From Cylindrospermum sp. NIES-4074 (GTDB taxonomy: Bacteria; Cyanobacteriota; Cyanobacteriia; Cyanobacteriales; Nostocaceae), in NCBI GenBank assembly GCA_003994795.1, contig AP018269.1, positions 2,545,346 through 2,609,345 on the forward strand: a DNA stretch of 64,000 bases, written 5' to 3'. The notes beneath the pieces were generated by a model. It saw only the letters and a program-made list of their open reading frames with translations. It did no database searches and had not been told where the DNA came from. The position numbers were made by a program, and so were the translations under genes. Position 1 is the stretch's first letter, and every line of letters begins with the position of its first letter. Shown here piece by piece: positions 1 to 64,000 of this stretch.

Positions 1-1734
1 TATATTGCGTGGCGCAGTCAAGGTAAAGATGCAAAAGATGCTTGGCTTGACTCAGCATCTAATGCTTTTGCTGCTACAGGTGGTACAAGTTTTCGCGATG
101 CTGATTTAACTGATACTAATTTCACTGGTGCAATTCTGAAAAACACCGATTTCAGAATGGCAAACCTAAGCCGTACTCGTTTCTATGAATCAAAACTACT
201 TCACTTTGCCAGAGTAGGTGACACTATATTGAGTAACCGGGCTGTTCTCAACTTGCTTGTTACTGGCAATGGTAGGGGAAAATCATATTTTGGCGCAAAC
301 CTAAAAAGCGCAAACCTAAAAAGCGCAGACTTGAAAGAGGCTAATCTTAAAGATGCTGATATTAGTCAAGCCACCTTTGAGGGAGCTTGTTTAGAATCGG
401 CAAACTTAACTCTTGCTCAAGCTGTAGGTACTAATTTTACCAGATCCCAAATGACTGGCGCTTGTATAGAAGCGTGGAATATTGCAAGTACAACCAACTT
501 GGATAATGTAGATTGTCGTTTTGTCTATCTTTTAGAATATCCTAAACCGGGAACCGATGATCGCGAACGCCGTCCCAGTAGTGGAGAATTTCAACCAGGA
601 GAATTTACCAAATTATTTGAAGAGGTTTTAAATACTGCTGATTTAATTTTCCGCAGCGGTATAGACTGGAAAGCTTTCGTTGGTGCATTTAAAGGAATGC
701 AAGTTCAAAATGAAGGCACAGAATTAGCTATCCAGAGTATTGAAAACAAAGATGATGGGGTAGTAGTTGTTAAAGTAAGCGTTCCTGCTAATACCAACAA
801 AGAAAAAATTCATAATGATTTTACCCAAAATTATCAATTGGCACTGCAAGCCGTAGAAGAAAAATATAAAGCACTATTACAAGCTCAAGACGAGCAGATA
901 GTCATCTATCGCCAACAGAGTGCGGAGATGAAAGAAATTATTAGTTTATTAGCAAATAAGCCTATTAATGTTCAAGTTGCTAACGAGGTAGATAATAAAA
1001 ATATAACTAATGCTTCTGATTCCAGTCGCAAAGTTGAAATTGGTAGTGTTGGTAGAGATTTTAATGCAAGCGGACAAGCTTTGAATTTAGGTGAAATCAG
1101 TAGTACGGTAACAAATACTATTAATGAATTACCAGCTTCACCTGAACAAGGCAAAACAGGAATTAAGGAAGTATTAACACAACTGCAAACAGTGATTGAG
1201 GTAGATACCGACTTAACACCAAAAGATAAAGAGAAGGCACTCAAGCAAATCAAAGCCTTAGCGAAAGCAGCACAAAATCCTCAAGCAAAGCAAGATTTGG
1301 CAGATACAGCAATTACCATGTTAAAAGGAGTTTTCAACAGTTTACCCAGTGCAGCAAAGTTGGTTGAAGAATGTGGTCAACTTTTGCAGTTGATTTCTAG
1401 TTTTTTTGGGTTAGAAACTAACATCAAAAGCAGGGATTTCAGAATAGCTAGTAGCACTCTATTTTATGACACGCAGTTGCTCGTTGATAGTCTTGAAAAT
1501 TATGTCGATTTAACAATTTTTGCTAGTTTGCAAAATCTTTCAAAGCTATATAGAGAATATTTATTAAAAGAGGATTATTTAAAAGTAGTTGAAATAGCAG
1601 GTTCCGCCTACCAAATGTGTCAAACAATTGCTGAATCACTGGATCAAGAAAGACAAAAAGATATTTATATTAGGGTAACCTCTTTAGCTTCTTATTGGAA
1701 ATTAAACAAAGACTTATATAGAGGACTTATTTAA
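1..1734 (+). CDS. Pentapeptide-repeat protein, 5' end cut by window
   Basis: The frame is open from base 1, so the gene starts outside the window; the first in-window ATG (157) lies inside the repeat region and is not a credible start. Residues coded by about 100-480 show A(D/N)LxxA pentapeptide repeats (e.g. SANLKSADLKEANLKDAD), which fold as a right-handed quadrilateral beta-helix. A mixed region and a helical, probably coiled-coil stretch follow (AVEEKYKALLQAQDEQ), then a helical C-terminal part of about 150 residues that I do not recognise. No signal peptide can be judged because the N-terminus is missing. The next gene begins 2 bases after the stop, so the two are probably cotranscribed. 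The biochemical role is unknown; pentapeptide proteins are usually scaffolds. Confidence 0.85.
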   Translation, partial: YIAWRSQGKDAKDAWLDSASNAFAATGGTSFRDADLTDTNFTGAILKNTDFRMANLSRTRFYESKLLHFARVGDTILSNRAVLNLLVTGNGRGKSYFGANLKSANLKSADLKEANLKDADISQATFEGACLESANLTLAQAVGTNFTRSQMTGACIEAWNIASTTNLDNVDCRFVYLLEYPKPGTDDRERRPSSGEFQPGEFTKLFEEVLNTADLIFRSGIDWKAFVGAFKGMQVQNEGTELAIQSIENKDDGVVVVKVSVPANTNKEKIHNDFTQNYQLALQAVEEKYKALLQAQDEQIVIYRQQSAEMKEIISLLANKPINVQVANEVDNKNITNASDSSRKVEIGSVGRDFNASGQALNLGEISSTVTNTINELPASPEQGKTGIKEVLTQLQTVIEVDTDLTPKDKEKALKQIKALAKAAQNPQAKQDLADTAITMLKGVFNSLPSAAKLVEECGQLLQLISSFFGLETNIKSRDFRIASSTLFYDTQLLVDSLENYVDLTIFASLQNLSKLYREYLLKEDYLKVVEIAGSAYQMCQTIAESLDQERQKDIYIRVTSLASYWKLNKDLYRGLI

Positions 1735-1735
1735 A

Positions 1736-2320
1736 ATGCTAACGAATGATCCGGTTCGCAGAATACGGTCTGCTCTTGAAGGAATTAAAGATTCAAAAGT
1801 CATATTGACCGAAATTACAGTTAAAAATTTTATTTTTTTTCAATCTGTAAGAAAAAAAATCCTAAGATCAAGCAATATAATTAATTTAGTTGATGATGAT
1901 ATAAATGCTGGATTATCTCATTTTTTAAACATCATTCAGTCTTATGATAGTCTCAAAATAGAAATTAAAGTCGCACAACTAAAATCACAAGAACTAGCCT
2001 CCACAATTAGTAACTATGAAAGTTCTCCAAGATACTTAGAAATCTTATTTAGTTTTACTATAGAAGAATACAGTAGAATTGATTCAAAATTCAGAGGGAT
2101 TAAAATTTTAAGCCTTGCCGATCAAGGTATACTTAGAACAAAATTAAATGCAATAAATGAAGAAATTAGAAAAATTCAGATTAAAAGTCAATTTGATAAT
2201 AGTTTAACAATTAAAGATTATGATTATTATTTTAATAATATATCAAATCAATATGGTGAAATATATGCTAAATTATCCGAATTGATGCATCACATTTTTA
2301 ATAGTTTGTTACAATTATAA
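1736..2320 (+). CDS. Hypothetical helical protein, paralogue of the next gene
   Basis: Protein of 194 residues, no family recognised. It is very AT-rich and Lys/Ile/Asn-rich and predicted mostly helical, without signal peptide or membrane segment. Residues about 105-145 contain EEYSRIDSKFRGIKILSLAD followed by QGILRTKLNAINEEI. The same pattern (DDYGRVDYGITQISLPDIAE, then RGALTEKSRMIRDLI) occurs in the product of 2424-2978, so the two are diverged paralogues. The ATG lies 2 bases after the stop of the pentapeptide gene, which suggests translational coupling and a role with that protein. Base composition differs from neighbouring housekeeping genes and fits an accessory, perhaps transferred, cassette. 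Confidence 0.7.
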   Translation: MLTNDPVRRIRSALEGIKDSKVILTEITVKNFIFFQSVRKKILRSSNIINLVDDDINAGLSHFLNIIQSYDSLKIEIKVAQLKSQELASTISNYESSPRYLEILFSFTIEEYSRIDSKFRGIKILSLADQGILRTKLNAINEEIRKIQIKSQFDNSLTIKDYDYYFNNISNQYGEIYAKLSELMHHIFNSLLQL

Positions 2321-2423
2321 TAATTTACTATATATTTTAGTTTTAAAGATGTTATTATGTTCTTATTGCAAATTACTAGCTTAATTAAACAAGCAATAAA
2401 ATATCATTTAATTGAGGTAAGTC

Positions 2424-2978
2424 ATGGCTGGCGAGTTTGAACTATTAAAAGATATTGTTACGGCTATTAAATCAATAAAGGATATTTTTAATAATTTCCC
2501 TTTTAGCAATCCCTTGTTACCTCAAAAAGATAAATTAATAGAATTAAGAAACAAAGTTGATTCTCTTGAGGAGAAAATTAATAATAGTTTTCCTAAACTG
2601 TCCCACCTTGTTTGGTCTTACTCTGCCATAATATCAGAGGTGAAGGTAGCAAGATCCATATCAGATAAAGCTAGACAACTGATTATGAATGATCCAGCTT
2701 TGTCACCAAATTACACAGCAATTTTTGCTAATAAACTAGAAGATGATTATGGAAGAGTCGATTACGGTATTACTCAAATTTCTTTACCTGATATTGCAGA
2801 AAGAGGTGCGCTTACAGAAAAATCAAGGATGATTCGGGATCTAATTAATCATCTCAAGACAGTCAAACGAGATGATATTGATGCATTGCAAAGGATTTTT
2901 AATGATATAGCTACACATTATTCCGATATGGAAGCAATACTTGGAAAACTTCTTCAAAAACTCCTTTACTTACAATAA
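2424..2978 (+). CDS. Hypothetical helical protein, paralogue of the preceding gene
   Basis: Protein of 184 residues, no family recognised. It has a probable ribosome site (GAGGTAAG) 6-13 bases before the ATG. It aligns with the previous gene's product from LSHLVWSYSAIISEVKVA through the DDYGRVDY block to the C-terminal helix (YSDMEAILGKLLQKLLYL against YGEIYAKLSELMHHIFNSLL). It is soluble and helical, with no signal peptide. The N-terminus (LLKDIVTAIKSIKDIFNNF) differs from the paralogue. It follows after a 103-base AT-rich gap and may share the operon. I infer a pair of interacting accessory subunits; the function is unknown. Confidence 0.7.
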   Translation: MAGEFELLKDIVTAIKSIKDIFNNFPFSNPLLPQKDKLIELRNKVDSLEEKINNSFPKLSHLVWSYSAIISEVKVARSISDKARQLIMNDPALSPNYTAIFANKLEDDYGRVDYGITQISLPDIAERGALTEKSRMIRDLINHLKTVKRDDIDALQRIFNDIATHYSDMEAILGKLLQKLLYLQ

Positions 2979-3012
2979 TATACATCTATCAGTTTTGTCG
3001 CTAGGATGAGAG

Positions 3013-3044
3013 GCATTCCCAGTCAGAGACTGGGAACGAGGAAT
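3013..3044. repeat. Short palindromic intergenic repeat
   Basis: TCCCAGTC-AGA-GACTGGGA forms a perfect 8-bp hairpin within GCATTCCCAGTCAGAGACTGG. I recognise this as a dispersed intergenic palindrome of Nostoc-type genomes. It lies between the helical-protein gene and the Uma2 gene and could also act as a weak terminator. Confidence 0.55.
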
Positions 3045-3073
3045 AACTGGAGATTAGTCAAGAGGTATGAATC

Positions 3074-3652
3074 ATGACTGCTGTAACTTTACAAATACCA
3101 CAATCACTAAAATTCACAGATGATAAATTTGTGCAAATAGTAGATGCTAATAAAGATTTACGTTTAGAATTATCGGCTCACGGGGAATTAGTTATTATGT
3201 CGCCAACTGGAGGAGAAACCGGAGATAGAAACCTAGAATTAGAAGGACAAATTTGGTACTGGAAGCGTCAAAATAACTTAGGAAAAGCTTTTGATTCTTC
3301 CACAGGTTTTAAATTGCCTAATGGTGCTACCCGTTCCCCTGATGTATCTTGGATACCCATAGAGAAATGGAATGCACTCACACCAGAACAAAGAAAGAAA
3401 TTTCTACCCTTGTGTCCAGATTTTGTGATTGAATTACTTTCAGAATCAGATGATTTAGCAGATACTCAAGCTAAAATGCGGGAGTATATCGATAATGGTT
3501 TACGTCTAGGGTGGTTAATTAATCCTCAAGATAAACAAGTAGAAATTTATCGCCCTAACCAAGCAACAGAAGTTTTACAATCTCCTAGAACTTTATCTGG
3601 AGAAGATGTATTACCAGGTTTTATTTTAGATTTACAGCCGATTTTTGGATAA
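3074..3652 (+). CDS. Uma2 family endonuclease (DUF820)
   Basis: 192-residue protein of the Uma2/DUF820 family, which has the PD-(D/E)xK restriction-endonuclease fold and is heavily expanded in cyanobacteria. Visible landmarks are the glycine-rich start of the core (VIMSPTGGETGDRN, about residues 45-60), the catalytic Asp in RSPDVSWI (about 95) and the FVIELLSESD strand with the catalytic Glu (about 118). The ending GLRLGWLINPQDKQVEIYRP is typical of the family. Length is normal. Members are often found near mobile or toxin-antitoxin loci; their natural substrate is not established. The start ATG follows GAGGTATGAATC. A second family member lies at 8036-8644. Confidence 0.9.
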   Translation: MTAVTLQIPQSLKFTDDKFVQIVDANKDLRLELSAHGELVIMSPTGGETGDRNLELEGQIWYWKRQNNLGKAFDSSTGFKLPNGATRSPDVSWIPIEKWNALTPEQRKKFLPLCPDFVIELLSESDDLADTQAKMREYIDNGLRLGWLINPQDKQVEIYRPNQATEVLQSPRTLSGEDVLPGFILDLQPIFG

Positions 3653-3707
3653 TGACTGAAAGACAAAAAACGATTAGGGACACAGCATAGCCGTATCCCT
3701 GCATATC

Positions 3708-4106
3708 TTAACCTTGAGGACGTGGTGCGGTGAAGGCTTCCCAAGCGGCTTTACCAGCATCTTGAAAGCGTACACCCAAGTCTGTAACTTCTTTAAGCAG
3801 CAATTGCCAGTTTTTATCTAGTTCTTCCTGAATTATCGCCCAAGATTGTTCTAGGCGATCGCGTTCAATCAGTTTTTCCCCTTCAATGGCTTCCCGCGCT
3901 TGACGCACTGCATTTACATAGGTTTCGCGGGTGAGAGTACCAGCAGATTGCGCTTCAGCTTGTGCGCGTTTTTTAATCGCCTCAATCAGCGCTTTCGTTT
4001 CTAGCTTAACGTCGTCAGTTTCCCCAACCAAGGCGTTGTCTACAACTTCGTTGGTTTGAGAATTAATTTCCACTGTTTCTATAGATTCGATGTTGTTAGT
4101 AGTCAT
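3708..4106 (-). CDS. Conserved cyanobacterial hypothetical protein
   Basis: 132 residues, acidic N-terminus and then strongly helical (LIEAIKKRAQAEAQSAGTLT, IERDRLEQSWAIIQEELDKN). No signal peptide, membrane segment or catalytic motif is visible. It looks like a soluble, possibly coiled-coil cyanobacterial protein I have no name for. It sits downstream of htpX on the same strand, separated by 64 bases that carry a hairpin, so it may be read through from htpX or have its own promoter. Function unknown. Confidence 0.7.
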   Translation of the reverse strand: MTTNNIESIETVEINSQTNEVVDNALVGETDDVKLETKALIEAIKKRAQAEAQSAGTLTRETYVNAVRQAREAIEGEKLIERDRLEQSWAIIQEELDKNWQLLLKEVTDLGVRFQDAGKAAWEAFTAPRPQG

Positions 4107-4141
4107 AGTTGAGATATCCTTAGATTACAAAAATTACTCTT

Positions 4142-4163
4142 GCATTAGTCATTTGACTAATGC
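4142..4163 (-). terminator. Hairpin between htpX and the downstream gene
   Basis: GCATTAGTC-ATTT-GACTAATGC is a perfect 9-bp stem with a 4-base loop, 8 bases after the htpX stop. Reading on the minus strand it is followed by AAGAGTAATTTTT, a weak U-tract. It is a plausible attenuating terminator. Confidence 0.5.
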
Positions 4164-4170
4164 CCAATGA

Positions 4171-5037
4171 CTAACGATTAATGAGTTGTTGTTCTAACTT
4201 CAGCAAAGCTTCAACTCGTGCCTCAGTGGCTGGGTGACTAGAGAACAAATTACCCAAAAACTGCCCGGAAATTGGATGGATAATTAATAGTGGTTCAAAG
4301 GCTGGGTTAGCATTTAAAGGCATCTGTCTAGCCGTAGCTTCTAACCGTTGCAACGCCCTAGCTAAAGCGCGAGGATTACCTGTTAATTTCGCAGCACCTG
4401 CATCAGCAGAATATTCTCTCGTGCGGGATATTGCTAATTGAATAATCGTCGCCGCCACGGGTGCAAGTAGCACTGTTAACAATACTCCTAAAGGATTTCC
4501 ACCTCTGTTGTCATCTCGTGATCCTGCACCACCAAACCATAAGCTATAACTCACCATTTGCGCTAGGAAAGAGATAGCACCGGCAACAGTAGCAGCTACT
4601 GCTTGGGTTAAGGTGTCACGATTAATAATGTGGGTGAGTTCGTGAGCCAGAACGCCTTCGAGTTCATCCTCTGGTAATATATTCAAAATGCCTTCGGTGA
4701 CAGCAACAGCAGCGTGTTCAGGATCGCGCCCTGTGGCAAAAGCGTTGGCACTTTGGCTAGGAACAATATAAACTCCTGGCATGGGGATGTTTGCACGGGC
4801 AGACAATCTCTGCACCATCCGATAAAGTCCCGGTGCTTGAGCCTCACTTACTGGCTGGGCGCTGTAAACTGCTAAGGCAATCTTATCAGATTGATACCAA
4901 GAAAAAAGGTTCGTGACTGCTGCTAATCCAATTCCAATCATCAAACCACCAGTACCACCAATCACCCAATAACTGATTGCAATCAATAAGCCACTAAGTG
5001 CAGCTAGTAAAGCGGTTGTTTTCAATTGATTTGTCAT
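4171..5037 (-). CDS. htpX: M48 family membrane metalloprotease HtpX
   Basis: 288 residues, the normal length for HtpX, the integral-membrane zinc protease that degrades misfolded membrane proteins. Two N-terminal membrane segments (ALLAALSGLLIAISYWVIGG; GGLMIGIGLAAVTNLFSWY) come first, then the zinc site HELTH at about residue 132 and the third ligand Glu in SRTREYSADAGAA near residue 208. Two further hydrophobic segments lie between these (about 147-205). The ending HPATEARVEALLKL is typical of the family. In cyanobacteria it serves as a general envelope or thylakoid quality-control protease. The start is preceded by AGGAGAGCAAAAT, a good ribosome site. The gene is monocistronic or followed by the 3708 gene. 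Confidence 0.95.
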   Translation of the reverse strand: MTNQLKTTALLAALSGLLIAISYWVIGGTGGLMIGIGLAAVTNLFSWYQSDKIALAVYSAQPVSEAQAPGLYRMVQRLSARANIPMPGVYIVPSQSANAFATGRDPEHAAVAVTEGILNILPEDELEGVLAHELTHIINRDTLTQAVAATVAGAISFLAQMVSYSLWFGGAGSRDDNRGGNPLGVLLTVLLAPVAATIIQLAISRTREYSADAGAAKLTGNPRALARALQRLEATARQMPLNANPAFEPLLIIHPISGQFLGNLFSSHPATEARVEALLKLEQQLINR

Positions 5038-5456
5038 ATTTTGCTCTCCTGCTAATGCTGTATTGTTTTGTAGCCCCTTGTAGGCAACAGCATTACTTAA
5101 GCCACCCCTTGATTGTATTCAACTAAACTCAAAGATACAGTGCAGAAAACCTCTCACAGAAGTACGGTTTTCCCACATAACTAGGAGAAGTGGTAGTGAA
5201 TTAAGCCGCACATTTTTGTATTTTTTTAATCTTTATTGGGAGAAAAAACCCCTATAAATGCTTTAGGTAAAATTGCACCCTTGAGAAAAATAATTGTTTG
5301 TCACTCTCAGAAATATGTCTTCTACATCAACAAGTTCCCTTGTTCATATCCAAGAGGTTTATCCTCACAAAAATCTCCAGGAAAGTTTGGAACGCCTATT
5401 TCCCCACAGTAATTAATAAGTATTGTTTAAAGGGATAACGTTAGCAAAAATAAGAA
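5038..5456. other. Intergenic region between htpX and crcB
   Basis: These 419 bases hold the divergent control regions of htpX (minus) and crcB (plus). A 33-codon frame (ATG 5315 to TAA 5416, plus strand, starting MSSTSTSSLVHIQE) is present but lacks a clear ribosome site, so I do not call it a gene. I looked for a fluoride (crcB-motif) riboswitch upstream of crcB and saw no convincing match. Confidence 0.5.
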
Positions 5457-5852
5457 ATGCTGCAACAGACAGAAATTCGCCATGCGATCGCCATTAGTTT
5501 CGGTGCGATCGCCGGAGCGCTGAGTCGGTATTACCTAACACTGTGGTTTACCAACCGCTTTGGCATCAGTTTTCCTTATGGGACATTTTTCATTAACCTG
5601 AGCGGTTGTTTAGCTATGGGATTTTTCGCAACTTTGGCTGTAGACAAGGTGCAGCTTATTTCCCCAGAAGTGCGGTTGATGGTAGCTACAGGATTTTTAG
5701 GGGCATACACAACTTTTTCCACCTACGGTTTAGATAGTATTAACTTATTGCGTAGCACCAATTTATTAACTGCGACTGGTTACTGGGCGGGTAGTGCCAT
5801 CCTGGGAGTTATTGGTGTGCAGTTGGGTGTGATTCTCGCTAGATTTTTTTAA
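5457..5852 (+). CDS. crcB: Fluoride efflux transporter CrcB (Fluc)
   Basis: 131 residues with four hydrophobic segments, the standard size of a Fluc/CrcB subunit, which dimerises in the inner membrane and exports fluoride. Family motifs are clear: [15 protein letters not shown] (segment 1), [11 protein letters not shown] (segment 2, with the conserved Asn) and [16 protein letters not shown] (segment 3 break with the Phe/Ser/Thr pore residues). The last segment is [20 protein letters not shown]. Fluc proteins insert as dual-topology dimers, so one gene is enough. The start codon is poorly supported by a ribosome site. An alternative first Met is absent. Confidence 0.93.
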
Positions 5853-5914
5853 CTTTGCTGAAATACACCAACTGATTAGTTCATATGACTTGATAACCGC
5901 TATGCTTAAGTTAT

Positions 5915-5939
5915 ATATTTGTGAAATTCTCACAAATAT
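5915..5939. promoter_or_regulatory. Perfect 10-bp inverted repeat before the RloA-like gene
   Basis: ATATTTGTGA-AATTC-TCACAAATAT has perfect arms of 10 bases and ends 24 bases before the ATG at 5964. The position and dyad symmetry suggest an operator for a dimeric repressor. It could instead be the terminator of crcB, although no T-run follows. Confidence 0.45.
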
Positions 5940-5963
5940 GCTGTTTAGGAATGGGAAGTTACT

Positions 5964-7277
5964 ATGCTCATAGAGTTTAGTATTGGTAATTACAGATCCT
6001 TTAAGGATAAAGTTACTTTTAGTATGGTGGCGGCTAATATTGTCGCTAAAGAAAAAGAACTTGATGATAATAATGTTTTTGCAGTAGATGATGAGCTTAA
6101 ATTACTCAAAAGTGCTGCGATTTATGGGGCTAATGCTAGTGGTAAAAGCAACATAGCAAAAGCCCTCAATTTTATGAAATGGTTTATGATTAACTCTTCT
6201 AAAGAAACTCAAAGTACAGAAAAAATAAGAGTTGAACAGTTTAAGTTAAGTACAGAAACTGAAGCACAAGCATCTTTCTTTGAAATTGTGTTTATATTAG
6301 ATGATAAAAAGTATAGATATGGATTTGAAGCTACTAAAGAAGATGTAGTTTCAGAATGGTTATTTGTAGTTCCAAAACTAAGAGAAACTCGGCTTTTTGA
6401 ACGGGTTTATGATGGAAATTCTAGTACATTTAATTTATCTAAAAGGTTAAAAGCTGAGGGTATTTATCCAAGAACTAGGCATAATGCACTTTTTCTTTCA
6501 GTAGCGGCTCAATTTAATGTTGAAATAGCAGAAAATATACTCAATTGGCTCACAAAAAAACTAAATATAGTTTCTGGATTAGATGATGGAGAGTATTTGA
6601 ATTATACAGTCAACTATTTAGCAGAAAATAATGACAATAAAGAAGACGTTATTCAGTTAATTAAAAATTTAGATTTAGGAATTAGAGAAATAAAAATAAA
6701 AGAAGCCCAAAAAAATATTTATTCTGAGCCTAAAAGCATTGTAGAAAGACTCGAATTTTTAAGAGTAAAGATCGAAGAAGTTATAAATGAAAAAGCATCT
6801 TTAATTAATACTTGGCATCAAAAATTTGATGAGCAAGGCAATTATGTTTCTATGGAATTATTTGACTTAAATGATCAAGAGTCTGAAGGAACTAAAAAAA
6901 TAGTGGCCATTGCTGGGCTTTTGGTAGATACTCTTAAAAATGGCAAAGTTTTGATATTTGATGAATTTGATGCCAGACTTCACCCTTTAATTAGTAAGGC
7001 AATTGTTGAATTATTTAACTCAAAGGAAACAAATTACAATAATGCCCAACTAATATTTATGACTCACGATACAAACCTGCTGAGTAATAAAATATTTCGT
7101 AGAGATCAGATTTGGTTTACTGAGAAAAATAAATATGGTGCTACAGATTTATATTCTCTAGTTGAATACAAAGTTAGAAATGATGCCTCATTTGAAAGTG
7201 ACTACATCAAAGGCAGATATGGCGCTATTCCTTTTATTGGAAACTTAAGTCAAATCATCGGTGAACCTAATGCCTAG
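5964..7277 (+). CDS. RloA-like AAA ATPase (AAA15/OLD-type ABC ATPase)
   Basis: 437-residue ATPase of the AAA15/RloA group. The N-terminus MLIEFSIGNYRSFKDKVTFS is the usual first strand. Walker A is GANASGKSN (about residues 55-63), an ABC-type signature region is ESEGTKKIVAIAGLL (about 304-318), Walker B is VLIFDEFDARLHP (about 328-340), and the switch His is in MTHDTNLLS (about 366). Such SMC/Rad50-like ATPases pair with TOPRIM-type nucleases in phage-defence systems (OLD, Gabija, PARIS). The RloB gene overlaps its end by 8 bases, so the two are translationally coupled. The pair is AT-rich compared with crcB or htpX, which suggests transfer. The defence role is inferred. Confidence 0.88.
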   Translation: MLIEFSIGNYRSFKDKVTFSMVAANIVAKEKELDDNNVFAVDDELKLLKSAAIYGANASGKSNIAKALNFMKWFMINSSKETQSTEKIRVEQFKLSTETEAQASFFEIVFILDDKKYRYGFEATKEDVVSEWLFVVPKLRETRLFERVYDGNSSTFNLSKRLKAEGIYPRTRHNALFLSVAAQFNVEIAENILNWLTKKLNIVSGLDDGEYLNYTVNYLAENNDNKEDVIQLIKNLDLGIREIKIKEAQKNIYSEPKSIVERLEFLRVKIEEVINEKASLINTWHQKFDEQGNYVSMELFDLNDQESEGTKKIVAIAGLLVDTLKNGKVLIFDEFDARLHPLISKAIVELFNSKETNYNNAQLIFMTHDTNLLSNKIFRRDQIWFTEKNKYGATDLYSLVEYKVRNDASFESDYIKGRYGAIPFIGNLSQIIGEPNA

Positions 7278-7884
7278 AAAAAGTTCGAGTGCATCATCAT
7301 CTCGTGGTTATTCTGATAGAAAAGTAGAAACAAGGGAGTTAAGGCAAATATTTTTAATTGTTTGTGAAGGTGCGAAAACCGAGCCAAATTATTTCAGAAA
7401 CTTTCGCGTTTCCACAACTGTTAAGGAAATTCAGGTTGAAGGAGTTGGATATAATCCAAGTAAGTTAGTGCAAGAAGCGAAAGAATTAAAAGCTCAAGGA
7501 GATTATGATCAGGTTTGGTGCGTATTTGATAGAGATGATTGGACGAAGCAAGATTTTAACAACGCTATTGCTAATGCTGAAAGAGAAGGTTTTAAAGTTG
7601 CTTATTCTAATGAAGCATTTGAATTATGGTATGTTTTACTTTTTGAATTTCTCAATACTGGACTTCCTCGCAAAGATTATATTGCTAAATTAGATAATTT
7701 GCTGAAAAAGAAATATAAGAAAAATAGTGATACAATTTATGAAGAGATAGAAAATCTACAACCTACTGCTATAAAACACGCTAAAAATCTTCTCAAGCAA
7801 TATAATCCTTGTAATCCAGAAAGTGATAATCCCTCAACAACAGTACATCTGTTAGTTGAGGCGTTAAATAAATTTATTCGATAA
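7270..7884 (+). CDS. RloB family protein (TOPRIM-like)
   Basis: 204 residues from the ATG at 7270, which overlaps the ATPase stop; a GTG three codons upstream (7261) is an alternative. RloB-like proteins were first noticed near restriction-modification loci. Motifs fitting a TOPRIM-like fold are LIVCEGAKTEPNYF (conserved Glu, about residue 30), WCVFDRDDW (the acidic DxD-type motif, about 83-90) and SNEAFELWYVLLF (about 114-126). The basic Ser-rich N-terminus may contact nucleic acid. With the upstream ATPase it forms an ATPase plus nuclease pair. I infer that it is the effector of a defence module; the chemistry is not proven by sequence alone. Confidence 0.85.
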   Translation: MPRKSSSASSSRGYSDRKVETRELRQIFLIVCEGAKTEPNYFRNFRVSTTVKEIQVEGVGYNPSKLVQEAKELKAQGDYDQVWCVFDRDDWTKQDFNNAIANAEREGFKVAYSNEAFELWYVLLFEFLNTGLPRKDYIAKLDNLLKKKYKKNSDTIYEEIENLQPTAIKHAKNLLKQYNPCNPESDNPSTTVHLLVEALNKFIR

Positions 7885-7924
7885 TGTTTATCTGTGAGGA
7901 CTATTTCATTCTCATCTAGCACGC

Positions 7925-7971
7925 CTCAGAATGAATTCTGAGTCTAATAGCGAAAGTCGTCTCAAGAGACT
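7925..7971. repeat. Double-hairpin intergenic repeat, copy 1
   Basis: Two adjacent hairpins, CTCAGAAT-GA-ATTCTGAG and AGTCGTCT-CA-AGAGACT, are joined by TCTAATAGCGAA. The layout and linker match the element at 27193-27241. This is a dispersed repeat between genes, here between the RloB gene and a convergent Uma2 gene. Confidence 0.6.
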
Positions 7972-8035
7972 AAAATAAATTTCTAGTCAGTTAGAACGGA
8001 ATTTAGTTATTAGCGCTGGTTTATCTGTTTACAGT

Positions 8036-8644
8036 TTAACCTAACATCTCTTTAACTTTTTCCCGAAACTCTAACGCCGCATCTAGAGGATCTTCTGCAA
8101 TTGCATATTGCGCCAAGATTGTTAAATCCAAGTTTGGTAATAACTCGCTCTTTGCAACTTGTTCGTAACTGTCACCGCGCAGATGGTAAATTTTAAATTG
8201 ATTATTTTGGAAAAACCAAACTTCCTTAACACCTAATCTTTTATAAACTTCTAATTTATCAATTCCCCCACTCGTTATAATTACCTCAATCGCTAAATCA
8301 GGAAATTCTTTTTCTGTACCTATACAGTAAGATTCATCTGGTTCTACACCACCTTTTTTTGCTTGTTTGCGGAAAGTAGTAGAACCTAAAGGAAAATAAC
8401 GAATGCGTTTTTCTTGAAAGTAAGCTTCTAGCAAAGAACCAATAATTGTTTTATTGCGTTCATGCCGGTAATTTGGTGACACTAGTTCTATGACTCCATC
8501 TAAATATGTGACTCTATATTGTGGACTGTCACCTAAATCATTGAGTAAAGCTTCATAACTCTCCCAACTAACACCGGTGATTGTTTGCCGTTCTTCTGGA
8601 TCTTCTGCTTGTAGCAGTTCAGATAATTCTTGAAGTAATACCAT
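8036..8644 (-). CDS. Uma2 family endonuclease (DUF820)
   Basis: 203 residues from the ATG at 8644 (start MVLLQELSELLQ). An upstream in-frame start at 8695 would overlap the toxin gene and adds a non-homologous leader (MVKKIFPANSTKV), so I prefer the inner start, which has AAAGGT upstream. The family core shows the VSPNYRHERNKTIIGSLL helix, the catalytic Asp region in EPDESYCIG, and EVIITSGGIDKLEVYKRLGV with the catalytic Glu. The C-terminal strand is VKEVWFFQNNQFKIYHL. It is a PD-(D/E)xK-fold protein of unknown natural target. It sits just downstream of a toxin-antitoxin pair on the same strand, so it may share that transcript. Confidence 0.88.
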   Translation of the reverse strand: MVLLQELSELLQAEDPEERQTITGVSWESYEALLNDLGDSPQYRVTYLDGVIELVSPNYRHERNKTIIGSLLEAYFQEKRIRYFPLGSTTFRKQAKKGGVEPDESYCIGTEKEFPDLAIEVIITSGGIDKLEVYKRLGVKEVWFFQNNQFKIYHLRGDSYEQVAKSELLPNLDLTILAQYAIAEDPLDAALEFREKVKEMLG

Positions 8645-8669
8645 AGAAGTTATTATTACCTTTGTACTA

Positions 8670-8999
8670 TTAGCTGGAAATATCTTCTTCACCATCTGGT
8701 AATTGCTGTTTAACTCGCTCTTTCCAGTATCCAGGCTCTCGACTACAGTGCATAACTGCCAAAATCAAAATGGCATCATCCTCAATTGTGTAGAGAATTG
8801 CATAGGGAAATTTACGAGTTAAACAGCGGCGAATATATTCATCAATGATAGTCCAGCGTTTTGGTGATTCGACTATTTGGAAGATTGCTTCCTCAACGGC
8901 ATTAATAAATGCTTGTGCTATATCAACTCTACGTTCTGCGTAGAATTTGACAGCTTCAGCATATTCGGTTAGTGCTGCGGGGTGAAAAGCATACTTCAT
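8670..8999 (-). CDS. RelE/ParE family toxin
   Basis: 109 residues with the RelE/ParE layout. An N-terminal strand (MKYAFHPAALTEYAEAVKFY) leads into a helical hairpin (IAQAFINAVEEAIFQIVESP) and then C-terminal strands (CLTRKFPYAILYTIEDDAIL; LAVMHCSREPGYWKERV). The conserved Arg/Phe-Pro-Tyr strand is typical of ParE-like plasmid-stabilisation toxins. ParE members poison gyrase and RelE members cut mRNA on the ribosome; sequence alone does not decide which applies here. Its ATG overlaps the antitoxin stop by 4 bases (ATGA), the usual coupling of such operons. Confidence 0.88.
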   Translation of the reverse strand: MKYAFHPAALTEYAEAVKFYAERRVDIAQAFINAVEEAIFQIVESPKRWTIIDEYIRRCLTRKFPYAILYTIEDDAILILAVMHCSREPGYWKERVKQQLPDGEEDISS

Positions 9000-9226
9000 T
9001 GTTCCAAAAGTCGTCTAACCTGTGCTAACGCTTCCTCTCCGGGAATTGGCTGAACTACATGATTACGAACTTCATCCCGCCGTTTTTTGGCTTCCGTAGT
9101 CCAAAGCGTTTGAATATTTTCATCAACATCAAACTCAAGGCTTTCAATCAGCTTTTCTGCCAACAGCGCTCTTGACGCACTTGGTAAAGATAAAGCTTCT
9201 TTCATCAGTTGCTCAACTGATAGCAT
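8996..9226 (-). CDS. Addiction-module antitoxin component
   Basis: 76-residue acidic protein of the addiction-module component family (TIGR02574 type). It starts MLSVEQLMKEALSLPSASRA, followed by LLAEKLIESLE, an N-terminal helical segment common to this family. The C-terminal half contains the toxin-wrapping region ending EALAQVRRLLEQ. It lies directly upstream of the ParE/RelE-like toxin with a 4-base overlap. The antitoxin usually also autoregulates the operon; I did not find a clear operator palindrome in the short upstream gap. Confidence 0.85.
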   Translation of the reverse strand: MLSVEQLMKEALSLPSASRALLAEKLIESLEFDVDENIQTLWTTEAKKRRDEVRNHVVQPIPGEEALAQVRRLLEQ

Positions 9227-9299
9227 AATGGCTAAAAAAACGGGAACTGCTTACAGTTTAACAGTATTAAGCAGGGTGGGCAGTGCCCACCACAAATTA

Positions 9300-10535
9300 C
9301 TACACCTTAAATTTTTCGGTGATGCGCTTCATTGCTTCTTCGACATTTTCCCGGCTGTTAAATGCGGAAATGCGGAAGTAACCTTCACCCGCAGCACCAA
9401 AACCTGAGCCGGGTGTTCCGACTACATTTACGGTTTGCAGCAGCTTATCAAAAAATTCCCAACTGGATAAACCATTGGGAGTTTTTACCCAAACGTAAGG
9501 TGCATTTACACCGCCGTAAACTGATAAACCGATGGCTGTTAATTGCTCCCGAATGATTTTGGCGTTTTCTAAATAGAAGCTAACTAAGGCTTTGATTTGC
9601 GCTTGTCCTTCCTCGGAGTAAACCGCTTCAGCACCGCGTTGCACGATGTAGGAGACGCCGTTAAATTTGGTAGACTGGCGGCGGTTCCAGAGTTTCCACA
9701 GTTCTACGTCGGAACCATCAGCGGCTTTGGCTGTGAGTGTTTTGGGGACGACGCTTAAGGCGCAGCGGGTACCTGTAAAGCCGGCATTTTTGGAGAAAGA
9801 GCGAAATTCGATCGCACAATCTCTTGCACCTTCAATCTCGTAAATCGAGTGGGGAAGGGAAGAATCGGTGATATAAGCTTCGTAAGCAGCATCAAAAAAG
9901 ATGATTGAACCGTTGGCTTTTGCGTAATCTACCCAAGCTTTTAGGTGTTCCTTGGTGGCAGTTGCGCCAGTGGGGTTATTGGGGAAGCAGAGATAAATTA
10001 AATCAACTTTCTGGGAGGGAATCTCAGCGGTGAAGTTGTTTTCAGCGGTGACAGGTAAATAAACTAAACCTTCAAACTCACCTTTATCATTAGCTATGCC
10101 AGTGTTTCCCGCCATGACGTTAGTATCCACATACACGGGATAAACTGGGTCAGTAACGGCGATCGCATTATCATGACCAAAAATATCAAGAATATTGCCG
10201 TTATCGCACTTGGAACCGTCGGAAATGAAGATTTCATCAGCTTCTATTGCTGCGCCGCGTGCTTGGAAATCGTGAGCGGCGATTTTCTCCCGTAGCCAGC
10301 CGTAACCTTGTTCTGGGCCGTATCCTTTGAAAGTTGTGCGATCGCCCATTTCTTCCACAGCTTTAATCATAGCTGTGCGGCAAGCTTCTGGCAAAGGTTC
10401 GGTAACATCCCCAATCCCCAACCGGATGATTTTAGCATCAGGATTGGCTTGTGCAAAGGCATTCACCCGGCGACCAATTTCGGGAAATAGATAACCGGCT
10501 TTTAGCTTCAGGTAGTTGTCGTTAATAGTTGCCAT
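9300..10535 (-). CDS. dapL: LL-diaminopimelate aminotransferase
   Basis: 411 residues from the ATG at 10535 ([20 protein letters not shown]). An upstream start at 10562 adds nine residues absent from the family. DapL converts tetrahydrodipicolinate directly to LL-diaminopimelate with glutamate as amino donor, the lysine/peptidoglycan route used by cyanobacteria, plants and chlamydiae. Fold-type I PLP motifs are [12 protein letters not shown] (substrate arm), [15 protein letters not shown] (about 190), [10 protein letters not shown] (PLP-binding Asp/Tyr) and [15 protein letters not shown] with the Schiff-base Lys near 247. [16 protein letters not shown] near the end carries the conserved Arg. 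It is cytoplasmic and transcribed alone. Confidence 0.96.
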
Positions 10536-10643
10536 AGTAGACTTAATGAAAAACGCCCTCAAACAGCTTACTGCTAGTTTGATGTCTGCGATAGCTTTGT
10601 TGCCCTTGCTGATGTTAGATTATTTTGGGTATATACAAAAAAT

Positions 10644-10675
10644 AAGTCGCCACAGGCATTTCCCTGTAACGACTT
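10644..10675 (-). terminator. Rho-independent terminator of the PEP-CTERM gene
   Basis: AAGTCG-(CC)ACAGG-CATTT-CCCTGT(AA)-CGACTT forms a long stem. On the minus strand it is followed by ATTTTTTG, so it terminates the gene at 10716-11378, whose stop is 41 bases upstream. Confidence 0.75.
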
Positions 10676-10715
10676 GAAAATTGACTATTACTGCAAATTT
10701 GTCAGCATTGAGCTA

Positions 10716-11378
10716 TTAATTAGCAACACGACGGCGACGTGTAAAAACCATACCAGTTGCTACTAGACCCAGACCAACGAGTGCAGTGGGTTCAGGAACG
10801 TAAGTGATGGGGGGAGTTTTTGGCTTGTTAGAGACGTACAATGAGGCATGAGATAATCCCTGTGCTTTGCCTTGGCCATTTACAGAAACACCAATGGTAT
10901 TAAATATTCCTGTTAAACCTTTGGAGAAGTCATAATCTTTAAACAGATAAGCACTGTAAGAAGTGGATGCCTTAAAGCTAACTACGAAAGTGTTACTGGA
11001 CAATGGTTGTTTCAGACTCCAAGCGCCGGTGGTGGAACCGTTGGCTGCTAGAAGAAAATTATTGGCTTGATCCGATTTGCCAAGTAAACTCCAATCTACA
11101 CCAGCACCAACAATATCGCTAAACAGACCACCATCCAATTGTGCCTCTAATGCAGTTGTATCATTGCCACTAAAAGCTCCCTTGCAAGCTGTAGCCGCAA
11201 CGCCTCCCAGTGAAACGTTGGTAATGCTACAATTTACGGCAGCGTGTGCAGGTGCAGCAGCCAGTGTGGTGACAACACCTGTAGTTAACAAAGCAGAAGC
11301 GAGAAAAGTAGAGAATTTAGTTTTCATTTTATTTTGGCTGTGCTGAGCTAGCATTTTAATAGTCTGTGAGCGTTTCAT
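10716..11378 (-). CDS. PEP-CTERM sorting-domain exported protein
   Basis: 220 residues. The N-terminal export signal includes FLASALLTTGVVTTLAAAPA followed by AHA-type cleavage. The C-terminus has the full PEP-CTERM tripartite signal: VPEP, a hydrophobic stretch (TALVGLGLVATGMVF) and a basic tail (TRRRRVAN). PEP-CTERM proteins are processed by an exosortase and released to the surface or exopolysaccharide; no exosortase gene is in this window. The Ser/Thr/Gly-rich middle (about 40-190) has no recognisable domain. The start at 11378 has AGGGAA at a suitable distance; an inner ATG at 11327 (MKTKFSTF) gives a more conventional signal peptide but lacks a ribosome site. Confidence 0.85.
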   Translation of the reverse strand: MKRSQTIKMLAQHSQNKMKTKFSTFLASALLTTGVVTTLAAAPAHAAVNCSITNVSLGGVAATACKGAFSGNDTTALEAQLDGGLFSDIVGAGVDWSLLGKSDQANNFLLAANGSTTGAWSLKQPLSSNTFVVSFKASTSYSAYLFKDYDFSKGLTGIFNTIGVSVNGQGKAQGLSHASLYVSNKPKTPPITYVPEPTALVGLGLVATGMVFTRRRRVAN

Positions 11379-11927
11379 AGCTTTTTCCCTTAATGCAAAC
11401 TATCATACGACCGATTGCGGCAAAGTATAAAGGGGGATAGTAGCATTTTTACTATCTCTTTAATAAAGTGTGGGTGAATTTGAGGTGGGGTTAAAGACAA
11501 TACCAGGTCGTCTTCAAATTTCGCTGCTGGAAATTGCTAATATTTTTCTCTATCCAATGCGCTAAAGTCGTTGACTGGCAAGGATGATAGACAATATTTG
11601 TTCTTAGGTTGATAGTCTAGATAACTAACGCCTTGATTTATGAAGGCGTTGGGATGAATGTAATAATTAAGTACCTAAGCAATGTTAAGTACGTTTACGT
11701 ATATATTTCCCAATGGCGATCGCTCAATTTATAATGTGTGAAGTTGCGATCCGGCGATTTCAAATTATTTGTGAACATCAGGCTTCCCGACTTTTCTATC
11801 AAGTCGGGTATCTGAAAGGCTTAGACTAATAATTTTGAATCAAGCCACTACTGAGGAGATAAAAAATCAGCTTCATCATATCTAAACAGCCAGAAATATT
11901 GGATACGTTACTGACGCACCGGATTGA
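11379..11927. other. Intergenic region with two hairpins
   Basis: These 549 bases hold no credible gene. The hairpin AACGCCTT-GATTTATG-AAGGCGTT lies at 11628-11651 and CCCGACTT-TTCTATC-AAGTCGGG at 11786-11808. The second may end transcription of the minus-strand gene starting at 12434. The rest presumably holds the PEP-CTERM gene promoter. Confidence 0.5.
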
Positions 11928-12434
11928 TTATTTATAAGCTTCTATAAATTTATTGATGGTATAGATATCATGTCGGACATCTTGAGCATTGACATAATCT
12001 TTGTGAATTGGGATAGTCTTTTGAGATTTCAAAATCAAAAGAGGAAGGCCAACAGTCCCCAAGCGTTGTTGACGTTCTTCAATGTCAGCACGCAGAATAT
12101 CCGCGAATGAATACTTTATAATTTTGCTGGTGCGTAAACCTTTGTACTCTATAACTACCTGATTAATCTTCTTGTAGAAACTACAAGTAACCGCAGGAGT
12201 TGAGAATTCAGAAATTGCCACAGCCATTAAAAAAATCAGAAATCCACCGTAACTTAAATGGCTTTCCCATCTTTGTTGGCTTACAAAAGCTGGGATAAAA
12301 AATACTTTATATAGATAAAGACTCAGTTGATAAAATAGGAAAACAAATAACAACGCTGTTAACCACCAATTCCTGATTCTCGCTGGCTGGTGCTTCATTA
12401 CCAGTTTATCGTCAGTTAGGATCAAAATCTGCAT
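11928..12434 (-). CDS. Two-TM membrane protein with cytosolic beta domain
   Basis: 168 residues with two membrane segments (WWLTALLFVFLFYQLSLYLY, about 23-42, and YGGFLIFLMAVAISEF, about 63-78). They are followed by a beta-rich soluble part (VIEYKGLRTSKIIKYSFADI, LPLLILKSQKTIPI) that resembles the bacterial PH-like domains of small membrane proteins. No catalytic motif is visible. AAGG lies 8 bases before the ATG at 12434; an inner ATG at 12398 is also possible. It is divergent from the glycosyltransferase gene with only 35 bases between, so the promoters must overlap. Function unknown. Confidence 0.65.
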   Translation of the reverse strand: MQILILTDDKLVMKHQPARIRNWWLTALLFVFLFYQLSLYLYKVFFIPAFVSQQRWESHLSYGGFLIFLMAVAISEFSTPAVTCSFYKKINQVVIEYKGLRTSKIIKYSFADILRADIEERQQRLGTVGLPLLILKSQKTIPIHKDYVNAQDVRHDIYTINKFIEAYK

Positions 12435-12469
12435 TACGACCTTGCCAAATCAGGATTTCAGGAAATATC

Positions 12470-13180
12470 ATGAGTCAGAATCTTGACGCTGCGATAATTT
12501 CGATTATTATTCCGACACTAAATGAAGCGGAAAACATCAAAAATGCGATCGCATCTACTCAACCCAGCACTAATATAGAAATCATTGTAGTTGATGGTGG
12601 CTCAATCGATGACACTGTAGAAATTACACAAAAGCTAAGTGTAAAATTTATTTATTCATCTCCTGGTCGTGCTGGACAAATGAACGCCGGTGCTGCGGCT
12701 GCAAGCGGTGAAATCCTGTTGTTTCTCCATGCAGATAGCCGTTTACCCACTGGATTTGATGTCATGATTCGCACTACGCTACAACAGCCAGGAATTGTTG
12801 CTGGTGCCTTTAACTTGCGAATAGATGCGTCACTTTGGGGTTTGCGGTTGGTGGAATGGGGAGTGAAATGGCGATCGCATTTTTGGCAAATGCCCTACGG
12901 CGACCAAGGTATATTTTTAACTAAAAAAATATTTCAGCAAGTTGGGAATTTTCCTGAATTGCCCATCATGGAAGACTTTGAACTCATCCGGCGTTTAAAA
13001 AGCTTAGGCAAAATTGCTCTAATCTCCGTTCCCGTTATTACTTCAGCCCGGAGATGGTTGCAAAAAGGAGTTTTTCCCACTACCTTTTTAAATCAGATAG
13101 TGATTATAGCTTATTTACTCGGTGTTTCACCCCAGCGAATTCGGAGTTGGTATCGTCGGGAAAAATTCAGGAAAATTTAA
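12470..13180 (+). CDS. TIGR04283 family glycosyltransferase
   Basis: 236-residue family-2 glycosyltransferase. It has the nucleotide-sugar fold start IISIIIPTLNEAENI, the metal-binding region VVDGGSIDDTVEI, and SPGRAGQMNAGAAAASGEIL followed by FLHADSRLP. That Ala/Asn-rich block is characteristic of the TIGR04283 group, annotated as arsenosugar-biosynthesis associated. The acceptor-side motif is MPYGDQGIFL and MEDFELIRRLK supplies the catalytic Asp/Glu. The C-terminal part (TTFLNQIVIIAYLLGVSP) is hydrophobic and probably membrane-bound. It is followed after 33 bases by a TVP38 gene, so an operon is likely. Neither arsM nor arsS is in the window, so the arsenic link is by family only. Confidence 0.9.
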   Translation: MSQNLDAAIISIIIPTLNEAENIKNAIASTQPSTNIEIIVVDGGSIDDTVEITQKLSVKFIYSSPGRAGQMNAGAAAASGEILLFLHADSRLPTGFDVMIRTTLQQPGIVAGAFNLRIDASLWGLRLVEWGVKWRSHFWQMPYGDQGIFLTKKIFQQVGNFPELPIMEDFELIRRLKSLGKIALISVPVITSARRWLQKGVFPTTFLNQIVIIAYLLGVSPQRIRSWYRREKFRKI

Positions 13181-13213
13181 GCTGGTTCTCATTTAAGTTG
13201 GGTATTTTGGTAA

Positions 13214-13993
13214 TTGGTAAAAACTCAAATTAATCTCATGCTACCAAAGCAGAAACCTCCATTAAATAGCAAGCTCAAATTAATAATATTCACTTTCCTG
13301 ACCATTACCCTAATCATTGCCACTAAATATGTAAACTTTCAAGAAATTTTACAAGCCTCTGTTATTTGGGTTAATAGTCTTGGTTATTTAGGGCCAATCG
13401 CTTTCATAATTATCTATAATTTAGCAACATTACTATTTATCCCTGGTTCCCTGCTGACATTAAAAGGGGGTTATTTATTTGGCTTATTTTGGGGTTCTAT
13501 TTACGTATTAATTGCCGCAATTATCGGCGCAACTATTGCTTTTATTATTGGACGCTACCTCTCAAGAGATTGGATTTCTCGACAACTTGACAAGCATCCT
13601 AAATTTAAAGCAATTGATGCCGCAGTTGCTAGACAAGGCTGGAAAATTGTGTTATTGACACGCCTTTCTCCTCTCTTCCCCTTCAACTTATTAAATTATG
13701 CATTTGGGGTGACGCAAGTTTCCCTAAAAGACTATATATTGGGTTCTATCGGCATTGTGCCTGGAACTGTAATGTACGTTTATATTGGTTCCCTTGCTGG
13801 TAATATTGCCATGATTAACACACCACATCAACCAACCAACCCAGAAACGCAAATTTGGCAATGGATAATGCAAGGAGTAGGACTAATAGCGACAATTGTG
13901 GTAACTATTTATATCACAAAAATTGCTCAAAAAGCTTTAAATCAAAGCATAGAAACAGCAGTAGTTTTTGAGAATCCCAAGAATAAAAAATAA
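13214..13993 (+). CDS. TVP38/TMEM64 (DedA-type) membrane protein
   Basis: 259 residues from a TTG at 13214; the ATG at 13238 (251 residues) is an equally possible start. The VTT/SNARE-associated domain is clear: FIPGSLLTLKGGYLFGLFWG, IAAIIGATIAFIIGRYLSRD, LTRLSPLFPFNLLNYAFGVT and GIVPGTVMYVYIGSLAGN. DedA/TVP38 proteins form re-entrant-hairpin membrane folds and are linked to lipid scrambling or flippase functions. The LTRLSPxFPFNLLNY block carries the conserved Arg. It is closely similar to the product of 14699-15448, so a local duplication separated by one gene is evident. Probably cotranscribed with the glycosyltransferase. Confidence 0.9.
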   Translation: MVKTQINLMLPKQKPPLNSKLKLIIFTFLTITLIIATKYVNFQEILQASVIWVNSLGYLGPIAFIIIYNLATLLFIPGSLLTLKGGYLFGLFWGSIYVLIAAIIGATIAFIIGRYLSRDWISRQLDKHPKFKAIDAAVARQGWKIVLLTRLSPLFPFNLLNYAFGVTQVSLKDYILGSIGIVPGTVMYVYIGSLAGNIAMINTPHQPTNPETQIWQWIMQGVGLIATIVVTIYITKIAQKALNQSIETAVVFENPKNKK

Positions 13994-13994
13994 T

Positions 13995-14663
13995 TTAACT
14001 AATTGTTCGCCGCTGTTTTAGCAACCATAATAAACCGAACCCGGTAAGCGTAGCATAAATAACTAAACCTCCCACTAACAGAAAAGTTTCAAAATGAAAT
14101 TTCCCGGCGATATAGAAAGATATATCACGCACAAAGTATAATAACAAAAAGCTTAGTGCCATACTTAATGAACTTACCGAAACCCAGACAAAAGAAACTT
14201 TTTTCCATCGAGAATCTTGAGGAAATTGAGCGATTAGTGCAAACCATTGTAAGATTCCGGCAATAGTTCCAATTACTAAACCACTCATAATGCTTTGCCC
14301 AAAATTTTCTATCTCTGTCATGTCTTGATTATTTCCTGTGTACCTGCTGTGAAAGAAAAAATTCAAACCAAAAGCGCCAGAGATGATACTTGCTGTTATC
14401 CAGTAACGAATTCGCGGAAAATATTTTTTGAGTATTGATGCTTGTGAGATGCCGATAATTCCCCCAGCGAAAGCTCCCCCTAGAAGTGAACCCACGAAAT
14501 TACCTGTTGGATTAGGTTGTAAAATGCCGATAGGGCCAGGAGGGGTCAATAACGCAATAATAAATCCTCCAAAACTACCAGATAATAAACCACCCAAAGC
14601 ACTTACTATTGTTACAGGTATCCATAGCCACAAAAAATTACCGATTTTAGCAGAGTGTTTCAT
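13995..14663 (-). CDS. Polytopic membrane protein, unknown
   Basis: 222 residues from the ATG at 14663 (MKHSAKIGNFLWLWIPVTIV); an upstream ATG at 14678 adds five residues. It has about six hydrophobic segments, several Gly-rich (SALGGLLSGSFGGFIIALL, GSLLGGAFAGGIIGISQASI, GLVIGTIAGILQWFAL). The alternating Gly-rich helices and ILQWFAL pattern resemble cyanobacterial small membrane proteins without known function. It converges with the 13214 gene (1 base between stops) and diverges from 14699 by 35 bases. It thus splits the two TVP38 genes and may have been inserted there. Confidence 0.7.
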   Translation of the reverse strand: MKHSAKIGNFLWLWIPVTIVSALGGLLSGSFGGFIIALLTPPGPIGILQPNPTGNFVGSLLGGAFAGGIIGISQASILKKYFPRIRYWITASIISGAFGLNFFFHSRYTGNNQDMTEIENFGQSIMSGLVIGTIAGILQWFALIAQFPQDSRWKKVSFVWVSVSSLSMALSFLLLYFVRDISFYIAGKFHFETFLLVGGLVIYATLTGFGLLWLLKQRRTIS

Positions 14664-14698
14664 AAAATTAATTTCCAAAAAATTTATCCTGAAAAATT

Positions 14699-15448
14699 AT
14701 GACAAATTTATTTCTTGACAAAGTATTGAGTAAAGTTTTCCGATTGAGTATCTTTACATTATTTATAAACCTAGCTTTTTTATTAAATACAAACTTTGCT
14801 TGGGCGCAAGAATCTGTAAATCCAAATTCTTTTAATCCTCAAGGGATTTTACGGAATGCTTTGCAATGGATTGATGGATTAGGTACATTGGGAGCGATTG
14901 CCTTTATCACCATTTATATTATTGCAACTGTGGCTTTTTTACCAGGCTCAATTCTGACTTTGGGTGCTGGTGTTGTTTTTGGAGTCCTCTGGGGTTCTAT
15001 TTACGTGTTTATCGGTGCAACTCTCGGCGCTACGGCGGCGTTTTTGGTAGGACGTTATCTAGCTAGAGGTTGGGTGTCGCGTAAAATAGCAGGTAACAAA
15101 AAATTTACCGCTATTGACCAAGCTGTAGGGAGAGAAGGATTAAAAATTGTTTTGTTAACGCGACTTTCCCCCATATTTCCCTTCAACTTATTAAACTACG
15201 CTTTGGGAATTACAGGAGTTTCTCTCAAAGACTTTTTTATAGGTTCTGTAGGGATGCTTCCCGGAACAATTATGTATGTTTACATTGGTTCTTTAGCTGG
15301 GAATTTAGCGATGATAGGGACAGAAACTCAACCTACCAACCCCACTTTACAATGGGTAATTCGCATTTTGGGTTTTATAGCGACAGTCGCTGTCACAATT
15401 TATGTTACCCGTGTGGCGCAAAAAGCATTAGAACAGGAAGTTTTATAA
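14699..15448 (+). CDS. TVP38/TMEM64 (DedA-type) membrane protein, second copy
   Basis: 249 residues. It starts with a signal-like hydrophobic segment (LSIFTLFINLAFLLNTNFAW, AQ) absent from the copy at 13214, then the same VTT core: FLPGSILTLGAGVVFGVLWG, IGATLGATAAFLVGRYLARG, LTRLSPIFPFNLLNYALGIT and GMLPGTIMYVYIGSLAGN. It is an inner or thylakoid membrane protein with re-entrant loops, inferred to act in lipid or solute movement. It is followed by a hairpin terminator and then, after 209 bases, by the MerA-like flavoprotein. TVP38 genes often neighbour such flavoproteins. Confidence 0.92.
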   Translation: MTNLFLDKVLSKVFRLSIFTLFINLAFLLNTNFAWAQESVNPNSFNPQGILRNALQWIDGLGTLGAIAFITIYIIATVAFLPGSILTLGAGVVFGVLWGSIYVFIGATLGATAAFLVGRYLARGWVSRKIAGNKKFTAIDQAVGREGLKIVLLTRLSPIFPFNLLNYALGITGVSLKDFFIGSVGMLPGTIMYVYIGSLAGNLAMIGTETQPTNPTLQWVIRILGFIATVAVTIYVTRVAQKALEQEVL

Positions 15449-15461
15449 ACATTCTCCCGTA

Positions 15462-15482
15462 GAACAGGCGTCTCGCCTGTTC
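15462..15482 (+). terminator. Hairpin after the second TVP38 gene
   Basis: GAACAGGCG-TCT-CGCCTGTTC is a perfect 9-bp stem, 14 bases after the stop. This palindrome is also a common dispersed repeat of Nostoc-type genomes. The following bases (ACCATTATTT) are only moderately T-rich. Confidence 0.6.
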
Positions 15483-15657
15483 ACCATTATTTATAAATAT
15501 TTTATTTGAGGAAATGTCAATTATCAAACCGACAAAATATTTCCCAGGCTATATTTTTATTAAAGACAAGCTTTTCCATTTGGATTTTTCTTGGTAAATA
15601 AACTGAAGACTAGGATAAAAAACATAATTCATACTTCACCCAAAAGAGGTAAAACTA

Positions 15658-17205
15658 ATGTCCAATTCTGAATTCGAGAGAGTCACAGTTCGCCCAATGG
15701 ATGAGTATAATCAAACCTTGGTATCTAACGTCCATCCGCCAAATTGGGTTAATCCTCAACCTGCTGATAATTACGATTTGGTAGTAATTGGTGCTGGTAC
15801 AGCGGGATTAGTAGTAGCTGCGGGTGCTGCGGGTTTAGATTTGGGTTTAAAAGTCGCATTAATTGAAAAGCATCTCATGGGTGGAGATTGCTTAAATGTG
15901 GGTTGTGTCCCGTCTAAGTCTCTAATTCGGTCTTCTCGTGTAGTTGGTGAAATGTGGGGTGCGAAAGAATTAGGAATTAATATCCCTAAGCATATTGAAG
16001 TTGATTTTTCTACAGTTATGGCACGGTTGCGCCGCATCAGGGCTGGTATTAGCCATCATGATTCTGCTGCACGTTTTCAAAAACTGGGGGTGGATGTTTT
16101 CTTAGGTAACGGTCGGTTTGCGAGTAACAATACTGTGGAAGTTGGTGACAAAACCCTCAAGTTTAAAAAAGCTGTAATTGCTACTGGTGCTAGGGCTGTA
16201 CAACCTGGAATTACGGGACTTGAAAAAGCGGGTTATCTAACTAATGAAACGGTTTTTTCCCTGATTCAAAAACCAGAACGTTTAGCGGTAATTGGTGGGG
16301 GGCCAATTGGTTGCGAATTGGCGCAGGCGTTCCGGCGTTTGGGTTGTGAAGTGGTGCTATTTCATAGCGGTTCCCATATTCTCAATAAAGAAGATGCTGA
16401 CGCAGCGGAAATTCTGCAAAAGGTGTTAGTGGATGAAGGTATTCGCTTGGTGTTAAATTGCAAGTTAGAAGAGGTGGTGACAGTCACCGAAGGTAAACGG
16501 CTGTATTTTTCTGTGAATAGTCATCGAGATTCTGTCACCGTCGATGAAATTTTAGTAGGTGCGGGACGTGCGCCAAATGTGGAAAATTTGAATTTAGAAG
16601 CTGTAGGTGTGGAGTATGACCAGCGTCTAGGGGTGAAGGTCAATGATTATCTGCAAACTACCAACCCCAAGATTTATGCTGCTGGGGATATCTGCATGAA
16701 CTGGAAGTTTACCCATGCGGCTGATGCGGCGGCGCGGATTGTAATTAAGAATACGCTGTTTTCTCCCTTTGGTGTAGGACGTGCTCAACTCAGTAAGCTG
16801 GTGATGCCTTGGGTAACATATACAGACCCAGAAATTGCCCATGTAGGGATGTATGAACATGAGGCGCAAGAGTTGGGGATAGATGTAGAGACAATAAAGA
16901 TCCCTTTTAGTAGTGTAGATCGTGCGATCGCAGATAGTGAAGAGTCAGGATTTGTCAAAATCCACTACAAACAGGGGTCTGACGCCATTATCGGTGCAAC
17001 TATTGTCGCTAGTCATGCAGGAGAAATGATTTCCGAACTGACCACAGCAATTGTCAATCAAATCGGTTTAAGCAAATTAAGCACCGTCATTCATCCTTAT
17101 CCCACCCAAGCAGAAGCAATTAAAAAAGCCGCAGATGCTTATCGGCGTACCTTGCTGACACCAAAAACCAAAAAACTCTTAGGATTTCTGACAAAACTAT
17201 CTTAA
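15658..17205 (+). CDS. MerA-like pyridine nucleotide-disulfide oxidoreductase
   Basis: 515 residues of the class I flavoprotein disulfide reductase family. FAD site VVIGAGTAGLVVAAGAAGL, redox-active disulfide GGDCLNVGCVPSKSLIR (Cys near 78 and 83), NAD(P) site LAVIGGGPIGCELAQAFRRL, second FAD motif TTNPKIYAAGDICM and the dimer interface ending HPYPTQAEAIKKAAD. It is commonly labelled mercuric reductase in cyanobacteria. It lacks both the N-terminal heavy-metal-binding domain and the C-terminal Cys-Cys pair that MerA uses to accept Hg(II). True mercury reduction is therefore doubtful, and I read it as a reductase of unknown substrate. The usual HPT catalytic dyad appears as HPYPTQAE. Confidence 0.9.
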   Translation: MSNSEFERVTVRPMDEYNQTLVSNVHPPNWVNPQPADNYDLVVIGAGTAGLVVAAGAAGLDLGLKVALIEKHLMGGDCLNVGCVPSKSLIRSSRVVGEMWGAKELGINIPKHIEVDFSTVMARLRRIRAGISHHDSAARFQKLGVDVFLGNGRFASNNTVEVGDKTLKFKKAVIATGARAVQPGITGLEKAGYLTNETVFSLIQKPERLAVIGGGPIGCELAQAFRRLGCEVVLFHSGSHILNKEDADAAEILQKVLVDEGIRLVLNCKLEEVVTVTEGKRLYFSVNSHRDSVTVDEILVGAGRAPNVENLNLEAVGVEYDQRLGVKVNDYLQTTNPKIYAAGDICMNWKFTHAADAAARIVIKNTLFSPFGVGRAQLSKLVMPWVTYTDPEIAHVGMYEHEAQELGIDVETIKIPFSSVDRAIADSEESGFVKIHYKQGSDAIIGATIVASHAGEMISELTTAIVNQIGLSKLSTVIHPYPTQAEAIKKAADAYRRTLLTPKTKKLLGFLTKLS

Positions 17206-17216
17206 ACTTTAGCACC

Positions 17217-17294
17217 TGAATAAACACAGATAAACCATCTGTGTTCATCTGTGTAGCCTTCGGCAAGCCGCTTTGCGTCTACATCTGTGGTTTC
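17217..17294. repeat. Dispersed short intergenic repeats
   Basis: It contains ACACAGATAAACCATCTGTG, a second CTGTGTTCATCTGTGT unit and the GCCTTCGGCAAGCCGCTTTG block. All are of the short repeat type scattered between genes of filamentous cyanobacteria. No coding capacity. Confidence 0.45.
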
Positions 17295-17330
17295 AAATTC
17301 ATAAAACTAATTATTCCCATTAGCTCCTTA

Positions 17331-17588
17331 TTAAAGTTCTGACGCTGTATCAGGAGCAATAATTTCCCCAGTTCCCAATTCTAAGATCATATCTTGGTCA
17401 GTAATCAATTCGCTGAGTTCTTTAACTTGCAAATTCATTGACTCACAAGCTTGTCTTAATTCTCGCGCAAATGTGTTGATATCTTCACCATAACCACATT
17501 GATAAGCAGCAGTTTCAATTCCCTGCTTGGCATTTGCTCTCGCACAATCTACTAAGTCTGTGCCATGCAATGGTGTTAAGGATGCCAT
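17331..17588 (-). CDS. Small conserved cyanobacterial hypothetical protein
   Basis: 85 residues, acidic, with two Cys in the N-terminal half (DLVDCARAN, YQCGYG) and a third in RQACESMN. It is helical in the middle (DINTFARELRQACESMNLQV) and has no signal or membrane segment. I recognise the style of a conserved cyanobacterial short protein but no family name. It stands alone on the minus strand between the MerA-like gene and the SDR gene. Function unknown. Confidence 0.65.
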   Translation of the reverse strand: MASLTPLHGTDLVDCARANAKQGIETAAYQCGYGEDINTFARELRQACESMNLQVKELSELITDQDMILELGTGEIIAPDTASEL

Positions 17589-17730
17589 AGCTGTAATTAT
17601 TATTAATTAAGTGTTCTTAGCTAAATTATCAGTCATTCAACATTACATCATCCATCTAATGGAAGACTGGGGGGTGAGATAGAAAATGAGAAAAACTCAA
17701 AATTCCCCCATGTCTTCTGCATTGAGTAAA

Positions 17731-18588
17731 TTAGCCGTTGACTATTTCGCCACCATTGGGATGTAGCACCTGACCAGACATATAAGAAGAGTCATCAGAA
17801 GCTAAAAAGACATAGCTGGGTGCTACTTCTTCCGGTTGTCCGGCTCGTTGCATTGGTACGTCTGCGCCAAAACTTTCTACCTTTTCTGCTGGGAAAGTAG
17901 AGGTAATCAAAGGTGTCCAAATTGGGCCTGGGGCTACAGCATTAACGCGTATTCCTTTACCTACCAAGTTTTGTGATAAAGAGCGAGTAAAAGCCACAAT
18001 TGCGCCTTTTGTAGAGGAGTAATCTAGTAGTTGCTTATTACCTTTATAAGCTGTTACTGATGTGGTATTGATGATAGCACTACCTGGTCGCAAATGCTTA
18101 ACTGCTGCTTTAGTCAGGTAAAACATCGAGAAAATATTCGTGCGAAAAGTGCGTTCTAATTGCTCTTGGCTAATATCTTCAATGTTTTCTTGTGGATGCT
18201 GTTCGGCGGCGTTGTTGATGAGAATATCGAGTTTACCAAATTCATCTACCGTTTGCTGTATGGCTTGCTGACAAAAAGCTTCATCGGTAATGTCGCCTGC
18301 TATGGGTATGGCCCTTCGCCCTTGGTTTTTTACCAAATCTTGAGTTTCTTTGGCGTCCTGGTGTTCCTTGAGGTAAACTAAGGCTACATCTGCACCTTCC
18401 TTAGCAAATGCGATCGCCACAGCCCGACCAATCCCACTATCTCCACCCGTAATTAAAGCAACTTTATCTTTTAATTTACCACTACCCCGATACTGAGCAT
18501 CATCTGCTTTGGGTTTTGGTTCCATTTGGGCTTCCACCCCTGGTGGTTGTTGCTGCTGTGGTGGTTGTAATTTCTTTTCTTTTGGCAT
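17731..18588 (-). CDS. SDR family NAD(P)-dependent oxidoreductase
   Basis: 285 residues of the classical-extended short-chain dehydrogenase group (YghA/YhdF, glucose-dehydrogenase-like). It has a Pro/Gln-rich leader (LQPPQQQQPPGVEAQMEPKP) typical of that subgroup. Then come the Rossmann motif ALITGGDSGIGRAVAIAFAK, the NNAAEQHP motif, the catalytic Ser in NTTSVTAYKG, YSSTKGAIVAFTRSL (Tyr and Lys) and VAPGPIWTPL. The Gly-rich cofactor loop followed by KEGADVALVYL does not settle NADH versus NADPH. Substrate unknown; relatives are stress-induced sugar or aldehyde reductases. AGGA precedes the ATG. It is monocistronic. Confidence 0.92.
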   Translation of the reverse strand: MPKEKKLQPPQQQQPPGVEAQMEPKPKADDAQYRGSGKLKDKVALITGGDSGIGRAVAIAFAKEGADVALVYLKEHQDAKETQDLVKNQGRRAIPIAGDITDEAFCQQAIQQTVDEFGKLDILINNAAEQHPQENIEDISQEQLERTFRTNIFSMFYLTKAAVKHLRPGSAIINTTSVTAYKGNKQLLDYSSTKGAIVAFTRSLSQNLVGKGIRVNAVAPGPIWTPLITSTFPAEKVESFGADVPMQRAGQPEEVAPSYVFLASDDSSYMSGQVLHPNGGEIVNG

Positions 18589-19192
18589 AGGTTTTTCCTA
18601 AAACTTGAATAATCAAAAACAACTAACTAGTGACTATTAACAGTAAACCTTGGATCGAAAATTCGACCCAAGGTCTACTCTTAACTTTAGCTCCCACTTG
18701 CATGGTTGCAAGTTGAGGATTATCTACCCCGGATGTTCGCCAAACGTACTCATTGCTGGCAACTGTACGCGACTTACATTATTTCCCCCCACACCGGATA
18801 CACGCTCTTAATCCAACCACTAAAAACAAGTACACAACTCTCTGATGATGAAGGATTTCTCCGTTGCATCTGCTTACAAGTTAACCGCTAGATTCCGAGA
18901 GTTAATCGCTCCCTAGAAATAAACAACCTGCAAATTTAATCAACCGAAAGGCGTAGAGTGCATTAATAATAATTACGATATTTGAGTTATCCAGTCTGGG
19001 GTTGATTTTGATTGCTTGTATTCCTTGTATGCTGGATATTGTAATTAGCAAAAATGTTTCCTATTGAAGCTGACAATATCTGCAACTTCTTTGACGCAAG
19101 ATATTATTGGCAAATTCAGACATCAGCAGGGGGAAAAAGAAGAATGAAATTTATTTTTTAGCCTTTAGCTTTGCTCATTCTTCTTAAAAACC
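18589..19192. other. Intergenic region between SDR and cupin genes
   Basis: These 604 bases carry no gene I can support; a 61-codon plus-strand frame at 18706-18891 has neither ribosome site nor recognisable protein features. An inverted repeat ACCTTGG(A)TCG-AAAATT-CGA(C)CCAAGGT lies at 18647-18674, upstream of the SDR gene. The cupin terminator lies at the right end. Confidence 0.5.
19137..19185 (-). terminator. Inverted repeat after the cupin gene
   Basis: AAGAAGAATGA and TCATTCTTCTT are 11-base perfect arms separated by 27 bases, 8 bases past the cupin stop. It is probably the terminator on the minus strand, although the loop is long. Confidence 0.5.
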
Positions 19193-19555
19193 CTAATTTT
19201 GGGTAATATTAAAAAACGACTTGCGGACTCGTTGCCCCTGGACATCCCAGATCAACACCTGACCTTGTTTGATAAAATAGCTATCGCCTGGTTTGTAGGT
19301 ATGAGAGTTACCAGATTCGTCTGTAATTATCACTTCTCCCTCAATAATTGTGGCGTGTTCTGTAAATGGCATATGTATTTCTACTTTGCCTGTAGTAGCT
19401 TCAAAAATACCCGCAGTCATGCCATTCTCATGAAAATCAATCCGGGCTGATATCTTCGGCGCTCCTGCAAGTACCTTCCCTCCTAGATTTTCTGGATCTC
19501 CTAAATCAATCAATTCATCATCAAGCACAGATGTATTTGGTTGGTAAATTTTCAT
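19193..19555 (-). CDS. Cupin-domain protein (EutQ/DUF861-like)
   Basis: 120-residue single-domain cupin. The first cupin motif region is MPFTEHATIIEGEVIITDES (about 63-82) and the second is YKPGDSYFIKQGQVLIWDV (about 87-105). The (R)-x-x-E-H and Gly-x(5)-Pro-x-Gly elements are partly altered, so metal ligation is uncertain. The size and TEHATIIEGEV pattern fit the EutQ/DUF861-type cupins, usually small-molecule binding or isomerase proteins. It is divergent from the ATP-grasp gene, with 198 bases of shared control region. Function unknown. Confidence 0.8.
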   Translation of the reverse strand: MKIYQPNTSVLDDELIDLGDPENLGGKVLAGAPKISARIDFHENGMTAGIFEATTGKVEIHMPFTEHATIIEGEVIITDESGNSHTYKPGDSYFIKQGQVLIWDVQGQRVRKSFFNITQN

Positions 19556-19753
19556 AATTGTTTTGTTTAACTTTAATTTTTATCATCTCTAATATTTGTG
19601 TACTTGGCAAGTATAAAGTTTTATCCCCTGCTGAAAAGTGTAAACTTTATGTTACAAAAAGGTACAATCACCACACATTAGCAGCATTTGAATAGTGAAT
19701 TGAGATATACCTGAAAAGTAGAGAAATATTGGGATTAGTACAGGGTATGAGTT

Positions 19754-21352
19754 ATGGTTACGTTAAATATTTCCGAGTTAGAGCAGGTTGATAAGTTTCG
19801 CAATTTACAATTTACCTTGCGCGAGCGCTGGAAAACTAGCGAGTTATTTGACAACAGTGAAGCAGATATTTTAATTGTTCCCTCTTTAAGTATCGACCAG
19901 CACGAACTGCAAAAAATCGAAGGTTGTGAGCATTATGAGGAAAGATTACTATTTTCTTTAATCCGCTTGCGGAATCCTCGCACTAGGCTGATTTATATCA
20001 CATCAATGCCGCTGCATCCTAGCATCATTGATTACTACCTCCAACTATTACCAGGAATCCCATTTTCCCACGCCCGTAATCGCTTGCTGCTACTTTCTAC
20101 TTATGATTCTTCTCTTAAACCTCTCAGTCAAAAGATTTTAGAACGTCCCAGATTGTTAGAGCGGATTCGTCAAGCTTTAAGGCTAGATAAATCTTTCATG
20201 GCGTGTTATAATTCCACATTCTGGGAAGCAGAGTTGTCGATTCAATTGGGTGTGCCCCTGTATGCTGCTGCGCCAGATTTGCAGATTTGGGGGACGAAAA
20301 GTGGTTCTCGGCAAATCTTTGCTCAAAGTGGTGTGCCCCATCCAGATGGTAGCGAATTGGTGGGGAATGCGGCTGATTTGGCAGCAGCTGCGGCTGATTT
20401 GTGGGAACGGCAACCAACATTACAGCGGATAGTGGTGAAACTCAATGAAGGCATTTCGGGTGAAGGGAATGCGCTGTTGGATCTTAGACCGATGATGGAT
20501 GTCGCGCCAGGAAAAGGTTCTCATGATCAAAGGGTAGCAGCAATAGGCGATCGCTTTTCTAGTTTGCGTTTTCAAGCCCCAAAAGAGACTTGGGAGAACT
20601 TCCGTGCCCGAATTACCGAGTTAGGGGCTATCGTTGAGGCATTTGTGGAAGGTAAAATAAAGCGATCGCCAAGTGTGCAAGGACGCATCACCCCCGCCGG
20701 CGAAGTAGAAATCCTCTCCACCCATGACCAAATTCTGGGAGGCCCAGACGGACAGATTTATCTCGGTTGCCGATTTCCCGCAGATGAAAGCTATCGCTTG
20801 GCCTTGCAGCAATTAGGCTTAAAAGTTGGCAAAAAACTGGCTGAAAAAGGCGCATTAGAAAGGTTTGGCGTTGATTTTATCACCGTCGAGCAGGAAGATG
20901 GCCAGTGGGATATTCAGGCGATCGAAATTAACCTCCGCAAAGGTGGGACTACTCATCCTTTCATGACTTTGAAATTATTAACTAATGGACGGTATGACCT
21001 ATCCACAGGATTATTTTACAGTCAGCAAGGACGCCCGAAATATTACATTGCCACAGACAATTTACAAAAAGACCGCTATCGGGGATTATTACCTAACGAT
21101 TTAATGGATATCATCGCCCACCACAGATTACATTTTGATAGTGGCACTGAGACAGGGACTGTTTTTCATCTCATGGGTTGTCTTTCTCAGTTTGGTAAGT
21201 TGGGGTTAACCAGCATTGGCGATTCTCCCCAGCAAGCGGAAGATATTTATAACAAAGTTGTCAAAGTTTTGGACGAAGAAACCCGCAGCGATCACAATAA
21301 TTACGCCTTGTTCTCTGATTTCGCTTTTCCTATTGCTGGGGATGGGTATTGA
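19754..21352 (+). CDS. PGM1-related ATP-grasp peptide ligase
   Basis: 532-residue ATP-grasp protein of the type annotated in cyanobacteria as peptide ligase PGM1-related. PGM1 joins a peptide to a nonproteinogenic amino acid in pheganomycin biosynthesis. Features: N-terminal Rossmann-like part with LIYITSMPLHPSIIDYYLQL (about 77-96), an ATP-binding strand IVVKLNEGISGEGNALLDL (about 227-245), the ligase core AIVEAFVEGKIKRSPSVQGR, and the metal-binding DIQAIEINLRKGGTTHPFMT with Glu/Asn ligands (about 390-410). It lies alone on the plus strand, divergent from a cupin gene, with no obvious precursor peptide gene nearby. I infer carboxylate-amine ligase activity; the substrates are unknown. Confidence 0.82.
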   Translation: MVTLNISELEQVDKFRNLQFTLRERWKTSELFDNSEADILIVPSLSIDQHELQKIEGCEHYEERLLFSLIRLRNPRTRLIYITSMPLHPSIIDYYLQLLPGIPFSHARNRLLLLSTYDSSLKPLSQKILERPRLLERIRQALRLDKSFMACYNSTFWEAELSIQLGVPLYAAAPDLQIWGTKSGSRQIFAQSGVPHPDGSELVGNAADLAAAAADLWERQPTLQRIVVKLNEGISGEGNALLDLRPMMDVAPGKGSHDQRVAAIGDRFSSLRFQAPKETWENFRARITELGAIVEAFVEGKIKRSPSVQGRITPAGEVEILSTHDQILGGPDGQIYLGCRFPADESYRLALQQLGLKVGKKLAEKGALERFGVDFITVEQEDGQWDIQAIEINLRKGGTTHPFMTLKLLTNGRYDLSTGLFYSQQGRPKYYIATDNLQKDRYRGLLPNDLMDIIAHHRLHFDSGTETGTVFHLMGCLSQFGKLGLTSIGDSPQQAEDIYNKVVKVLDEETRSDHNNYALFSDFAFPIAGDGY

Positions 21353-21758
21353 GATTGAGTAATCAGTTACAGCAGTTTTCATCTATTTGAACCACATCTA
21401 CCGCGCGAGTCTATTTACCTGAAAATCGCTGTAATTTAGTTGGTAGAAATATTGTGCCGTAACAGGCAGCGATCGCACTCATGAGAGTAAAGTTTTTGGC
21501 AGAGTTATTGAATTAAAACGCTACCGCGTGTTGGTGGCGTTGTTTTTCTGGTAGCAGAGTAATTGCTAGAAAATGAGCGCACTTGTACTTTGGGCATATT
21601 AGCTTTCAAGGACAGGTGCGATCGCATTGCTAGAACCCACACAAAGTAATCAAGGTAGTTTATGGCCACTCTCTGGAGTGGCTGTTTTATTTGTTTTCAG
21701 AGAAAAAATTAAGAACATATACTGAGTTAAAGGGTAAAATTACTAAAGTGCAAATTAA
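21353..21758. other. Intergenic region before the first eCIS-core gene
   Basis: No gene is seen in these 406 bases. The strong hairpin GCCACTC-TCT-GGAGTGGC at 21665-21682 is followed by TGTTTTATTTG and looks like a plus-strand terminator ending any read-through from the ATP-grasp gene. The promoter of the eCIS-core gene must lie in the last 75 bases. Confidence 0.6.
21665..21693 (+). terminator. Rho-independent terminator upstream of the eCIS-core gene
   Basis: GCCACTC-TCT-GGAGTGGC stem followed by TGTTTTATTTG. It is oriented for plus-strand transcripts and isolates the eCIS-core gene from upstream transcription. Confidence 0.65.
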
Positions 21759-23381
21759 ATGTACAGCAGACAGCACAGAATCAGCAGTAAACCTTCAGAC
21801 TCCCATGATGTACCAGCATCAAATCAGTTCGCACCACGCCCCTTTGTTATTCAACCTCAAACAGAGGAAGTGAAACCGCCACAAAGCCAAACAGCAGATT
21901 TACAGGCTAAAGGGGAAAAATCAAAGGAAATTCCTAATGGTTTCCCAGATGCAGCTGTATTTACTCGTCATGTAGCACCACCAAAGACACCACGAGTTCA
22001 GATGAAGCTGAATATTGGTAAAGCTGGAGATAAGTATGAGCAAGAGGCAGATAAAATGGCTGCAAATGTAGTGCAGCAGATTAATGCCCCTGAGAGTCAA
22101 AGTGTTCAGCGGGAAGTTTTACCAGAAGATGACAAAGACTCGCTGCAAGCAAAGCCAATGGTGCAACGCCTTACAAGTGAGGGTGGAACATCCGCCACAC
22201 CAGATATTGAAGAATCCATCCAAGGGGCGAAGGGTAGTGGACAGCCACTAGCGGAGAATGTCCGGCAACCGATGGAAAAAGCTTTTGGGGCTGACTTCAG
22301 TGGGGTGAAGGTTCACACAGATGGTAAATCTGATCAGTTGAATCAATCAATTCAGGCAAAGGCGTTTACGACGGGGCAGGATGTGTTCTTTCGGCAGGGG
22401 GAATATAATCCTGGGAGTCGGGGCGGCCAGGAGTTGTTGGCGCATGAGTTGACCCATGTAGTGCAGCAGAATGGGGGGGCGGTGCAGCGATCTCTACCAT
22501 CGTTGATAGGAGAAGAGAAGGGTGAAAATCAGGCTAACCAGAATCAAAAAATAACACCCTCTGTTGAGGCGATCCAATTAAAGGTGGAGTTAAATTCGCA
22601 AGGCAATGCTTTGGTGAAGAGCGGCAGGTTTGATTTTAGTAGTGATCTACAAACGGCTATGGGTGTTCAGCCTGGCGATCACCGTTGTCATACTATATCC
22701 TACGAAACCATAACAAATGGCGTAAAAGACCCCATCAACTGGAGACTAAGTAATCCTCCACCTGCATATTGGGATACCCGGTATCTAATCGGTATGGTGA
22801 ATGCAGTCTTCCCAAATGGTGGACAAGCAGCTAACCATAACACCCACGCTAATTTTCAAGACTTGCAACAGATAGCACTGACAAACTATCAAGATGCTCT
22901 GACGGAGGTTGATAATATCAAGACTGCTATCGGAAATCAAAACACCCAAGATTTGGTTAATTCAGCAAATAAGTTAATAGCCGCTCTCAATAATTCTCCA
23001 GACAACCTCAGAGCAGGATCTGGAACCACAAATAGTTCGATCCAATCAGGCATAGACCCAACCCAAGACACTAACAAGCCCAGTATTTTGCCAGTTAACA
23101 CACCGATTATGCAAATAGCCGGGGATTTTTCAACAACAATACCCTTACAAGCGCCAATACAGGTAATACGGTTAATCGACCAACATGAGGCACAGATAAG
23201 GACATTACTCACCGAAACGTACAGTGAAACCAACCAAGTACATGGCTACTCTTCTGGGCAGACCGCACAGTCATCAGATAATCAAAATCAGAAATCAGCT
23301 AACATGACAAATCAAAATCCGACTCCGATAGCCATAGAATGGCCAGGAACATCTTCGGCCTACTATTTATGGGAACATTAA
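21759..23381 (+). CDS. eCIS core (DUF4157) domain protein, unknown C-terminal domain
   Basis: 540 residues. A disordered, Gln/Pro-rich N-terminus includes MKLNIGKAGDKYEQEADKMA (about 85-104). The eCIS core domain follows at about 155-245: LAENVRQPMEKAFGADFSGV, KVHTD, AFTTGQDVFFRQGEYNPGSR and the zinc-protease-like HELTHVVQQ. This domain marks cargo or toxin proteins of extracellular contractile injection systems. The C-terminal ~300 residues are different: DHRCHTISYETI (about 307-318) and NLRAGSGTTNSSIQSGID (about 415-432), with conserved-looking His, Cys and Asn residues. I infer an effector domain of unknown activity. No tube, sheath or baseplate gene lies in the window. Confidence 0.85.
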   Translation: MYSRQHRISSKPSDSHDVPASNQFAPRPFVIQPQTEEVKPPQSQTADLQAKGEKSKEIPNGFPDAAVFTRHVAPPKTPRVQMKLNIGKAGDKYEQEADKMAANVVQQINAPESQSVQREVLPEDDKDSLQAKPMVQRLTSEGGTSATPDIEESIQGAKGSGQPLAENVRQPMEKAFGADFSGVKVHTDGKSDQLNQSIQAKAFTTGQDVFFRQGEYNPGSRGGQELLAHELTHVVQQNGGAVQRSLPSLIGEEKGENQANQNQKITPSVEAIQLKVELNSQGNALVKSGRFDFSSDLQTAMGVQPGDHRCHTISYETITNGVKDPINWRLSNPPPAYWDTRYLIGMVNAVFPNGGQAANHNTHANFQDLQQIALTNYQDALTEVDNIKTAIGNQNTQDLVNSANKLIAALNNSPDNLRAGSGTTNSSIQSGIDPTQDTNKPSILPVNTPIMQIAGDFSTTIPLQAPIQVIRLIDQHEAQIRTLLTETYSETNQVHGYSSGQTAQSSDNQNQKSANMTNQNPTPIAIEWPGTSSAYYLWEH

Positions 23382-23389
23382 TTTAATGA

Positions 23390-23611
23390 TCGCCTCCTAT
23401 TGTACGGTGTGTTAACGAAGTAAAGCACCGAATCATCGGTTCGGTGCGTTACGGCGTAATTCTGGAGATCGCCTTAACTGCCTATGCTGGGGAGATAGAT
23501 TATCAGCAAGCGATCGCCGCCGGTTTTCAACAGCATATTCCCAAGCCTGTAGTGCCTGAGGAATTGGTGAAAGCGATCGCGTCATGGAACGCCGGACATG
23601 ATCTGAAATAA
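23390..23611 (+). pseudogene. Remnant of a response-regulator receiver domain
   Basis: From 23468 the plus strand reads IALTAYAGEIDYQQAIAAGF, then QQHIPKPVVPEELVKAIASW and a stop at 23609-23611. This is the unmistakable alpha4-beta5-alpha5 end of a CheY-like receiver domain, with the conserved Lys-Pro (IPKPV), as found at the C-terminus of cyanobacterial hybrid histidine kinases. Nothing upstream encodes the phospho-Asp half: the frame is open back to 23390 but reads unrelated residues across the palindrome GCACCGAA-TCATCGG-TTCGGTGC at 23425-23447. The fragment is therefore a broken gene end. It lies tail-to-tail with the histidine kinase at 23660. Confidence 0.75.
23425..23447. repeat. Palindromic repeat within the receiver remnant
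   Basis: GCACCGAA-TCATCGG-TTCGGTGC is a perfect 8-bp hairpin flanked by CGGTGTGTTAACG and GTGCGTTACGGCG. This is the style of the dispersed GGTGCGTTACG palindromes of Nostoc-type intergenic DNA. It interrupts the homology to receiver domains. Confidence 0.6.
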
Positions 23612-23659
23612 GTAAAAATGCCGCAGCTACACCCGTCGTAGGCATCGCTGTCAAGCGGT

Positions 23660-25090
23660 TCAAGCTAACTTATGTTTACTGCTCACCTCTAGAGGCAAGA
23701 AAATCGTCAAAACTTCCCCGTATTGTGGGCGTTGGCGTACAATCAGTTTGCCACCAATAGCCTGAAACAAATGCTTAGTTGCTGCAATATTTAAACTAAT
23801 CGTTCCCGTTTCCGGTTGAAACATCAGCAATTGACCAAGCGCTTTCCGAATTGGTGGTGTTGCTGGTATGTCTGTTTTACCTGCGTCTAAGCATTGGGGT
23901 TGAGGCGATAATTGTAACTTTAGTTGATCTCCAGCCGGAATCACCTGGACTTGAATATGGCTACCAGGGGGTAAACTGCGGGTGAAATTCTCCATCAAAC
24001 CCGTCAGTACCTGATCCAACATAGTCGGATTGCTCACCACCGTTGGTAGGTGCTGGGGTAAAACCACATCCAAAGTCAAGTTCCGCCGCTTCGCCGCTTG
24101 TTGCCAACGAGGAACGCTCTGCTGTAATACTTGATCTAAGCACATCGGCGTTAGTTGAGTGCTGGAAGATTTCACCGTCGGGCAAGTTTCTAATTCTGCT
24201 GCTTTAAATAGCAACTCCATCCGGTCAATTTGCTCGGTACACTCGTGGTCGATAACTTCCAAACGAGAAAGTACATTAGCTGGCAAATCCCGCCGCTTTA
24301 ACAGCAGACGAGTCATAGTGCGAATAGTTGTCAGTGGCGTGCGAACTTCATGAGCAAAAGCTTGCAGCAATTCCACATCAGGACGAAGAGGAGCGGTGAT
24401 GACGTGATGGGGTTCGGGCGTTACGGGGTGATTCGGTGTCACAGTGTCCGCTGCTGGTGCAGTTAACTCCTGAAGCAACAACTGGCTAAACTGCATGACT
24501 ATACGGTAATCTGGAGCCACAGGAGAATACTTTTGTACCTGCTCATCTAAATCAGCATAAAATTCTGAGTTTGTCAGTATTACCCTAGCTCCTAAAGCTC
24601 GCCAAGCCTGCTGGACTACCTCTGGTTCAAAAGAGAAGGAAAATTCTTTTTTCCCACTCCTGTGCTCTGCCAAAACCAAGACTAGCCTGAATTTATCGGT
24701 GAATACCAAGCAAAACTGCTCCCACCGTAGAGGGTCATCAGGTAATAAAGGTAGTATTGATTCTTGGGGAGCGATTTCTTCTACCGTCGCAATAGCAGGC
24801 GGCATATGAAATGGCATCAGCGCCAACGGGTTAAACGGCTTTGCGGTAAAAGTTACCGTTTGCAAACTTTGAGTTAATTTTGGCTGACTAAATAGGGGGG
24901 CTGGGGCAGCTAAAACCAAACCTTGGGTGACATCAGGTGAAGTTGTTGCTAAAGTATTGAGCAGTAAACGTTCCGTCGCTGCTAGGCTGACGCACCACTG
25001 TCGCTCTGCTTTGGCAGGTATACACTCAGCCACACTTGATTGACTTTCGGCTAAAACTTCACTCAAACTTGGCAATATCCATTCGTACAC
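23660..25090 (-). CDS. Sensor histidine kinase with degenerate ATPase domain
   Basis: 476 residues. The N-terminal ~200 residues (EQFCLVFTDKFRLVLVLAEH; FSFEPEVVQQAWRALGARVI) look like a soluble DICT-type sensory region. A HisKA dimerisation helix follows with the phospho-acceptor His in FAHEVRTPLTTIRT (about residue 248). The catalytic ATPase domain is unusual: an N-box-like GLMENFTRSLP is present, but the D-x-G-x-G and GTGLGL boxes are not recognisable (the region reads LKLQLSPQPQCLDAGKT and LNIAATKHLFQAIGGKLIVR). Autokinase activity is thus doubtful; it may act as a phosphatase or docking partner. No membrane segment. No adjacent response regulator apart from the receiver remnant just downstream. 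Confidence 0.8.
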   Translation of the reverse strand: MYEWILPSLSEVLAESQSSVAECIPAKAERQWCVSLAATERLLLNTLATTSPDVTQGLVLAAPAPLFSQPKLTQSLQTVTFTAKPFNPLALMPFHMPPAIATVEEIAPQESILPLLPDDPLRWEQFCLVFTDKFRLVLVLAEHRSGKKEFSFSFEPEVVQQAWRALGARVILTNSEFYADLDEQVQKYSPVAPDYRIVMQFSQLLLQELTAPAADTVTPNHPVTPEPHHVITAPLRPDVELLQAFAHEVRTPLTTIRTMTRLLLKRRDLPANVLSRLEVIDHECTEQIDRMELLFKAAELETCPTVKSSSTQLTPMCLDQVLQQSVPRWQQAAKRRNLTLDVVLPQHLPTVVSNPTMLDQVLTGLMENFTRSLPPGSHIQVQVIPAGDQLKLQLSPQPQCLDAGKTDIPATPPIRKALGQLLMFQPETGTISLNIAATKHLFQAIGGKLIVRQRPQYGEVLTIFLPLEVSSKHKLA

Positions 25091-25611
25091 AGGTTTTCAC
25101 CCCTTCTCGAAGAGTGTCTAACGGCGGCTAGGGTAGGCGTTGCACCATATACTTACGAGATTATATTGAATTGGGTACTTGTGACAGTCGTAGAACCGAA
25201 CAATTGAGGTGGAATTTCCCCTGTTAAATAGCTCGCTGATGGCTGAATGTCAGGAAACTTTGAGCAGGGATCGCCAAATATCTCCAAATCTGATAACATC
25301 AAGTGACCGTCGTGGTGCATTTTCGTCTACCCTAAAGAAGCTGCTGGATGTCTACATCAAATTTGTAGCCAGCCAAATACCGTAAGCAAAGCCACTTCTG
25401 TCCGCATTCATCATGGAAATTAAATTGGCACTTCTAAAAACTGCCCGCCAGATTTTAACCTTTAGAAGTTGTCCAAATTTTAATTTTCAAAACCCTAAGT
25501 GCTTAGTTCAGCACTTTATACTTTTTCACCTTTAATCGTTGTTTAACATTCGCTCCTCAGCAACACACACAGATCAATTAATCGCTTCAAGTGCTCAATT
25601 CGGAGATAAAA
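25091..25611. other. Intergenic region between kinase and BON lipoprotein genes
   Basis: No gene is recognised in these 521 bases. They should contain the divergent promoters of the histidine kinase (minus) and the BON lipoprotein (plus). A small inverted repeat (CTTCTAAA ... TTTAGAAG, about 25432-25469) is the only visible structure. Confidence 0.4.
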
Positions 25612-26196
25612 ATGAAAAAGCTAATTCCTTTTCTTATCAGTGGCGTTTTGGTAGCTAGTGTATTTGGTTGCCAAGAAACTCCTAAAACTAGTTCAGAAAA
25701 TCCTAGTACCACCAGTGAAGCCACCACAACACCAGCAAAAGAAGCATCAGCAAAAACTGAAGCTGCGGCTAAAGATGCAGCAGAAACTGCTAAAACACCA
25801 GTAAAAGCTGCGTCTGAGACAACCAAAACAGCGGCTAAAGATGCTACCGAAACCGCTAAAACCTCAACTGAAAAAGCTACAGGTGCTGCTGAAACAGCGG
25901 CTAAAGATGCTACCAAAACCGCTAAAACCTCAACTGAAAAAGCTACAGGTGCTGCTGAAAAACCCAAAAAAGTAGTGACAGCAGGGGCTGCTGTTAAAAG
26001 CTTAGTTGTCAGCAAGTTACAGGAAAAGTTACCCGGTAGCAAATTAGCAGTTGACACCAAAGATGGTGTTGTCACCGTCACTGGCACAGTTCCCACTGAA
26101 GCAGATTTGCAGAAAATTGAACCCATTGTTAAGCCACTAAAAGGCGTTAAAAGCGTAAAAGTAGAAGCAAAAGTTTCAGATGTGAAAAAGCCATAG
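25612..26196 (+). CDS. BON-domain lipoprotein with LEA-like repeats
   Basis: 194 residues from the ATG at 25612, chosen because CGGAGAT sits at ribosome-site distance and because it yields a proper lipoprotein signal (MKKLIPFLISGVLVASVFGC, lipobox VFGC). The upstream ATG at 25591 lacks these. After a Ser/Thr-rich linker, residues about 40-120 consist of Ala/Lys/Thr/Glu-rich repeats (AAKDATETAKTSTEKATGAA) resembling LEA group-3 11-mers. A 22-residue unit is present twice as a near-exact 66-bp tandem DNA repeat (25828-25959). The C-terminal BON domain (about 125-190: AVDTKDGVVTVTGTVPTEAD) binds phospholipid in relatives. I infer an outer-membrane or periplasmic stress lipoprotein. Confidence 0.88.
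   Translation: MKKLIPFLISGVLVASVFGCQETPKTSSENPSTTSEATTTPAKEASAKTEAAAKDAAETAKTPVKAASETTKTAAKDATETAKTSTEKATGAAETAAKDATKTAKTSTEKATGAAEKPKKVVTAGAAVKSLVVSKLQEKLPGSKLAVDTKDGVVTVTGTVPTEADLQKIEPIVKPLKGVKSVKVEAKVSDVKKP
25828..25959. repeat. 66-bp tandem repeat inside the BON lipoprotein gene
   Basis: Two copies, 25828-25893 and 25894-25959, differ at one position I can see (GAAACC versus AAAACC). Each encodes 22 residues, exactly two 11-mers, so the duplication keeps the frame and the helical phase. Confidence 0.8.
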
Positions 26197-26316
26197 AATT
26201 TAACAATCAACAATACAGGTGTTAGGAGTCAAATTAGATTTGTAGCTACTCAACAATCTTACGATTTAATTCTGGCTTCTATGATTTAATCATCTCAAAG
26301 CGAAATCGCAAATTAT

Positions 26317-26348
26317 CAGGACTTACTTTTACGTAAGTCCTGTTTTTT
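26317..26348 (+). terminator. Rho-independent terminator of the BON lipoprotein gene
   Basis: CAGGACTTAC-TTTTAC-GTAAGTCCTG followed directly by TTTTTTA: a perfect 10-bp stem and U-tract, 120 bases after the stop. Confidence 0.85.
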
Positions 26349-26399
26349 ATTCGGGGAATTAATCACAGCACCATATTGCAATGGTTCAGTTAAAAAATT

Positions 26400-26473
26400 G
26401 TAGGTTGGGTAGAACGAAGTGAAACCCAACACAGTCGCAGAAATGTTGGGTTTCGTTCCTCAACCCAACCTAC
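26400..26473. repeat. Long inverted repeat (MITE-like), GTAGGTTGGG family
   Basis: The left arm starts GTAGGTTGGGTAGAACGAAG and the right arm ends CGTTCCTCAACCCAACCTAC; inner arms GAAACCCAACA and TGTTGGGTTTC also pair. The whole 74-bp unit folds as one long hairpin. It is a very common Nostoc-type intergenic element, here between the BON terminator and the frameshifted gene. Confidence 0.75.
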
Positions 26474-26573
26474 TAGCTGTGACTTCTATCAGTCAGAGTA
26501 AATTCCCTTTAAGGTTGAAAATTGGAGATGAACCTGTGAATTTCTACAATTAGGGATTCCATCTTTAAATAAG

Positions 26574-27004
26574 TCATACTTTAGCCGTTTCTTTCTCAGA
26601 TTCTAACCAGCGTTCATAAGCTTCTTTATCTCCACCAAATGAATCATTTAATACTTGACGTTCTGGCATTGGCTGGAGTGGCGCATTAATAGGTGAATAT
26701 TTGCAATAAAAATTACAATCATGTCAAAACCCATACTTACCGGAATATCAGGCGTGTAAGTTTCAACGTGAGTTACTTCCCAATCACTTGGGCGATAATG
26801 GGTTTTAGCTTCTGGATACTGTGGTTCAGCAAACTGTTCAACTCGGATAAATTCTGGTGGACGATAACCAGGTTCTGGTAATGGTTTGTCTGAACAATCA
26901 TAATGTTCAGCCAGAGTTTTAGTCAAAGAACCTGTGTGGGCATATTTTCTTTGTTCCCAGCCTGGTTGACGTTTCTCAGCACGGAAAACAATCCACTTAC
27001 GCAT
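26574..27004 (-). pseudogene. Conserved hypothetical protein disrupted by a -1 frameshift
   Basis: The frame from the ATG at 27004 (MRKWIVFRAEKRQPGWEQRK) reads about 98 plausible residues to FDMIVIF. It then continues as low-quality sequence (IANIHLLMRHSSQCQNV) to a stop at 26648. The shifted frame reads on as YCKYSPINAPLQPMPERQVL, then NDSFGGDKEAYERWLESEKE to a stop at 26574. The switch coincides with an A5 run on the plus strand (26708-26712); one extra base would give a single 143-residue protein. It is either a genuine frameshift mutation or a homopolymer sequencing error. The intact protein would be a soluble Trp/Tyr/Pro-rich protein of unknown function. Confidence 0.7.
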
Positions 27005-27348
27005 TGTTAATTCTCCTAATCAGTATTGGTTTCGTAATACGACTCTGGAAATTCAGTTTTGCCATCGAACACACAATCGACGCGCCTAACACATCCTATA
27101 TTTATTTTACGTTTACCACTGGGATGGGGGTTTCAAAGCCCATTGGTGTCAATTTAAGTTACAGATGGCTTAACGGTTAGCTTCCACACCCGCCCTGAAA
27201 TGAATTTCAGGGCTAATAGCTAAAGTCTACTGAAGTAGACTAAGGAATTTTGAGATTATTTAATCATTTTTAGATGACTTGAACTATTAGCAATGAACTT
27301 AATTTTCTTGTGGTGTATAGATTTTACGTTAAGTTGACACTTGTGTTC
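27005..27348. other. Intergenic region with double-hairpin repeat
   Basis: These 344 bases contain the double-hairpin element at 27193-27241 and otherwise AT-rich sequence with no gene seen. They lie upstream of the frameshifted gene and downstream of the gene at 27349, both on the minus strand. Confidence 0.5.
27193..27241. repeat. Double-hairpin intergenic repeat, copy 2
   Basis: CCCTGAAAT-GA-ATTTCAGGG and AGTCTACT-GA-AGTAGACT, both perfect, are joined by GCTAATAGCTAA. It has the same architecture as the copy at 7925-7971. Stem sequences differ by compensating changes while the linker is conserved, which argues that folding matters. Confidence 0.7.
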
Positions 27349-28155
27349 TCAATTGAGTTCTCGATAAAATATAAAAGATGGGTCATTTTTTATTTTGTCG
27401 AAATTATCGAGGTTTTTTATTTCATATTTAACCATCATATTATCTGGATCTAAACCTCTTATCTGTTCAGGAATTGGACGCATAAAAAATAATATGTTTC
27501 CTTTTTCGAGTAATTCAAAACTATTTTGACATTCTGCTATGTCTTGAATTGGTAAATAGAAATTATAATCACCTGACGCAAGAACATTTAAAATATTGAC
27601 TGGGCGAAATTCTACGCTACATTTTATACCTTCCTCAATTTCTTCTGTAATTGTGAACATAGTTTTAATATTTCTTGTTTGTAAAAGCAAATTTTTGAAT
27701 ATAGAATTTACTTCTTCAATACTGAGTTCTACTCGTGAACTACTTTTCCCTATCACATCCCCAACAGCGACCAAATAATCTTTAATGTCTGTATCAGTTG
27801 TTTCTCCAGACAGCTTGAGTTCTAACTCTTTGCCACTACTTGTTTTTACAGTTAAAGAGAGCTTTTGATTGTCAGTACTGGGTAATTGCTTTGAGGATTT
27901 TTTATCTTGTTGAAACTTTAATACACTAACAGTAGCATTAATTACTGTTGCAACAGAAGTAATAAGGGGCGCAATTTGTACCGCTTGATTTACTATAATT
28001 TGGAGATTATTGATCAAATCACTCTTAAAACTATCTAACCGCAATTCAGAGAGATTGATATCAGCCTCTATTCCTTCTTGTTCAAAAGCCTCCTTACTTA
28101 GAGAGGTAATTTTTTCAAAATCACCTTGAGTCCCAGACAGTGTAATACAAATCAT
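27349..28155 (-). CDS. Hypothetical protein, possibly EACC1-like N-terminal part
   Basis: 268 residues, AT-rich gene, no firm family. Residues about 45-85 form a hydrophobic helix pair (LINNLQIIVNQAVQIAPLIT, SVATVINATVSVLKF). They are followed by a beta-strand pair LSLTVKTSSGKELELKLSGE and TDTDIKDYL. This order (helix, then K/R-rich turn, then LTVxTxxGKELEL) recalls effector-associated constant component domains of conflict systems, but I am not sure. The C-terminal half is beta-rich (VELSIEEVNSIFKNLL; VKYEIKNLDNFDKIKNDPSF) without catalytic motifs. It stands alone on the minus strand. Function unknown. Confidence 0.65.
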   Translation of the reverse strand: MICITLSGTQGDFEKITSLSKEAFEQEGIEADINLSELRLDSFKSDLINNLQIIVNQAVQIAPLITSVATVINATVSVLKFQQDKKSSKQLPSTDNQKLSLTVKTSSGKELELKLSGETTDTDIKDYLVAVGDVIGKSSSRVELSIEEVNSIFKNLLLQTRNIKTMFTITEEIEEGIKCSVEFRPVNILNVLASGDYNFYLPIQDIAECQNSFELLEKGNILFFMRPIPEQIRGLDPDNMMVKYEIKNLDNFDKIKNDPSFIFYRELN

Positions 28156-28402
28156 GGCTAATTTTATACTAGTGGATACAGAATATTATAACTTTTTTTT
28201 TAATACAGCGTATCAAGTCATAACCTAAGACAGTAATATTACTAATGATTAGCCAATGTGCAACTTTCCAGAGGAGACGAAAAGTGATACCTTCGGTAAG
28301 CTCCGCTCACGCACACAGCACCCCCCACACAAGGGCGATTAAGATTTAAAGACCAGTACAACCCAACATCTCGAACTCAAGTTAAATAGGCGCTAAAATC
28401 AA

Positions 28403-30184
28403 GTGAGCCTTTGTCCTCTAGCGGTTTTGTCCCAGATAACTCTAAACGCCGTACACTGCATAAATCCTGACTGTCAACGCCCTTATCCTCAACCCTGGGG
28501 AAACAAATTTTGCAACAGCTGTGGCGCACCGCTACAGCTGCTAGACCGCTATTACCCCATCCAGCAGTTGGGGTCGGGAGGATTTGCCCAAATTTATACC
28601 ATTTGGGATGAAAAAACCCATACAGAGAAGGTTTTGAAGGTGCTGGTGGAAAATTCCCCCAAGGCGTTAGAGTTGTTTACACAAGAGGCGGCAGTTTTAA
28701 GCAGTTTGCAGCATCCGGGAGTTCCCAGAGTCGAGGCTAATGGGTATTTTCAAATAAATTTGACTAATCCTAAACCGCACCAAATCGCTTGTTTGGTGAT
28801 GGAAAAAATTAATGGGCAAACTCTAGAGGAGGTGCTGAGAAGTTATCCTCAAGGGTGTCCAGAGGATTTGGTGTTAAATTGGTTTGTCCAAGCTGTGAAG
28901 ATTTTACAGGAATTGCACAAACGCCAGATTATTCACCGAGATATTAAACCTTCTAATTTGATGCTGCGTAATTCCTCACCTACGGCAATTATACCAGGGG
29001 GGAATGGCGGAAATCGGTTGGTGTTGATTGATTTTGGGGGGGCGAAACAATTTAGCGGGGCGATAATGCGATCGCCTTCTAGTTCCACTCGCTTATTTTC
29101 TTCTGGCTACAGTCCACCAGAACAAGTGACTGGGGCAAATATCGGCCCGGCGGCTGATTTTTATGCCTTGGGGCGGACGATGATTGAATTACTCACTGGT
29201 AAGTATCCGCCAAATTTGGAAGATCCCGTAACTGGGGAGTTACGCTGGCGAAATCGGGGCAACTTTAACCCGCGTCTGGCAGATTTGCTGGATGAAATGG
29301 TGCGGGAAGATGTGCGATCGCGTCCCGCAAATGCCGCTATCATTCAAAAACGCTTGGCGAAAATCTCCCAAGCATCATCACAGCAAGGGTTATTTACGCC
29401 CTTGGCTAACGCCATTAAACAGGCTGCCACCCAATTGTCTCAGGAATTTACCCTGTTAATGCAAGGGATTGAGCAAGCTTTAGGTGATTTAAGCCAAGCT
29501 ATTGGTAATACTACAGTTTCGATAATTGGGGCGATCGCGCAAATCTTACTAGCTTGTATAGCTACAGTATGGGCAATGCTGCTTACTAGTCTAGGTGCTG
29601 CTGTTGGGGCTGTGGCTGGTTTTGCTTTAGCTTATCGCACAAATTTAGGCGATCGGCTCGTAGAGTTTATATCCCAGCAGCTACCCCAATATTTCCCCAA
29701 CAGTCAACCAGTTTTTGGGGCAGAAATTATCGTTTTTGCCGTTGCTGGTTTAGGAACCGCTTGGGGACTCACCGCATCCGGGTGTTTTGGTCAACGGCGG
29801 CGCTATTTAGTCGCATCGCTGATGGGTATAATTAGCTATAGCTTAGGCTGGATAATTGGGCAAATGTTCACCCCACAAAATAGCGGTGCGAGTTTGGTGG
29901 CATGGATTTTAGTCGCAGTTTCCCTACTCACCTTGAGTTTAGGTATTCGCAGCCACCACATAGTTTACGCTTTGGTCGCTGCTTTAGGCAGTGCCAATAT
30001 TTTGGCGGGTTTGATTCGTCTGGGTTTTCCCCTAACCGTCTTCCAATTTTCTAGCCAACCCGGCTGGCTGGAATTATCCTTACCTGTCGCTTTTTTTAGC
30101 CTTGAGGGCGTCTTGATCAGCTTTTGGCTGGGGGTGAGTTATTACATGATTGTGCCTGGATTGCGTTGGTTAGGCTGGCGTTAA
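28403..30184 (+). CDS. Membrane-anchored Ser/Thr protein kinase with zinc ribbon
   Basis: 593 residues from a GTG start. A zinc-ribbon (CINPDCQRPYP ... FCNSCGAP, about 18-42) precedes a eukaryotic-type kinase domain (about 48-310). This has a Gly-rich loop (LGSGGFAQIYTIWD), catalytic loop IIHRDIKPSNLML, DFGG metal motif (LVLIDFGGAKQFSG) and APE-like YSPPEQVTGANIGPAADFYA. All active-site residues are present. The C-terminal third has five to six hydrophobic segments (IAQILLACIATVWAMLLTSL; AEIIVFAVAGLGTAWGLTAS), so the kinase is membrane-bound with a cytosolic catalytic domain. This architecture is widespread in Nostoc-type genomes; the stimulus is unknown. A hairpin terminator follows. Confidence 0.93.
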   Translation: MSLCPLAVLSQITLNAVHCINPDCQRPYPQPWGNKFCNSCGAPLQLLDRYYPIQQLGSGGFAQIYTIWDEKTHTEKVLKVLVENSPKALELFTQEAAVLSSLQHPGVPRVEANGYFQINLTNPKPHQIACLVMEKINGQTLEEVLRSYPQGCPEDLVLNWFVQAVKILQELHKRQIIHRDIKPSNLMLRNSSPTAIIPGGNGGNRLVLIDFGGAKQFSGAIMRSPSSSTRLFSSGYSPPEQVTGANIGPAADFYALGRTMIELLTGKYPPNLEDPVTGELRWRNRGNFNPRLADLLDEMVREDVRSRPANAAIIQKRLAKISQASSQQGLFTPLANAIKQAATQLSQEFTLLMQGIEQALGDLSQAIGNTTVSIIGAIAQILLACIATVWAMLLTSLGAAVGAVAGFALAYRTNLGDRLVEFISQQLPQYFPNSQPVFGAEIIVFAVAGLGTAWGLTASGCFGQRRRYLVASLMGIISYSLGWIIGQMFTPQNSGASLVAWILVAVSLLTLSLGIRSHHIVYALVAALGSANILAGLIRLGFPLTVFQFSSQPGWLELSLPVAFFSLEGVLISFWLGVSYYMIVPGLRWLGWR

Positions 30185-30598
30185 TTCTGTGGGGTGTGGG
30201 GTATGGAATTACAGGTTTGGGGAAAGAAACTGAAAATTAAGATCCCCCCAGCCAAACGAGAAGAGGTGGCTAGGGGGATCACATAGTTGGTAGTCTATAA
30301 AGGGTTCAGTATAGTTGCCTGACTATCTTATTGTAGGGCCTCCATTTTATTTTGTGAAGCCCTAAAATAATGATTCATGGTTTTTTTATAAATTCTTTAT
30401 CCCAGCTTGAATGCTAGAGAACTCTTAACAGGAAAGAGCAAAGAAGGGAAGAGGAAAGAAGGTAGGTGGATGTATAAGTCGTTTTTTTCAAAAATTCAGA
30501 CTAGGATTCCAGTATATCAGTTTCCTGTTGGACAAGAGCATTTTGTAGATTTGCACTTCTTTATCATGGGAACAAAAGCTGTAAACCAAAACTAATCA
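30185..30598. other. Intergenic region between kinase and M20 genes
   Basis: These 414 bases hold the kinase terminator at 30241-30280 and then AT-rich sequence. A 62-codon frame at 30407-30595 ends 3 bases before the next gene but has unconvincing composition and no family resemblance. I leave it uncalled. Confidence 0.5.
30241..30280 (+). terminator. Hairpin after the Ser/Thr kinase gene
   Basis: GATCCCCC(CA)GCCA ... TGGC(TA)GGGGGATC forms a stem of 12 pairs with a two-base mismatch bulge. It lies 57 bases after the kinase stop. No long T-run follows. Confidence 0.6.
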
Positions 30599-31774
30599 AT
30601 GCTTACCCGGATTAAAGACTTAGCCACAACCCTAGCACCCCGCTTGGTTGAAATTCGCCGTCACATTCATTTGCACCCAGAACTCAGCGGTCAGGAATAC
30701 CAAACATCTGCCTTTGTTGCTGGTGTGTTGTCTTCTAGTGGTCTCCATGTGCAAGAGGGAGTCGGCAAAACCGGCGTCATTGGAGAACTGCAAGGAACTC
30801 AGCAAAATGAGCGTTTATTGGCAATTCGCACTGATATGGATGCATTGCCAATTCAAGAACGGACTGGATTAGAATTTGCTTCGCGCACAGCAGGGGTAAT
30901 GCACGCTTGTGGTCACGATATCCATACCACGGTGGGCTTAGGAACGGCAATGGTGCTGTCTCAGGTAGCAGAGGAATTGGGTGGTCAGGTCAGGTTTTTA
31001 TTTCAGCCAGCAGAAGAAATTGCCCAAGGTGCTAATTGGATGGTGGAAGATGGGGCGATGGATAATGTTTCTGCTGTCTTAGGGTTGCACGTTTTCCCTT
31101 CTATCCCCGCAGGTTCTATAGGTATCCGTTATGGCGCTTTGACGGCTGCGGCTGATGATTTAGAAATTATCATTATTGGCGAATCTGGACATGGGGCGCG
31201 TCCCCATGAGGCAATCGATGCTATTTGGATTGCCTCTCAAGTAATTACCGCATTACAACAAGCAATAAGTCGCACACAAAATCCTTTGCGTCCGGTAGTG
31301 TTGAGTATCGGTAAGATTACTGGTGGACGAGCGCCAAATGTGATCGCTGATCAGGTGCAGTTGTTGGGTACTGTGCGATCGCTCCATCCAGAAACCCGCG
31401 CCAGTCTGCCAAACTGGATTGATAACATTGTGGCTAATGTTTGCCATGCCTATGGTGCTAAATATCAAGTTAATTATCACCAAGGCGTCCCCAGTGTGCA
31501 AAATGATTATGCCCTAACACAATTGTTGCAATCGTCAGCAGAAGAAGCTTGGAGTTGCGATCGCGTCCAAGTCTTACCTGAACCCTCCCTTGGTGCTGAA
31601 GATTTTTCTGTATATTTAGAACACGCCCCCGGTTCCATGTTTCGCTTGGGCGTAGGCTACAAAGACAGAATCATCAATCACCCATTACACCATCCCCAAT
31701 TTGAAGTTGATGAATCTGCCATTATCACCGGGGTAGTAACCCTAGCATACGCCGCCTACAAATACTGGCTTTGA
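30599..31774 (+). CDS. M20 family amidohydrolase (N-acyl amino acid hydrolase type)
   Basis: 391 residues, family-typical length. It is a dinuclear metal amidohydrolase of the M20D branch (hippurate/N-acetyl-amino-acid/IAA-conjugate hydrolases). Metal and catalytic motifs in order are IRTDMDALPIQE (about 80-91), MHACGHDIHTTVG (Cys/His ligands, about 100-112) and FQPAEEIAQGANWM (catalytic Glu/Glu pair, about 137-150). The dimerisation-domain His is in GESGHGARPHEAID and the last His ligand is in IINHPLHHPQFEVDE. Cytoplasmic. The precise acyl and amino-acid substrate cannot be read from sequence. It is transcribed alone. Confidence 0.93.
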   Translation: MLTRIKDLATTLAPRLVEIRRHIHLHPELSGQEYQTSAFVAGVLSSSGLHVQEGVGKTGVIGELQGTQQNERLLAIRTDMDALPIQERTGLEFASRTAGVMHACGHDIHTTVGLGTAMVLSQVAEELGGQVRFLFQPAEEIAQGANWMVEDGAMDNVSAVLGLHVFPSIPAGSIGIRYGALTAAADDLEIIIIGESGHGARPHEAIDAIWIASQVITALQQAISRTQNPLRPVVLSIGKITGGRAPNVIADQVQLLGTVRSLHPETRASLPNWIDNIVANVCHAYGAKYQVNYHQGVPSVQNDYALTQLLQSSAEEAWSCDRVQVLPEPSLGAEDFSVYLEHAPGSMFRLGVGYKDRIINHPLHHPQFEVDESAIITGVVTLAYAAYKYWL

Positions 31775-32096
31775 ACTGGATATTGGGGAGATCCTTAACC
31801 AACCTCACTCCCCCCTCTCCCCACACTCCCAATCCCCAGCCGGTACGGTAAACCGTAGTTCACAAACATTAATTTAATTGTTAAGTTTAGTTACATAAAT
31901 AAATTTTTACGGCAAGCGTTGCCATTGAGGAGAAATCATGAGATCCAGTAGTATTCTCGCTTAAGCGATCGCACTCCAAAAGTATTTTACAAATGGGTTT
32001 GTCTCGCTCATCGATTGAGAAATCCTGACTGGTCTTGAGGCAAGTTTTTTTAACTCTGCTAGCATTAAACCCTATTTAACCTTTTTTAACATTGCC
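31775..32096. other. Intergenic region with a possible leader peptide
   Basis: These 322 bases carry a small stem TACGGT-AA-ACCGTA (31844-31857) and, further on, the nine-codon frame described separately (31938-31964). No other gene is seen. Confidence 0.45.
31938..31964 (+). other. Possible 8-residue leader ORF with a strong ribosome site
   Basis: GAGGAGAAATC precedes an ATG that reads MRSSSILA and stops. The Shine-Dalgarno match is among the best in the window, yet the frame is tiny and overlaps no gene. It may be a regulatory leader for the DUF2949/ftsH genes or the surviving start of a lost gene. Confidence 0.3.
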
Positions 32097-32282
32097 ATGA
32101 AAGCTACAGAACAACTAGTTCGTTTTTTAGACCAGGAGTTAAGTATCCCCATCGGGTCAATTTCTCTAGCATTACGACATTGTGAGCAAACCCCCCATTT
32201 CTTACCCATGATCCTTTGGCAATATGGGTTAGTGACACTGGATCAGTTAGCTCAGATTTTTGATTGGTTGGAAACGGTATAA
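32097..32282 (+). CDS. DUF2949 family protein
   Basis: 61-residue cyanobacterial protein matching the DUF2949 style. MKATEQLVRFLDQELSIPIG opens it, followed by the helix pair SISLALRHCEQTPHFLPMIL and WQYGLVTLDQLAQIFDWLET. It is soluble and helical, possibly a small adaptor. It is separated by 67 bases from ftsH downstream on the same strand. The role is unknown; the family is confined to cyanobacteria as far as I recall. Confidence 0.82.
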   Translation: MKATEQLVRFLDQELSIPIGSISLALRHCEQTPHFLPMILWQYGLVTLDQLAQIFDWLETV

Positions 32283-32349
32283 TTAACTACTATTCTAACG
32301 CAATAACTCACATTTTCAACAGTTTTGATTCTCAGTGTAGGTGATATTC

Positions 32350-34212
32350 ATGCCCATTAAAGAACAGTCTAGGCCGCCTCGTCCCCGTCTGATTGCCAAT
32401 ATATTACTGGCAGTATCAGGGTTATTTTTGCTAGTAAATTTGTTTTTACCAAATCTATTTGGTAGTCAAACTCCCGGCGTTCCCTATAGTCTATTTATTC
32501 ATCAAGTCCAAGAAGGAGAAGTCAGCCGCGTTTCCGTTGGTCAAAACGAAATTCGCTATCAAATCAAAGCAGAGAATGGGCAACCGGGCCCAATATTTGC
32601 TACCACACCCATTTTTGATTTAGAGTTACCCAAACTGCTAGAAGAAAAAGGAGTTGAGTTCGCCGCTGCACCACCACCTAAAAATAGTTGGTTTACAACC
32701 CTTCTCGGTTGGGTAATTCCACCGTTAATTTTTGTAGCTATTTGGCAGTTCTTTATCTCCCGCAGCGGTGGCGGTGGTGGCCCCCAAGGTGTGCTATCCA
32801 TTGGGAAAAGCAAAGCCAAGGTTTATGTTGAAGGTGAATCAGCGAAAATCACTTTTAAAGATGTAGCTGGGGTAGAAGAAGCTAAAACCGAGTTGGTGGA
32901 AATCGTGGATTTCTTGAAAACTCCGGCACGCTTTACCGATATTGGCGCGAGAATTCCTAAAGGTGTGTTGTTGGTGGGGCCTCCAGGTACAGGTAAAACC
33001 CTGTTAGCAAAAGCTGTCGCTGGGGAAGCAGGTGTTCCTTTCTTTAGTATCTCTGGTTCCGAGTTTGTAGAATTATTTGTGGGTGTGGGTTCTTCCAGGG
33101 TGCGCGATTTGTTTGAGCAAGCGAAGAAACAAGCTCCCTGTATTATCTTTATTGATGAGTTGGATGCGATCGGTAAATCTCGCAGCAGCAATGGTTTCTA
33201 TGGCGGTAATGATGAACGGGAACAAACCCTCAACCAGTTATTAACTGAGATGGATGGATTTGCGGCTGGTGGTGCCACAGTGATTGTATTAGCAGCTACG
33301 AACCGCCCAGAAACCCTTGACCCGGCTTTGTTGCGTCCCGGTCGCTTTGACCGTCAAGTGTTGGTAGACCGTCCTGATTTATCTGGTCGGGAGGAAATTC
33401 TCAAGATTCACTCCCAGAAGGTAAAATTAGGAACAGATGTGGATTTGAAAGCGATCGCCACTCGTACCCCTGGTTTTGCTGGCGCAGATTTGGCAAACTT
33501 GGTGAATGAAGCGGCATTATTAGCAGCTCGCAATCGCCGGGAAACCATTGCTCAAGAAGACTTTGCTGAAGCTGTTGAACGGGTTGTTGCAGGTTTAGAG
33601 AAGAAAAGCCGGGTATTGAATGAAGTTGAGAAAAAGATTGTCGCTTACCATGAAGTTGGTCACGCCTTGGTGGGGTCACTCATGTCTGGAAGTGGACGGG
33701 TAGAAAAGATTTCGATCATTCCCCGTGGCATGGCTGCTTTGGGCTATACCCTGCAATTACCGACCGAAGACCGCTTTTTAATGAATGAAACAGAATTGCG
33801 GGGTCAAATCGCCACCCTGTTGGGGGGACGTTCAGCGGAGGAGATTGTCTTTGGTAGTATTACCACCGGCGCTGCTAACGATTTGCAACGGGCAACCGAT
33901 TTGGCAGAACGCATGGTGACTACTTATGGTATGAGTAAAGTGTTGGGGCCTCTGGCTTATCAGCAAGGTCAACAAGCTATGTTCTTGGGTAATGCACCCA
34001 ATCCCCGCAGGAACGTGAGTGAAGACACGGCTAAAGCTATTGATAGCGAAGTGAAGGAAATTGTGGATGTGGCTCACGAGCAAGCTTTGGCGATTCTCAG
34101 ACAAAATCGAGATTTGCTCGAAGCGATCGCCACTCAACTATTAGAGACTGAAGTTATTGAAGGGGAGAAGTTACACAGTCTACTCTCCCAAGTGCAAGCG
34201 CTTACTGTCTAA
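32350..34212 (+). CDS. ftsH: ATP-dependent zinc metalloprotease FtsH
   Basis: 620 residues from the ATG at 32350, chosen over the GTG at 32341 because AGGTGA sits seven bases upstream. It has two membrane segments ([36 protein letters not shown]) around a lumenal or periplasmic loop. The AAA domain has Walker A GPPGTGKT (about 210-217), Walker [35 protein letters not shown] and the pore motif FVELFVG. The protease domain has the zinc site HEVGH (about 434). FtsH degrades photodamaged D1 and other membrane proteins in thylakoid and plasma membranes. Cyanobacteria have four copies; I cannot say which one this is with certainty. Confidence 0.96.
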
Positions 34213-34241
34213 ATTTTGATTTGGCTCACAGTTAGCTGATT

Positions 34242-34282
34242 GCAAAAAAAGCGGAATCCAACACCAGGGTTCCGCTTTTTAG
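34242..34282 (+). terminator. Rho-independent terminator of ftsH
   Basis: AAAAGCGGAA(T)CC ... GG(G)TTCCGCTTTTT forms a stem flanked by A and T runs, about 35 bases past the stop. The symmetry also lets it act on minus-strand transcripts from the eCIS-core gene. Confidence 0.8.
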
Positions 34283-34388
34283 TTTTATCCAGGACTTACG
34301 CAATAACTCTTGAAACTCTTATTCCTTCGCGTCCTTTGCGTCCTTTGCGGTATGCCGACCGCACCTACGCGAACGTTTCCTCATAATT

Positions 34389-36344
34389 TTAGCTACTACT
34401 ACTACTTCCGCTACTACTACCACTAGAGTTCTTGCTAGGATGACTCAAGCCTCCTTTCTTCCCGGTAGCAATCTCGCTAGGCGTTTTGATAATCAACCCA
34501 GCACTGGCATCTATACCTGCTGCATTGACTATTTCTTCGGCAAACCTGGCGCAATTCATACCTGTTTTTGTGGGACTTAAGGATCTTCCTGTAATCGCAT
34601 ATATATATTTGCCTTGATCATTTTCAGCCTTCATAGTTTGTCCTTTATTCAGCGCATTAGCTGCTTGCTTATCCGTAATATCCCAGGTTCTGGATATCTT
34701 ACCCGCTAGATTTTCCAAATAGCTATCTGCGGCTTTATCGTCAATATTAATTGTGATACTTCCACCAAATGTTTCTGGTTCAGCACTTCCTGAGTTGCTA
34801 TTAGTTGACCCAGAATACACTATAGAACCACTGTCCTTCTCATTACTTACCGTTCCACTGTCAACACTTCCTATGTGTTTAACTTGTCGGTGGTCACTGC
34901 TGCCACTTCCCCCACTGCCTCCACTAGCACTGTCACCTTTGCCACCTTTTGCTGTGAGGTGCATAACACCATTTTTGGCTTCTCCACCTTGGGTTATGTA
35001 TTCAAATGCTACCCAGGAATGTCCTCCTGTTATACCTTCATCCTTACATATTGCTGCGATTATTCCTTGTCCTCGTTTGATAGTCTTACCTTTAGCTAAT
35101 TTACTCTTTTTCTCTTCTACTGGATTGTCAGCTTCCACAACTGGTTGATTATCTGCAACTTGAGGATTTGAGGAATTACTGACCTTATCTAAGCTGGATT
35201 GATTGCTGTCTTGCCCGGAACCTTTTTGTTGTTTTTGAACTTCTGCAATTTCTGTTGATACTTGTACAGATAAATTTTCTATTTGCTCCATTTTATTAAC
35301 CTTCTGATTTGCTCCACCAGAATAGTTCGCATTCCATTTTCCTATTAGTGTAGAAATTTGGAGCAATATATCAAGTTGTGCTTGATAATCTTTATTATCT
35401 GCCTCGATTTTGTTATACTTTTCCACCAGTTCATTCATTTGTTCGGTTGTAGATTTACCGATTAACTGATGTCCTATAATATTTGCGGGTAGAGGTTTAA
35501 TGGACTGATCAGTTTTTGTTTGGATAACTTCTTGTTTTTGCTGCACCACATGGGTTAACTCATGGGCAATCAACTCCTGCCCCCCACTACTCCCCGGATC
35601 ATACGCCCCCTGACGAAAGAATACATCTTGCCCTGTGGTAAATGCTTGTGCTTGGATCGATTGATTCATCTGATCAGACTGGGTATCTGTATGAACTTTC
35701 ACACCACTAAAATTTGCCCCAAATGCCTGCTCCATTGGTTGCCGGATACTTGTGTCTAGAGGCTGTCCACTACCCCTTAGCCGTTCGATTGATGATTCTA
35801 GATTGGATGGTGCAGCGATCGCCTGATCTGACTGACGCTGTACCATTGGGGTAATGAGTTTCTCTGCCTTCGGTTTCATTCGCAGTTTGCCCGTCTCATC
35901 CCCCATCTGCTGATGCTGTAAAGCATTCCCATTAGCAGAAAGTGGCGGTGCTGGTGTCTGCATCCTCATCACTACCTGCTGCGCCATCTGATCCGCTTCC
36001 TGCTCATACTTATCCCCAGGCGCACCGATTGTTAATTTTGCCTGCACCGCAATTCCCCCCAAGCCTTCAGCAACAAGAGGTAGCGGCGCACGCTGAACAA
36101 AGCTTGGTACATTAGCTTGGGACTGTGTTTGTTTCTCCCCAGATGCTTCGGCCCTGCCTAACATCTTCATTTGTAAAAAATCCGCTGCCTGTTGACTATA
36201 TTCTGTGACATCTGACTCTTTTGCTGTTGTCTCCAACCCCTTTGGCTGTACAACAACAGCACCCTGTCCATTTTGGCTGTTACTCGTTTTGGGGGCAGTG
36301 GTCGGTATTCTTGATGATTTTGGATGCTGTAGTGGTTTATACAT
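34389..36344 (-). CDS. eCIS core (DUF4157) domain protein with papain-like C-terminal domain
   Basis: 651 residues. The disordered N-terminus includes AKLTIGAPGDKYEQEADQMA. The eCIS core follows at about 190-275: TSIRQPMEQAFGANFSGVKV, AFTTGQDVFFRQGAYDPGSS and HELTHVVQQ. A helical linker follows. The C-terminal part has GGHSWVAFEYITQGG (His near 441), a Ser/Gly-rich insertion, YIYAITGRSLSPTKTG and NCARFAEEIVNAAG (Cys near 599), then a Ser-rich tail. His before Cys fits a circularly permuted papain/NlpC-P60-like fold, inferred to be a protease or amidase toxin. It is divergent from an AAA+ ATPase gene, with overlapping control region. I infer an injection-system cargo. Confidence 0.85.
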   Translation of the reverse strand: MYKPLQHPKSSRIPTTAPKTSNSQNGQGAVVVQPKGLETTAKESDVTEYSQQAADFLQMKMLGRAEASGEKQTQSQANVPSFVQRAPLPLVAEGLGGIAVQAKLTIGAPGDKYEQEADQMAQQVVMRMQTPAPPLSANGNALQHQQMGDETGKLRMKPKAEKLITPMVQRQSDQAIAAPSNLESSIERLRGSGQPLDTSIRQPMEQAFGANFSGVKVHTDTQSDQMNQSIQAQAFTTGQDVFFRQGAYDPGSSGGQELIAHELTHVVQQKQEVIQTKTDQSIKPLPANIIGHQLIGKSTTEQMNELVEKYNKIEADNKDYQAQLDILLQISTLIGKWNANYSGGANQKVNKMEQIENLSVQVSTEIAEVQKQQKGSGQDSNQSSLDKVSNSSNPQVADNQPVVEADNPVEEKKSKLAKGKTIKRGQGIIAAICKDEGITGGHSWVAFEYITQGGEAKNGVMHLTAKGGKGDSASGGSGGSGSSDHRQVKHIGSVDSGTVSNEKDSGSIVYSGSTNSNSGSAEPETFGGSITINIDDKAADSYLENLAGKISRTWDITDKQAANALNKGQTMKAENDQGKYIYAITGRSLSPTKTGMNCARFAEEIVNAAGIDASAGLIIKTPSEIATGKKGGLSHPSKNSSGSSSGSSSSS

Positions 36345-36455
36345 AAGTTTCTTTGCTTTATTTAACAGTTGAAAAATAGTTTGTGTCCAGTCTATCCCAA
36401 GTTAATATTTCAGTTAGATAATTTTTTATTCCTACAGAGAATATTAAATAAGATT
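36345..36455. promoter_or_regulatory. Shared divergent control region of eCIS-core and AAA+ genes
   Basis: These 111 AT-rich bases separate the minus-strand eCIS-core start (36344) from the preferred plus-strand AAA+ start (36456). Both promoters must lie here, which suggests co-regulation. No operator-like repeat was identified. Confidence 0.45.
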
Positions 36456-38438
36456 ATGAATACATCCCATCTTTCCCTTAGTTCTCAATTTAATCTGCAA
36501 CAGTTATACGCTAACCTAGAAAAAATTCGTAGAAGCCTTAAACAATATATATACCACCAACAAACGGGAACAATTGAGTCCAAGGATTCACCTTTACCAT
36601 TACTTCCTATCCCAGAAACCAATCCTCCTAGTACAATTGACACACTTTGTAATCTTTTTCACCTCTCTGCCTTTGAGCGTGATATTCTCCTGTTGTGCCT
36701 GGGGATAGAACTAGACCCCCATTTTGAAACTCTCTGCGCTGAAGCTAATAACTCCCCTCAACGAATTTATCCCACTTTCGCATTAGCACTGGCAGCCTTT
36801 CCCGAAGCAGATTTCCGTGTAGTATCTTCGCTTTATCCTTTGCGGCGCTGGCAATTAATTATCGTGGGTGAGGGTACTTCTGTATGCCAATCCCCCCTGC
36901 GAATTGACCCCCGGATTTTCTGTTATCTGCTGGGGGAAGCAGAACTTGATCTCAAACTATCTTCCATTGTCAGCCCCTTACCCACAGAGTTAACATATCT
37001 CCCACCATCCCACGAAAACCTCGTCCATCAAATCGCTACTACCTGGAGACAAAATTGGGCTACTGCCACTTGGCCAGTGTTTCAACTCTGTGGAGCAGAT
37101 ATCTCCACTAAGCAATCCATAGCCAGGGCTGTATGTAACCTAGTTGGTTTCAATTTAATGCAGATGTCTGCCGAATTTCTGCCCACCTCCCCGGATGAAT
37201 GCCATCTTTTGTTGCAACGCTGGTATCGGGAAGCAATTTTGACTAACTGCGTCTTATTCCTTGACTGCAATGCTTTCAATCTCAACGATCCTGTTCGAGC
37301 AGCTACCCTCACCCAGTTTATCGAAGGTATCAATAGCTTATTAATTGTCAGCACTCAAGAAAGATTGCGGCAACACCAACGTTCCCTCCTAACTTATGAT
37401 GTCCCAGCTTTGACGCACCAAGAGCAACTTGAACTTTGGCAAACCCATCTTGATACCAGTACACAAGAGTTAAATGGTCATCTGGAAGGGATAGTGTCCC
37501 AATTCAACCTCTCTAGTACGACTATCCAAGCTGCTTGTTCACACGTCAAGAATCAAGGAAATGAGGCAAAAAAGGAACCCTTGTCCACCCAAATCTGGAA
37601 TTTCTGCCGCTTCCAAGCTCGTCCCCACCTCGATGATTTAGCCCAACGAATGGAATCTAGCGTCACTTGGGCAGATTTGGTGCTACCGGAACGAGAGAAA
37701 CTGATTCTTCAAGATATTGCCTCTCATCTGCGTCATCGTACCCAAGTGTACCAAAATTGGGGTTTTGCGAAAAAAGGAGGCAGGGGTTTAGGCATTAGTG
37801 CGTTATTTCATGGGCAAAGCGGTACTGGTAAAACTCTGGCTGCTGAGGTGCTGGCACGGGAATTTCGCCTAGATTTATATCGCATTGATTTGAGCGCAAC
37901 GGTAAGTAAATATATTGGGGAAACTGAGAAGAATCTACGGCGGATCTTTGATGCAGCAGAAACAGGGGGTGCAGTGCTGTTGTTTGATGAAGCTGACGCG
38001 ATTTTTGGTAAACGGACTGAGGTGAAAGATAGTCACGATCGCCATGCTAATGTGGAAGTTGCCTATTTGCTGCAACGGATGGAGGCTTACCAAGGTTTGG
38101 CTATTCTCACCACCAACCTCAAAGACTCTCTAGACCAAGCTTTTACCCGGCGCATCCGGTTTATGGTGCAGTTTCCCTTCCCCGATGCAAAAGCCAGGAT
38201 GGAGATTTGGCAACGTGCTTTTCCTCCCCAAACCCCTACCAAGAACATCGATTTTCAGCAACTTGCCAAGCTAAATGTCTCCGGGGGTAATATCCGAAAT
38301 ATCATTTTAAATGCTGCTTTTATAGCTGCTGAAGCTGGGGAACCCTTACAGATGCCCCACTTAGGCCAAGCTGCCCAGCAAGAATATCTGAAAATTGGGC
38401 GCTCTCTTACTGACACTGAAATCAAAGACTGGATTTAA
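36456..38438 (+). CDS. AAA+ ATPase, probable eCIS-associated (Cis15-type)
   Basis: 660 residues from the ATG at 36456 (MNTSHLSLSSQFNLQQLYAN); an in-frame TTG at 36369 would add 29 unlikely residues. A helical N-terminal domain of about 400 residues (LSAFERDILLLCLGIELDPH near 85) comes before an AAA+ module. That module has Walker A GQSGTGKT (about 453-460), Walker B AVLLFDEADAIFG (about 506-518), sensor TTNLKDSLDQAFTRRIRFMV with Arg finger and C-terminal lid helices. Similar N-domain plus AAA+ proteins accompany contractile injection systems and are thought to act on assembly or cargo loading. It pairs head-to-head with an eCIS-core gene. A GGCAG ... CTGCC hairpin follows at 38462-38482. Confidence 0.85.
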   Translation: MNTSHLSLSSQFNLQQLYANLEKIRRSLKQYIYHQQTGTIESKDSPLPLLPIPETNPPSTIDTLCNLFHLSAFERDILLLCLGIELDPHFETLCAEANNSPQRIYPTFALALAAFPEADFRVVSSLYPLRRWQLIIVGEGTSVCQSPLRIDPRIFCYLLGEAELDLKLSSIVSPLPTELTYLPPSHENLVHQIATTWRQNWATATWPVFQLCGADISTKQSIARAVCNLVGFNLMQMSAEFLPTSPDECHLLLQRWYREAILTNCVLFLDCNAFNLNDPVRAATLTQFIEGINSLLIVSTQERLRQHQRSLLTYDVPALTHQEQLELWQTHLDTSTQELNGHLEGIVSQFNLSSTTIQAACSHVKNQGNEAKKEPLSTQIWNFCRFQARPHLDDLAQRMESSVTWADLVLPEREKLILQDIASHLRHRTQVYQNWGFAKKGGRGLGISALFHGQSGTGKTLAAEVLAREFRLDLYRIDLSATVSKYIGETEKNLRRIFDAAETGGAVLLFDEADAIFGKRTEVKDSHDRHANVEVAYLLQRMEAYQGLAILTTNLKDSLDQAFTRRIRFMVQFPFPDAKARMEIWQRAFPPQTPTKNIDFQQLAKLNVSGGNIRNIILNAAFIAAEAGEPLQMPHLGQAAQQEYLKIGRSLTDTEIKDWI

Positions 38439-38599
38439 TTTGAGGAGAAATGGTTCAGGAGGCAGGGAACAGAAAACTGCCTTCTACGAAATATATTTTA
38501 ATAAAAAACTTCTGGCAAAGAAGCTAATTTATGATTGAGAGACGTAGGTAATTTATCTGTGTAAATCTCGTGGTTGAATTTCCCTAAAATTTATTTTTA

Positions 38600-38947
38600 A
38601 TGAATACTATCTTCCACATCACCCAAGGCCAACAATGGCAAGAAGCAAAAAAACTCGGAACTTATCGCGGTGATACTCTGGATACTGAAGGCTTTATTCA
38701 TTGTTCTCAAGCTACGCAATTAGTCAAAGTTGCAAATAGGTTTTTTGCTAATCAACAAGGTTTGGTTGTTCTTTTTATTGATGTTGAACAGGTGCAAGCG
38801 GAAATTCGTTATGAGTTGGCTGAGGTTGATGAGTTGTTTCCTCACATTTATGGTGCTTTAAATATTGATGCTGTGTTTCAGGTGATCGATTTGCAACCTG
38901 GGGAGGATGGTTTTTTTGAGCTTCCGTTGGATGTTGGAAGTTTATAA
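38600..38947 (+). CDS. DUF952 domain protein
   Basis: 115-residue protein of the DUF952 family: TIFHITQGQQWQEAKKLGTY opens it and GFIHCSQATQLVKVANRFF carries the conserved His-Cys-Ser. A middle strand reads VVLFIDVEQVQAEIRYE and the end has FPHIYGALNIDAVFQVIDLQ. The fold is related to ADP-ribosyltransferase-like enzymes, but no activity is established. Cytoplasmic. Three CGCAAAGGT repeats lie just after its stop. Confidence 0.9.
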   Translation: MNTIFHITQGQQWQEAKKLGTYRGDTLDTEGFIHCSQATQLVKVANRFFANQQGLVVLFIDVEQVQAEIRYELAEVDELFPHIYGALNIDAVFQVIDLQPGEDGFFELPLDVGSL

Positions 38948-38953
38948 ACGAAC

Positions 38954-38979
38954 CGCAAAGGTCGCAAAGGTCGCAAAGG
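38954..38979. repeat. Short tandem repeat CGCAAAGGT
   Basis: Three consecutive 9-base units (CGCAAAGGT, CGCAAAGGT, CGCAAAGGA) lie immediately after the DUF952 gene, an intergenic repeat type seen widely in Nostoc relatives. A related TTTGCGTCC tandem lies at about 34326-34352. Confidence 0.6.
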
Positions 38980-38995
38980 AAGAGAGGAGGAGAAG

Positions 38996-39184
38996 ATGGA
39001 AGATAAAGCTTTTGATGCGGGTTTGTATGTTGATCAGGTGTCTTTGTTGTTGGATTTGCCGATCAAGTCTGAGTATCGGGATGGTGTGGTGGCAAATTTT
39101 GAGAGAATAATGGCGATCGCTAATCTTGTCAATTCTTTCCCTTTACCGGAGGATATTGAAGCTGCACCAGTCTTTGAACCTTAA
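38996..39184 (+). CDS. AtzG-like (DUF4089) small subunit
   Basis: 62-residue helical protein with the DUF4089/AtzG pattern: DAGLYVDQVSLLLDLPIKSE, then YRDGVVANFERIMAIANLVN and SFPLPEDIEAAPVFEP. AtzG is a GatC-like subunit that stabilises the amidase AtzE, which lies one gene downstream. GAGGAGGAGAAG before the ATG is a strong ribosome site. In other cyanobacteria the pair is usually adjacent; here a membrane-protein gene intervenes. I infer assembly with the AtzE-type amidase. Confidence 0.85.
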   Translation: MEDKAFDAGLYVDQVSLLLDLPIKSEYRDGVVANFERIMAIANLVNSFPLPEDIEAAPVFEP

Positions 39185-39286
39185 TCTGGTGAAAAATATC
39201 TAAGTAGATATCCTAGTGATTTTACTGTACTTAAATATCACTAAAAATATTAAGATATTAGCCAACAATACCATTGGCAAAATCAA

Positions 39287-39913
39287 ATGAATGATTTAGA
39301 TGAGGCTAACTCGCTGAAGTCTGCGGGTGTCGGTAGTTTGTTGGTGCGTTTGCTTTGGGTGCGTTTGGGGTTGGATGTGGTTTCTACGCTATTCTCTTTG
39401 TTGCAACTAGCAGCACCACCACTTTATCAACTGCTTAGTATCCTGGATGGACTTATATCAATAGGTGCATTAATTATCACTTTAACTTCATTCATCGTGT
39501 TTTTGATTTGGCTTTATCGTCTCCATATAGATTTAAAGAATTATTTCCAAGAATATCCAATTAAACCAGGAGGTGCTGTCGCGCGGTTTCTAATTCCCAT
39601 ATATAGCCTTTGGGGAATGTCTAACACCCTCACTACTTTTGCTGATAAATTTAAAGTCGAAGGTGGTGATTTAACTCGATTGGGTGAACAGGTGCGTGGG
39701 TTGATAGCTCCCCTATATGGTTTTACAATAGGGTTAAATGTTGTAAATCGGATTGTATTTACAAAAGTTACTCAAAGTCCTGAAGATAATTTCTTGCCCG
39801 TTTGGATTTTGTTATCTTCTGCTTTAGACATAGGTCTTACTCTTGTTATCTTACAACTAACAAAAACTATGCAAACTGCAATTAATCAACAAGCTAAACG
39901 CGCTCTCTTTTAA
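39287..39913 (+). CDS. Polytopic membrane protein (DUF4328-like)
   Basis: 208 residues with five hydrophobic stretches, e.g. LLWVRLGLDVVSTLFSLLQL, ISIGALIITLTSFIVFLIWL and PVWILLSSALDIGLTLVILQ. The WLYRLHIDLKNYF motif followed by VARFLIPIYSLWGM is the style of DUF4328 proteins, but the assignment is tentative. It sits between the AtzG-like and AtzE-like genes, 9 bases before the latter, so it is probably cotranscribed. A transport or regulatory role alongside the amidase is inferred, not shown. Confidence 0.7.
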   Translation: MNDLDEANSLKSAGVGSLLVRLLWVRLGLDVVSTLFSLLQLAAPPLYQLLSILDGLISIGALIITLTSFIVFLIWLYRLHIDLKNYFQEYPIKPGGAVARFLIPIYSLWGMSNTLTTFADKFKVEGGDLTRLGEQVRGLIAPLYGFTIGLNVVNRIVFTKVTQSPEDNFLPVWILLSSALDIGLTLVILQLTKTMQTAINQQAKRALF

Positions 39914-39922
39914 AAATGCAGC

Positions 39923-41299
39923 ATGAATTATGACTTAGCTGATGCTATTTCTATCGCCTCCGATGTTCTAACAGGCAAAGTTAGCGCTGTGGAAATCACT
40001 CAAGCTGCTTTAGCACGAATTGCGGTGCGGGATGGAGAACTTAACTGTTTTACCGCTATCACTGCGGATAAAGCTTTGGCTGATGCTGCACGCATTGATA
40101 GGGAAATTGCCCAAGGTAATTATCCCGGTGTTTTGGCTGGTGTGCCTTTTGCAGTGAAAAATCTGTTCGATATCGCTGGTTTAACAACTTTAGCAGGGGC
40201 GAAAATTAATGTTGAAAATCCCCCAGCTACTCAAGATGCAACCGCCGTTGCGAAGTTGAAACAAGCGGGTGCGGTGTTGGTTGGCGCTTTAAATATGGAT
40301 GAGTACGCTTATGGGTTTGTCACGGAAAATTCTCATTATGGCGCAACTCACAACCCCCACGATTTACTGCGGGTGGCTGGTGGTTCCTCTGGTGGTTCTG
40401 CGGCGGCGGTTGCTGCTGGGTTGGTACCCCTGACCTTGGGTTCTGATACTAATGGTTCTATTCGCGTTCCGGCGGCTTTGTGTGGCGTTTTTGGTTTTAA
40501 ACCAACCTATGGGCGTTTGTCTCGTGCTGGGGTAGCTTTATTTTCTAGCAGTTTTGACCATATCGGGCCTTTTGGGCGTTCGGTGCGGGATATTGCTACA
40601 GCTTTTGATGTGCTTCAAGGGGAAGATGCACGAGATCCGGTTTGTACAAAGCGTTCTCCTGTCAGCTGTGCAGTATCTATGCATGAAGATATTTCTGATA
40701 TTAAAATTGCGATCGCCAATGATTATTTCACTCAAGGCGCAACACCAGAAGCTTTAGCAGCAGTTCAACAGGTGGCTGAGGCTTTGGATGTGAATACTTA
40801 CGTAAATATACCAGAGGCTAACCGCGCCCGTGCTGCGGCGTTTGTGATTACAGCTAGCGAGGGAGCAAATCTGCATTTGCAGAAATTGCGATCGCGTCCT
40901 CAAGATTTTGACCATGCAACACGCGATCGCTTTCTCGCTGGGGCGTTAATCCCTAGCAGCTGGTACTTGCAAGCCCAGCGCTTTAGAACATGGTATCGCG
41001 ATCGCCTCCGAGAAGTCTTTCAAAATGTCGATATCATTCTCGCCCCCACCACACCAATTACAGCACCCTTAATTGGTCAACAAACCATGATTTTAGACAG
41101 TCAAGAAATACTCGTCCGTCCCCATTTGGGTTTGTTTACTCAACCATTATCTTTCATCGGTTTACCAGTTTTATCAGTCCCAATCAAGCGCCCAAATGCC
41201 TTACCTCTGGGTGTGCAATTAATAGCCGCACCCTACAATGAAGCCTTAATTTTACAGGTTGCAGCAGTCTTGGAGACAAAAGGTATAGTATCAGTTTAG
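39923..41299 (+). CDS. AtzE-type amidase
   Basis: 458-residue amidase-signature enzyme. The catalytic triad elements are AVKNLFDIAGLTTLAG (Lys), AGGSSGGSAAAVAAGLVPLT (cis-Ser) and GSDTNGSIRVPAALCG (nucleophile Ser). Later family blocks are FKPTYGRLSRAGV, FDHIGPFGRSVRDIA and LGVQLIAAPYNE. It resembles AtzE, the 1-carboxybiuret/biuret-type amide hydrolase, rather than GatA. The DUF4089 subunit two genes upstream supports this. A role in urea-derivative or cyanuric-acid-type nitrogen salvage is possible, but no atzF or cyanuric hydrolase is present in the window. Confidence 0.9.
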   Translation: MNYDLADAISIASDVLTGKVSAVEITQAALARIAVRDGELNCFTAITADKALADAARIDREIAQGNYPGVLAGVPFAVKNLFDIAGLTTLAGAKINVENPPATQDATAVAKLKQAGAVLVGALNMDEYAYGFVTENSHYGATHNPHDLLRVAGGSSGGSAAAVAAGLVPLTLGSDTNGSIRVPAALCGVFGFKPTYGRLSRAGVALFSSSFDHIGPFGRSVRDIATAFDVLQGEDARDPVCTKRSPVSCAVSMHEDISDIKIAIANDYFTQGATPEALAAVQQVAEALDVNTYVNIPEANRARAAAFVITASEGANLHLQKLRSRPQDFDHATRDRFLAGALIPSSWYLQAQRFRTWYRDRLREVFQNVDIILAPTTPITAPLIGQQTMILDSQEILVRPHLGLFTQPLSFIGLPVLSVPIKRPNALPLGVQLIAAPYNEALILQVAAVLETKGIVSV

Positions 41300-41459
41300 T
41301 TTTGGAATTACCTCGTAAGCTGAAAATTCTATAATTTGCATACCATCATTTAGTATAACTCTTGTGGGGGAGTCACTGCGTTGCCGGAGTTTCCCCGGTT
41401 GTAGCAAGTGGCGTTGGGCCGGACAGCCCGTCATTGATGTGCTTTATTAGAAGCGCAAA

Positions 41460-41603
41460 AGCTTATCACATCTCATCAAAGGCTCGTGGATAAACAACCT
41501 TTCCTCTATACTTCTCATGATAGCGTGCAACAGCTTATCACACTCCATCAAAGGCTCGTGGATAAACAACCTTTCCTCTATACTTCTCATGATAGCTTGG
41601 CAA
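41460..41603. repeat. 72-bp tandem duplication at the GNAT gene end
   Basis: The units 41460-41531 and 41532-41603 are nearly identical (both contain CTCATCAAAGG or CCATCAAAGG, then CTCGTGGATAAACAACCTTT and the same downstream run). Differences cluster at the unit ends. One unit holds the last codons of the GNAT gene (minus strand); the other lies beyond its stop, so the duplicated 3' end is outside the coding frame. Confidence 0.85.
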
Positions 41604-42044
41604 TGGTTTGACCATAAAAAACTCCTCTGGTACCGGAAAAGGAGACTCGATTTGATAATTAACTGATGGCTCAAACCCAAAGCGAGAATAGAAATGAGGA
41701 TGACCCAATACAATAACTATAGCTTCACCTCTAGCCTCCGCTATTTCTAACCCTGCTTTTACCAATGCGCTGCCAATTAGACGTTTTTGAAACTGAGGAA
41801 GAACCGCCATCGGTGCTAAACCAAGAACCTGTAATGTTTCTTCACCCACCAAATTAATATAACTGAAGAGAATATGACCAACTACCACACCATCAATTTC
41901 TGCAACTAAAGAAAGTTCGGGAATATAGCAGTCAGAATGGCGAATTGCTTCTACAAGTTTAGCTTCATTCTCCTGTCCAAAGGCTAGTATATTCACTTCA
42001 GCTATTGCTGGATAGTCTGCCAAAGTTTCACAGCGGATATTCAT
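41538..42044 (-). CDS. GNAT family N-acetyltransferase
   Basis: 168 residues. The GNAT fold is visible: the substrate-side start MNIRCETLADYPAIAEVNIL, strand pair LSLVAEIDGVVVGHILFSYI, the acetyl-CoA loop LPQFQKRLIGSALVKAGLEI (Q-x-x-R/K-x-G-x-G variant, about 98-117) and VIVLGHPHFYSRFGFEPSVN. The pattern GHPxFYxRFGF is typical of the YhbS-like acetyltransferases. Substrate unknown. It ends inside a 72-bp tandem duplication, so the C-terminal DGV may have been created by it. Monocistronic on the minus strand. Confidence 0.88.
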   Translation of the reverse strand: MNIRCETLADYPAIAEVNILAFGQENEAKLVEAIRHSDCYIPELSLVAEIDGVVVGHILFSYINLVGEETLQVLGLAPMAVLPQFQKRLIGSALVKAGLEIAEARGEAIVIVLGHPHFYSRFGFEPSVNYQIESPFPVPEEFFMVKPLPSYHEKYRGKVVYPRAFDGV

Positions 42045-42090
42045 GATTTCAAACTTAATTCCCTAAAAAAATATAAAATCCCCAAATCAA

Positions 42091-42981
42091 ATGGTTGAAA
42101 TTCCCATAATTGACTTATCTACCTTCACTAATGGTAACGCAACAACTCGCCAAACAGTAGTTAAACAAATATATCAGGCTTGCCATGAAATCGGCTTTAT
42201 GTACTTGCAAAATCCGGGAATATCTCCAGATTTAATTGACCAAATATTTATCCAAAGCAAATCTTTCTTCAATTTACCTTTAGAACTCAAACAACAGCAA
42301 GCCTGGAGTGATGAATACAGTAATACAGGTTACGTTGGTATGGAGAGAGAACGCCTTGACCCTAATAAACCAGGAGACTTAAAAGAAGCATTTAATATAG
42401 ATAAGGACAAATCAGCACAAAACCCTCATATTCTCGCCTTTTATGATGCTTGTACGGAATTAGCTAACACAGTTTTAGAAGGTCTTGCTTTAGCATTAGA
42501 ATTACCAGCAGATTTTTTCACTACCAGACACAATCAACAAAATCACACTTTGCGACTGCTGCACTATCCCCCGTTGCAGACATCACCCAAACCCGGACAG
42601 GTTCGTGCTGGTGAACATTCTGATTATGGCAGTATCACGTTACTCTTTCAAGATGAAATTGGCGGGTTAGAAGTGCAAACCGTAGAGGGAAAATGGATTG
42701 CAGCTGCGGCTATTCCTGGTACGGTAGTAGTTAATACTGGGGATTTAATGCAGCGCTGGACAAATCATGTGTTTTGCTCAACTAAACATCGGGTAATGCT
42801 TCCCAGTGATAGTAGAGTGAAACATTCCCGATATTCTGTGGCTTTTTTCTGTCATCCCAATGATGAGATAGAAATAGCTTGTCTAGAGAGTTGCCAAAAA
42901 GAGCGCATCCCTATTTATGCCCCTATCTTAGCGGGAGAATATCTGTTGAGCCGTTTACAAACAACATACTCAACCCCATAG
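42091..42981 (+). CDS. Isopenicillin N synthase-like Fe(II) dioxygenase
   Basis: 296 residues of the non-haem Fe(II)/2-oxoglutarate dioxygenase superfamily (IPNS-like). N-terminal DIOX_N part (IDLSTFTNGNATTRQTVVKQ), then the jelly-roll with iron ligands His and Asp in GEHSDYGSITLLFQDE, distal His in HVFCSTKHRVMLPSD, and the 2-oxoglutarate-binding Arg-x-Ser in RYSVAFF. Substrate unknown; bacterial relatives are often secondary-metabolism hydroxylases. It diverges from the GNAT gene by 46 bases and converges on the giant kinase. Confidence 0.93.
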   Translation: MVEIPIIDLSTFTNGNATTRQTVVKQIYQACHEIGFMYLQNPGISPDLIDQIFIQSKSFFNLPLELKQQQAWSDEYSNTGYVGMERERLDPNKPGDLKEAFNIDKDKSAQNPHILAFYDACTELANTVLEGLALALELPADFFTTRHNQQNHTLRLLHYPPLQTSPKPGQVRAGEHSDYGSITLLFQDEIGGLEVQTVEGKWIAAAAIPGTVVVNTGDLMQRWTNHVFCSTKHRVMLPSDSRVKHSRYSVAFFCHPNDEIEIACLESCQKERIPIYAPILAGEYLLSRLQTTYSTP

Positions 42982-42985
42982 GCTT

Positions 42986-43018
42986 AAACTCTCCACCTGT
43001 AAAACAAGCGGAGAGTTT
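42986..43018. terminator. Bidirectional terminator between dioxygenase and giant kinase
   Basis: AAACTCTCC-(15 bases)-GGAGAGTTT: 9-bp stem with A and T runs on both flanks. It serves the convergent genes on either side. Confidence 0.7.
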
Positions 43019-43037
43019 ATCTTAGCCTCTAAAGTGT

Positions 43038-46000
43038 CTACAAAGGAATCTGAATCACAAAATCTGCACCTTGACCTGGTGAAGAAATACACTGCAACAT
43101 ACCACCATGTTTCTCGGTCACAATTTGATAACTAATTGAGAGTCCTAATCCAGTTCCCTTACCTTCTGGTTTAGTGGTAAAGAAAGCATCAAAGAGTTTT
43201 TGTCGTGTTTCCTCCGACATCCCAGGCCCATTATCAGCAATGTGAATCATCAAGTGATTGTCCACAATTTCCGTGCGAATAGTAATCACATTGGGATTCT
43301 TCTCAATTTCAGCAAATGCCTTACCTTGATTAGATTCTTCCAACGCATCAATAGCATTTGCCAACAAATTCATAAATACCTGGTTCATTTGCCCAGGAAA
43401 GCAAGCTACAGGTGATAGCTTGCCATACTCTTTGATCACTTGAATGGCGGGACGAGTCGGGCTAGCTTTCAAGCGATGCTGTAGAATCATCAAGGTAGTT
43501 TCGATACCTTCATGAATATCTACAGCTTTTTTGTCTGCACTATCAGTACGTGAAAAGTTACGCAGAGACATCATAATGCCACGAATGCGATCGGTTCCCA
43601 GTTTCATGGAGGAAATCATCTTCGGTAGGTCTTGTAGCAAGAACTCCAGATCAATAGCCTCAATTTCATCAGCAATTTCTACCGGTGGGGAAGGTAAGTA
43701 CTTCTGGTACAGCTCAAGCAGATTAATCAGGTCTTCAACATACTGGTTAACGTGGGATAAATTGCCAGAAATGAAGCTGACGGGATTATTGACTTCATGG
43801 GCCACCCCAGCAACTAATTGTCCTAGAGAGGAGATTTTTTCAGTTTGCACTAATTGTGCTTGGGTCTGTTGGAGTTGTTGGAAAGATTGTTGTAACTGCT
43901 GGGATCTTTCTTGTTCTCGTGCATAGAGGCGGGCATTTTCGATCGCGATCGCCGCTTGGGAAGTCAGCAGCCTCAGAATTTCCAGACGATTGCTCGTAAA
44001 TGCCCCATTGGTCAGGTTATTTTCCAGGTAGAAAATACCTGTGAATTTACCCTGGTAGAAAATAGGAGCGCAGACAACAGATTTGGGCTGATGGTGTTTG
44101 ATGTATGGGTCTTCTCTAAAGAGAGCCTCAGAACTGGCATCACTTATTACCAAAGTTTGCTGAGTTCTAGCAACGTAATTAATCAGAGTTATGGGTATAT
44201 CGTCGCTTGTTTCTACTGGTGTTGATTGTAGAACAACAGAAGAAGCGTGCTGATCAGTGTGAATCACTTCGATGAACAGTTGTTTCTCTTTTTCTAGAAT
44301 CAGACAACCCTTTTGGGCCGCAGCATTTTCCAGGATGATAGCCAGCAGTTTACCCAGCAGTTTATCTAAAACAATTTCGCTGCTAATTGCCTGGGAAAGT
44401 TTCATCACTGTAGCCAAGTCCAGCATTTTAGTGCTGTTGGTTGCGCTTCCCGTGGCGGTAGTAGTTATACTTCTGGTAATTGTCTTACCCATATAAAATT
44501 CAGGCTCTATAACCTTTTCTCTGCGGATAATTAAATTAGGATGGCGTTCCTCTAAGTCTTGCACTTTAGCAAAGGCTCCCCAGCGAATGTAGCTATAATA
44601 AGCGTCGGTCATGTAAGTTTTAGCAATGTTTCCTTTGCCCAATTTCAGGTAGAACTCTGCTGCTAGTTCATTGGCCAAGGCAACTTCTTGGATGTAACCA
44701 TTTTCCGCTGCTCCTGAAATTGCGCGATCATAAAAATTCATCGCTTGCACATCCTGCCCCAACACTCTAGCTTTTTCTGCCTCCACTAGCTCATATTTAT
44801 GTTGGAAGTTACATGGAGCATGGTAAGCCCATTGTTTCATTTTCTTTTGATTCGCTGCTACTTGTTTGAGATATTTCTTTCGTTCAGAGTTTGAGGCGTT
44901 ATTAAACTGCGCTATAAGGGCTAAGGAATAGTAAAAATTACTGACAGAATAAAGTAAGAATCCCGGACTACTCTCCTGATATTTTTCTATTATGCGGGCG
45001 CTTTGAATGGCATTTTCGTAATTATGAAAGCAATAATTGAGAATAGTTTTGCAACAGTACACAGTACTTAACCAAGAATAATTATTGCCTAAAGAAACCA
45101 TCATATCTGCTTCATTAAATGCTACACCTGCTAAAGCGGATTTTGCTGATGAATTTCCCTGTAAATTTAAAACTTTTTGTCTGATTGCACTTATGGCTAA
45201 AGCCCCTGCTTCTAATTTTAAACTCCGCATTAACTCAACATACTTATCTAATTTTTGCTCTACTAACTCCAAATTTTCTCCACTGAAAAATAAATTGGCG
45301 CTTAAGTTCCAAACGTTAGCATTAGCAAATTGTATATCTCCAGTTTCTAGCCCACTGTACATTCCTTCTAATAGAGGTGCAATCGTGTCTTTGATAGGAT
45401 CTTTAAAGTGCCGAATTGTGGCGTTGAACATAAAATAAACTTTAGATTTGACTGAGCTAACATTCATCCTTTCTAGAACTGAAATTCCCAACAAACCAAA
45501 TCTATATCCTGCTTCTATATCACCAAATTTGTCACAAAGCATTGCACCATAAGCACTATAACCAAACGCGGCCGTGGCAGAGTTGCCATATTTAACAGAT
45601 AGCCTTACCATCGCCAACATAATTAGTGGAAAATGCAAAGAGCCTGCCTGAGAAGCAACAGGAGCGACAAGCATCAAGATTTGCATAGCTGCCAGTTTAT
45701 AGGGGTCAGTCATTCGTGGCCAAGCAGATAAATCTTCAATGCGTTTTCCCGCTAAGGTTAATTTTGTCTGTACCACAGTTGCTAAGACATCCAGCATAGT
45801 GGGTTTATTTGGCAGTTGCATTCCCAGTAATTTTAGAACTTGTACACCAATATCCAATGCTTCTGACACAAAATTTTGTCCCATATAAGACTGGATTTGA
45901 ATATCGTATACTCTCACCTTATGTAAAATATTATTAGCTTGTTGTAAAGTGAAATTTATTAGGTGATTAGATCTATCAAAATTGCCATTTAAATACTCCG

Positions 46001-48428
46001 CCTCTGCTATCTCTATATACAGATTTAGAGTTATCTCATAGTGACTCTGCCAACTATCTGCTGCTAACAGTCCCAAACCCACATTCAAATACCTGATAGC
46101 CGCTTCATAAGCATTGGATATCTTAGCTTTTTTGCCAGCAATGAGATTCAGTTTAGCTAGCTCATCTTTGTCAGCTTGTTTCACAAGCAGTTCCACACCA
46201 ATATTTAGCTGGTTAACAATATCTAAAATATTTTCTGCTAGTACTTCAGAAGGTGTTTGTTTTAGAAGTAGCTGACCTATTTTTAGGTGAGTTATCTTTT
46301 GCTGATCTCTAGGAATAAGTGAATAGGCAGCTTGCTGTACTCGGTCATGTAAAAACTTATAGCCCACTCGTTTAGTATCGAATGTAATATTAACCGCTTC
46401 TTCCTGATTAAAGACTAGAGGAATTCGGTAAGCCTCACTCAAAGGTAAAATTAACCCTGCTTGTAAGGCTGAATAAAGCTCATTAGCAGTAGTTGCCGAT
46501 GAATGTTCATTCACAACTGACAGCACATCTAGATTGAATCTATCCCCGATACAGGCTGCTAATTTTAAGATATTTTGAGTGGCTTCTGGTAACTTTTGAA
46601 TCCGACTAGCTACCAATTCCACTATACTCTTATCAGTTATGCCAATCGCTTGAATTTCCTCAATACTCCACTGCCATGAGGCAGTAATAAAGTCAAATAT
46701 TAGCAGGTTTTCTTGATGAAGTGCCTGAAGTAGTTGCGTCAAGAAAAATGGATTACCACCTGTTTTATTAAAGATTAATTCAGCTAGTCCATAGCTTTGT
46801 TCTGTGTTGTCGTGTAATGTTTCATTAAGTAACTGACTTACATTAGTTATTGTTAAGGGTTCCAAGACCATGTTATTTACAATGATGCCAGTCTTCTCAA
46901 TCTCTTCTATTGTCTGAATTAATATATGCCCACTAGAGACTTCATTATCTCTGTATGCACCAATTAATAGCAGATATTTACTATCAGAGTCAGTAATCAA
47001 CAGTTGCATTAACTTCAATGTGGCAGAGTCTGCCCATTGCAAGTCATCTAAAAAGATGACTAATGGATGCTCTTTTTGAGCAAAGACTCGCGTAAATTCA
47101 GAAAAAAGGCGATTGAAGCGGTTTTGGGATTCAATTGCGCCTATTTGTGGTATTTTTGGCTGAGTTCCTATGATTAATTCTACTTCGGGAATCACATCAA
47201 TAATGACTTGCCCATTTGACCCAACGGTGTTGAGTATTTTGCTTTTCCATATTTCAATTTGGGCTGTACTTTCAGTGAGTAACTGTTGCATCAAGGAGCT
47301 AAAAGCCTGAATCAGCGACACATAAGGAATATTCCGCTGGAATTGGTCAAATTTACCACTGATAAAGTAACCCTTAGCACGGGTGATAGGTTTATTAACT
47401 TCGTGGACTATCGATGATTTTCCAATTCCTGAATAACCAGAAACTAGCATTAGTTCAGTGCTTCCCTGGCTAACACGCTCAAAGGCTGACAAGAGTAAAT
47501 TAACCTGGTTTTCTCTGCCATAAAGCTTTTGAGGGATGAGCAATTGACTGAGAACATCTAAGCGTCCTGGTGTAAACTCAGTAATCTCACCTGTGGTTTT
47601 TAAATGGGTTTGACAGATTTCTAAGTCGGCTAATAATCCGGCTGCACTCTGATATCTATCTTCAGCATTTTTCGCCATCAGTTTTTTAACAATAGAGCAG
47701 ATAGCTGCTGGCACATCTGGCTTCAATTTCTCAATTGTGATAGGTTGTTTGGCAAGATGGTAGTGAACTAACTCTAGGGGGTCATTGCTTTGAAAAGGTA
47801 ATTGACCTGTTAACATTTCATAGAAGGTGACACCTAAAGAGTAAAAATCGCTCCGATAATCAACAGGTCGATTCATCCTCCCGGTTTGTTCGGGGGACAT
47901 GTAGGCTAGAGTGCCTTCCAGTTGATTTGGGTTAACGAGTTGTGGTGTTTCTTTATAAAGGCGTGTAGAAATGCTGAAGTCGGTCAGCTTCACCTCTCCT
48001 GAAAGCGGGTTGATGATGATGTTGGCAGGCTTAATGTCTTTGTGAATAATACGATTATTATGTAGTGACACCAAAGCTTGCGCTAGTTGCATGGCAATAC
48101 TTAAAAATGTAGCTATCTCCAATTTCTGAGCAAAGAGCAATTCCTTGAGGGAATGTCCACCGAAGTCTTCACATACCAGCGCCAAACGATTTTGATGGGT
48201 TTCAAGTCTCAATACTTTGACTATGCCCTGTATATCAAGACTTTCCGTCATTTTATATTCGTGCTTGAGACGGGCAATATCTTCGAGGGTAGGATAGTCT
48301 GCTTTGAGGACTTTGAGGATGACGGGTTGAGCTTCAGGTTGCGCTGTGCCCCGATAGACAATAGTGTTAATGCCCTCGTGGATGATTTCGGTCAGGTCAT
48401 AACCGGGAATTATAGAGGATGCGAGCAT
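43038..48428 (-). CDS. Giant Ser/Thr kinase-ATPase-GAF-histidine kinase
   Basis: 1796 residues, a trifunctional signalling protein typical of filamentous cyanobacteria. In order: eukaryotic-like kinase domain (about 8-270), with [15 protein letters not shown] catalytic loop (HKD instead of HRD) and LTDFSIS instead of DFG, so its kinase activity may be weak. An AAA ATPase of the signal-transduction class follows (Walker [10 protein letters not shown] near 332). Then a long helical TPR-like region, a GAF domain (about 1345-1490), a coiled coil ([20 protein letters not shown]) and a histidine kinase. The kinase has the H-box [14 protein letters not shown] (about 1541), [20 protein letters not shown] and [11 protein letters not shown]. 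It lacks membrane segments. A paralogue lies at 60229-64000. No cognate response regulator is adjacent. Confidence 0.95.
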
Positions 48429-48700
48429 TGCGAAATCTTACCAGGATATAAAGTGTACTACATCTAGAGTTCCCGCTTCTGCACTTTTTCAAACAACTAA
48501 AGTTCATTATTTCAACAACGCACTTGGGATCTCTTTGTAGATCCTTATCCAGACAGCGCTATCTTCCAGTAGTAGCCTCATGCATCTAAGGCAAATGCGT
48601 AAGCTACATATGCATCAATAAATCTTTTTGTCAAGACAATTTTAGATACTCTTTCACTGCACATAGTAGGCTTTTTGGTCTTGGTCTACTGATATTTAAA

Positions 48701-49783
48701 TTAGCTTAAGTGTTGATTGATATGTTTACTCAGATGTATCATGGCATTTGAGGTAAGAGCAGTAATGTAGTTTAATGTTTCTAAATGATAGCCGCCACTG
48801 CCTTTTTCTCTGATATGATTTTCAGCAATATAAGCTTCGTCTACAACTTTTATATGTGGCTTACGAAATTTAATTAATATATGAAATAGTTTCATCAAGG
48901 CATTAGCTCCGTCCAGAATAGTATTATTAGCTGCTGGAGCGGTTTTTAATTCTCTGCAAACTTTAGTTAGCAGAGAAGGCTGGGCTTCAAATTCTGTATA
49001 GAGTTTACGGAATTTAGGAAGGCAATATGGTAGCAATGCTTGCCTAAATTCCAAATATGGTTCTTCCATACACTCTGCACTCCAGAGCAGATGGTCGAAA
49101 ATAAAAAGGGGCATTTCTACGGCTCCTGGTCCAAGAAACTCCTTACCTTGCACAATAATCGGATCAAAATAAGCGCGTAATTCTTCTGCGAATATTTTGC
49201 GTGACACTTTTTTGATGGCATAAACAATTGCTTCTACCATTCCAGTCAAGTTTTCCTCACACTGTCTGCATTGTAAGACAAATTCAGGAGTATCTATAGG
49301 AATTGTATGTAAACTACTCAAATCATAAATTGCACATTCTAACCTGGGTATGGCTATTTTTCCGCTTTCAATTAACCGAGTTTCATCTATATAAGCAGTA
49401 TGTCTCCGTCCCCTTTCTCCTTGAGGATTCCAAAGGCAGTAATGCATCAGGGTGTCTCTAGGTACCATATCTGTCATTTTTCCAAGATTGACGAAAACAG
49501 GCTCCAATGAAGGAACTGCCTCAACGGGTTCAATACCATGTTTTTTGAGAGAACCTGCGAATATACCAATATCTCTGACAACTGCTAGTGCTTGGTGAAA
49601 TGTATAATGCTTTATCTGTTCTAGTTCAGGCATTAGGATTTTGATAGTACAAATAATACTGTTAGTATCCCTTGAAGCATTCATTTCGGGCAGTTTCTTC
49701 AAAACACAATCTGCCTCTAAAGGATCTAGTGTACTAATGTATATATCGTCTTCAGTATTTCTTTGGGAAGGATGGTAAGTCAT
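48701..49783 (-). CDS. PrnB-like haem enzyme (DUF1864 family)
   Basis: 360 residues, matching the 361-residue PrnB (monodechloroaminopyrrolnitrin synthase), which rearranges 7-chlorotryptophan in pyrrolnitrin synthesis and belongs to the indoleamine dioxygenase superfamily. Resemblance to PrnB as I remember it is seen throughout: VRDIGIFAGSLKKHGIEPVE, AVPSLEPVFVNLGK, LMHYCLWNP, FLGPGAVEMPLFIFDHLLW, FRKPHIKVVDEAYI and GSGGY. The His of KPHIK (residue 310) aligns with the remembered axial haem ligand His313 of PrnB. No signal peptide. It lies 3' of a flavoprotein gene on the same strand. Substrate here is unknown; no tryptophan halogenase is near. Confidence in family is high, in reaction low. 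Confidence 0.85.
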   Translation of the reverse strand: MTYHPSQRNTEDDIYISTLDPLEADCVLKKLPEMNASRDTNSIICTIKILMPELEQIKHYTFHQALAVVRDIGIFAGSLKKHGIEPVEAVPSLEPVFVNLGKMTDMVPRDTLMHYCLWNPQGERGRRHTAYIDETRLIESGKIAIPRLECAIYDLSSLHTIPIDTPEFVLQCRQCEENLTGMVEAIVYAIKKVSRKIFAEELRAYFDPIIVQGKEFLGPGAVEMPLFIFDHLLWSAECMEEPYLEFRQALLPYCLPKFRKLYTEFEAQPSLLTKVCRELKTAPAANNTILDGANALMKLFHILIKFRKPHIKVVDEAYIAENHIREKGSGGYHLETLNYITALTSNAMIHLSKHINQHLS

Positions 49784-49950
49784 CAGAATTGTTGAATATT
49801 AAACACTAAAATTTAGCATAATATCTTTTAACATTCAACAATTTTGAGAACACGATGAGCCAGATATATCGTCTGAATAGTTGTCTAATTGAGAGCTTTT
49901 AGCAATATGCTATTCAGAACAATTTAGTTCAATTTTTCAGCAGTGTTAAT

Positions 49951-50057
49951 TATATAGGAATCCGACCAGAGTTTTCAAAGCATACTCAGACTAAAAGCCT
50001 AAGGTAGTCGGGCTTTTATCTAAAAAACTTTTCAGTAATCAAACCGAATTCCTATAT
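49951..50057. mobile_element. Short terminal-inverted-repeat element (MITE-like)
   Basis: ATATAGGAATCCG at the left end is mirrored by CGAATTCCTATAT at the right end, giving imperfect 13-14 base terminal repeats around about 80 bases. The inner hairpin TAAAAGCC ... GGGCTTTTA (49992-50018) is included. TATAGGAATTCGG-type ends recur in Nostoc-type genomes in my memory. It separates the flavoprotein gene from the PrnB-like gene. Confidence 0.6.
49992..50018 (-). terminator. Hairpin between flavoprotein and PrnB-like genes
   Basis: TAAAAGCC-(10 bases)-GGGCTTTTA with flanking A/T runs. On the minus strand it would terminate or attenuate the flavoprotein transcript before the PrnB-like gene; it is part of the terminal-inverted-repeat element. 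Confidence 0.5.
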
Positions 50058-50060
50058 GAA

Positions 50061-51947
50061 TTAACTTTTAGTTGTACTAGATAAAGCTAAAGTCTGCAAA
50101 TCTGTCAATGTTAAGACTTCCTTCTTACTGGAAAAGGACATACCTTTTTTTGCCTGAAGAGATGTAGCTAACACTTTTTCCTGAGAAGATGGGGTCAACG
50201 CTTCTAACTGTAACTTGAAAAATGCCAACAACGGTTGGATATGCACATCTTCTTTCCATTCACTGGCAATGTCCTCAATAACGTGATGTTCAGCAACCAA
50301 CTTACCTTTACGAAAACCCCGAATTATTGGATGAATAAAAGTACTATCTGATGCTTTGTGGATATCATCTTTGTGTACACGCTCTATCGCAAAAGGATCA
50401 GGATTTGAATTAGATGCATCTGTCCCAAACTCTAGAGTAACTGTGTAATATAGGTTGTGTTTACCTAAATCGCTTTCATGCACATAGTCAATAGGGAGGT
50501 CTTGATAGTATTGAGCAAATCTATCTTCACTAGAAACTATAATTAAGTCGCAGAGAAAGCCTGTCTGCTGCCATAATCCTGAACTACGATTCACTCGTTT
50601 GATAATTGTATCCACAAAGTTTTGGGGAGTAAGAGTGAGTGCATGATTTGGTAATTCTTGATCATGATACTTTTTCTCTAGAATATTGTGTAACGCTTTG
50701 ATATTGTAACGGAATCCATGAATAAATCCAGATTGCTTTTTCTTGTAATCTCGCATATGCATCAATGTGCCTACAAAATACAAGTCTTTGATATTAGTTG
50801 ATTCCCATTCGCTTGTCTGTGCTGGGAAGCGGTCATCAATGGCTAGTGAGGGTTGGCAATTTTCATCAAAAATAGAAGCATTAAATTGCCAGCCAGTACA
50901 CACGATCACGCGGTCATAAACTAAAGTTTCTTTTTCCTGATGGGCATGTGTGTAGCTGAAAGATACTAGATATTTATTATTTTCGCGTCTAATACTATCG
51001 ATTCTTGCATCGATAATCACATTCTGTGATTTCAGCTGATAGGTATCCAAAATATTATTATTGACTGCTCTTAAATTACCTACATATTTAGTTTTCCATG
51101 CCATTGAAATAGGACGCGGGCTAGCTAAATGAATAGATGCCGTTGTATCAACTAGTGCATCAGCGGTTTCAAAAGCAGAATTACCTTTACCAATGATTAA
51201 GACATTTTGATTGACAAAATCATCAGGATCTACAGATACTTCCGTGTATTTTTCGGCTAATTCAATGCCTGGTATAGATGGAATGTAGAGTTTGGTAAAA
51301 CCAGTAGCAATGATGAGACGCTGAGAGTAATAAATATTTCCCTCACTATCCATTACTTGGAATTTCCCATCCTTAGATATTTTTACAACCTTAGTGTTGT
51401 ACTTAACCTTAAGATTGAAATGTTGAGTAAAATCATGAAGATATTGCACTAAGTCATCAGCACTGGGAAAATAGCGTTTACTGTAATTTTTAAACAGCAT
51501 TTCTTCGCTATCGCTTAATAATGAATTCCAGTCCCATCTTAAGTTAACCTCTGGGTCGTTATACCCTGTATATACCTTGTTAATGGAAATCAGCTTACGG
51601 TGTCGGGGAAACTCTTTAAAGAATGTTCCTGGAGCATTTCCGGCTTCTAAAATTAGGTAACTATGATTTGATTTTTCTAAAAAATAGCCAAGTTGTACTC
51701 CAGCAGGGCCAGCACCTATAATCAAGTAGTCTAATTCTTTAGGGTTATTCATTAGTTCCTGTGGTAGCTCAAAGTTCCACTCATCTGAACAGCTCATTGC
51801 TGAAGAAGTGAAGGCTAAAAGATTAAAGTAGACTGCCCAGGCTAGTCTGTATTTTAGTTCTATATCTTTATCTTGTAGAAAATGGAAAAAAGTTAACAGA
51901 CCAAATTCTAGGTTTTTTTGTTTAACCAATGCTAGAACTTCTTTCAT
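50061..51947 (-). CDS. FOXRED2-like flavin monooxygenase with HO-like N-terminal stub
   Basis: 628 residues from the ATG at 51947, chosen because AAGGTG lies upstream and because the N-terminus MKEVLALVKQKNLEF matches that of the protein at 59418. An earlier in-frame ATG at 52004 adds 19 residues. Residues about 1-60 resemble the first helices of the haem-oxygenase-fold protein at 59418. The rest is a FOXRED2/FMO-type flavoprotein: FAD site LIIGAGPAGVQLGYFLEKS, PRHRKLISINKVYTGYNDPE, LRWDWNSLLSD, NADPH site VLIIGKGNSAFETADALV and VIVCTGWQFNASIF. Soluble, no signal. Just upstream of the PrnB-like gene. I infer N- or C-hydroxylation of an amino-acid-derived substrate. Confidence 0.87.
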   Translation of the reverse strand: MKEVLALVKQKNLEFGLLTFFHFLQDKDIELKYRLAWAVYFNLLAFTSSAMSCSDEWNFELPQELMNNPKELDYLIIGAGPAGVQLGYFLEKSNHSYLILEAGNAPGTFFKEFPRHRKLISINKVYTGYNDPEVNLRWDWNSLLSDSEEMLFKNYSKRYFPSADDLVQYLHDFTQHFNLKVKYNTKVVKISKDGKFQVMDSEGNIYYSQRLIIATGFTKLYIPSIPGIELAEKYTEVSVDPDDFVNQNVLIIGKGNSAFETADALVDTTASIHLASPRPISMAWKTKYVGNLRAVNNNILDTYQLKSQNVIIDARIDSIRRENNKYLVSFSYTHAHQEKETLVYDRVIVCTGWQFNASIFDENCQPSLAIDDRFPAQTSEWESTNIKDLYFVGTLMHMRDYKKKQSGFIHGFRYNIKALHNILEKKYHDQELPNHALTLTPQNFVDTIIKRVNRSSGLWQQTGFLCDLIIVSSEDRFAQYYQDLPIDYVHESDLGKHNLYYTVTLEFGTDASNSNPDPFAIERVHKDDIHKASDSTFIHPIIRGFRKGKLVAEHHVIEDIASEWKEDVHIQPLLAFFKLQLEALTPSSQEKVLATSLQAKKGMSFSSKKEVLTLTDLQTLALSSTTKS

Positions 51948-52994
51948 GAGTAGGGACACCTTAATTTTACAAAGATTGCTGAGGTTTTCAGCGGTAAACA
52001 GCAAATATCTAAACCACCGACAGGAAACCCTTTCAAATGGCGTTTGTAGAAGAATGCACGTTCATTCTGATATGAAACTGTTTATGACAATGCTCAAGTG
52101 TGGCCTAAGAAGCCACCATCTATAAAATATGATGATAGCATTTAGGCTCACAAGCTCTTGAATAAAATCTTCTCAGTATATACTTAGAAAGTCAAGAGGC
52201 TATGGCAAGAATTTTCCGAGTTTATACTCAATGCCCAAGAAGGCTCAGGAAAATTGCTACTTATTTGCTCTTGACTTAAATGCTACAACAATGAGCTTAA
52301 GCAAATTTAGAAGTTGGCAGGGGTGAATGAATATATTTTCCTGCTAGCTCTAAGCTGTACTTTTTTTAGTCATTGCTGCGGCATCTACCAAGTAGGCTGG
52401 GTAACAATAAACAATAGTTTATATTGATATCTCGCTCATCGCAATTGCTCAAAGCCTTATCTAGAGCTTCTTTATCATCTCTTTAATGAATGGCTGCATA
52501 AGGACTGTCAACGACTTCTTAAGTTTATATTTTTCGGAAATATCTTTGCTCTTCATATTTCAAGGCTGTCATTTAAAATTTATAAAATCCATGAACTGAT
52601 ATGAAGATTTCTTCAAGACAATCGAATTTTACACGGTAGTGGTTTTACTGGGTTCTATCTTTTCTGGGTGAAAATTGCACTACCCAATGTCCTCAAGCTC
52701 CTCCTTGATTAATCTCCAACTCTCACAACCTTTGTGCTGCGGTCATTCCATACTAAAGCTAAAATTGCTTCTAAGCGGTTGGGAATCAGGTTTTGCACAC
52801 TATCCACCCTTTGTATAGTCAAAGTCGTGAAGTGGTGCTGAGGATGGAAGACAGTACAAGGGGTGGCGATGTATAATAACAGCCTTCGCTGTAACTATGT
52901 AACTATATTTTATTTAGGGCTAGAATAGTCGAGCCTTTGAGAATTTTCAACCATCAAGCAGCCCATTGCCCCCGCAAACAGATAAGATTTACAT
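51948..52994. other. 1-kb intergenic region before argS
   Basis: No start-bearing gene is recognised in these 1047 bases, which must contain the divergent promoters of the flavoprotein gene (minus) and argS (plus). On the minus strand, about 52710-52890 an open frame without an obvious start reads PQHHFTTLTIQRVDSVQNLI, then PNRLEAILALVWNDRSTKVV and a stop. It may be a gene remnant. Otherwise the DNA is AT-rich and featureless. Confidence 0.4.
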
Positions 52995-54752
52995 ATGAAC
53001 GCTACACAAGAACAACTAAAAGTTAAGTTAGAACAGGCTCTGGTGGCTGCTTTTGGCGCTGAGTACGCTGGAGTTGATCCGGTTTTGGTTCCTGCTAGCA
53101 ATCCTAAATTTGGTGATTATCAAGCGAATGTAGCTTTATCCCTGAGTAAAAAGTTAGGAAAGCAGCCAAGGGCGATCGCATCTGCCATAGTAGAGAAGTT
53201 GGATGTATCGGACATTTGCGAACCGCCAGAGATAGCTGGGCCTGGTTTTATCAATCTCAAACTGCAAACAGCATACCTGGAAGCACAATTAAACCTGATT
53301 CAAGCAGATCCCCGGTTAGGAGTCCCCACAGCAAAAACCCCACAGCGGGAAATTGTGGATTTTTCTAGTCCGAATATTGCCAAAGAAATGCACGTCGGAC
53401 ATTTGCGGTCTACTATTATTGGAGATGCGATCGCTCGCATTCTTGAATGGAAAGGACATGATGTGTTGCGGTTAAACCATGTTGGCGATTGGGGAACGCA
53501 ATTTGGAATGCTCATCACCTACCTGCGAGAAGTTTACCCAGAAGCCCTAACCACCGCCAACGCCTTAGATATTGGGGATTTAGTCAGTTTTTACCGCCAA
53601 GCCAAACTACGGTTTGATACAGATGAAACTTTCCAAGAGACAGCAAGGCAAGAAGTTGTCAGATTACAAGCAGGTGCAGAAGATACACTCCATGCTTGGA
53701 AACTGCTGTGCGAACAGTCGCGGCGTGAGTTTCAGGTAATTTACGATTTGTTGGATGTTCAAGTAACTGAACGGGGCGAATCTTTTTATAACTCCTTGCT
53801 ACCAGGAATTGTCGCAGATTTAGAAAAAACTGGTTTATTGGTAGAAAATCAAGGGGCGAAATGTGTTTTCTTGGATGGGTTTACTAACAGAGAAGGTGAA
53901 CCTCTGCCTTTAATTGTGCAAAAATCCGATGGTGGGTATAATTACGCAACTACTGATTTAGCATCCCTGCGCTACCGGATTCAGCAAGATCAAGCAAAGC
54001 GGATAATTTATGTCACCGATGTTGGACAAGCAAACCACTTTGCCCAATTTTTCCAGGTAGCACGCAAAGCCGGATGGATTCCTGATGATGTGGAACTAGT
54101 TCATGTTCCTTTTGGTTTGGTGCTGGGGGAAGATGGTAAAAAGTTCAAAACCCGCTCTGGGGATACTGTGCGGCTGCGGGATTTGCTGGATGAGGCGATC
54201 GCACGTTTTCGTGTGCTTTTGGAAGCTAGATTAAAAGATGAAGGACGAGAAGAAACTGAAGAGTTCATATCTCATGTTTCTACTGTAGTTGGTATTAGTG
54301 CTGTCAAGTATGCAGACCTCAGTCAAAATCGCACCAGCAACTACATCTTCAGCTATGACAAAATGATAGCGCCTTTAGGTAATACGGCACCATACTTACT
54401 CTATGTTTACGCTCGGATTCAAAGTATTGGTCGTGAAGGTAATATTAATTTTGAACAGTTAAGAATTAATGGCAAAATCACCTTAGCTGAGGAAACAGAA
54501 TTAACTTTGGCAAAGCATATCTTACAACTCGACAAAATTATTAGTGATGTTGAGCAAGATTTGCTCCCAAATCGTTTGTGCGAGTATTTATATCAGTTGA
54601 GCGATAAGTTTAACAAGTTCTATGAGAATTGTCATGTTCTCAAATCTGAGGAACCTATACGTACATCTCGATTGGTGTTGTGCGATTTAACGGCTAGAAC
54701 GCTGAAATTGGGTCTATCTTTACTGGGGATTCAGGTAGTAAATAGGATGTAG
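52995..54752 (+). CDS. argS: Arginine--tRNA ligase
   Basis: 585 residues, normal for class I ArgRS, which charges tRNA(Arg) and needs the tRNA for activation. The N-terminal additional domain is [20 protein letters not shown] with [10 protein letters not shown]. The HIGH signature appears as [16 protein letters not shown] (about 133-148). Further marks are [35 protein letters not shown] and the KMSKS-equivalent [19 protein letters not shown]. The C-terminal anticodon-binding helices ([12 protein letters not shown] ... [20 protein letters not shown]) are complete. It is cytoplasmic, essential and transcribed alone. Confidence 0.97.
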
Positions 54753-55144
54753 AAGGAATTTTCTTTGGTTCTTCGGTACTTTTTATGGAGAACCCAGTTC
54801 AGAATCATTGAAAGCCTTATTGTGTCGGCTTTTCATTGAAAATATTGGGCATAATAGTTTATAAGCCTTGCCCCATAAGGGTTTTGTGGTAATCAATCAT
54901 CAATTACCATAAAATCTCCGAAAGAACCTTTTCTTTTAACGCAGAGGAACACGGAGGGAACGCAGAGGTACGCAGAGAGTTTAATTGAGGTTTTTTTCTT
55001 TGCGTCCTTATTCCTGCTACGAATTTATCAGTAGGGGAAATTTGACGATTAAACTTAAAATAATACTGCCACTCATCAGGCACTTAGGCAAGCTTTGATC
55101 CGTCACAACTAACCATCAACTATTAAAATCTGGAGAAAGAGAAA
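54753..55144. other. Intergenic region with short dispersed repeats
   Basis: These 392 bases carry a hairpin TGGTAAT ... ATTACCA (about 54894-54911) and the repeat block AACGCAGAGGAACACGGAGG followed by AACGCAGAGGTACGCAGAG (54939-54980), a well-known intergenic repeat type of Nostoc relatives. No gene is seen. Confidence 0.5.
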
Positions 55145-55534
55145 TTGAAAATAGCAATTATTGCCAAAACACTAATAGCATCACTAGGATTATTAGTTTT
55201 ATTTGTCCCAAATCAAGCATCAGCGCAACTTGTACCTCAACCTTGGGTTTCAGTTGGGGGAAAAGATGGTGATACCACCTATGCTATAGGTGCTAGAGCA
55301 TTAAATTTCGGAGTTGAAGTAGGAACTGGCCCTGATGGTGCTACGGGAGTTGACGTTTTAAAATTTATTAATTTGCCTGTAATTTCACCTTACTTAGGTG
55401 TTGGCTTATATTCAGAAGATAAGGGTGTTGCTGTTTCTGGTGGTGTGCAAGTAAGCGCTACTGATAAAGTTTTTGTGGGTGCTGGTTATAATTCTGTTAG
55501 AGGGGTGAATGGTCAATTGGGAATAAAATTCTAA
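55145..55534 (+). CDS. Small exported protein, unknown
   Basis: 129 residues from a TTG start with CTGGAGAAAGAG upstream; no in-frame ATG is available near. Clear Sec signal peptide (MKIAIIAKTLIASLGLLVLF) ending at NQASA-Q. The mature part is Gly/Val-rich and beta-repetitive (WVSVGGKDGDTTYAIGARAL, LGVGLYSEDKGVAVSGGVQV, VFVGAGYNSVRGVNGQLGIK), which suggests a small beta-barrel-like or surface domain. No known family. A strong terminator lies downstream at 55678-55711. Confidence 0.72.
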   Translation: MKIAIIAKTLIASLGLLVLFVPNQASAQLVPQPWVSVGGKDGDTTYAIGARALNFGVEVGTGPDGATGVDVLKFINLPVISPYLGVGLYSEDKGVAVSGGVQVSATDKVFVGAGYNSVRGVNGQLGIKF

Positions 55535-55897
55535 TTTTTGTTGGTAATAATGTTAAACATTAAGAACAACAGCTAACTGCTGTTAAATGGAGATTTTGTT
55601 AGCATTATTTCAATCAATCTATTTTCTAGGAAGATTTAATTCTTTTTCTAGAAATCCGCTTAAATTTGCTATTTTCACCTCAGCTAGCTGGCAAAAGTTA
55701 GCTGAGGTTTTTAATTTTCATTCTTGTTATGGCTGCATTTATGGTGTAATGTTTATTTACCGACAAGAGACAAGACTTCAAATAGTGATATGGGCAATAT
55801 CCAGTAATTTTTCCTATGGATGGTAAGAGTGAGCAAAGTCCTATCACTCATCTTTACAGCACAATCTTAATGTTCTTAATTTAACAGGAATTTATTT
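55535..55897. other. Intergenic region downstream of the exported protein gene
   Basis: It holds the terminator at 55678-55711. A 79-codon frame (55587-55826) runs straight across that terminator and has no protein-like features, so it is not called. The ribosome site AACAGGAA of the WD40 gene is at the right end. Confidence 0.55.
55678..55711 (+). terminator. Rho-independent terminator after the exported protein gene
   Basis: CCTCAGCTA(GC)TGGCAAAAG(T)TAGCTGAGG followed by TTTTTA: strong stem plus U-tract on the plus strand. Confidence 0.85.
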
Positions 55898-58234
55898 ATG
55901 CAGCCAGGGCTAAGATTACTAATTCAACTGGTATTAGAGTTTGCACCTGTGATGGTAAATCTGATTCAAAAGCACACAGCAGCAAATTTAGATGGCGCTA
56001 ATTACCAATTCCCAAAAGTAATTCAAGAAGTTATAGAAAATGTAAACATAGTCACTCAAAATTGGAGTAATGCAGAAGAATTCACCCAAGAAAAATACCG
56101 ACAACAGCAATTAGCGATTTATCACAATGAAATAAAATTGAAAATAGCGCAACAACAACGGGAAACAGCACTCCAATTACCAGAAGTCAATAAAATTCTG
56201 GATAGCTGGCCTTTGAGATTATATCCTTCACAAATTTTAGAATCTCACGCCAGTTCTGAACGCATACCGCTCAAAATTTTTATCGCACCGCCACAAGTGC
56301 AATTTGATAAATCTGTCCAGAGAAATGAAGGATTTTCTGCTATTGAGCTAGTGTTAGCTGAAGGGTTAAGAGAGTTTGTTAATCAGCATTACTCTCTCCA
56401 TGATCCAGTTAGACCCACTGAGTTTTTAGCAGGAGCTTGGGATAGTAAACGTTTCCATAGTGAATCTAGCATTAAGTCTCTATTTGGAACTCTTAAAACC
56501 CAGCCCAGTTTAATCTTAGAGTCAGAAAATGATGGAGATTATCTAAATTTTCGGATTGCTTATTGGGGGTTAGGGCAAGATAAATATTACTATCAAACTA
56601 TTTCTCGTTTACCTTATCGCCAAATTCTGGAAGAGTCAGCTAAAAGTCGTGCCTTAGAATGGAAAAAGCTGAGAGATGAACTAATAGCATTGGGAGAAGA
56701 TATAGAAGAAATTAATAGTTTAAACAAAGATAATGCAATTAATTTAGCAATTCTGGAAAAGGTAAATAAATGGCAAAATAAAGGCATTGATATTAGTAAG
56801 TTATCTTTAGAATATCAAGTTAATCATCAGGATTTTGAAAAGCTTTGCCAGGTGTTAATTAACTGTCACTGTTTAGTTGCTGCTTGGGTAGCAGATGCTT
56901 ATCATTTAGTGCATCATGATGTATCGCCTCTACTGCCGGAGTTGCTACCAAGTTTGCTCAAAGATGAGCTAGATTTACAATCGGTGGCTGCGATCGCCAC
57001 TGGTTATAAACAAGTCTACCAAGCTTTACAAAATGAGCGCCGTTTCTGGGTTCCGGAATTGGCTTTGCAGTTAGCTCAGAGTTTATCCAATTTACCCGAT
57101 CCCTCTTGGTCACAGGAACAGGTTGATTACTCAATTAGCACCTGGTTACAACTGCGGCAAGTATCAACCCTGGAAGTAAGTAACGCCTTGGAAGCAATGC
57201 AATTAGCTATCAAGGTAGAAGATGAAGCATATGTTGAAAAGTTGAGGGAATATTTTGTAGCAGTTGGCGATCGCCAAAATCTCGTTTATGTGGAGAAACT
57301 TTTAGAGGCAATCGCCCATCTCAAAGATAAACGCCATCTGGAAACAGCCAATTTTAGCCACACCCTCACAGGACATTCTGGCAAGGTTTCATCTGTGGCG
57401 ATTAGTTCTGATGGGGAGACTTTAGTTAGTGGGTGTACAGACAAAACCATCAATATTTGGAATCTCAACACCGGTAAGCTCACCCGTACTATCACGGAAA
57501 ATGCAGAAGCCGTTTCATCTGTGGCTGTGAGTCCTCATGGTAATTACTTAGCTGTTGGCAGTTGCGAACATCGTAAGAGTAATGTTAAAGTGTGGGATCT
57601 GAAAACTGGTAAGCTGCTGCACACATTCTTGGGACATCAAAAACCAGTTAACGTCGTGGCAATTAGTCCAAATGGGCAGATTCTCGCTAGTGGTAGTCAT
57701 AAAATCAAGATTTGGAATTTGTACACAGGCGATCGCATTTGTACTCTTTGGCATTCATCCGCAGTTCATGCCATTGCTATCAGCCCTGATGCTAAAATCC
57801 TCGCCAGTGGCAGTTCTGACGCCAAAATCAGGCTGTGGAACCCACGCACAGGCGATCCGTTACACACGCTGGTCGGCCATGCAGGAGAAGTGAGTGCGAT
57901 CGCCATCAGTGCCAATGGCGAAACCCTGTTTAGCGGCAGTGCAGACGCCACCATCAAAATTTGGCATCTGGCTACAGGTAAATTGCTACAGACCCTAACT
58001 GGACACTCAGACAAGGTAAAATCGATAGCTATCAGTCCAGATGGCAAAACTCTATTTAGCGGCAGTGCGGACACTACTATTAAAATTTGGCATTTGGCTA
58101 CAGGTGAATTAGTACAAACCCTGAGTAAGCACGGCGGGATTGTCAATTCCCTCGCTCTGAGTTTAGATGGTAAGTCCCTCGCCAGTGGTAGTGCTGACAA
58201 AACAATTAAAGTATGGCGGGTGGTGAGCAATTGA
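55898..58234 (+). CDS. WD40-repeat protein with uncharacterised N-terminal domain
   Basis: 778 residues. The N-terminal ~480 residues are helical and have no named family that I recognise (KIFIAPPQVQFDKSVQRNEG, SAIELVLAEGLREFVNQHYS). The C-terminal ~290 residues form about seven WD40 repeats with GH ... SPDGKTLFSGSADTTIKIW-type units, i.e. one complete beta-propeller for protein binding. Good ribosome site AACAGGAA. This architecture is a cyanobacterial expansion, often linked to signalling or conflict systems. Soluble, no signal peptide. The WD repeats are similar to each other at DNA level, so recent internal duplication is plausible. Confidence 0.88.
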   Translation: MQPGLRLLIQLVLEFAPVMVNLIQKHTAANLDGANYQFPKVIQEVIENVNIVTQNWSNAEEFTQEKYRQQQLAIYHNEIKLKIAQQQRETALQLPEVNKILDSWPLRLYPSQILESHASSERIPLKIFIAPPQVQFDKSVQRNEGFSAIELVLAEGLREFVNQHYSLHDPVRPTEFLAGAWDSKRFHSESSIKSLFGTLKTQPSLILESENDGDYLNFRIAYWGLGQDKYYYQTISRLPYRQILEESAKSRALEWKKLRDELIALGEDIEEINSLNKDNAINLAILEKVNKWQNKGIDISKLSLEYQVNHQDFEKLCQVLINCHCLVAAWVADAYHLVHHDVSPLLPELLPSLLKDELDLQSVAAIATGYKQVYQALQNERRFWVPELALQLAQSLSNLPDPSWSQEQVDYSISTWLQLRQVSTLEVSNALEAMQLAIKVEDEAYVEKLREYFVAVGDRQNLVYVEKLLEAIAHLKDKRHLETANFSHTLTGHSGKVSSVAISSDGETLVSGCTDKTINIWNLNTGKLTRTITENAEAVSSVAVSPHGNYLAVGSCEHRKSNVKVWDLKTGKLLHTFLGHQKPVNVVAISPNGQILASGSHKIKIWNLYTGDRICTLWHSSAVHAIAISPDAKILASGSSDAKIRLWNPRTGDPLHTLVGHAGEVSAIAISANGETLFSGSADATIKIWHLATGKLLQTLTGHSDKVKSIAISPDGKTLFSGSADTTIKIWHLATGELVQTLSKHGGIVNSLALSLDGKSLASGSADKTIKVWRVVSN

Positions 58235-58353
58235 GAATTCAACTTGACTGCCGGAAAGTTGCCCAAAACCCATGAGCAGTAGTAGTTCTGACAGTAAAGG
58301 TAGGCGATCGCTTCGACTGCCTTTACTTGTCTACCATGTTTATCAGCTTTCAG

Positions 58354-58431
58354 ATGCTTCAAAAGACTGTGTAGGTTGCTCCATAATCATCTACTGTGAT
58401 GATTTGCCCAACCCACAGTCTTTTGAAGCAT
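58354..58431. repeat. Long inverted repeat with 18-bp near-perfect arms
   Basis: The left arm ATGCTTCAAAAGACTGTG is followed by TAGGTTG and the right arm reads CAACCC then ACAGTCTTTTGAAGCAT. Within the loop ATCA ... TGAT also pairs. It may be the terminator of the WD40 gene, a small-RNA gene or a MITE-like element. Confidence 0.65.
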
Positions 58432-58580
58432 AATCGCCAATACTGGTAACAAAACTTCTTTACACACTCTTTAAAGTGTGTTATTAAAATAATATCGTCG
58501 TAGTAAACAAAGTATGTATAGACTCTTCACTAGTCTAGATATGCAGTTTCTCGATGATTAGTGTTCTTGTGTCCTCTCTG

Positions 58581-58727
58581 ATTCCTAAATTGATTATGAA
58601 AGACTTCATCTTTCCTGTTTTACATTGTCCATTTCCGTGGCCACGCAATAAATCAATTTATTGTACTGGAAGCGAAGGCTATTCAATAAGTACATCTCTG
58701 CAATCTTCTGTCAATTGAATTAGCATA
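58581..58727. repeat. Diverged direct repeat, copy 1
   Basis: It starts ATTCCTAAATTGATTATGAA and ends TCAATTGAATTAGCAT. It is matched by copy 2 at 59103-59252 with many substitutions and small indels. Similarity may extend about 100 bases further upstream of each copy. Confidence 0.6.
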
Positions 58728-59102
58728 ATAGGATTTGTGGAAGTTACAATTAGCTTTTCTGATTGCTGCTTCTATCCCTAACAGTCAGCTTGAAAAATAA
58801 ACATTGGTAAAAAATTAGTTTGCTGACCATTTATATAGGATAACCAATTGAATGTCTTACCTTTAGGAAAAAAATCAACACATTCAACAGTGGCAGTACA
58901 TACATAGGAATGTAAGTTAACTTCATTTACTTGTGAAGCTTAAAATGTTCATTGTGTAAGCTTCAACTTAGATGCAGATTTACTTATATACTGCACACCT
59001 CTTAGTGTGAAAGTTTATACTATCCAAAAATAATCTACCAGAGACTTTCCAGAAGTCTACAGATATTCTTTGGCTATGTTACATATTTTTGCGTTTCCTT
59101 TT

Positions 59103-59252
59103 ATTCCTAAAATGGCTATGAAAGAAAGAATTCATCTTCTCTGATTTATTCTATCCACTTCCTTTACTACTGAAGAATGCTATTTATTGTTCAAGGAAAG
59201 TACGCTCTTCAATGAGTGAGTCTTTGCAAGCTTCTGACAATTGAATTAGCAT
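59103..59252. repeat. Diverged direct repeat, copy 2
   Basis: It starts ATTCCTAAAATGGCTATGAA and ends ACAATTGAATTAGCAT. It is paired with copy 1 at 58581-58727 and lies about 165 bases before the haem-oxygenase-fold gene. Confidence 0.6.
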
Positions 59253-59417
59253 CTCTAATTATCATTTATTTTGACGCTGAAAAAGTTTGCCTTGCCGTAC
59301 AGGCATCAGCGTCTGCGATGTGCAACTTGAAGACAGACTAACTTACACCCTTAATTAAAAATGGTGTGACAGTTGATTGTGTGCAAGATTAAACTGTGGA
59401 AAAATTGAGGAATCAAG

Positions 59418-60134
59418 ATGAAAGAAGTCCTGGATTTGATTCAAAAGAAGAAGCTAGAATTTGCTCAAGCACCATTATTTAAATATATGCAAGACAAAAG
59501 CATACATCCAAAGCAAAGATTAAGTTTTGCACCCTGTATAGTTCCTTTAGCTATGGAGTTTGGGGAGCAATGCAAATATGTCTTTACAGAAGATGTAACA
59601 ACTAATGAACTCCAAAAAATAATTAATCAACATGCTCGTGAAGAGCACCATCACTGGCAGTGGCTTCTAGAAGACCTGGAAAAATTGGGTTTTAACGATC
59701 TTCAAAGTTACAGTAAATCGATAAAATTTCTTTGGGGAGAAGAAACTAAAAAAACAAGGGATGTATGTAGGCTAACTGATCTATATACCTTCCAAGCCGA
59801 CCCCATCTACAAGCTGGTAGCAATTCAGGTAGCAGAAGTAACAGCAAATATATTTTTCACTGTAGCAGAAACAGTAGCTGAGGAATTGCAAGAAATTACC
59901 CAAAAATATTATACATATTTTGGGGGATGTCATTTAGATAAAGAAAACAGCCATCAAATAAATCAACCTGAAAAATGGCAAATCATAACCCAGATACAAC
60001 TTTCACAAGAAGCTCGTCAAAAAGCTTTTGAGATAGTTGAGACACTGTTTCAAGCCTATTTAGATGTAATGAATGAGTGGTTGGAATTTGCCAAAAAGCA
60101 AGATTTACAAGCATTACAATTACAAATTGTCTAA
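59418..60134 (+). CDS. Haem-oxygenase-fold protein, putative diiron oxygenase
   Basis: 238 residues, all-helical, of the haem-oxygenase-like (TenA/PqqC/HDO) superfamily. Candidate metal ligands sit where diiron members have them: Glu in LAMEFGEQCKYVF (about 48-60), His cluster REEHHHWQWLLEDLEKLGF (about 75-93), Glu in VAEVTANIFFTVAET, and a late His/Asp/His set in GGCHLDKENSHQ (about 173-184). Such enzymes do N-oxygenation or C-C cleavage of amino acids (SznF, UndA, BelK types). The first 39 residues match the N-terminus of the flavoprotein at 50061-51947 at about 19 positions. GAGGAATC precedes the ATG. Function is inferred only. Confidence 0.78.
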   Translation: MKEVLDLIQKKKLEFAQAPLFKYMQDKSIHPKQRLSFAPCIVPLAMEFGEQCKYVFTEDVTTNELQKIINQHAREEHHHWQWLLEDLEKLGFNDLQSYSKSIKFLWGEETKKTRDVCRLTDLYTFQADPIYKLVAIQVAEVTANIFFTVAETVAEELQEITQKYYTYFGGCHLDKENSHQINQPEKWQIITQIQLSQEARQKAFEIVETLFQAYLDVMNEWLEFAKKQDLQALQLQIV

Positions 60135-60228
60135 CCAACCTCTATTTTCTTTTTCAATAAAACTTAGCTACTTTTTAAATATCCCCCCCCTTAAGGTTCA
60201 GAATTAACTCCTGGCAATGAGATTGAGT

Positions 60229-63200
60229 TTATTGGCTGCATCTTATCTTTCTAGATACAACATTCGGTATCCCAATCATAAACTCACTTCCCTTTCCTGG
60301 GATGGAATCACAAACTAACTGACCTTTGTGTTTTTCCACTACAACCTGATAGCTAATCGATAAACCTAACCCTGTACCACTTCCTACCGGCTTAGTGGTA
60401 AAAAATGGGTCGAAGATTTTCTGCTGCACCGCTTCTGTCATCCCAGAACCGTTATCAGCAATCCAAATTTTTGCTATATGGTTGTCTACGAATTCAGTAC
60501 GAATACGAATTGTAGGTTTGTTCATTATCAGTTGTCCATTATCTCTAATGTTGCCCTTAGCCAATGATTCCTCCAAAGCATCAATGGCATTACTCAGAAT
60601 ATTCATAAACACCTGATTGAGTTGACCAGCATAACAAGCAATCTTTGGTAGATTTCCATACTCTTTGATAACTTCAATCGCTGGACGATCCCTGGTTTTC
60701 TTAAGTCTATGCTGCAAAATCATCAAAGAGTTATCTATTCCCTCATGAATATCTACTGGTTTCATCTCAGCTTCATCCAACCGTGAGAAATTGCGTAACC
60801 CTAAAACAATACTCCGGATGCGTGAGCTTCCTACGTTCATTGAATCCAGAATCTTTAGTAAGTCTTCCGCTAGAAAATCCATCTCAATTTCCTGAGTTTT
60901 ATCCTGAACTATAGGAGACGGATCGGGATATTCCTGTTGATAAATAGCAATCAAATCAAGCAAATCTTGGACATACTTATGAGCATAGGTTATGTTACCA
61001 TGAATAAAGTTGATTGGATTATTAATTTCATGAGCAATTCCCGCCACCATTTGTCCTAGAGAAGACATTTTTTCGCTTTGAATTAATTGGGTTTGGGTAC
61101 GTTGCAATTCCTTTAATGTCTGTTGCAAATTTTGATTTTTTTCATTTAGCTCTGCCGTTCTCTTAGCTACTTTTTCCTCTAGCGTATGGCTATATTGCTC
61201 TAAACTTTCTTTAGCCCGTGCTAAATTATTGTAAAGCATGGCATTTTGTAGAGATATTGCTACTTGGATGGTCAGGAGTTTGAGCACTTCTACACGCTCG
61301 CTTGTAAATGCTCCGGTAGTAAGATTATTTTCTAGGTAAAGAATGCCAAGCAATTTGCCTTGATTACTAATTGGGATACACAAGAGGCTTTTAGGTTGCT
61401 GACGAATAATGTATTGCTCCGTTATTAAGGGCGTCACAACTGTTGCATCATCAATAACCAAGATTTCCCCGGTGCGTTTAACATAGTTAATCAAAGTAAT
61501 CGGAACCTCTTTACTTGACTCTAGGCAAAGTGATGGAAATTCTGTGCAAGTTGACGCAAAAGTTGAGTTTGTACTGAGTGCGGTGACAGTTAAATTCGAT
61601 GTTTCATCTTCACTCAAAATCAGAGCACATTTAGAGGCTCCTGCATTCTCCATGACAACTTCCATTAACGTTGAAAGCAATCGCTCAAGTTCAATTTCCC
61701 CAGACAGTGCTTGAGATGCTTTGATGACAGATGCCAAATCTAATGAATCAGAAATGCTTGTCTTCGAGCCAAGGACAGTTTTTTGATGACTTACACTAGA
61801 TAAGGATAGGGATGCGCTGATGACAGAGGTGGTTGTCTCGTCACGATGAGAGATAAGTTGTTCTTGCTGAAGAATGGGAACCAGTAATTGGGGATAACGT
61901 TTTTGCAAATCGTTAACTTTGGCTAGTGCTCCCCAACGGGCATAGCCATAGTAGGCTTCAGTGAGATAGGCTTGAGCAATCTTATGCTTGTTCCATTCTA
62001 AATAGAATTTAGCAGCAAGTTCGTTAGCAAGAGATTCGTCATTAATGTACTCGTGTTCTTGTGCAAGAGCAATGGCCTGATCATAATCATTCATTGCTTC
62101 AAGATGTTGACGGAGTACCCGATGTTGCTCTGCTTCAACCAAATAAATTAGATGTAAATAATTCATTGGGGCATGATTCGCCCATTTACTCATCTTTTGC
62201 TGATTAGCTAGCACCTTATTCAATATTTGTTCTTGTTTTGATGATTCGGCTTCAGGATATAGTGCAAGCCACGTTAGAGAATCGTATAAATAGAATTTAG
62301 TAATTACTACTTGCCCAATACCGCCAAGTAAATACTGCTCTGCCTTACTAGCATTTTCCGCAGCTTCATTATATTGGCCAAAGTGATAACATAGAGTAAG
62401 CTTGCATAAATAAAAATATAAAAGAGCAACTCCATCATTTGCTTCTAGATGAACCGTAAGATTTTTTTCTTCGTTATAAGCTTCACCTAGTAAACGACAT
62501 GAATTGACCGCAGTACCCATAAAATTTAATACTGTCTGCCGATAAATCTCAACCCAGTAAAAAACTCGTTCTTGCTTGAGTTGACTAATGGCATGACTAT
62601 AGGTTGCCATCTCTCGTTCGAGTCCTGTCAGTTCCTTGCCGCTAAAATACGACATATAGCAGTAAGCCTTGAGAGAATATGCAGCAAATTCTAAATCTCC
62701 CGTTTCCAAACCAGCAGAGTAAGCTTCCAAAAGAGGCTTGATAACTTCTTTAATGGGTTCCTTCCAAGGTCTGACGTGAGTATTAAATGTTTGGATAATT
62801 TTAGCTTTAATTTCTTTTATACTAAAGCGTGACAATAGATTGGCAGCTAATTTGCCAAACTGATAACCAACTTCAATATCTTCCAAAGAACCACATAGCA
62901 TTAACCCATAAGTAACATAGGCAAAGGCGGATAGCGGAGCATTACCATACTTGATTGAGAGATTTATCTGTTTTAATACAATCAATGGGAATAATTCGGG
63001 AACAGCTTGATAGGCAGTAGCTGTTATACTTGCTAGGATTTGTATAGATGCCAGTTTCTCAGTATCAGTCATCACTGGGAGATGAATTAAATCTTCAATC
63101 TGTCTACCAGTCAAACTTGAAGCTGTTTCCTCTAGTGCTGATTTAAAATCTAACTGGCTTGGCTGTTGGACAAACTCTACCCCTAACTGCTCAAGAACAA

Positions 63201-64000
63201 TTCGTGCAATCTTGACGGCTTCAACCCCTTTACTCTGCGCCCCATAAGCCTGAATTTTGACTTCATAAACTTTGACTTTATCTAATAGTGTTCTAGCTCG
63301 TGTTAAAACTACTTTCACTAATTGCTCAGTTTGCTCAAAGTCACCAGCTAAGTAGGCCGCCTCTGCTGCATTCTCATACAAAGCTAGGGTTAGTTCATAT
63401 TTCCTTTGCCAACTATCACTTGAGAGGAGTTCAATTCCAGTAGTTAAATACTTAATAGCAGATTGATGAGCTGTTGATGCCAAAGCTTTACGTCCAGCAA
63501 TCAAATTCATCGCTGCCAGTTCATCGCGCTTAGTTTGATGAGTGACGAATTCTATGGCTACATTGAACTGATTAACAAGCTCAAAAATCTTTTCCTCTCG
63601 TTCTGCAATTGGGGTATTGGTCAACAATAATAGTCCAATTTTTAAATGAATTGATTTTTTCTGGTCTTCTGGAATCAGAGAATAAGCGGCTTGCTGTACC
63701 CGGTCATGTACAAACTTATATCGGGGAAATTGAAAATTGCTAATTGCTAATCCTGTATCTTCCCGCTCATCAATAGTTGCCCCATCACCTTCTGAAAATA
63801 ACTTACAAGTATCTACTTGAGGTAGAATTAGTCCTTCATGTAATGCTACCCATAAGTCTGAAGCTATATCTACCGCAGATTTTTCTTGTACTATAGCGAG
63901 AGTTTTTAAGTCAAATTCGTTACCAATACAGGCTGCTAATTTTAATACATTTTGACTGATTTTTGGCAACTTTTCTATTTGCAGTGCCATAAACTCTACT
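60229..64000 (-). CDS. Giant Ser/Thr kinase-ATPase-GAF-histidine kinase, N-terminus cut
   Basis: The frame is open to the window edge ([20 protein letters not shown] precedes the first in-window ATG at 63990), so the N-terminal kinase and most of the ATPase domain lie beyond. Present in order: end of the ATPase/helical TPR-like region, a GAF domain with [12 protein letters not shown] and [20 protein letters not shown], coiled coil, then the histidine kinase ([49 protein letters not shown]). It is a close paralogue of the protein at 43038-48428, with the same domain order. It converges on the haem-oxygenase-fold gene, 94 bases between stops. Confidence 0.93.

Follow-up and report, generated by a model that had tools for sequence, protein, structure and literature searches.

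The question raised by this locus is what a PrnB, a haem enzyme of pyrrolnitrin synthesis, does in the cyanobacterium Cylindrospermum sp. NIES-4074, and whether the flavoprotein encoded upstream of it is its partner. We analysed a stretch of 64,000 nucleotides, hereafter the window, in which the prnB-family gene (48701..49783, minus strand) lies behind an FAD/NADPH-dependent flavoprotein gene (50061..51752, minus strand). The original prediction, which labelled the flavoprotein FOXRED2-type, read the two as a unit that could define an unexplored oxidative amino-acid pathway, for example with N-hydroxylation by the flavoprotein and ring chemistry by the haem enzyme.

The first element of this proposal, a product resembling PrnB over its whole length, held up well. 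The 360 aa protein scores 171.1 bits against PF08933 (cut-off 27, E 4e-50), which places it in that family, and matches PfPrnB (PDB 2v7i) at E 2.7e-78 and FbPrnB (PDB 9dfg) at E 2.9e-55. Its predicted haem ligand, His310, is invariant in two alignments (6 and 18 sequences) and aligns with His313 of PfPrnB. The carboxylate-loop residue Ser329 corresponds to Ser332 of PfPrnB and Ser319 of FbPrnB, and Tyr115 in the pocket corresponds to Tyr104 of FbPrnB, which reportedly narrows the substrate pocket. In an AlphaFold model (pLDDT 86.6), for which the 12 top PDB matches were all PrnB chains (TM 0.87–0.93, rmsd 1.7–2.5 Å), the predicted haem ligand and pocket, namely His310, Ser329 and Tyr115, are likewise PrnB-like. 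The IDO/TDO haem dioxygenases share the overall fold of the model (TM about 0.55–0.71), but their identity to the window PrnB is just 12–17% and they rank after all 12 PrnB chains; by sequence, the window PrnB is not a member of that group. By sequence and model, this is a true full-length PrnB-family haem enzyme with a predicted His-ligated haem.

The genes that accompany prnB in pyrrolnitrin synthesis are another matter. The neighbours of the window gene are the flavoprotein and a giant kinase; prnA, prnC and prnD are not beside it, and the locus was rejected as a pyrrolnitrin gene cluster. In the readable part of the genome, PrnA- and PrnD-type matches were weak or partial: PF04820 hit a single 378-aa ORF (51 bits, cut-off 21) in a search that was also positive in 5 of 14 control genomes, and a Burkholderia PrnD query returned only partial Rieske matches of 23–38% identity. 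The earlier remark was that the window holds neither PrnA nor PrnD.

PrnB is described as taking L-tryptophan as its substrate and as turning, reportedly, unhalogenated tryptophan into aminophenylpyrrole. The free amine of the substrate coordinates the haem, and FbPrnB bound tryptophan and 7-chlorotryptophan almost identically. The purified enzyme is described as inactive with all redox systems tried, an open problem for which the authors suspect absent cellular components (PMC11791213). Pyrrolnitrin is reportedly made by E. coli carrying prnA-D alone, which the authors take as an argument against an exclusive redox pair.

Across three overlapping cyanobacterial samples, PrnB was found in the window genome alone (1/386, 1/217 and 1/388, the sample of 217 consisting of genomes of one family). 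A search of viral contigs and a single-sequence scan of genome contigs each gave no confirmed PrnB. An alignment-based scan of genome contigs recovered 25 loci, among which no flavoprotein match was seen at E 1e-5. In a tree from which PfPrnB was absent and L037 (a 24% match) had been removed beforehand, the window PrnB joins a clade formed by the PrnBs of proteobacteria and myxobacteria with support of 97/90, on a long branch outside that clade, and its identity to the other rows does not exceed 42%. Given this divergence and placement, its substrate and product may differ from those of its relatives.

The flavoprotein has two Rossmann motifs and a strong match to Pyr_redox_3 (E 3.1e-52, 178 bits); a model built without an alignment (pLDDT 30) was set aside. 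As predicted, both genes are open on the minus strand, with an FAD/NADPH flavoprotein preceding prnB; the ATG at 51947, from which a longer ORF can be read, is most likely not the start of the flavoprotein. Homology to other flavoproteins begins at Met66 (51752), the most likely start on sequence grounds, and the first ~38 residues of the longer ORF derive from the 5' end of an AetD-family gene that has otherwise been deleted. PF13434, the family of lysine and ornithine N-hydroxylases, matches residues 175–290 only, at 30.9 bits (cut-off 21.3) and far below the score for Pyr_redox_3. This match reflects a shared Rossmann region and lends no specific support to N-hydroxylation. A lysine follows the NADP motif in 21 of 23 aligned flavoproteins, with Glu in L088 and Asn in L113.

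The flavoprotein was detected in 28 of 208 genomes (E ≤ 1e-60), and its neighbourhoods point to a different companion. PrnB occurs in 0/29 of the other neighbourhoods, whereas an AetD/SktA-family diiron oxidase lies beside the flavoprotein in 27 of these 29, upstream in 25 and downstream in 2. The family of this oxidase was assigned by profile, at E 7.5e-78 to AetD crystals. Its characterised members convert bromo-tryptophans to an indole nitrile or skatole: AetD is the aetokthonotoxin nitrile synthase, and SktA forms bromoskatole. Judged by gene neighbourhood, it is this diiron oxidase, not PrnB, that the flavoprotein has as its conserved partner. With PrnB confined to the window genome in all three samples, its adjacency to the flavoprotein is not conserved; a conserved PrnB–flavoprotein operon is ruled out by the counts of 1/217 family genomes and 0/29 neighbourhoods, and the idea of the pair as a unit in related genomes did not survive the adjacency search.

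Two relatives, L089 and L088, indicate how the window arrangement could have arisen. In both, a diiron gene, the flavoprotein and a giant kinase follow one another in one direction. The window kinase (43038..48428, minus strand), with Ser/Thr kinase, AAA, GAF and histidine-kinase ATPase domains, is the third gene of this collinear block and is 67.5–67.9% identical to its counterparts in L089 and L088, the next four of the six best listed reaching 45–48%. At the DNA level, kinase and flavoprotein are collinear with both relatives, as are 112 bp of the diiron gene 5' end with L089. What is left of the diiron oxidase gene in this block of the window is a relic (51753..51947, minus strand) that runs in frame into the flavoprotein and retains homology, at the DNA level, over ~38 first codons (51836-51947). 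Compared with the L089/L088 order, 666 bp of the diiron gene are gone and prnB has been added between flavoprotein and kinase. L088, with Glu instead of Lys behind the NADP motif of its flavoprotein, is thus not a distant case but among the two nearest relatives.

Around prnB, we noted an inverted repeat with 21-nt arms (49783..49847) that ends at the prnB start codon, a promoter-like site 5' of the gene (49949..49978, minus strand; 11/12 consensus bases) and a terminator-like hairpin in the gap to the flavoprotein (49985..50003, minus strand). The last two are consensus matches only, of kinds found 15 times in the region against 15.4 expected by chance and 5 times against 2.6 expected, respectively. 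With its own promoter-like site and this hairpin upstream, prnB may be transcribed separately from the flavoprotein gene. An Rfam scan of 47000-54000 gave no match at gathering score, no direct repeats flank the insert (48300-50400), and foreign composition of prnB is not evident, its GC content being 37.6% against 35–47% for eight other window genes.

An intact AetD/SktA-family gene (59418..60134, plus strand; 238 aa) lies 7.5 kb from the rebuilt block, near another giant kinase gene (60229..64000, minus strand), which belongs to the same family as the first and is cut by the window end. Its product resembles AetD at the family level (phmmer E 4e-43, 32% identity). Of the iron-ligand positions D76, H79, E140, H172, E176 and H179, five are identical and D76 is replaced by E76, a conservative change also seen in L101 and L108. 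It shares T142 with SktA, and at position 214, where AetD has Ser and SktA has Phe, it has Tyr. Besides the relic, the genome retains three intact AetD-family genes, one within a complete pair.

On balance, we lean towards the view that this is a rebuilt tryptophan-dismantling locus, in which one tryptophan-rearranging oxygenase was lost and PrnB gained, with PrnB acting on unhalogenated tryptophan and the flavoprotein serving it. The ancestral order would have been diiron oxidase, flavoprotein and kinase; the diiron gene would have been cut to ~38 codons and prnB placed between the other two. The amino group of L-tryptophan would bind to the haem of PrnB, and the enzyme would rearrange this substrate with loss of CO2, probably giving 3-(2-aminophenyl)pyrrole or a closely analogous compound. 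The NADPH flavoprotein might formerly have served the diiron enzyme and now serve PrnB in a step that the two enzymes share; its simplest role would be to deliver electrons for O2 activation, and an alternative would be to oxidise tryptophan or the product. An appreciable though smaller chance attaches to the genes being neighbours by accident: prnB would have been acquired horizontally into a spot freed by decay of the diiron locus, PrnB would act on tryptophan alone, and the flavoprotein would be a remnant or would serve one of the intact AetD-family enzymes. The separate promoter-like and terminator-like sites, the intact AetD-family genes elsewhere, including the complete pair, and the occurrence of the PrnB–flavoprotein combination in a single genome all accord with accident. 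Yet both genes are open with conserved motifs kept, and prnB occupies the slot that follows the diiron–flavoprotein pair in other loci, where tailoring genes (FMO, P450, O-methyltransferase, SDR or hydrolase) stand. Further, tryptophans are the substrates of the characterised enzymes in each of the two families, the lost one and the gained one, which accident does not predict.

Two other schemes give the flavoprotein a chemical role ahead of PrnB. AetF, the FMO-type flavoprotein of the AetD pathway, is a single-component tryptophan halogenase, and an AetF-like flavoprotein could replace PrnA, halogenating tryptophan before PrnB rearranges it. The use of bromo-tryptophans by AetD and SktA and the prevalent lysine after the NADP motif are in keeping with this. 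We nevertheless consider it improbable: that lysine, a putative counterpart of AetF Lys258, is lost in L088 and L113, AetF was not seen among the 60 of 225 PDB matches listed for the flavoprotein profile, and Tyr115 suits a pocket that holds tryptophan well. For the FMO neighbouring the flavoprotein in other loci, AetF was likewise not seen among the 60 of 67 matches listed. N-hydroxylation of an amino acid before ring chemistry by PrnB appears very improbable; the above-threshold PF13434 match speaks for it, but that match is partial, and prior N-hydroxylation would alter the very amine that coordinates the haem in PrnB. What stands of the originally proposed pathway is an unexplored oxidative locus, now directed at tryptophan.

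The rebuilt-locus reading places two unrelated families of tryptophan-rearranging oxygenases, a diiron one lost and a haem one gained, beside one flavoprotein, and suggests that tryptophan enzymes are exchangeable around a single flavoprotein partner. A sample of one cyanobacterial family contains 27 genomes in which AetD/SktA-family oxidases are paired, adjacent or nearby, with one flavoprotein family. A bolder generalisation, which we offer tentatively and regard as doubtful, is an exchangeable cyanobacterial tryptophan-breaking cassette in which one NADPH flavoprotein is the redox partner of unrelated O2-using enzymes, usually an AetD/SktA diiron oxidase and here PrnB. Were it true, the flavoprotein would be a natural PrnB activator, a component of the sort that the in vitro trials lacked; in any case, it is a natural candidate partner for the question of the inactive purified enzyme (PMC11791213).

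Among known systems, PfPrnB and FbPrnB resemble the window enzyme over almost its whole length, in fold, axial His and Ser loop. None of the PrnBs in the tree comes closer than the identity given above, and the window enzyme is the sole match in the cyanobacterial samples searched. In the pyrrolnitrin cluster, prnB keeps company with prnA, prnC and prnD, neighbours that the window gene lacks. Relative to the AetD/SktA loci, the window copy adjoining the flavoprotein is a relic only, and the intact copy keeps the ligand positions with Glu for the ligand Asp76. The probable product of the locus, 3-(2-aminophenyl)pyrrole from unhalogenated tryptophan, has a counterpart in Rapidithrix thailandica, among the aminophenylpyrrole and marinoquinoline producers, where a PrnB homologue reportedly makes it. 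The 3-(2'-aminophenyl)-pyrrole described as a natural product of that bacterium (PMC2630848) is the very compound expected of PrnB acting on unhalogenated tryptophan.

The product of prnB (48701–49783, minus strand, 360 aa) is a PrnB-like haem enzyme, as the original prediction had it: PF08933 scores 171.1 bits (cut-off 27) in a profile search, and phmmer matches it to Pseudomonas fluorescens PrnB (2v7i; E 2.7e-78) and Flavobacteriales PrnB (9dfg; E 2.9e-55). Its AlphaFold model, built from an 18-sequence alignment (mean pLDDT 86.6), has PrnB chains as all of its best 12 PDB matches (rmsd 1.7–2.5 Å, TM 0.87–0.93). His310, the predicted haem ligand, aligns with His313 of the P. fluorescens enzyme and is invariant in both 6- and 18-sequence alignments, while Ser329 aligns with Ser319 of the Flavobacteriales enzyme, a contact of the substrate carboxylate (PMC11791213). 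The latter enzyme binds Trp and 7-Cl-Trp near-identically, their amino group coordinating the haem iron, and PrnB accepts L-Trp (PMC11791213); a 2024 paper has it forming aminophenylpyrrole directly from tryptophan (PMC11434214). Judging from its aligned residues, among them the pocket residue Tyr115, the window PrnB fits an enzyme acting on unhalogenated Trp, though its substrate may also be halogenated.

Matches to the adjacent flavoprotein (ORF 50061–51947, minus strand, 628 aa; Pyr_redox_3) at E ≤ 1e-60 occur at 31 places, spread over 28 of 208 genomes of the family. Wide neighbourhoods were taken for 29 of the 30 places outside the window, and in 27 of them an ORF of one family adjoins the flavoprotein (25 upstream on the same strand, two downstream); at the remaining place (G531, 4-kb locus only), this partner is likewise upstream. 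It was not found beside the flavoprotein in L111 and L112. In the latter (G539), a more distant flavoprotein homologue (5994–7610, ~45% identity) lies, by eye, among genes resembling another biosynthetic cluster. The partner-family profile (17 rows, window relic included) retrieves AetD crystal structures from the PDB at E ~8e-78, the sole other match being a chance one (E 0.41). By homology, the usual neighbour of the flavoprotein is thus an AetD/SktA-family diiron oxidase. AetD is a diiron nitrile synthase converting 5,7-dibromo-Trp to an indole nitrile, a reaction independent of halogenation (PMC10654658), and the related SktA converts 5-bromo-Trp to 5-bromoskatole (PMC13108848, a review). 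In titles, abstract beginnings and passages, with few subscription papers covered, neither a cyanobacterial PrnB nor a diiron–flavoprotein pair was found described.

Conserved PrnB–flavoprotein adjacency, which the original prediction set as a check, is not seen: PrnB is found in none of the 29 other neighbourhoods. The window block has instead lost its diiron gene and gained prnB, while keeping collinearity with its relatives. The flavoproteins most similar to that of the window (71–73% identity), in L088 and L089 (G538 and G541, of one other genus), are preceded by the diiron gene and followed by a giant kinase, all in one direction. The window kinase (43038–48428) shares 67.5–67.9% identity with theirs, the next four among the matches listed reaching 45–48%. 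At the DNA level, window 43041–48502, 50205–51738 and 51836–51947 align in order with L089 240–5776, 6050–7583 and 8347–8458. At the same threshold, the first two stretches also align with L088, but the third does not. The aligned kinase-to-flavoprotein gap is ~270 bp in L089 versus ~1.7 kb in the window, where it holds prnB. The distance from diiron-gene start to flavoprotein is 666 bp shorter in the window than in L089, and therefore ~38 codons of the diiron gene are left, which run in frame into the flavoprotein ORF. The two same-genus genomes gave no flavoprotein match, and the sequence inspected upstream of argS in each differs from the window (the G030 contig covers only 1.4 kb there).

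At other loci, the gene that follows the diiron–flavoprotein pair, in the slot taken here by prnB, encodes an FMO (8 loci) or else an O-methyltransferase, a P450, a hydrolase or an SDR. Three intact AetD-family genes persist in the genome: one at window 59418–60134; one at L085 (6530–10479), where diiron gene, flavoprotein (~60% identical to that of the window) and P450 run in one direction; and one at L120 (7301–8047), without a flavoprotein, adjoining hemC- and glgA-like genes. The same hemC–glgA pair adjoins the whole diiron–flavoprotein–kinase block of L088/L089. Ten copies of the giant kinase family in this genome, two of them at the window, match over >1500 residues; a broader cluster, obtained by single linkage and taking in shorter histidine kinases, occurs in 24 of 30 neighbourhoods, window counted. 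The window also carries an AtzE-type amidase (39923–41299; 742 bits to TIGR02715) near a 2OG-Fe(II) oxygenase (42091–42981), and, downstream of argS, a ~165-bp repeated element (54764–54938) that recurs at least 5 more times in this genome (78–93% identity) and has several copies in each of the two same-genus genomes.

PF08933 was found in one of 386 phylum, 217 family and 388 order genomes, each time this one (the three samples overlap), and in six plasmid records. Scanning genome contigs with an alignment yielded 25 PrnB loci. In the closest, L013 from the myxobacterial Citreicoccus, PrnC-like and PrnD-like ORFs come, by eye, after prnB, and a PrnA-like ORF lies on the opposite strand. In a 32-row tree, the window protein joins the proteobacterial and myxobacterial clade from outside (support 97/90) on a long branch, of a kind the tree program flags, and prnB codon usage resembles that of neighbouring genes; these sequence features thus give no sign that a pyrrolnitrin gene was recently imported. 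A further actinobacterial context lacks pyrrolnitrin genes: in Streptomyces (L008, annotated), Lentzea (L035) and Nocardia (L036; both by eye), the PF08933 gene is near a ketosynthase-like gene, with a flavin-dependent oxidoreductase also nearby in the first two.

We propose that PrnB would convert Trp to 3-(2-aminophenyl)pyrrole or an analogue and, more tentatively, that the flavoprotein might assist it. Since diiron and haem tryptophan oxygenases share their substrate and a need for electrons and O2, electron supply would be the simplest common role for the flavoprotein. This would address a known gap: purified PrnB is inactive with ascorbate/methylene blue, xanthine oxidase, ferredoxin, putidaredoxin, cytochrome b5 or P450 reductase, and its authors suspect a missing cellular component (PMC11791213). 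The same authors consider an exclusive redox pair unlikely, four prn genes sufficing for production (PMC11791213), and prnB carries promoter-like and terminator-like sites of its own (consensus matches, those to promoters no commoner than chance); both points weaken the idea that the flavoprotein helps PrnB. An inverted repeat with 21-nt arms (49783–49847) ends at the prnB start codon and could serve translation control or regulator binding; the 261-nt stretch containing it folds as RNA with z −2.6. The N-hydroxylation originally proposed for the flavoprotein is not borne out: PF13434 exceeds its cut-off but covers only residues 175–290 and scores far below Pyr_redox_3. Nor is an AetF-type halogenase supported, AetF being absent among the 60 PDB matches listed; of 23 aligned flavoproteins, 21 have the candidate lysine.

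Compared with known systems, the pyrrolnitrin pathway is not supported. Halogenase and Rieske genes adjoin prnB in all three proteobacterial loci whose gene content was inspected (L006 and L007 by annotation, L021 by ORFs). The readable part of the window genome has only weak or partial PrnA/PrnD matches; the rest reads N and may hold a distant PrnA or PrnD. In L021 (Trinickia dabaoshanensis), a distant AetD-family ORF (2677–3381; 26% identical to the product of window 59418 at E 8e-23) lies, by eye, on the upstream side of a prnABCD-like cluster, and after it come a flavin halogenase-like and two Rieske-like ORFs—a second, independent co-occurrence of AetD-family and PrnB genes. Human IDO and a putative Shewanella dioxygenase, at 12–17% identity, rank behind all 12 PrnB chains against the window model. 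Tyr115 of the window enzyme is shared with Flavobacteriales PrnB (Tyr104, which narrows the pocket; PMC11791213), unlike Val117 of P. fluorescens PrnB. SktA differs from AetD at positions 142 and 214 (T142 and F214 against A142 and S214; PMC13108848), and the SktA pair occurs in 15/15 aligned intact family members outside the window, with mostly Ile at position 139, which is Thr in SktA. The window member (59418–60134) shares T142 with SktA but has Tyr at position 214, differing from AetD at both positions.
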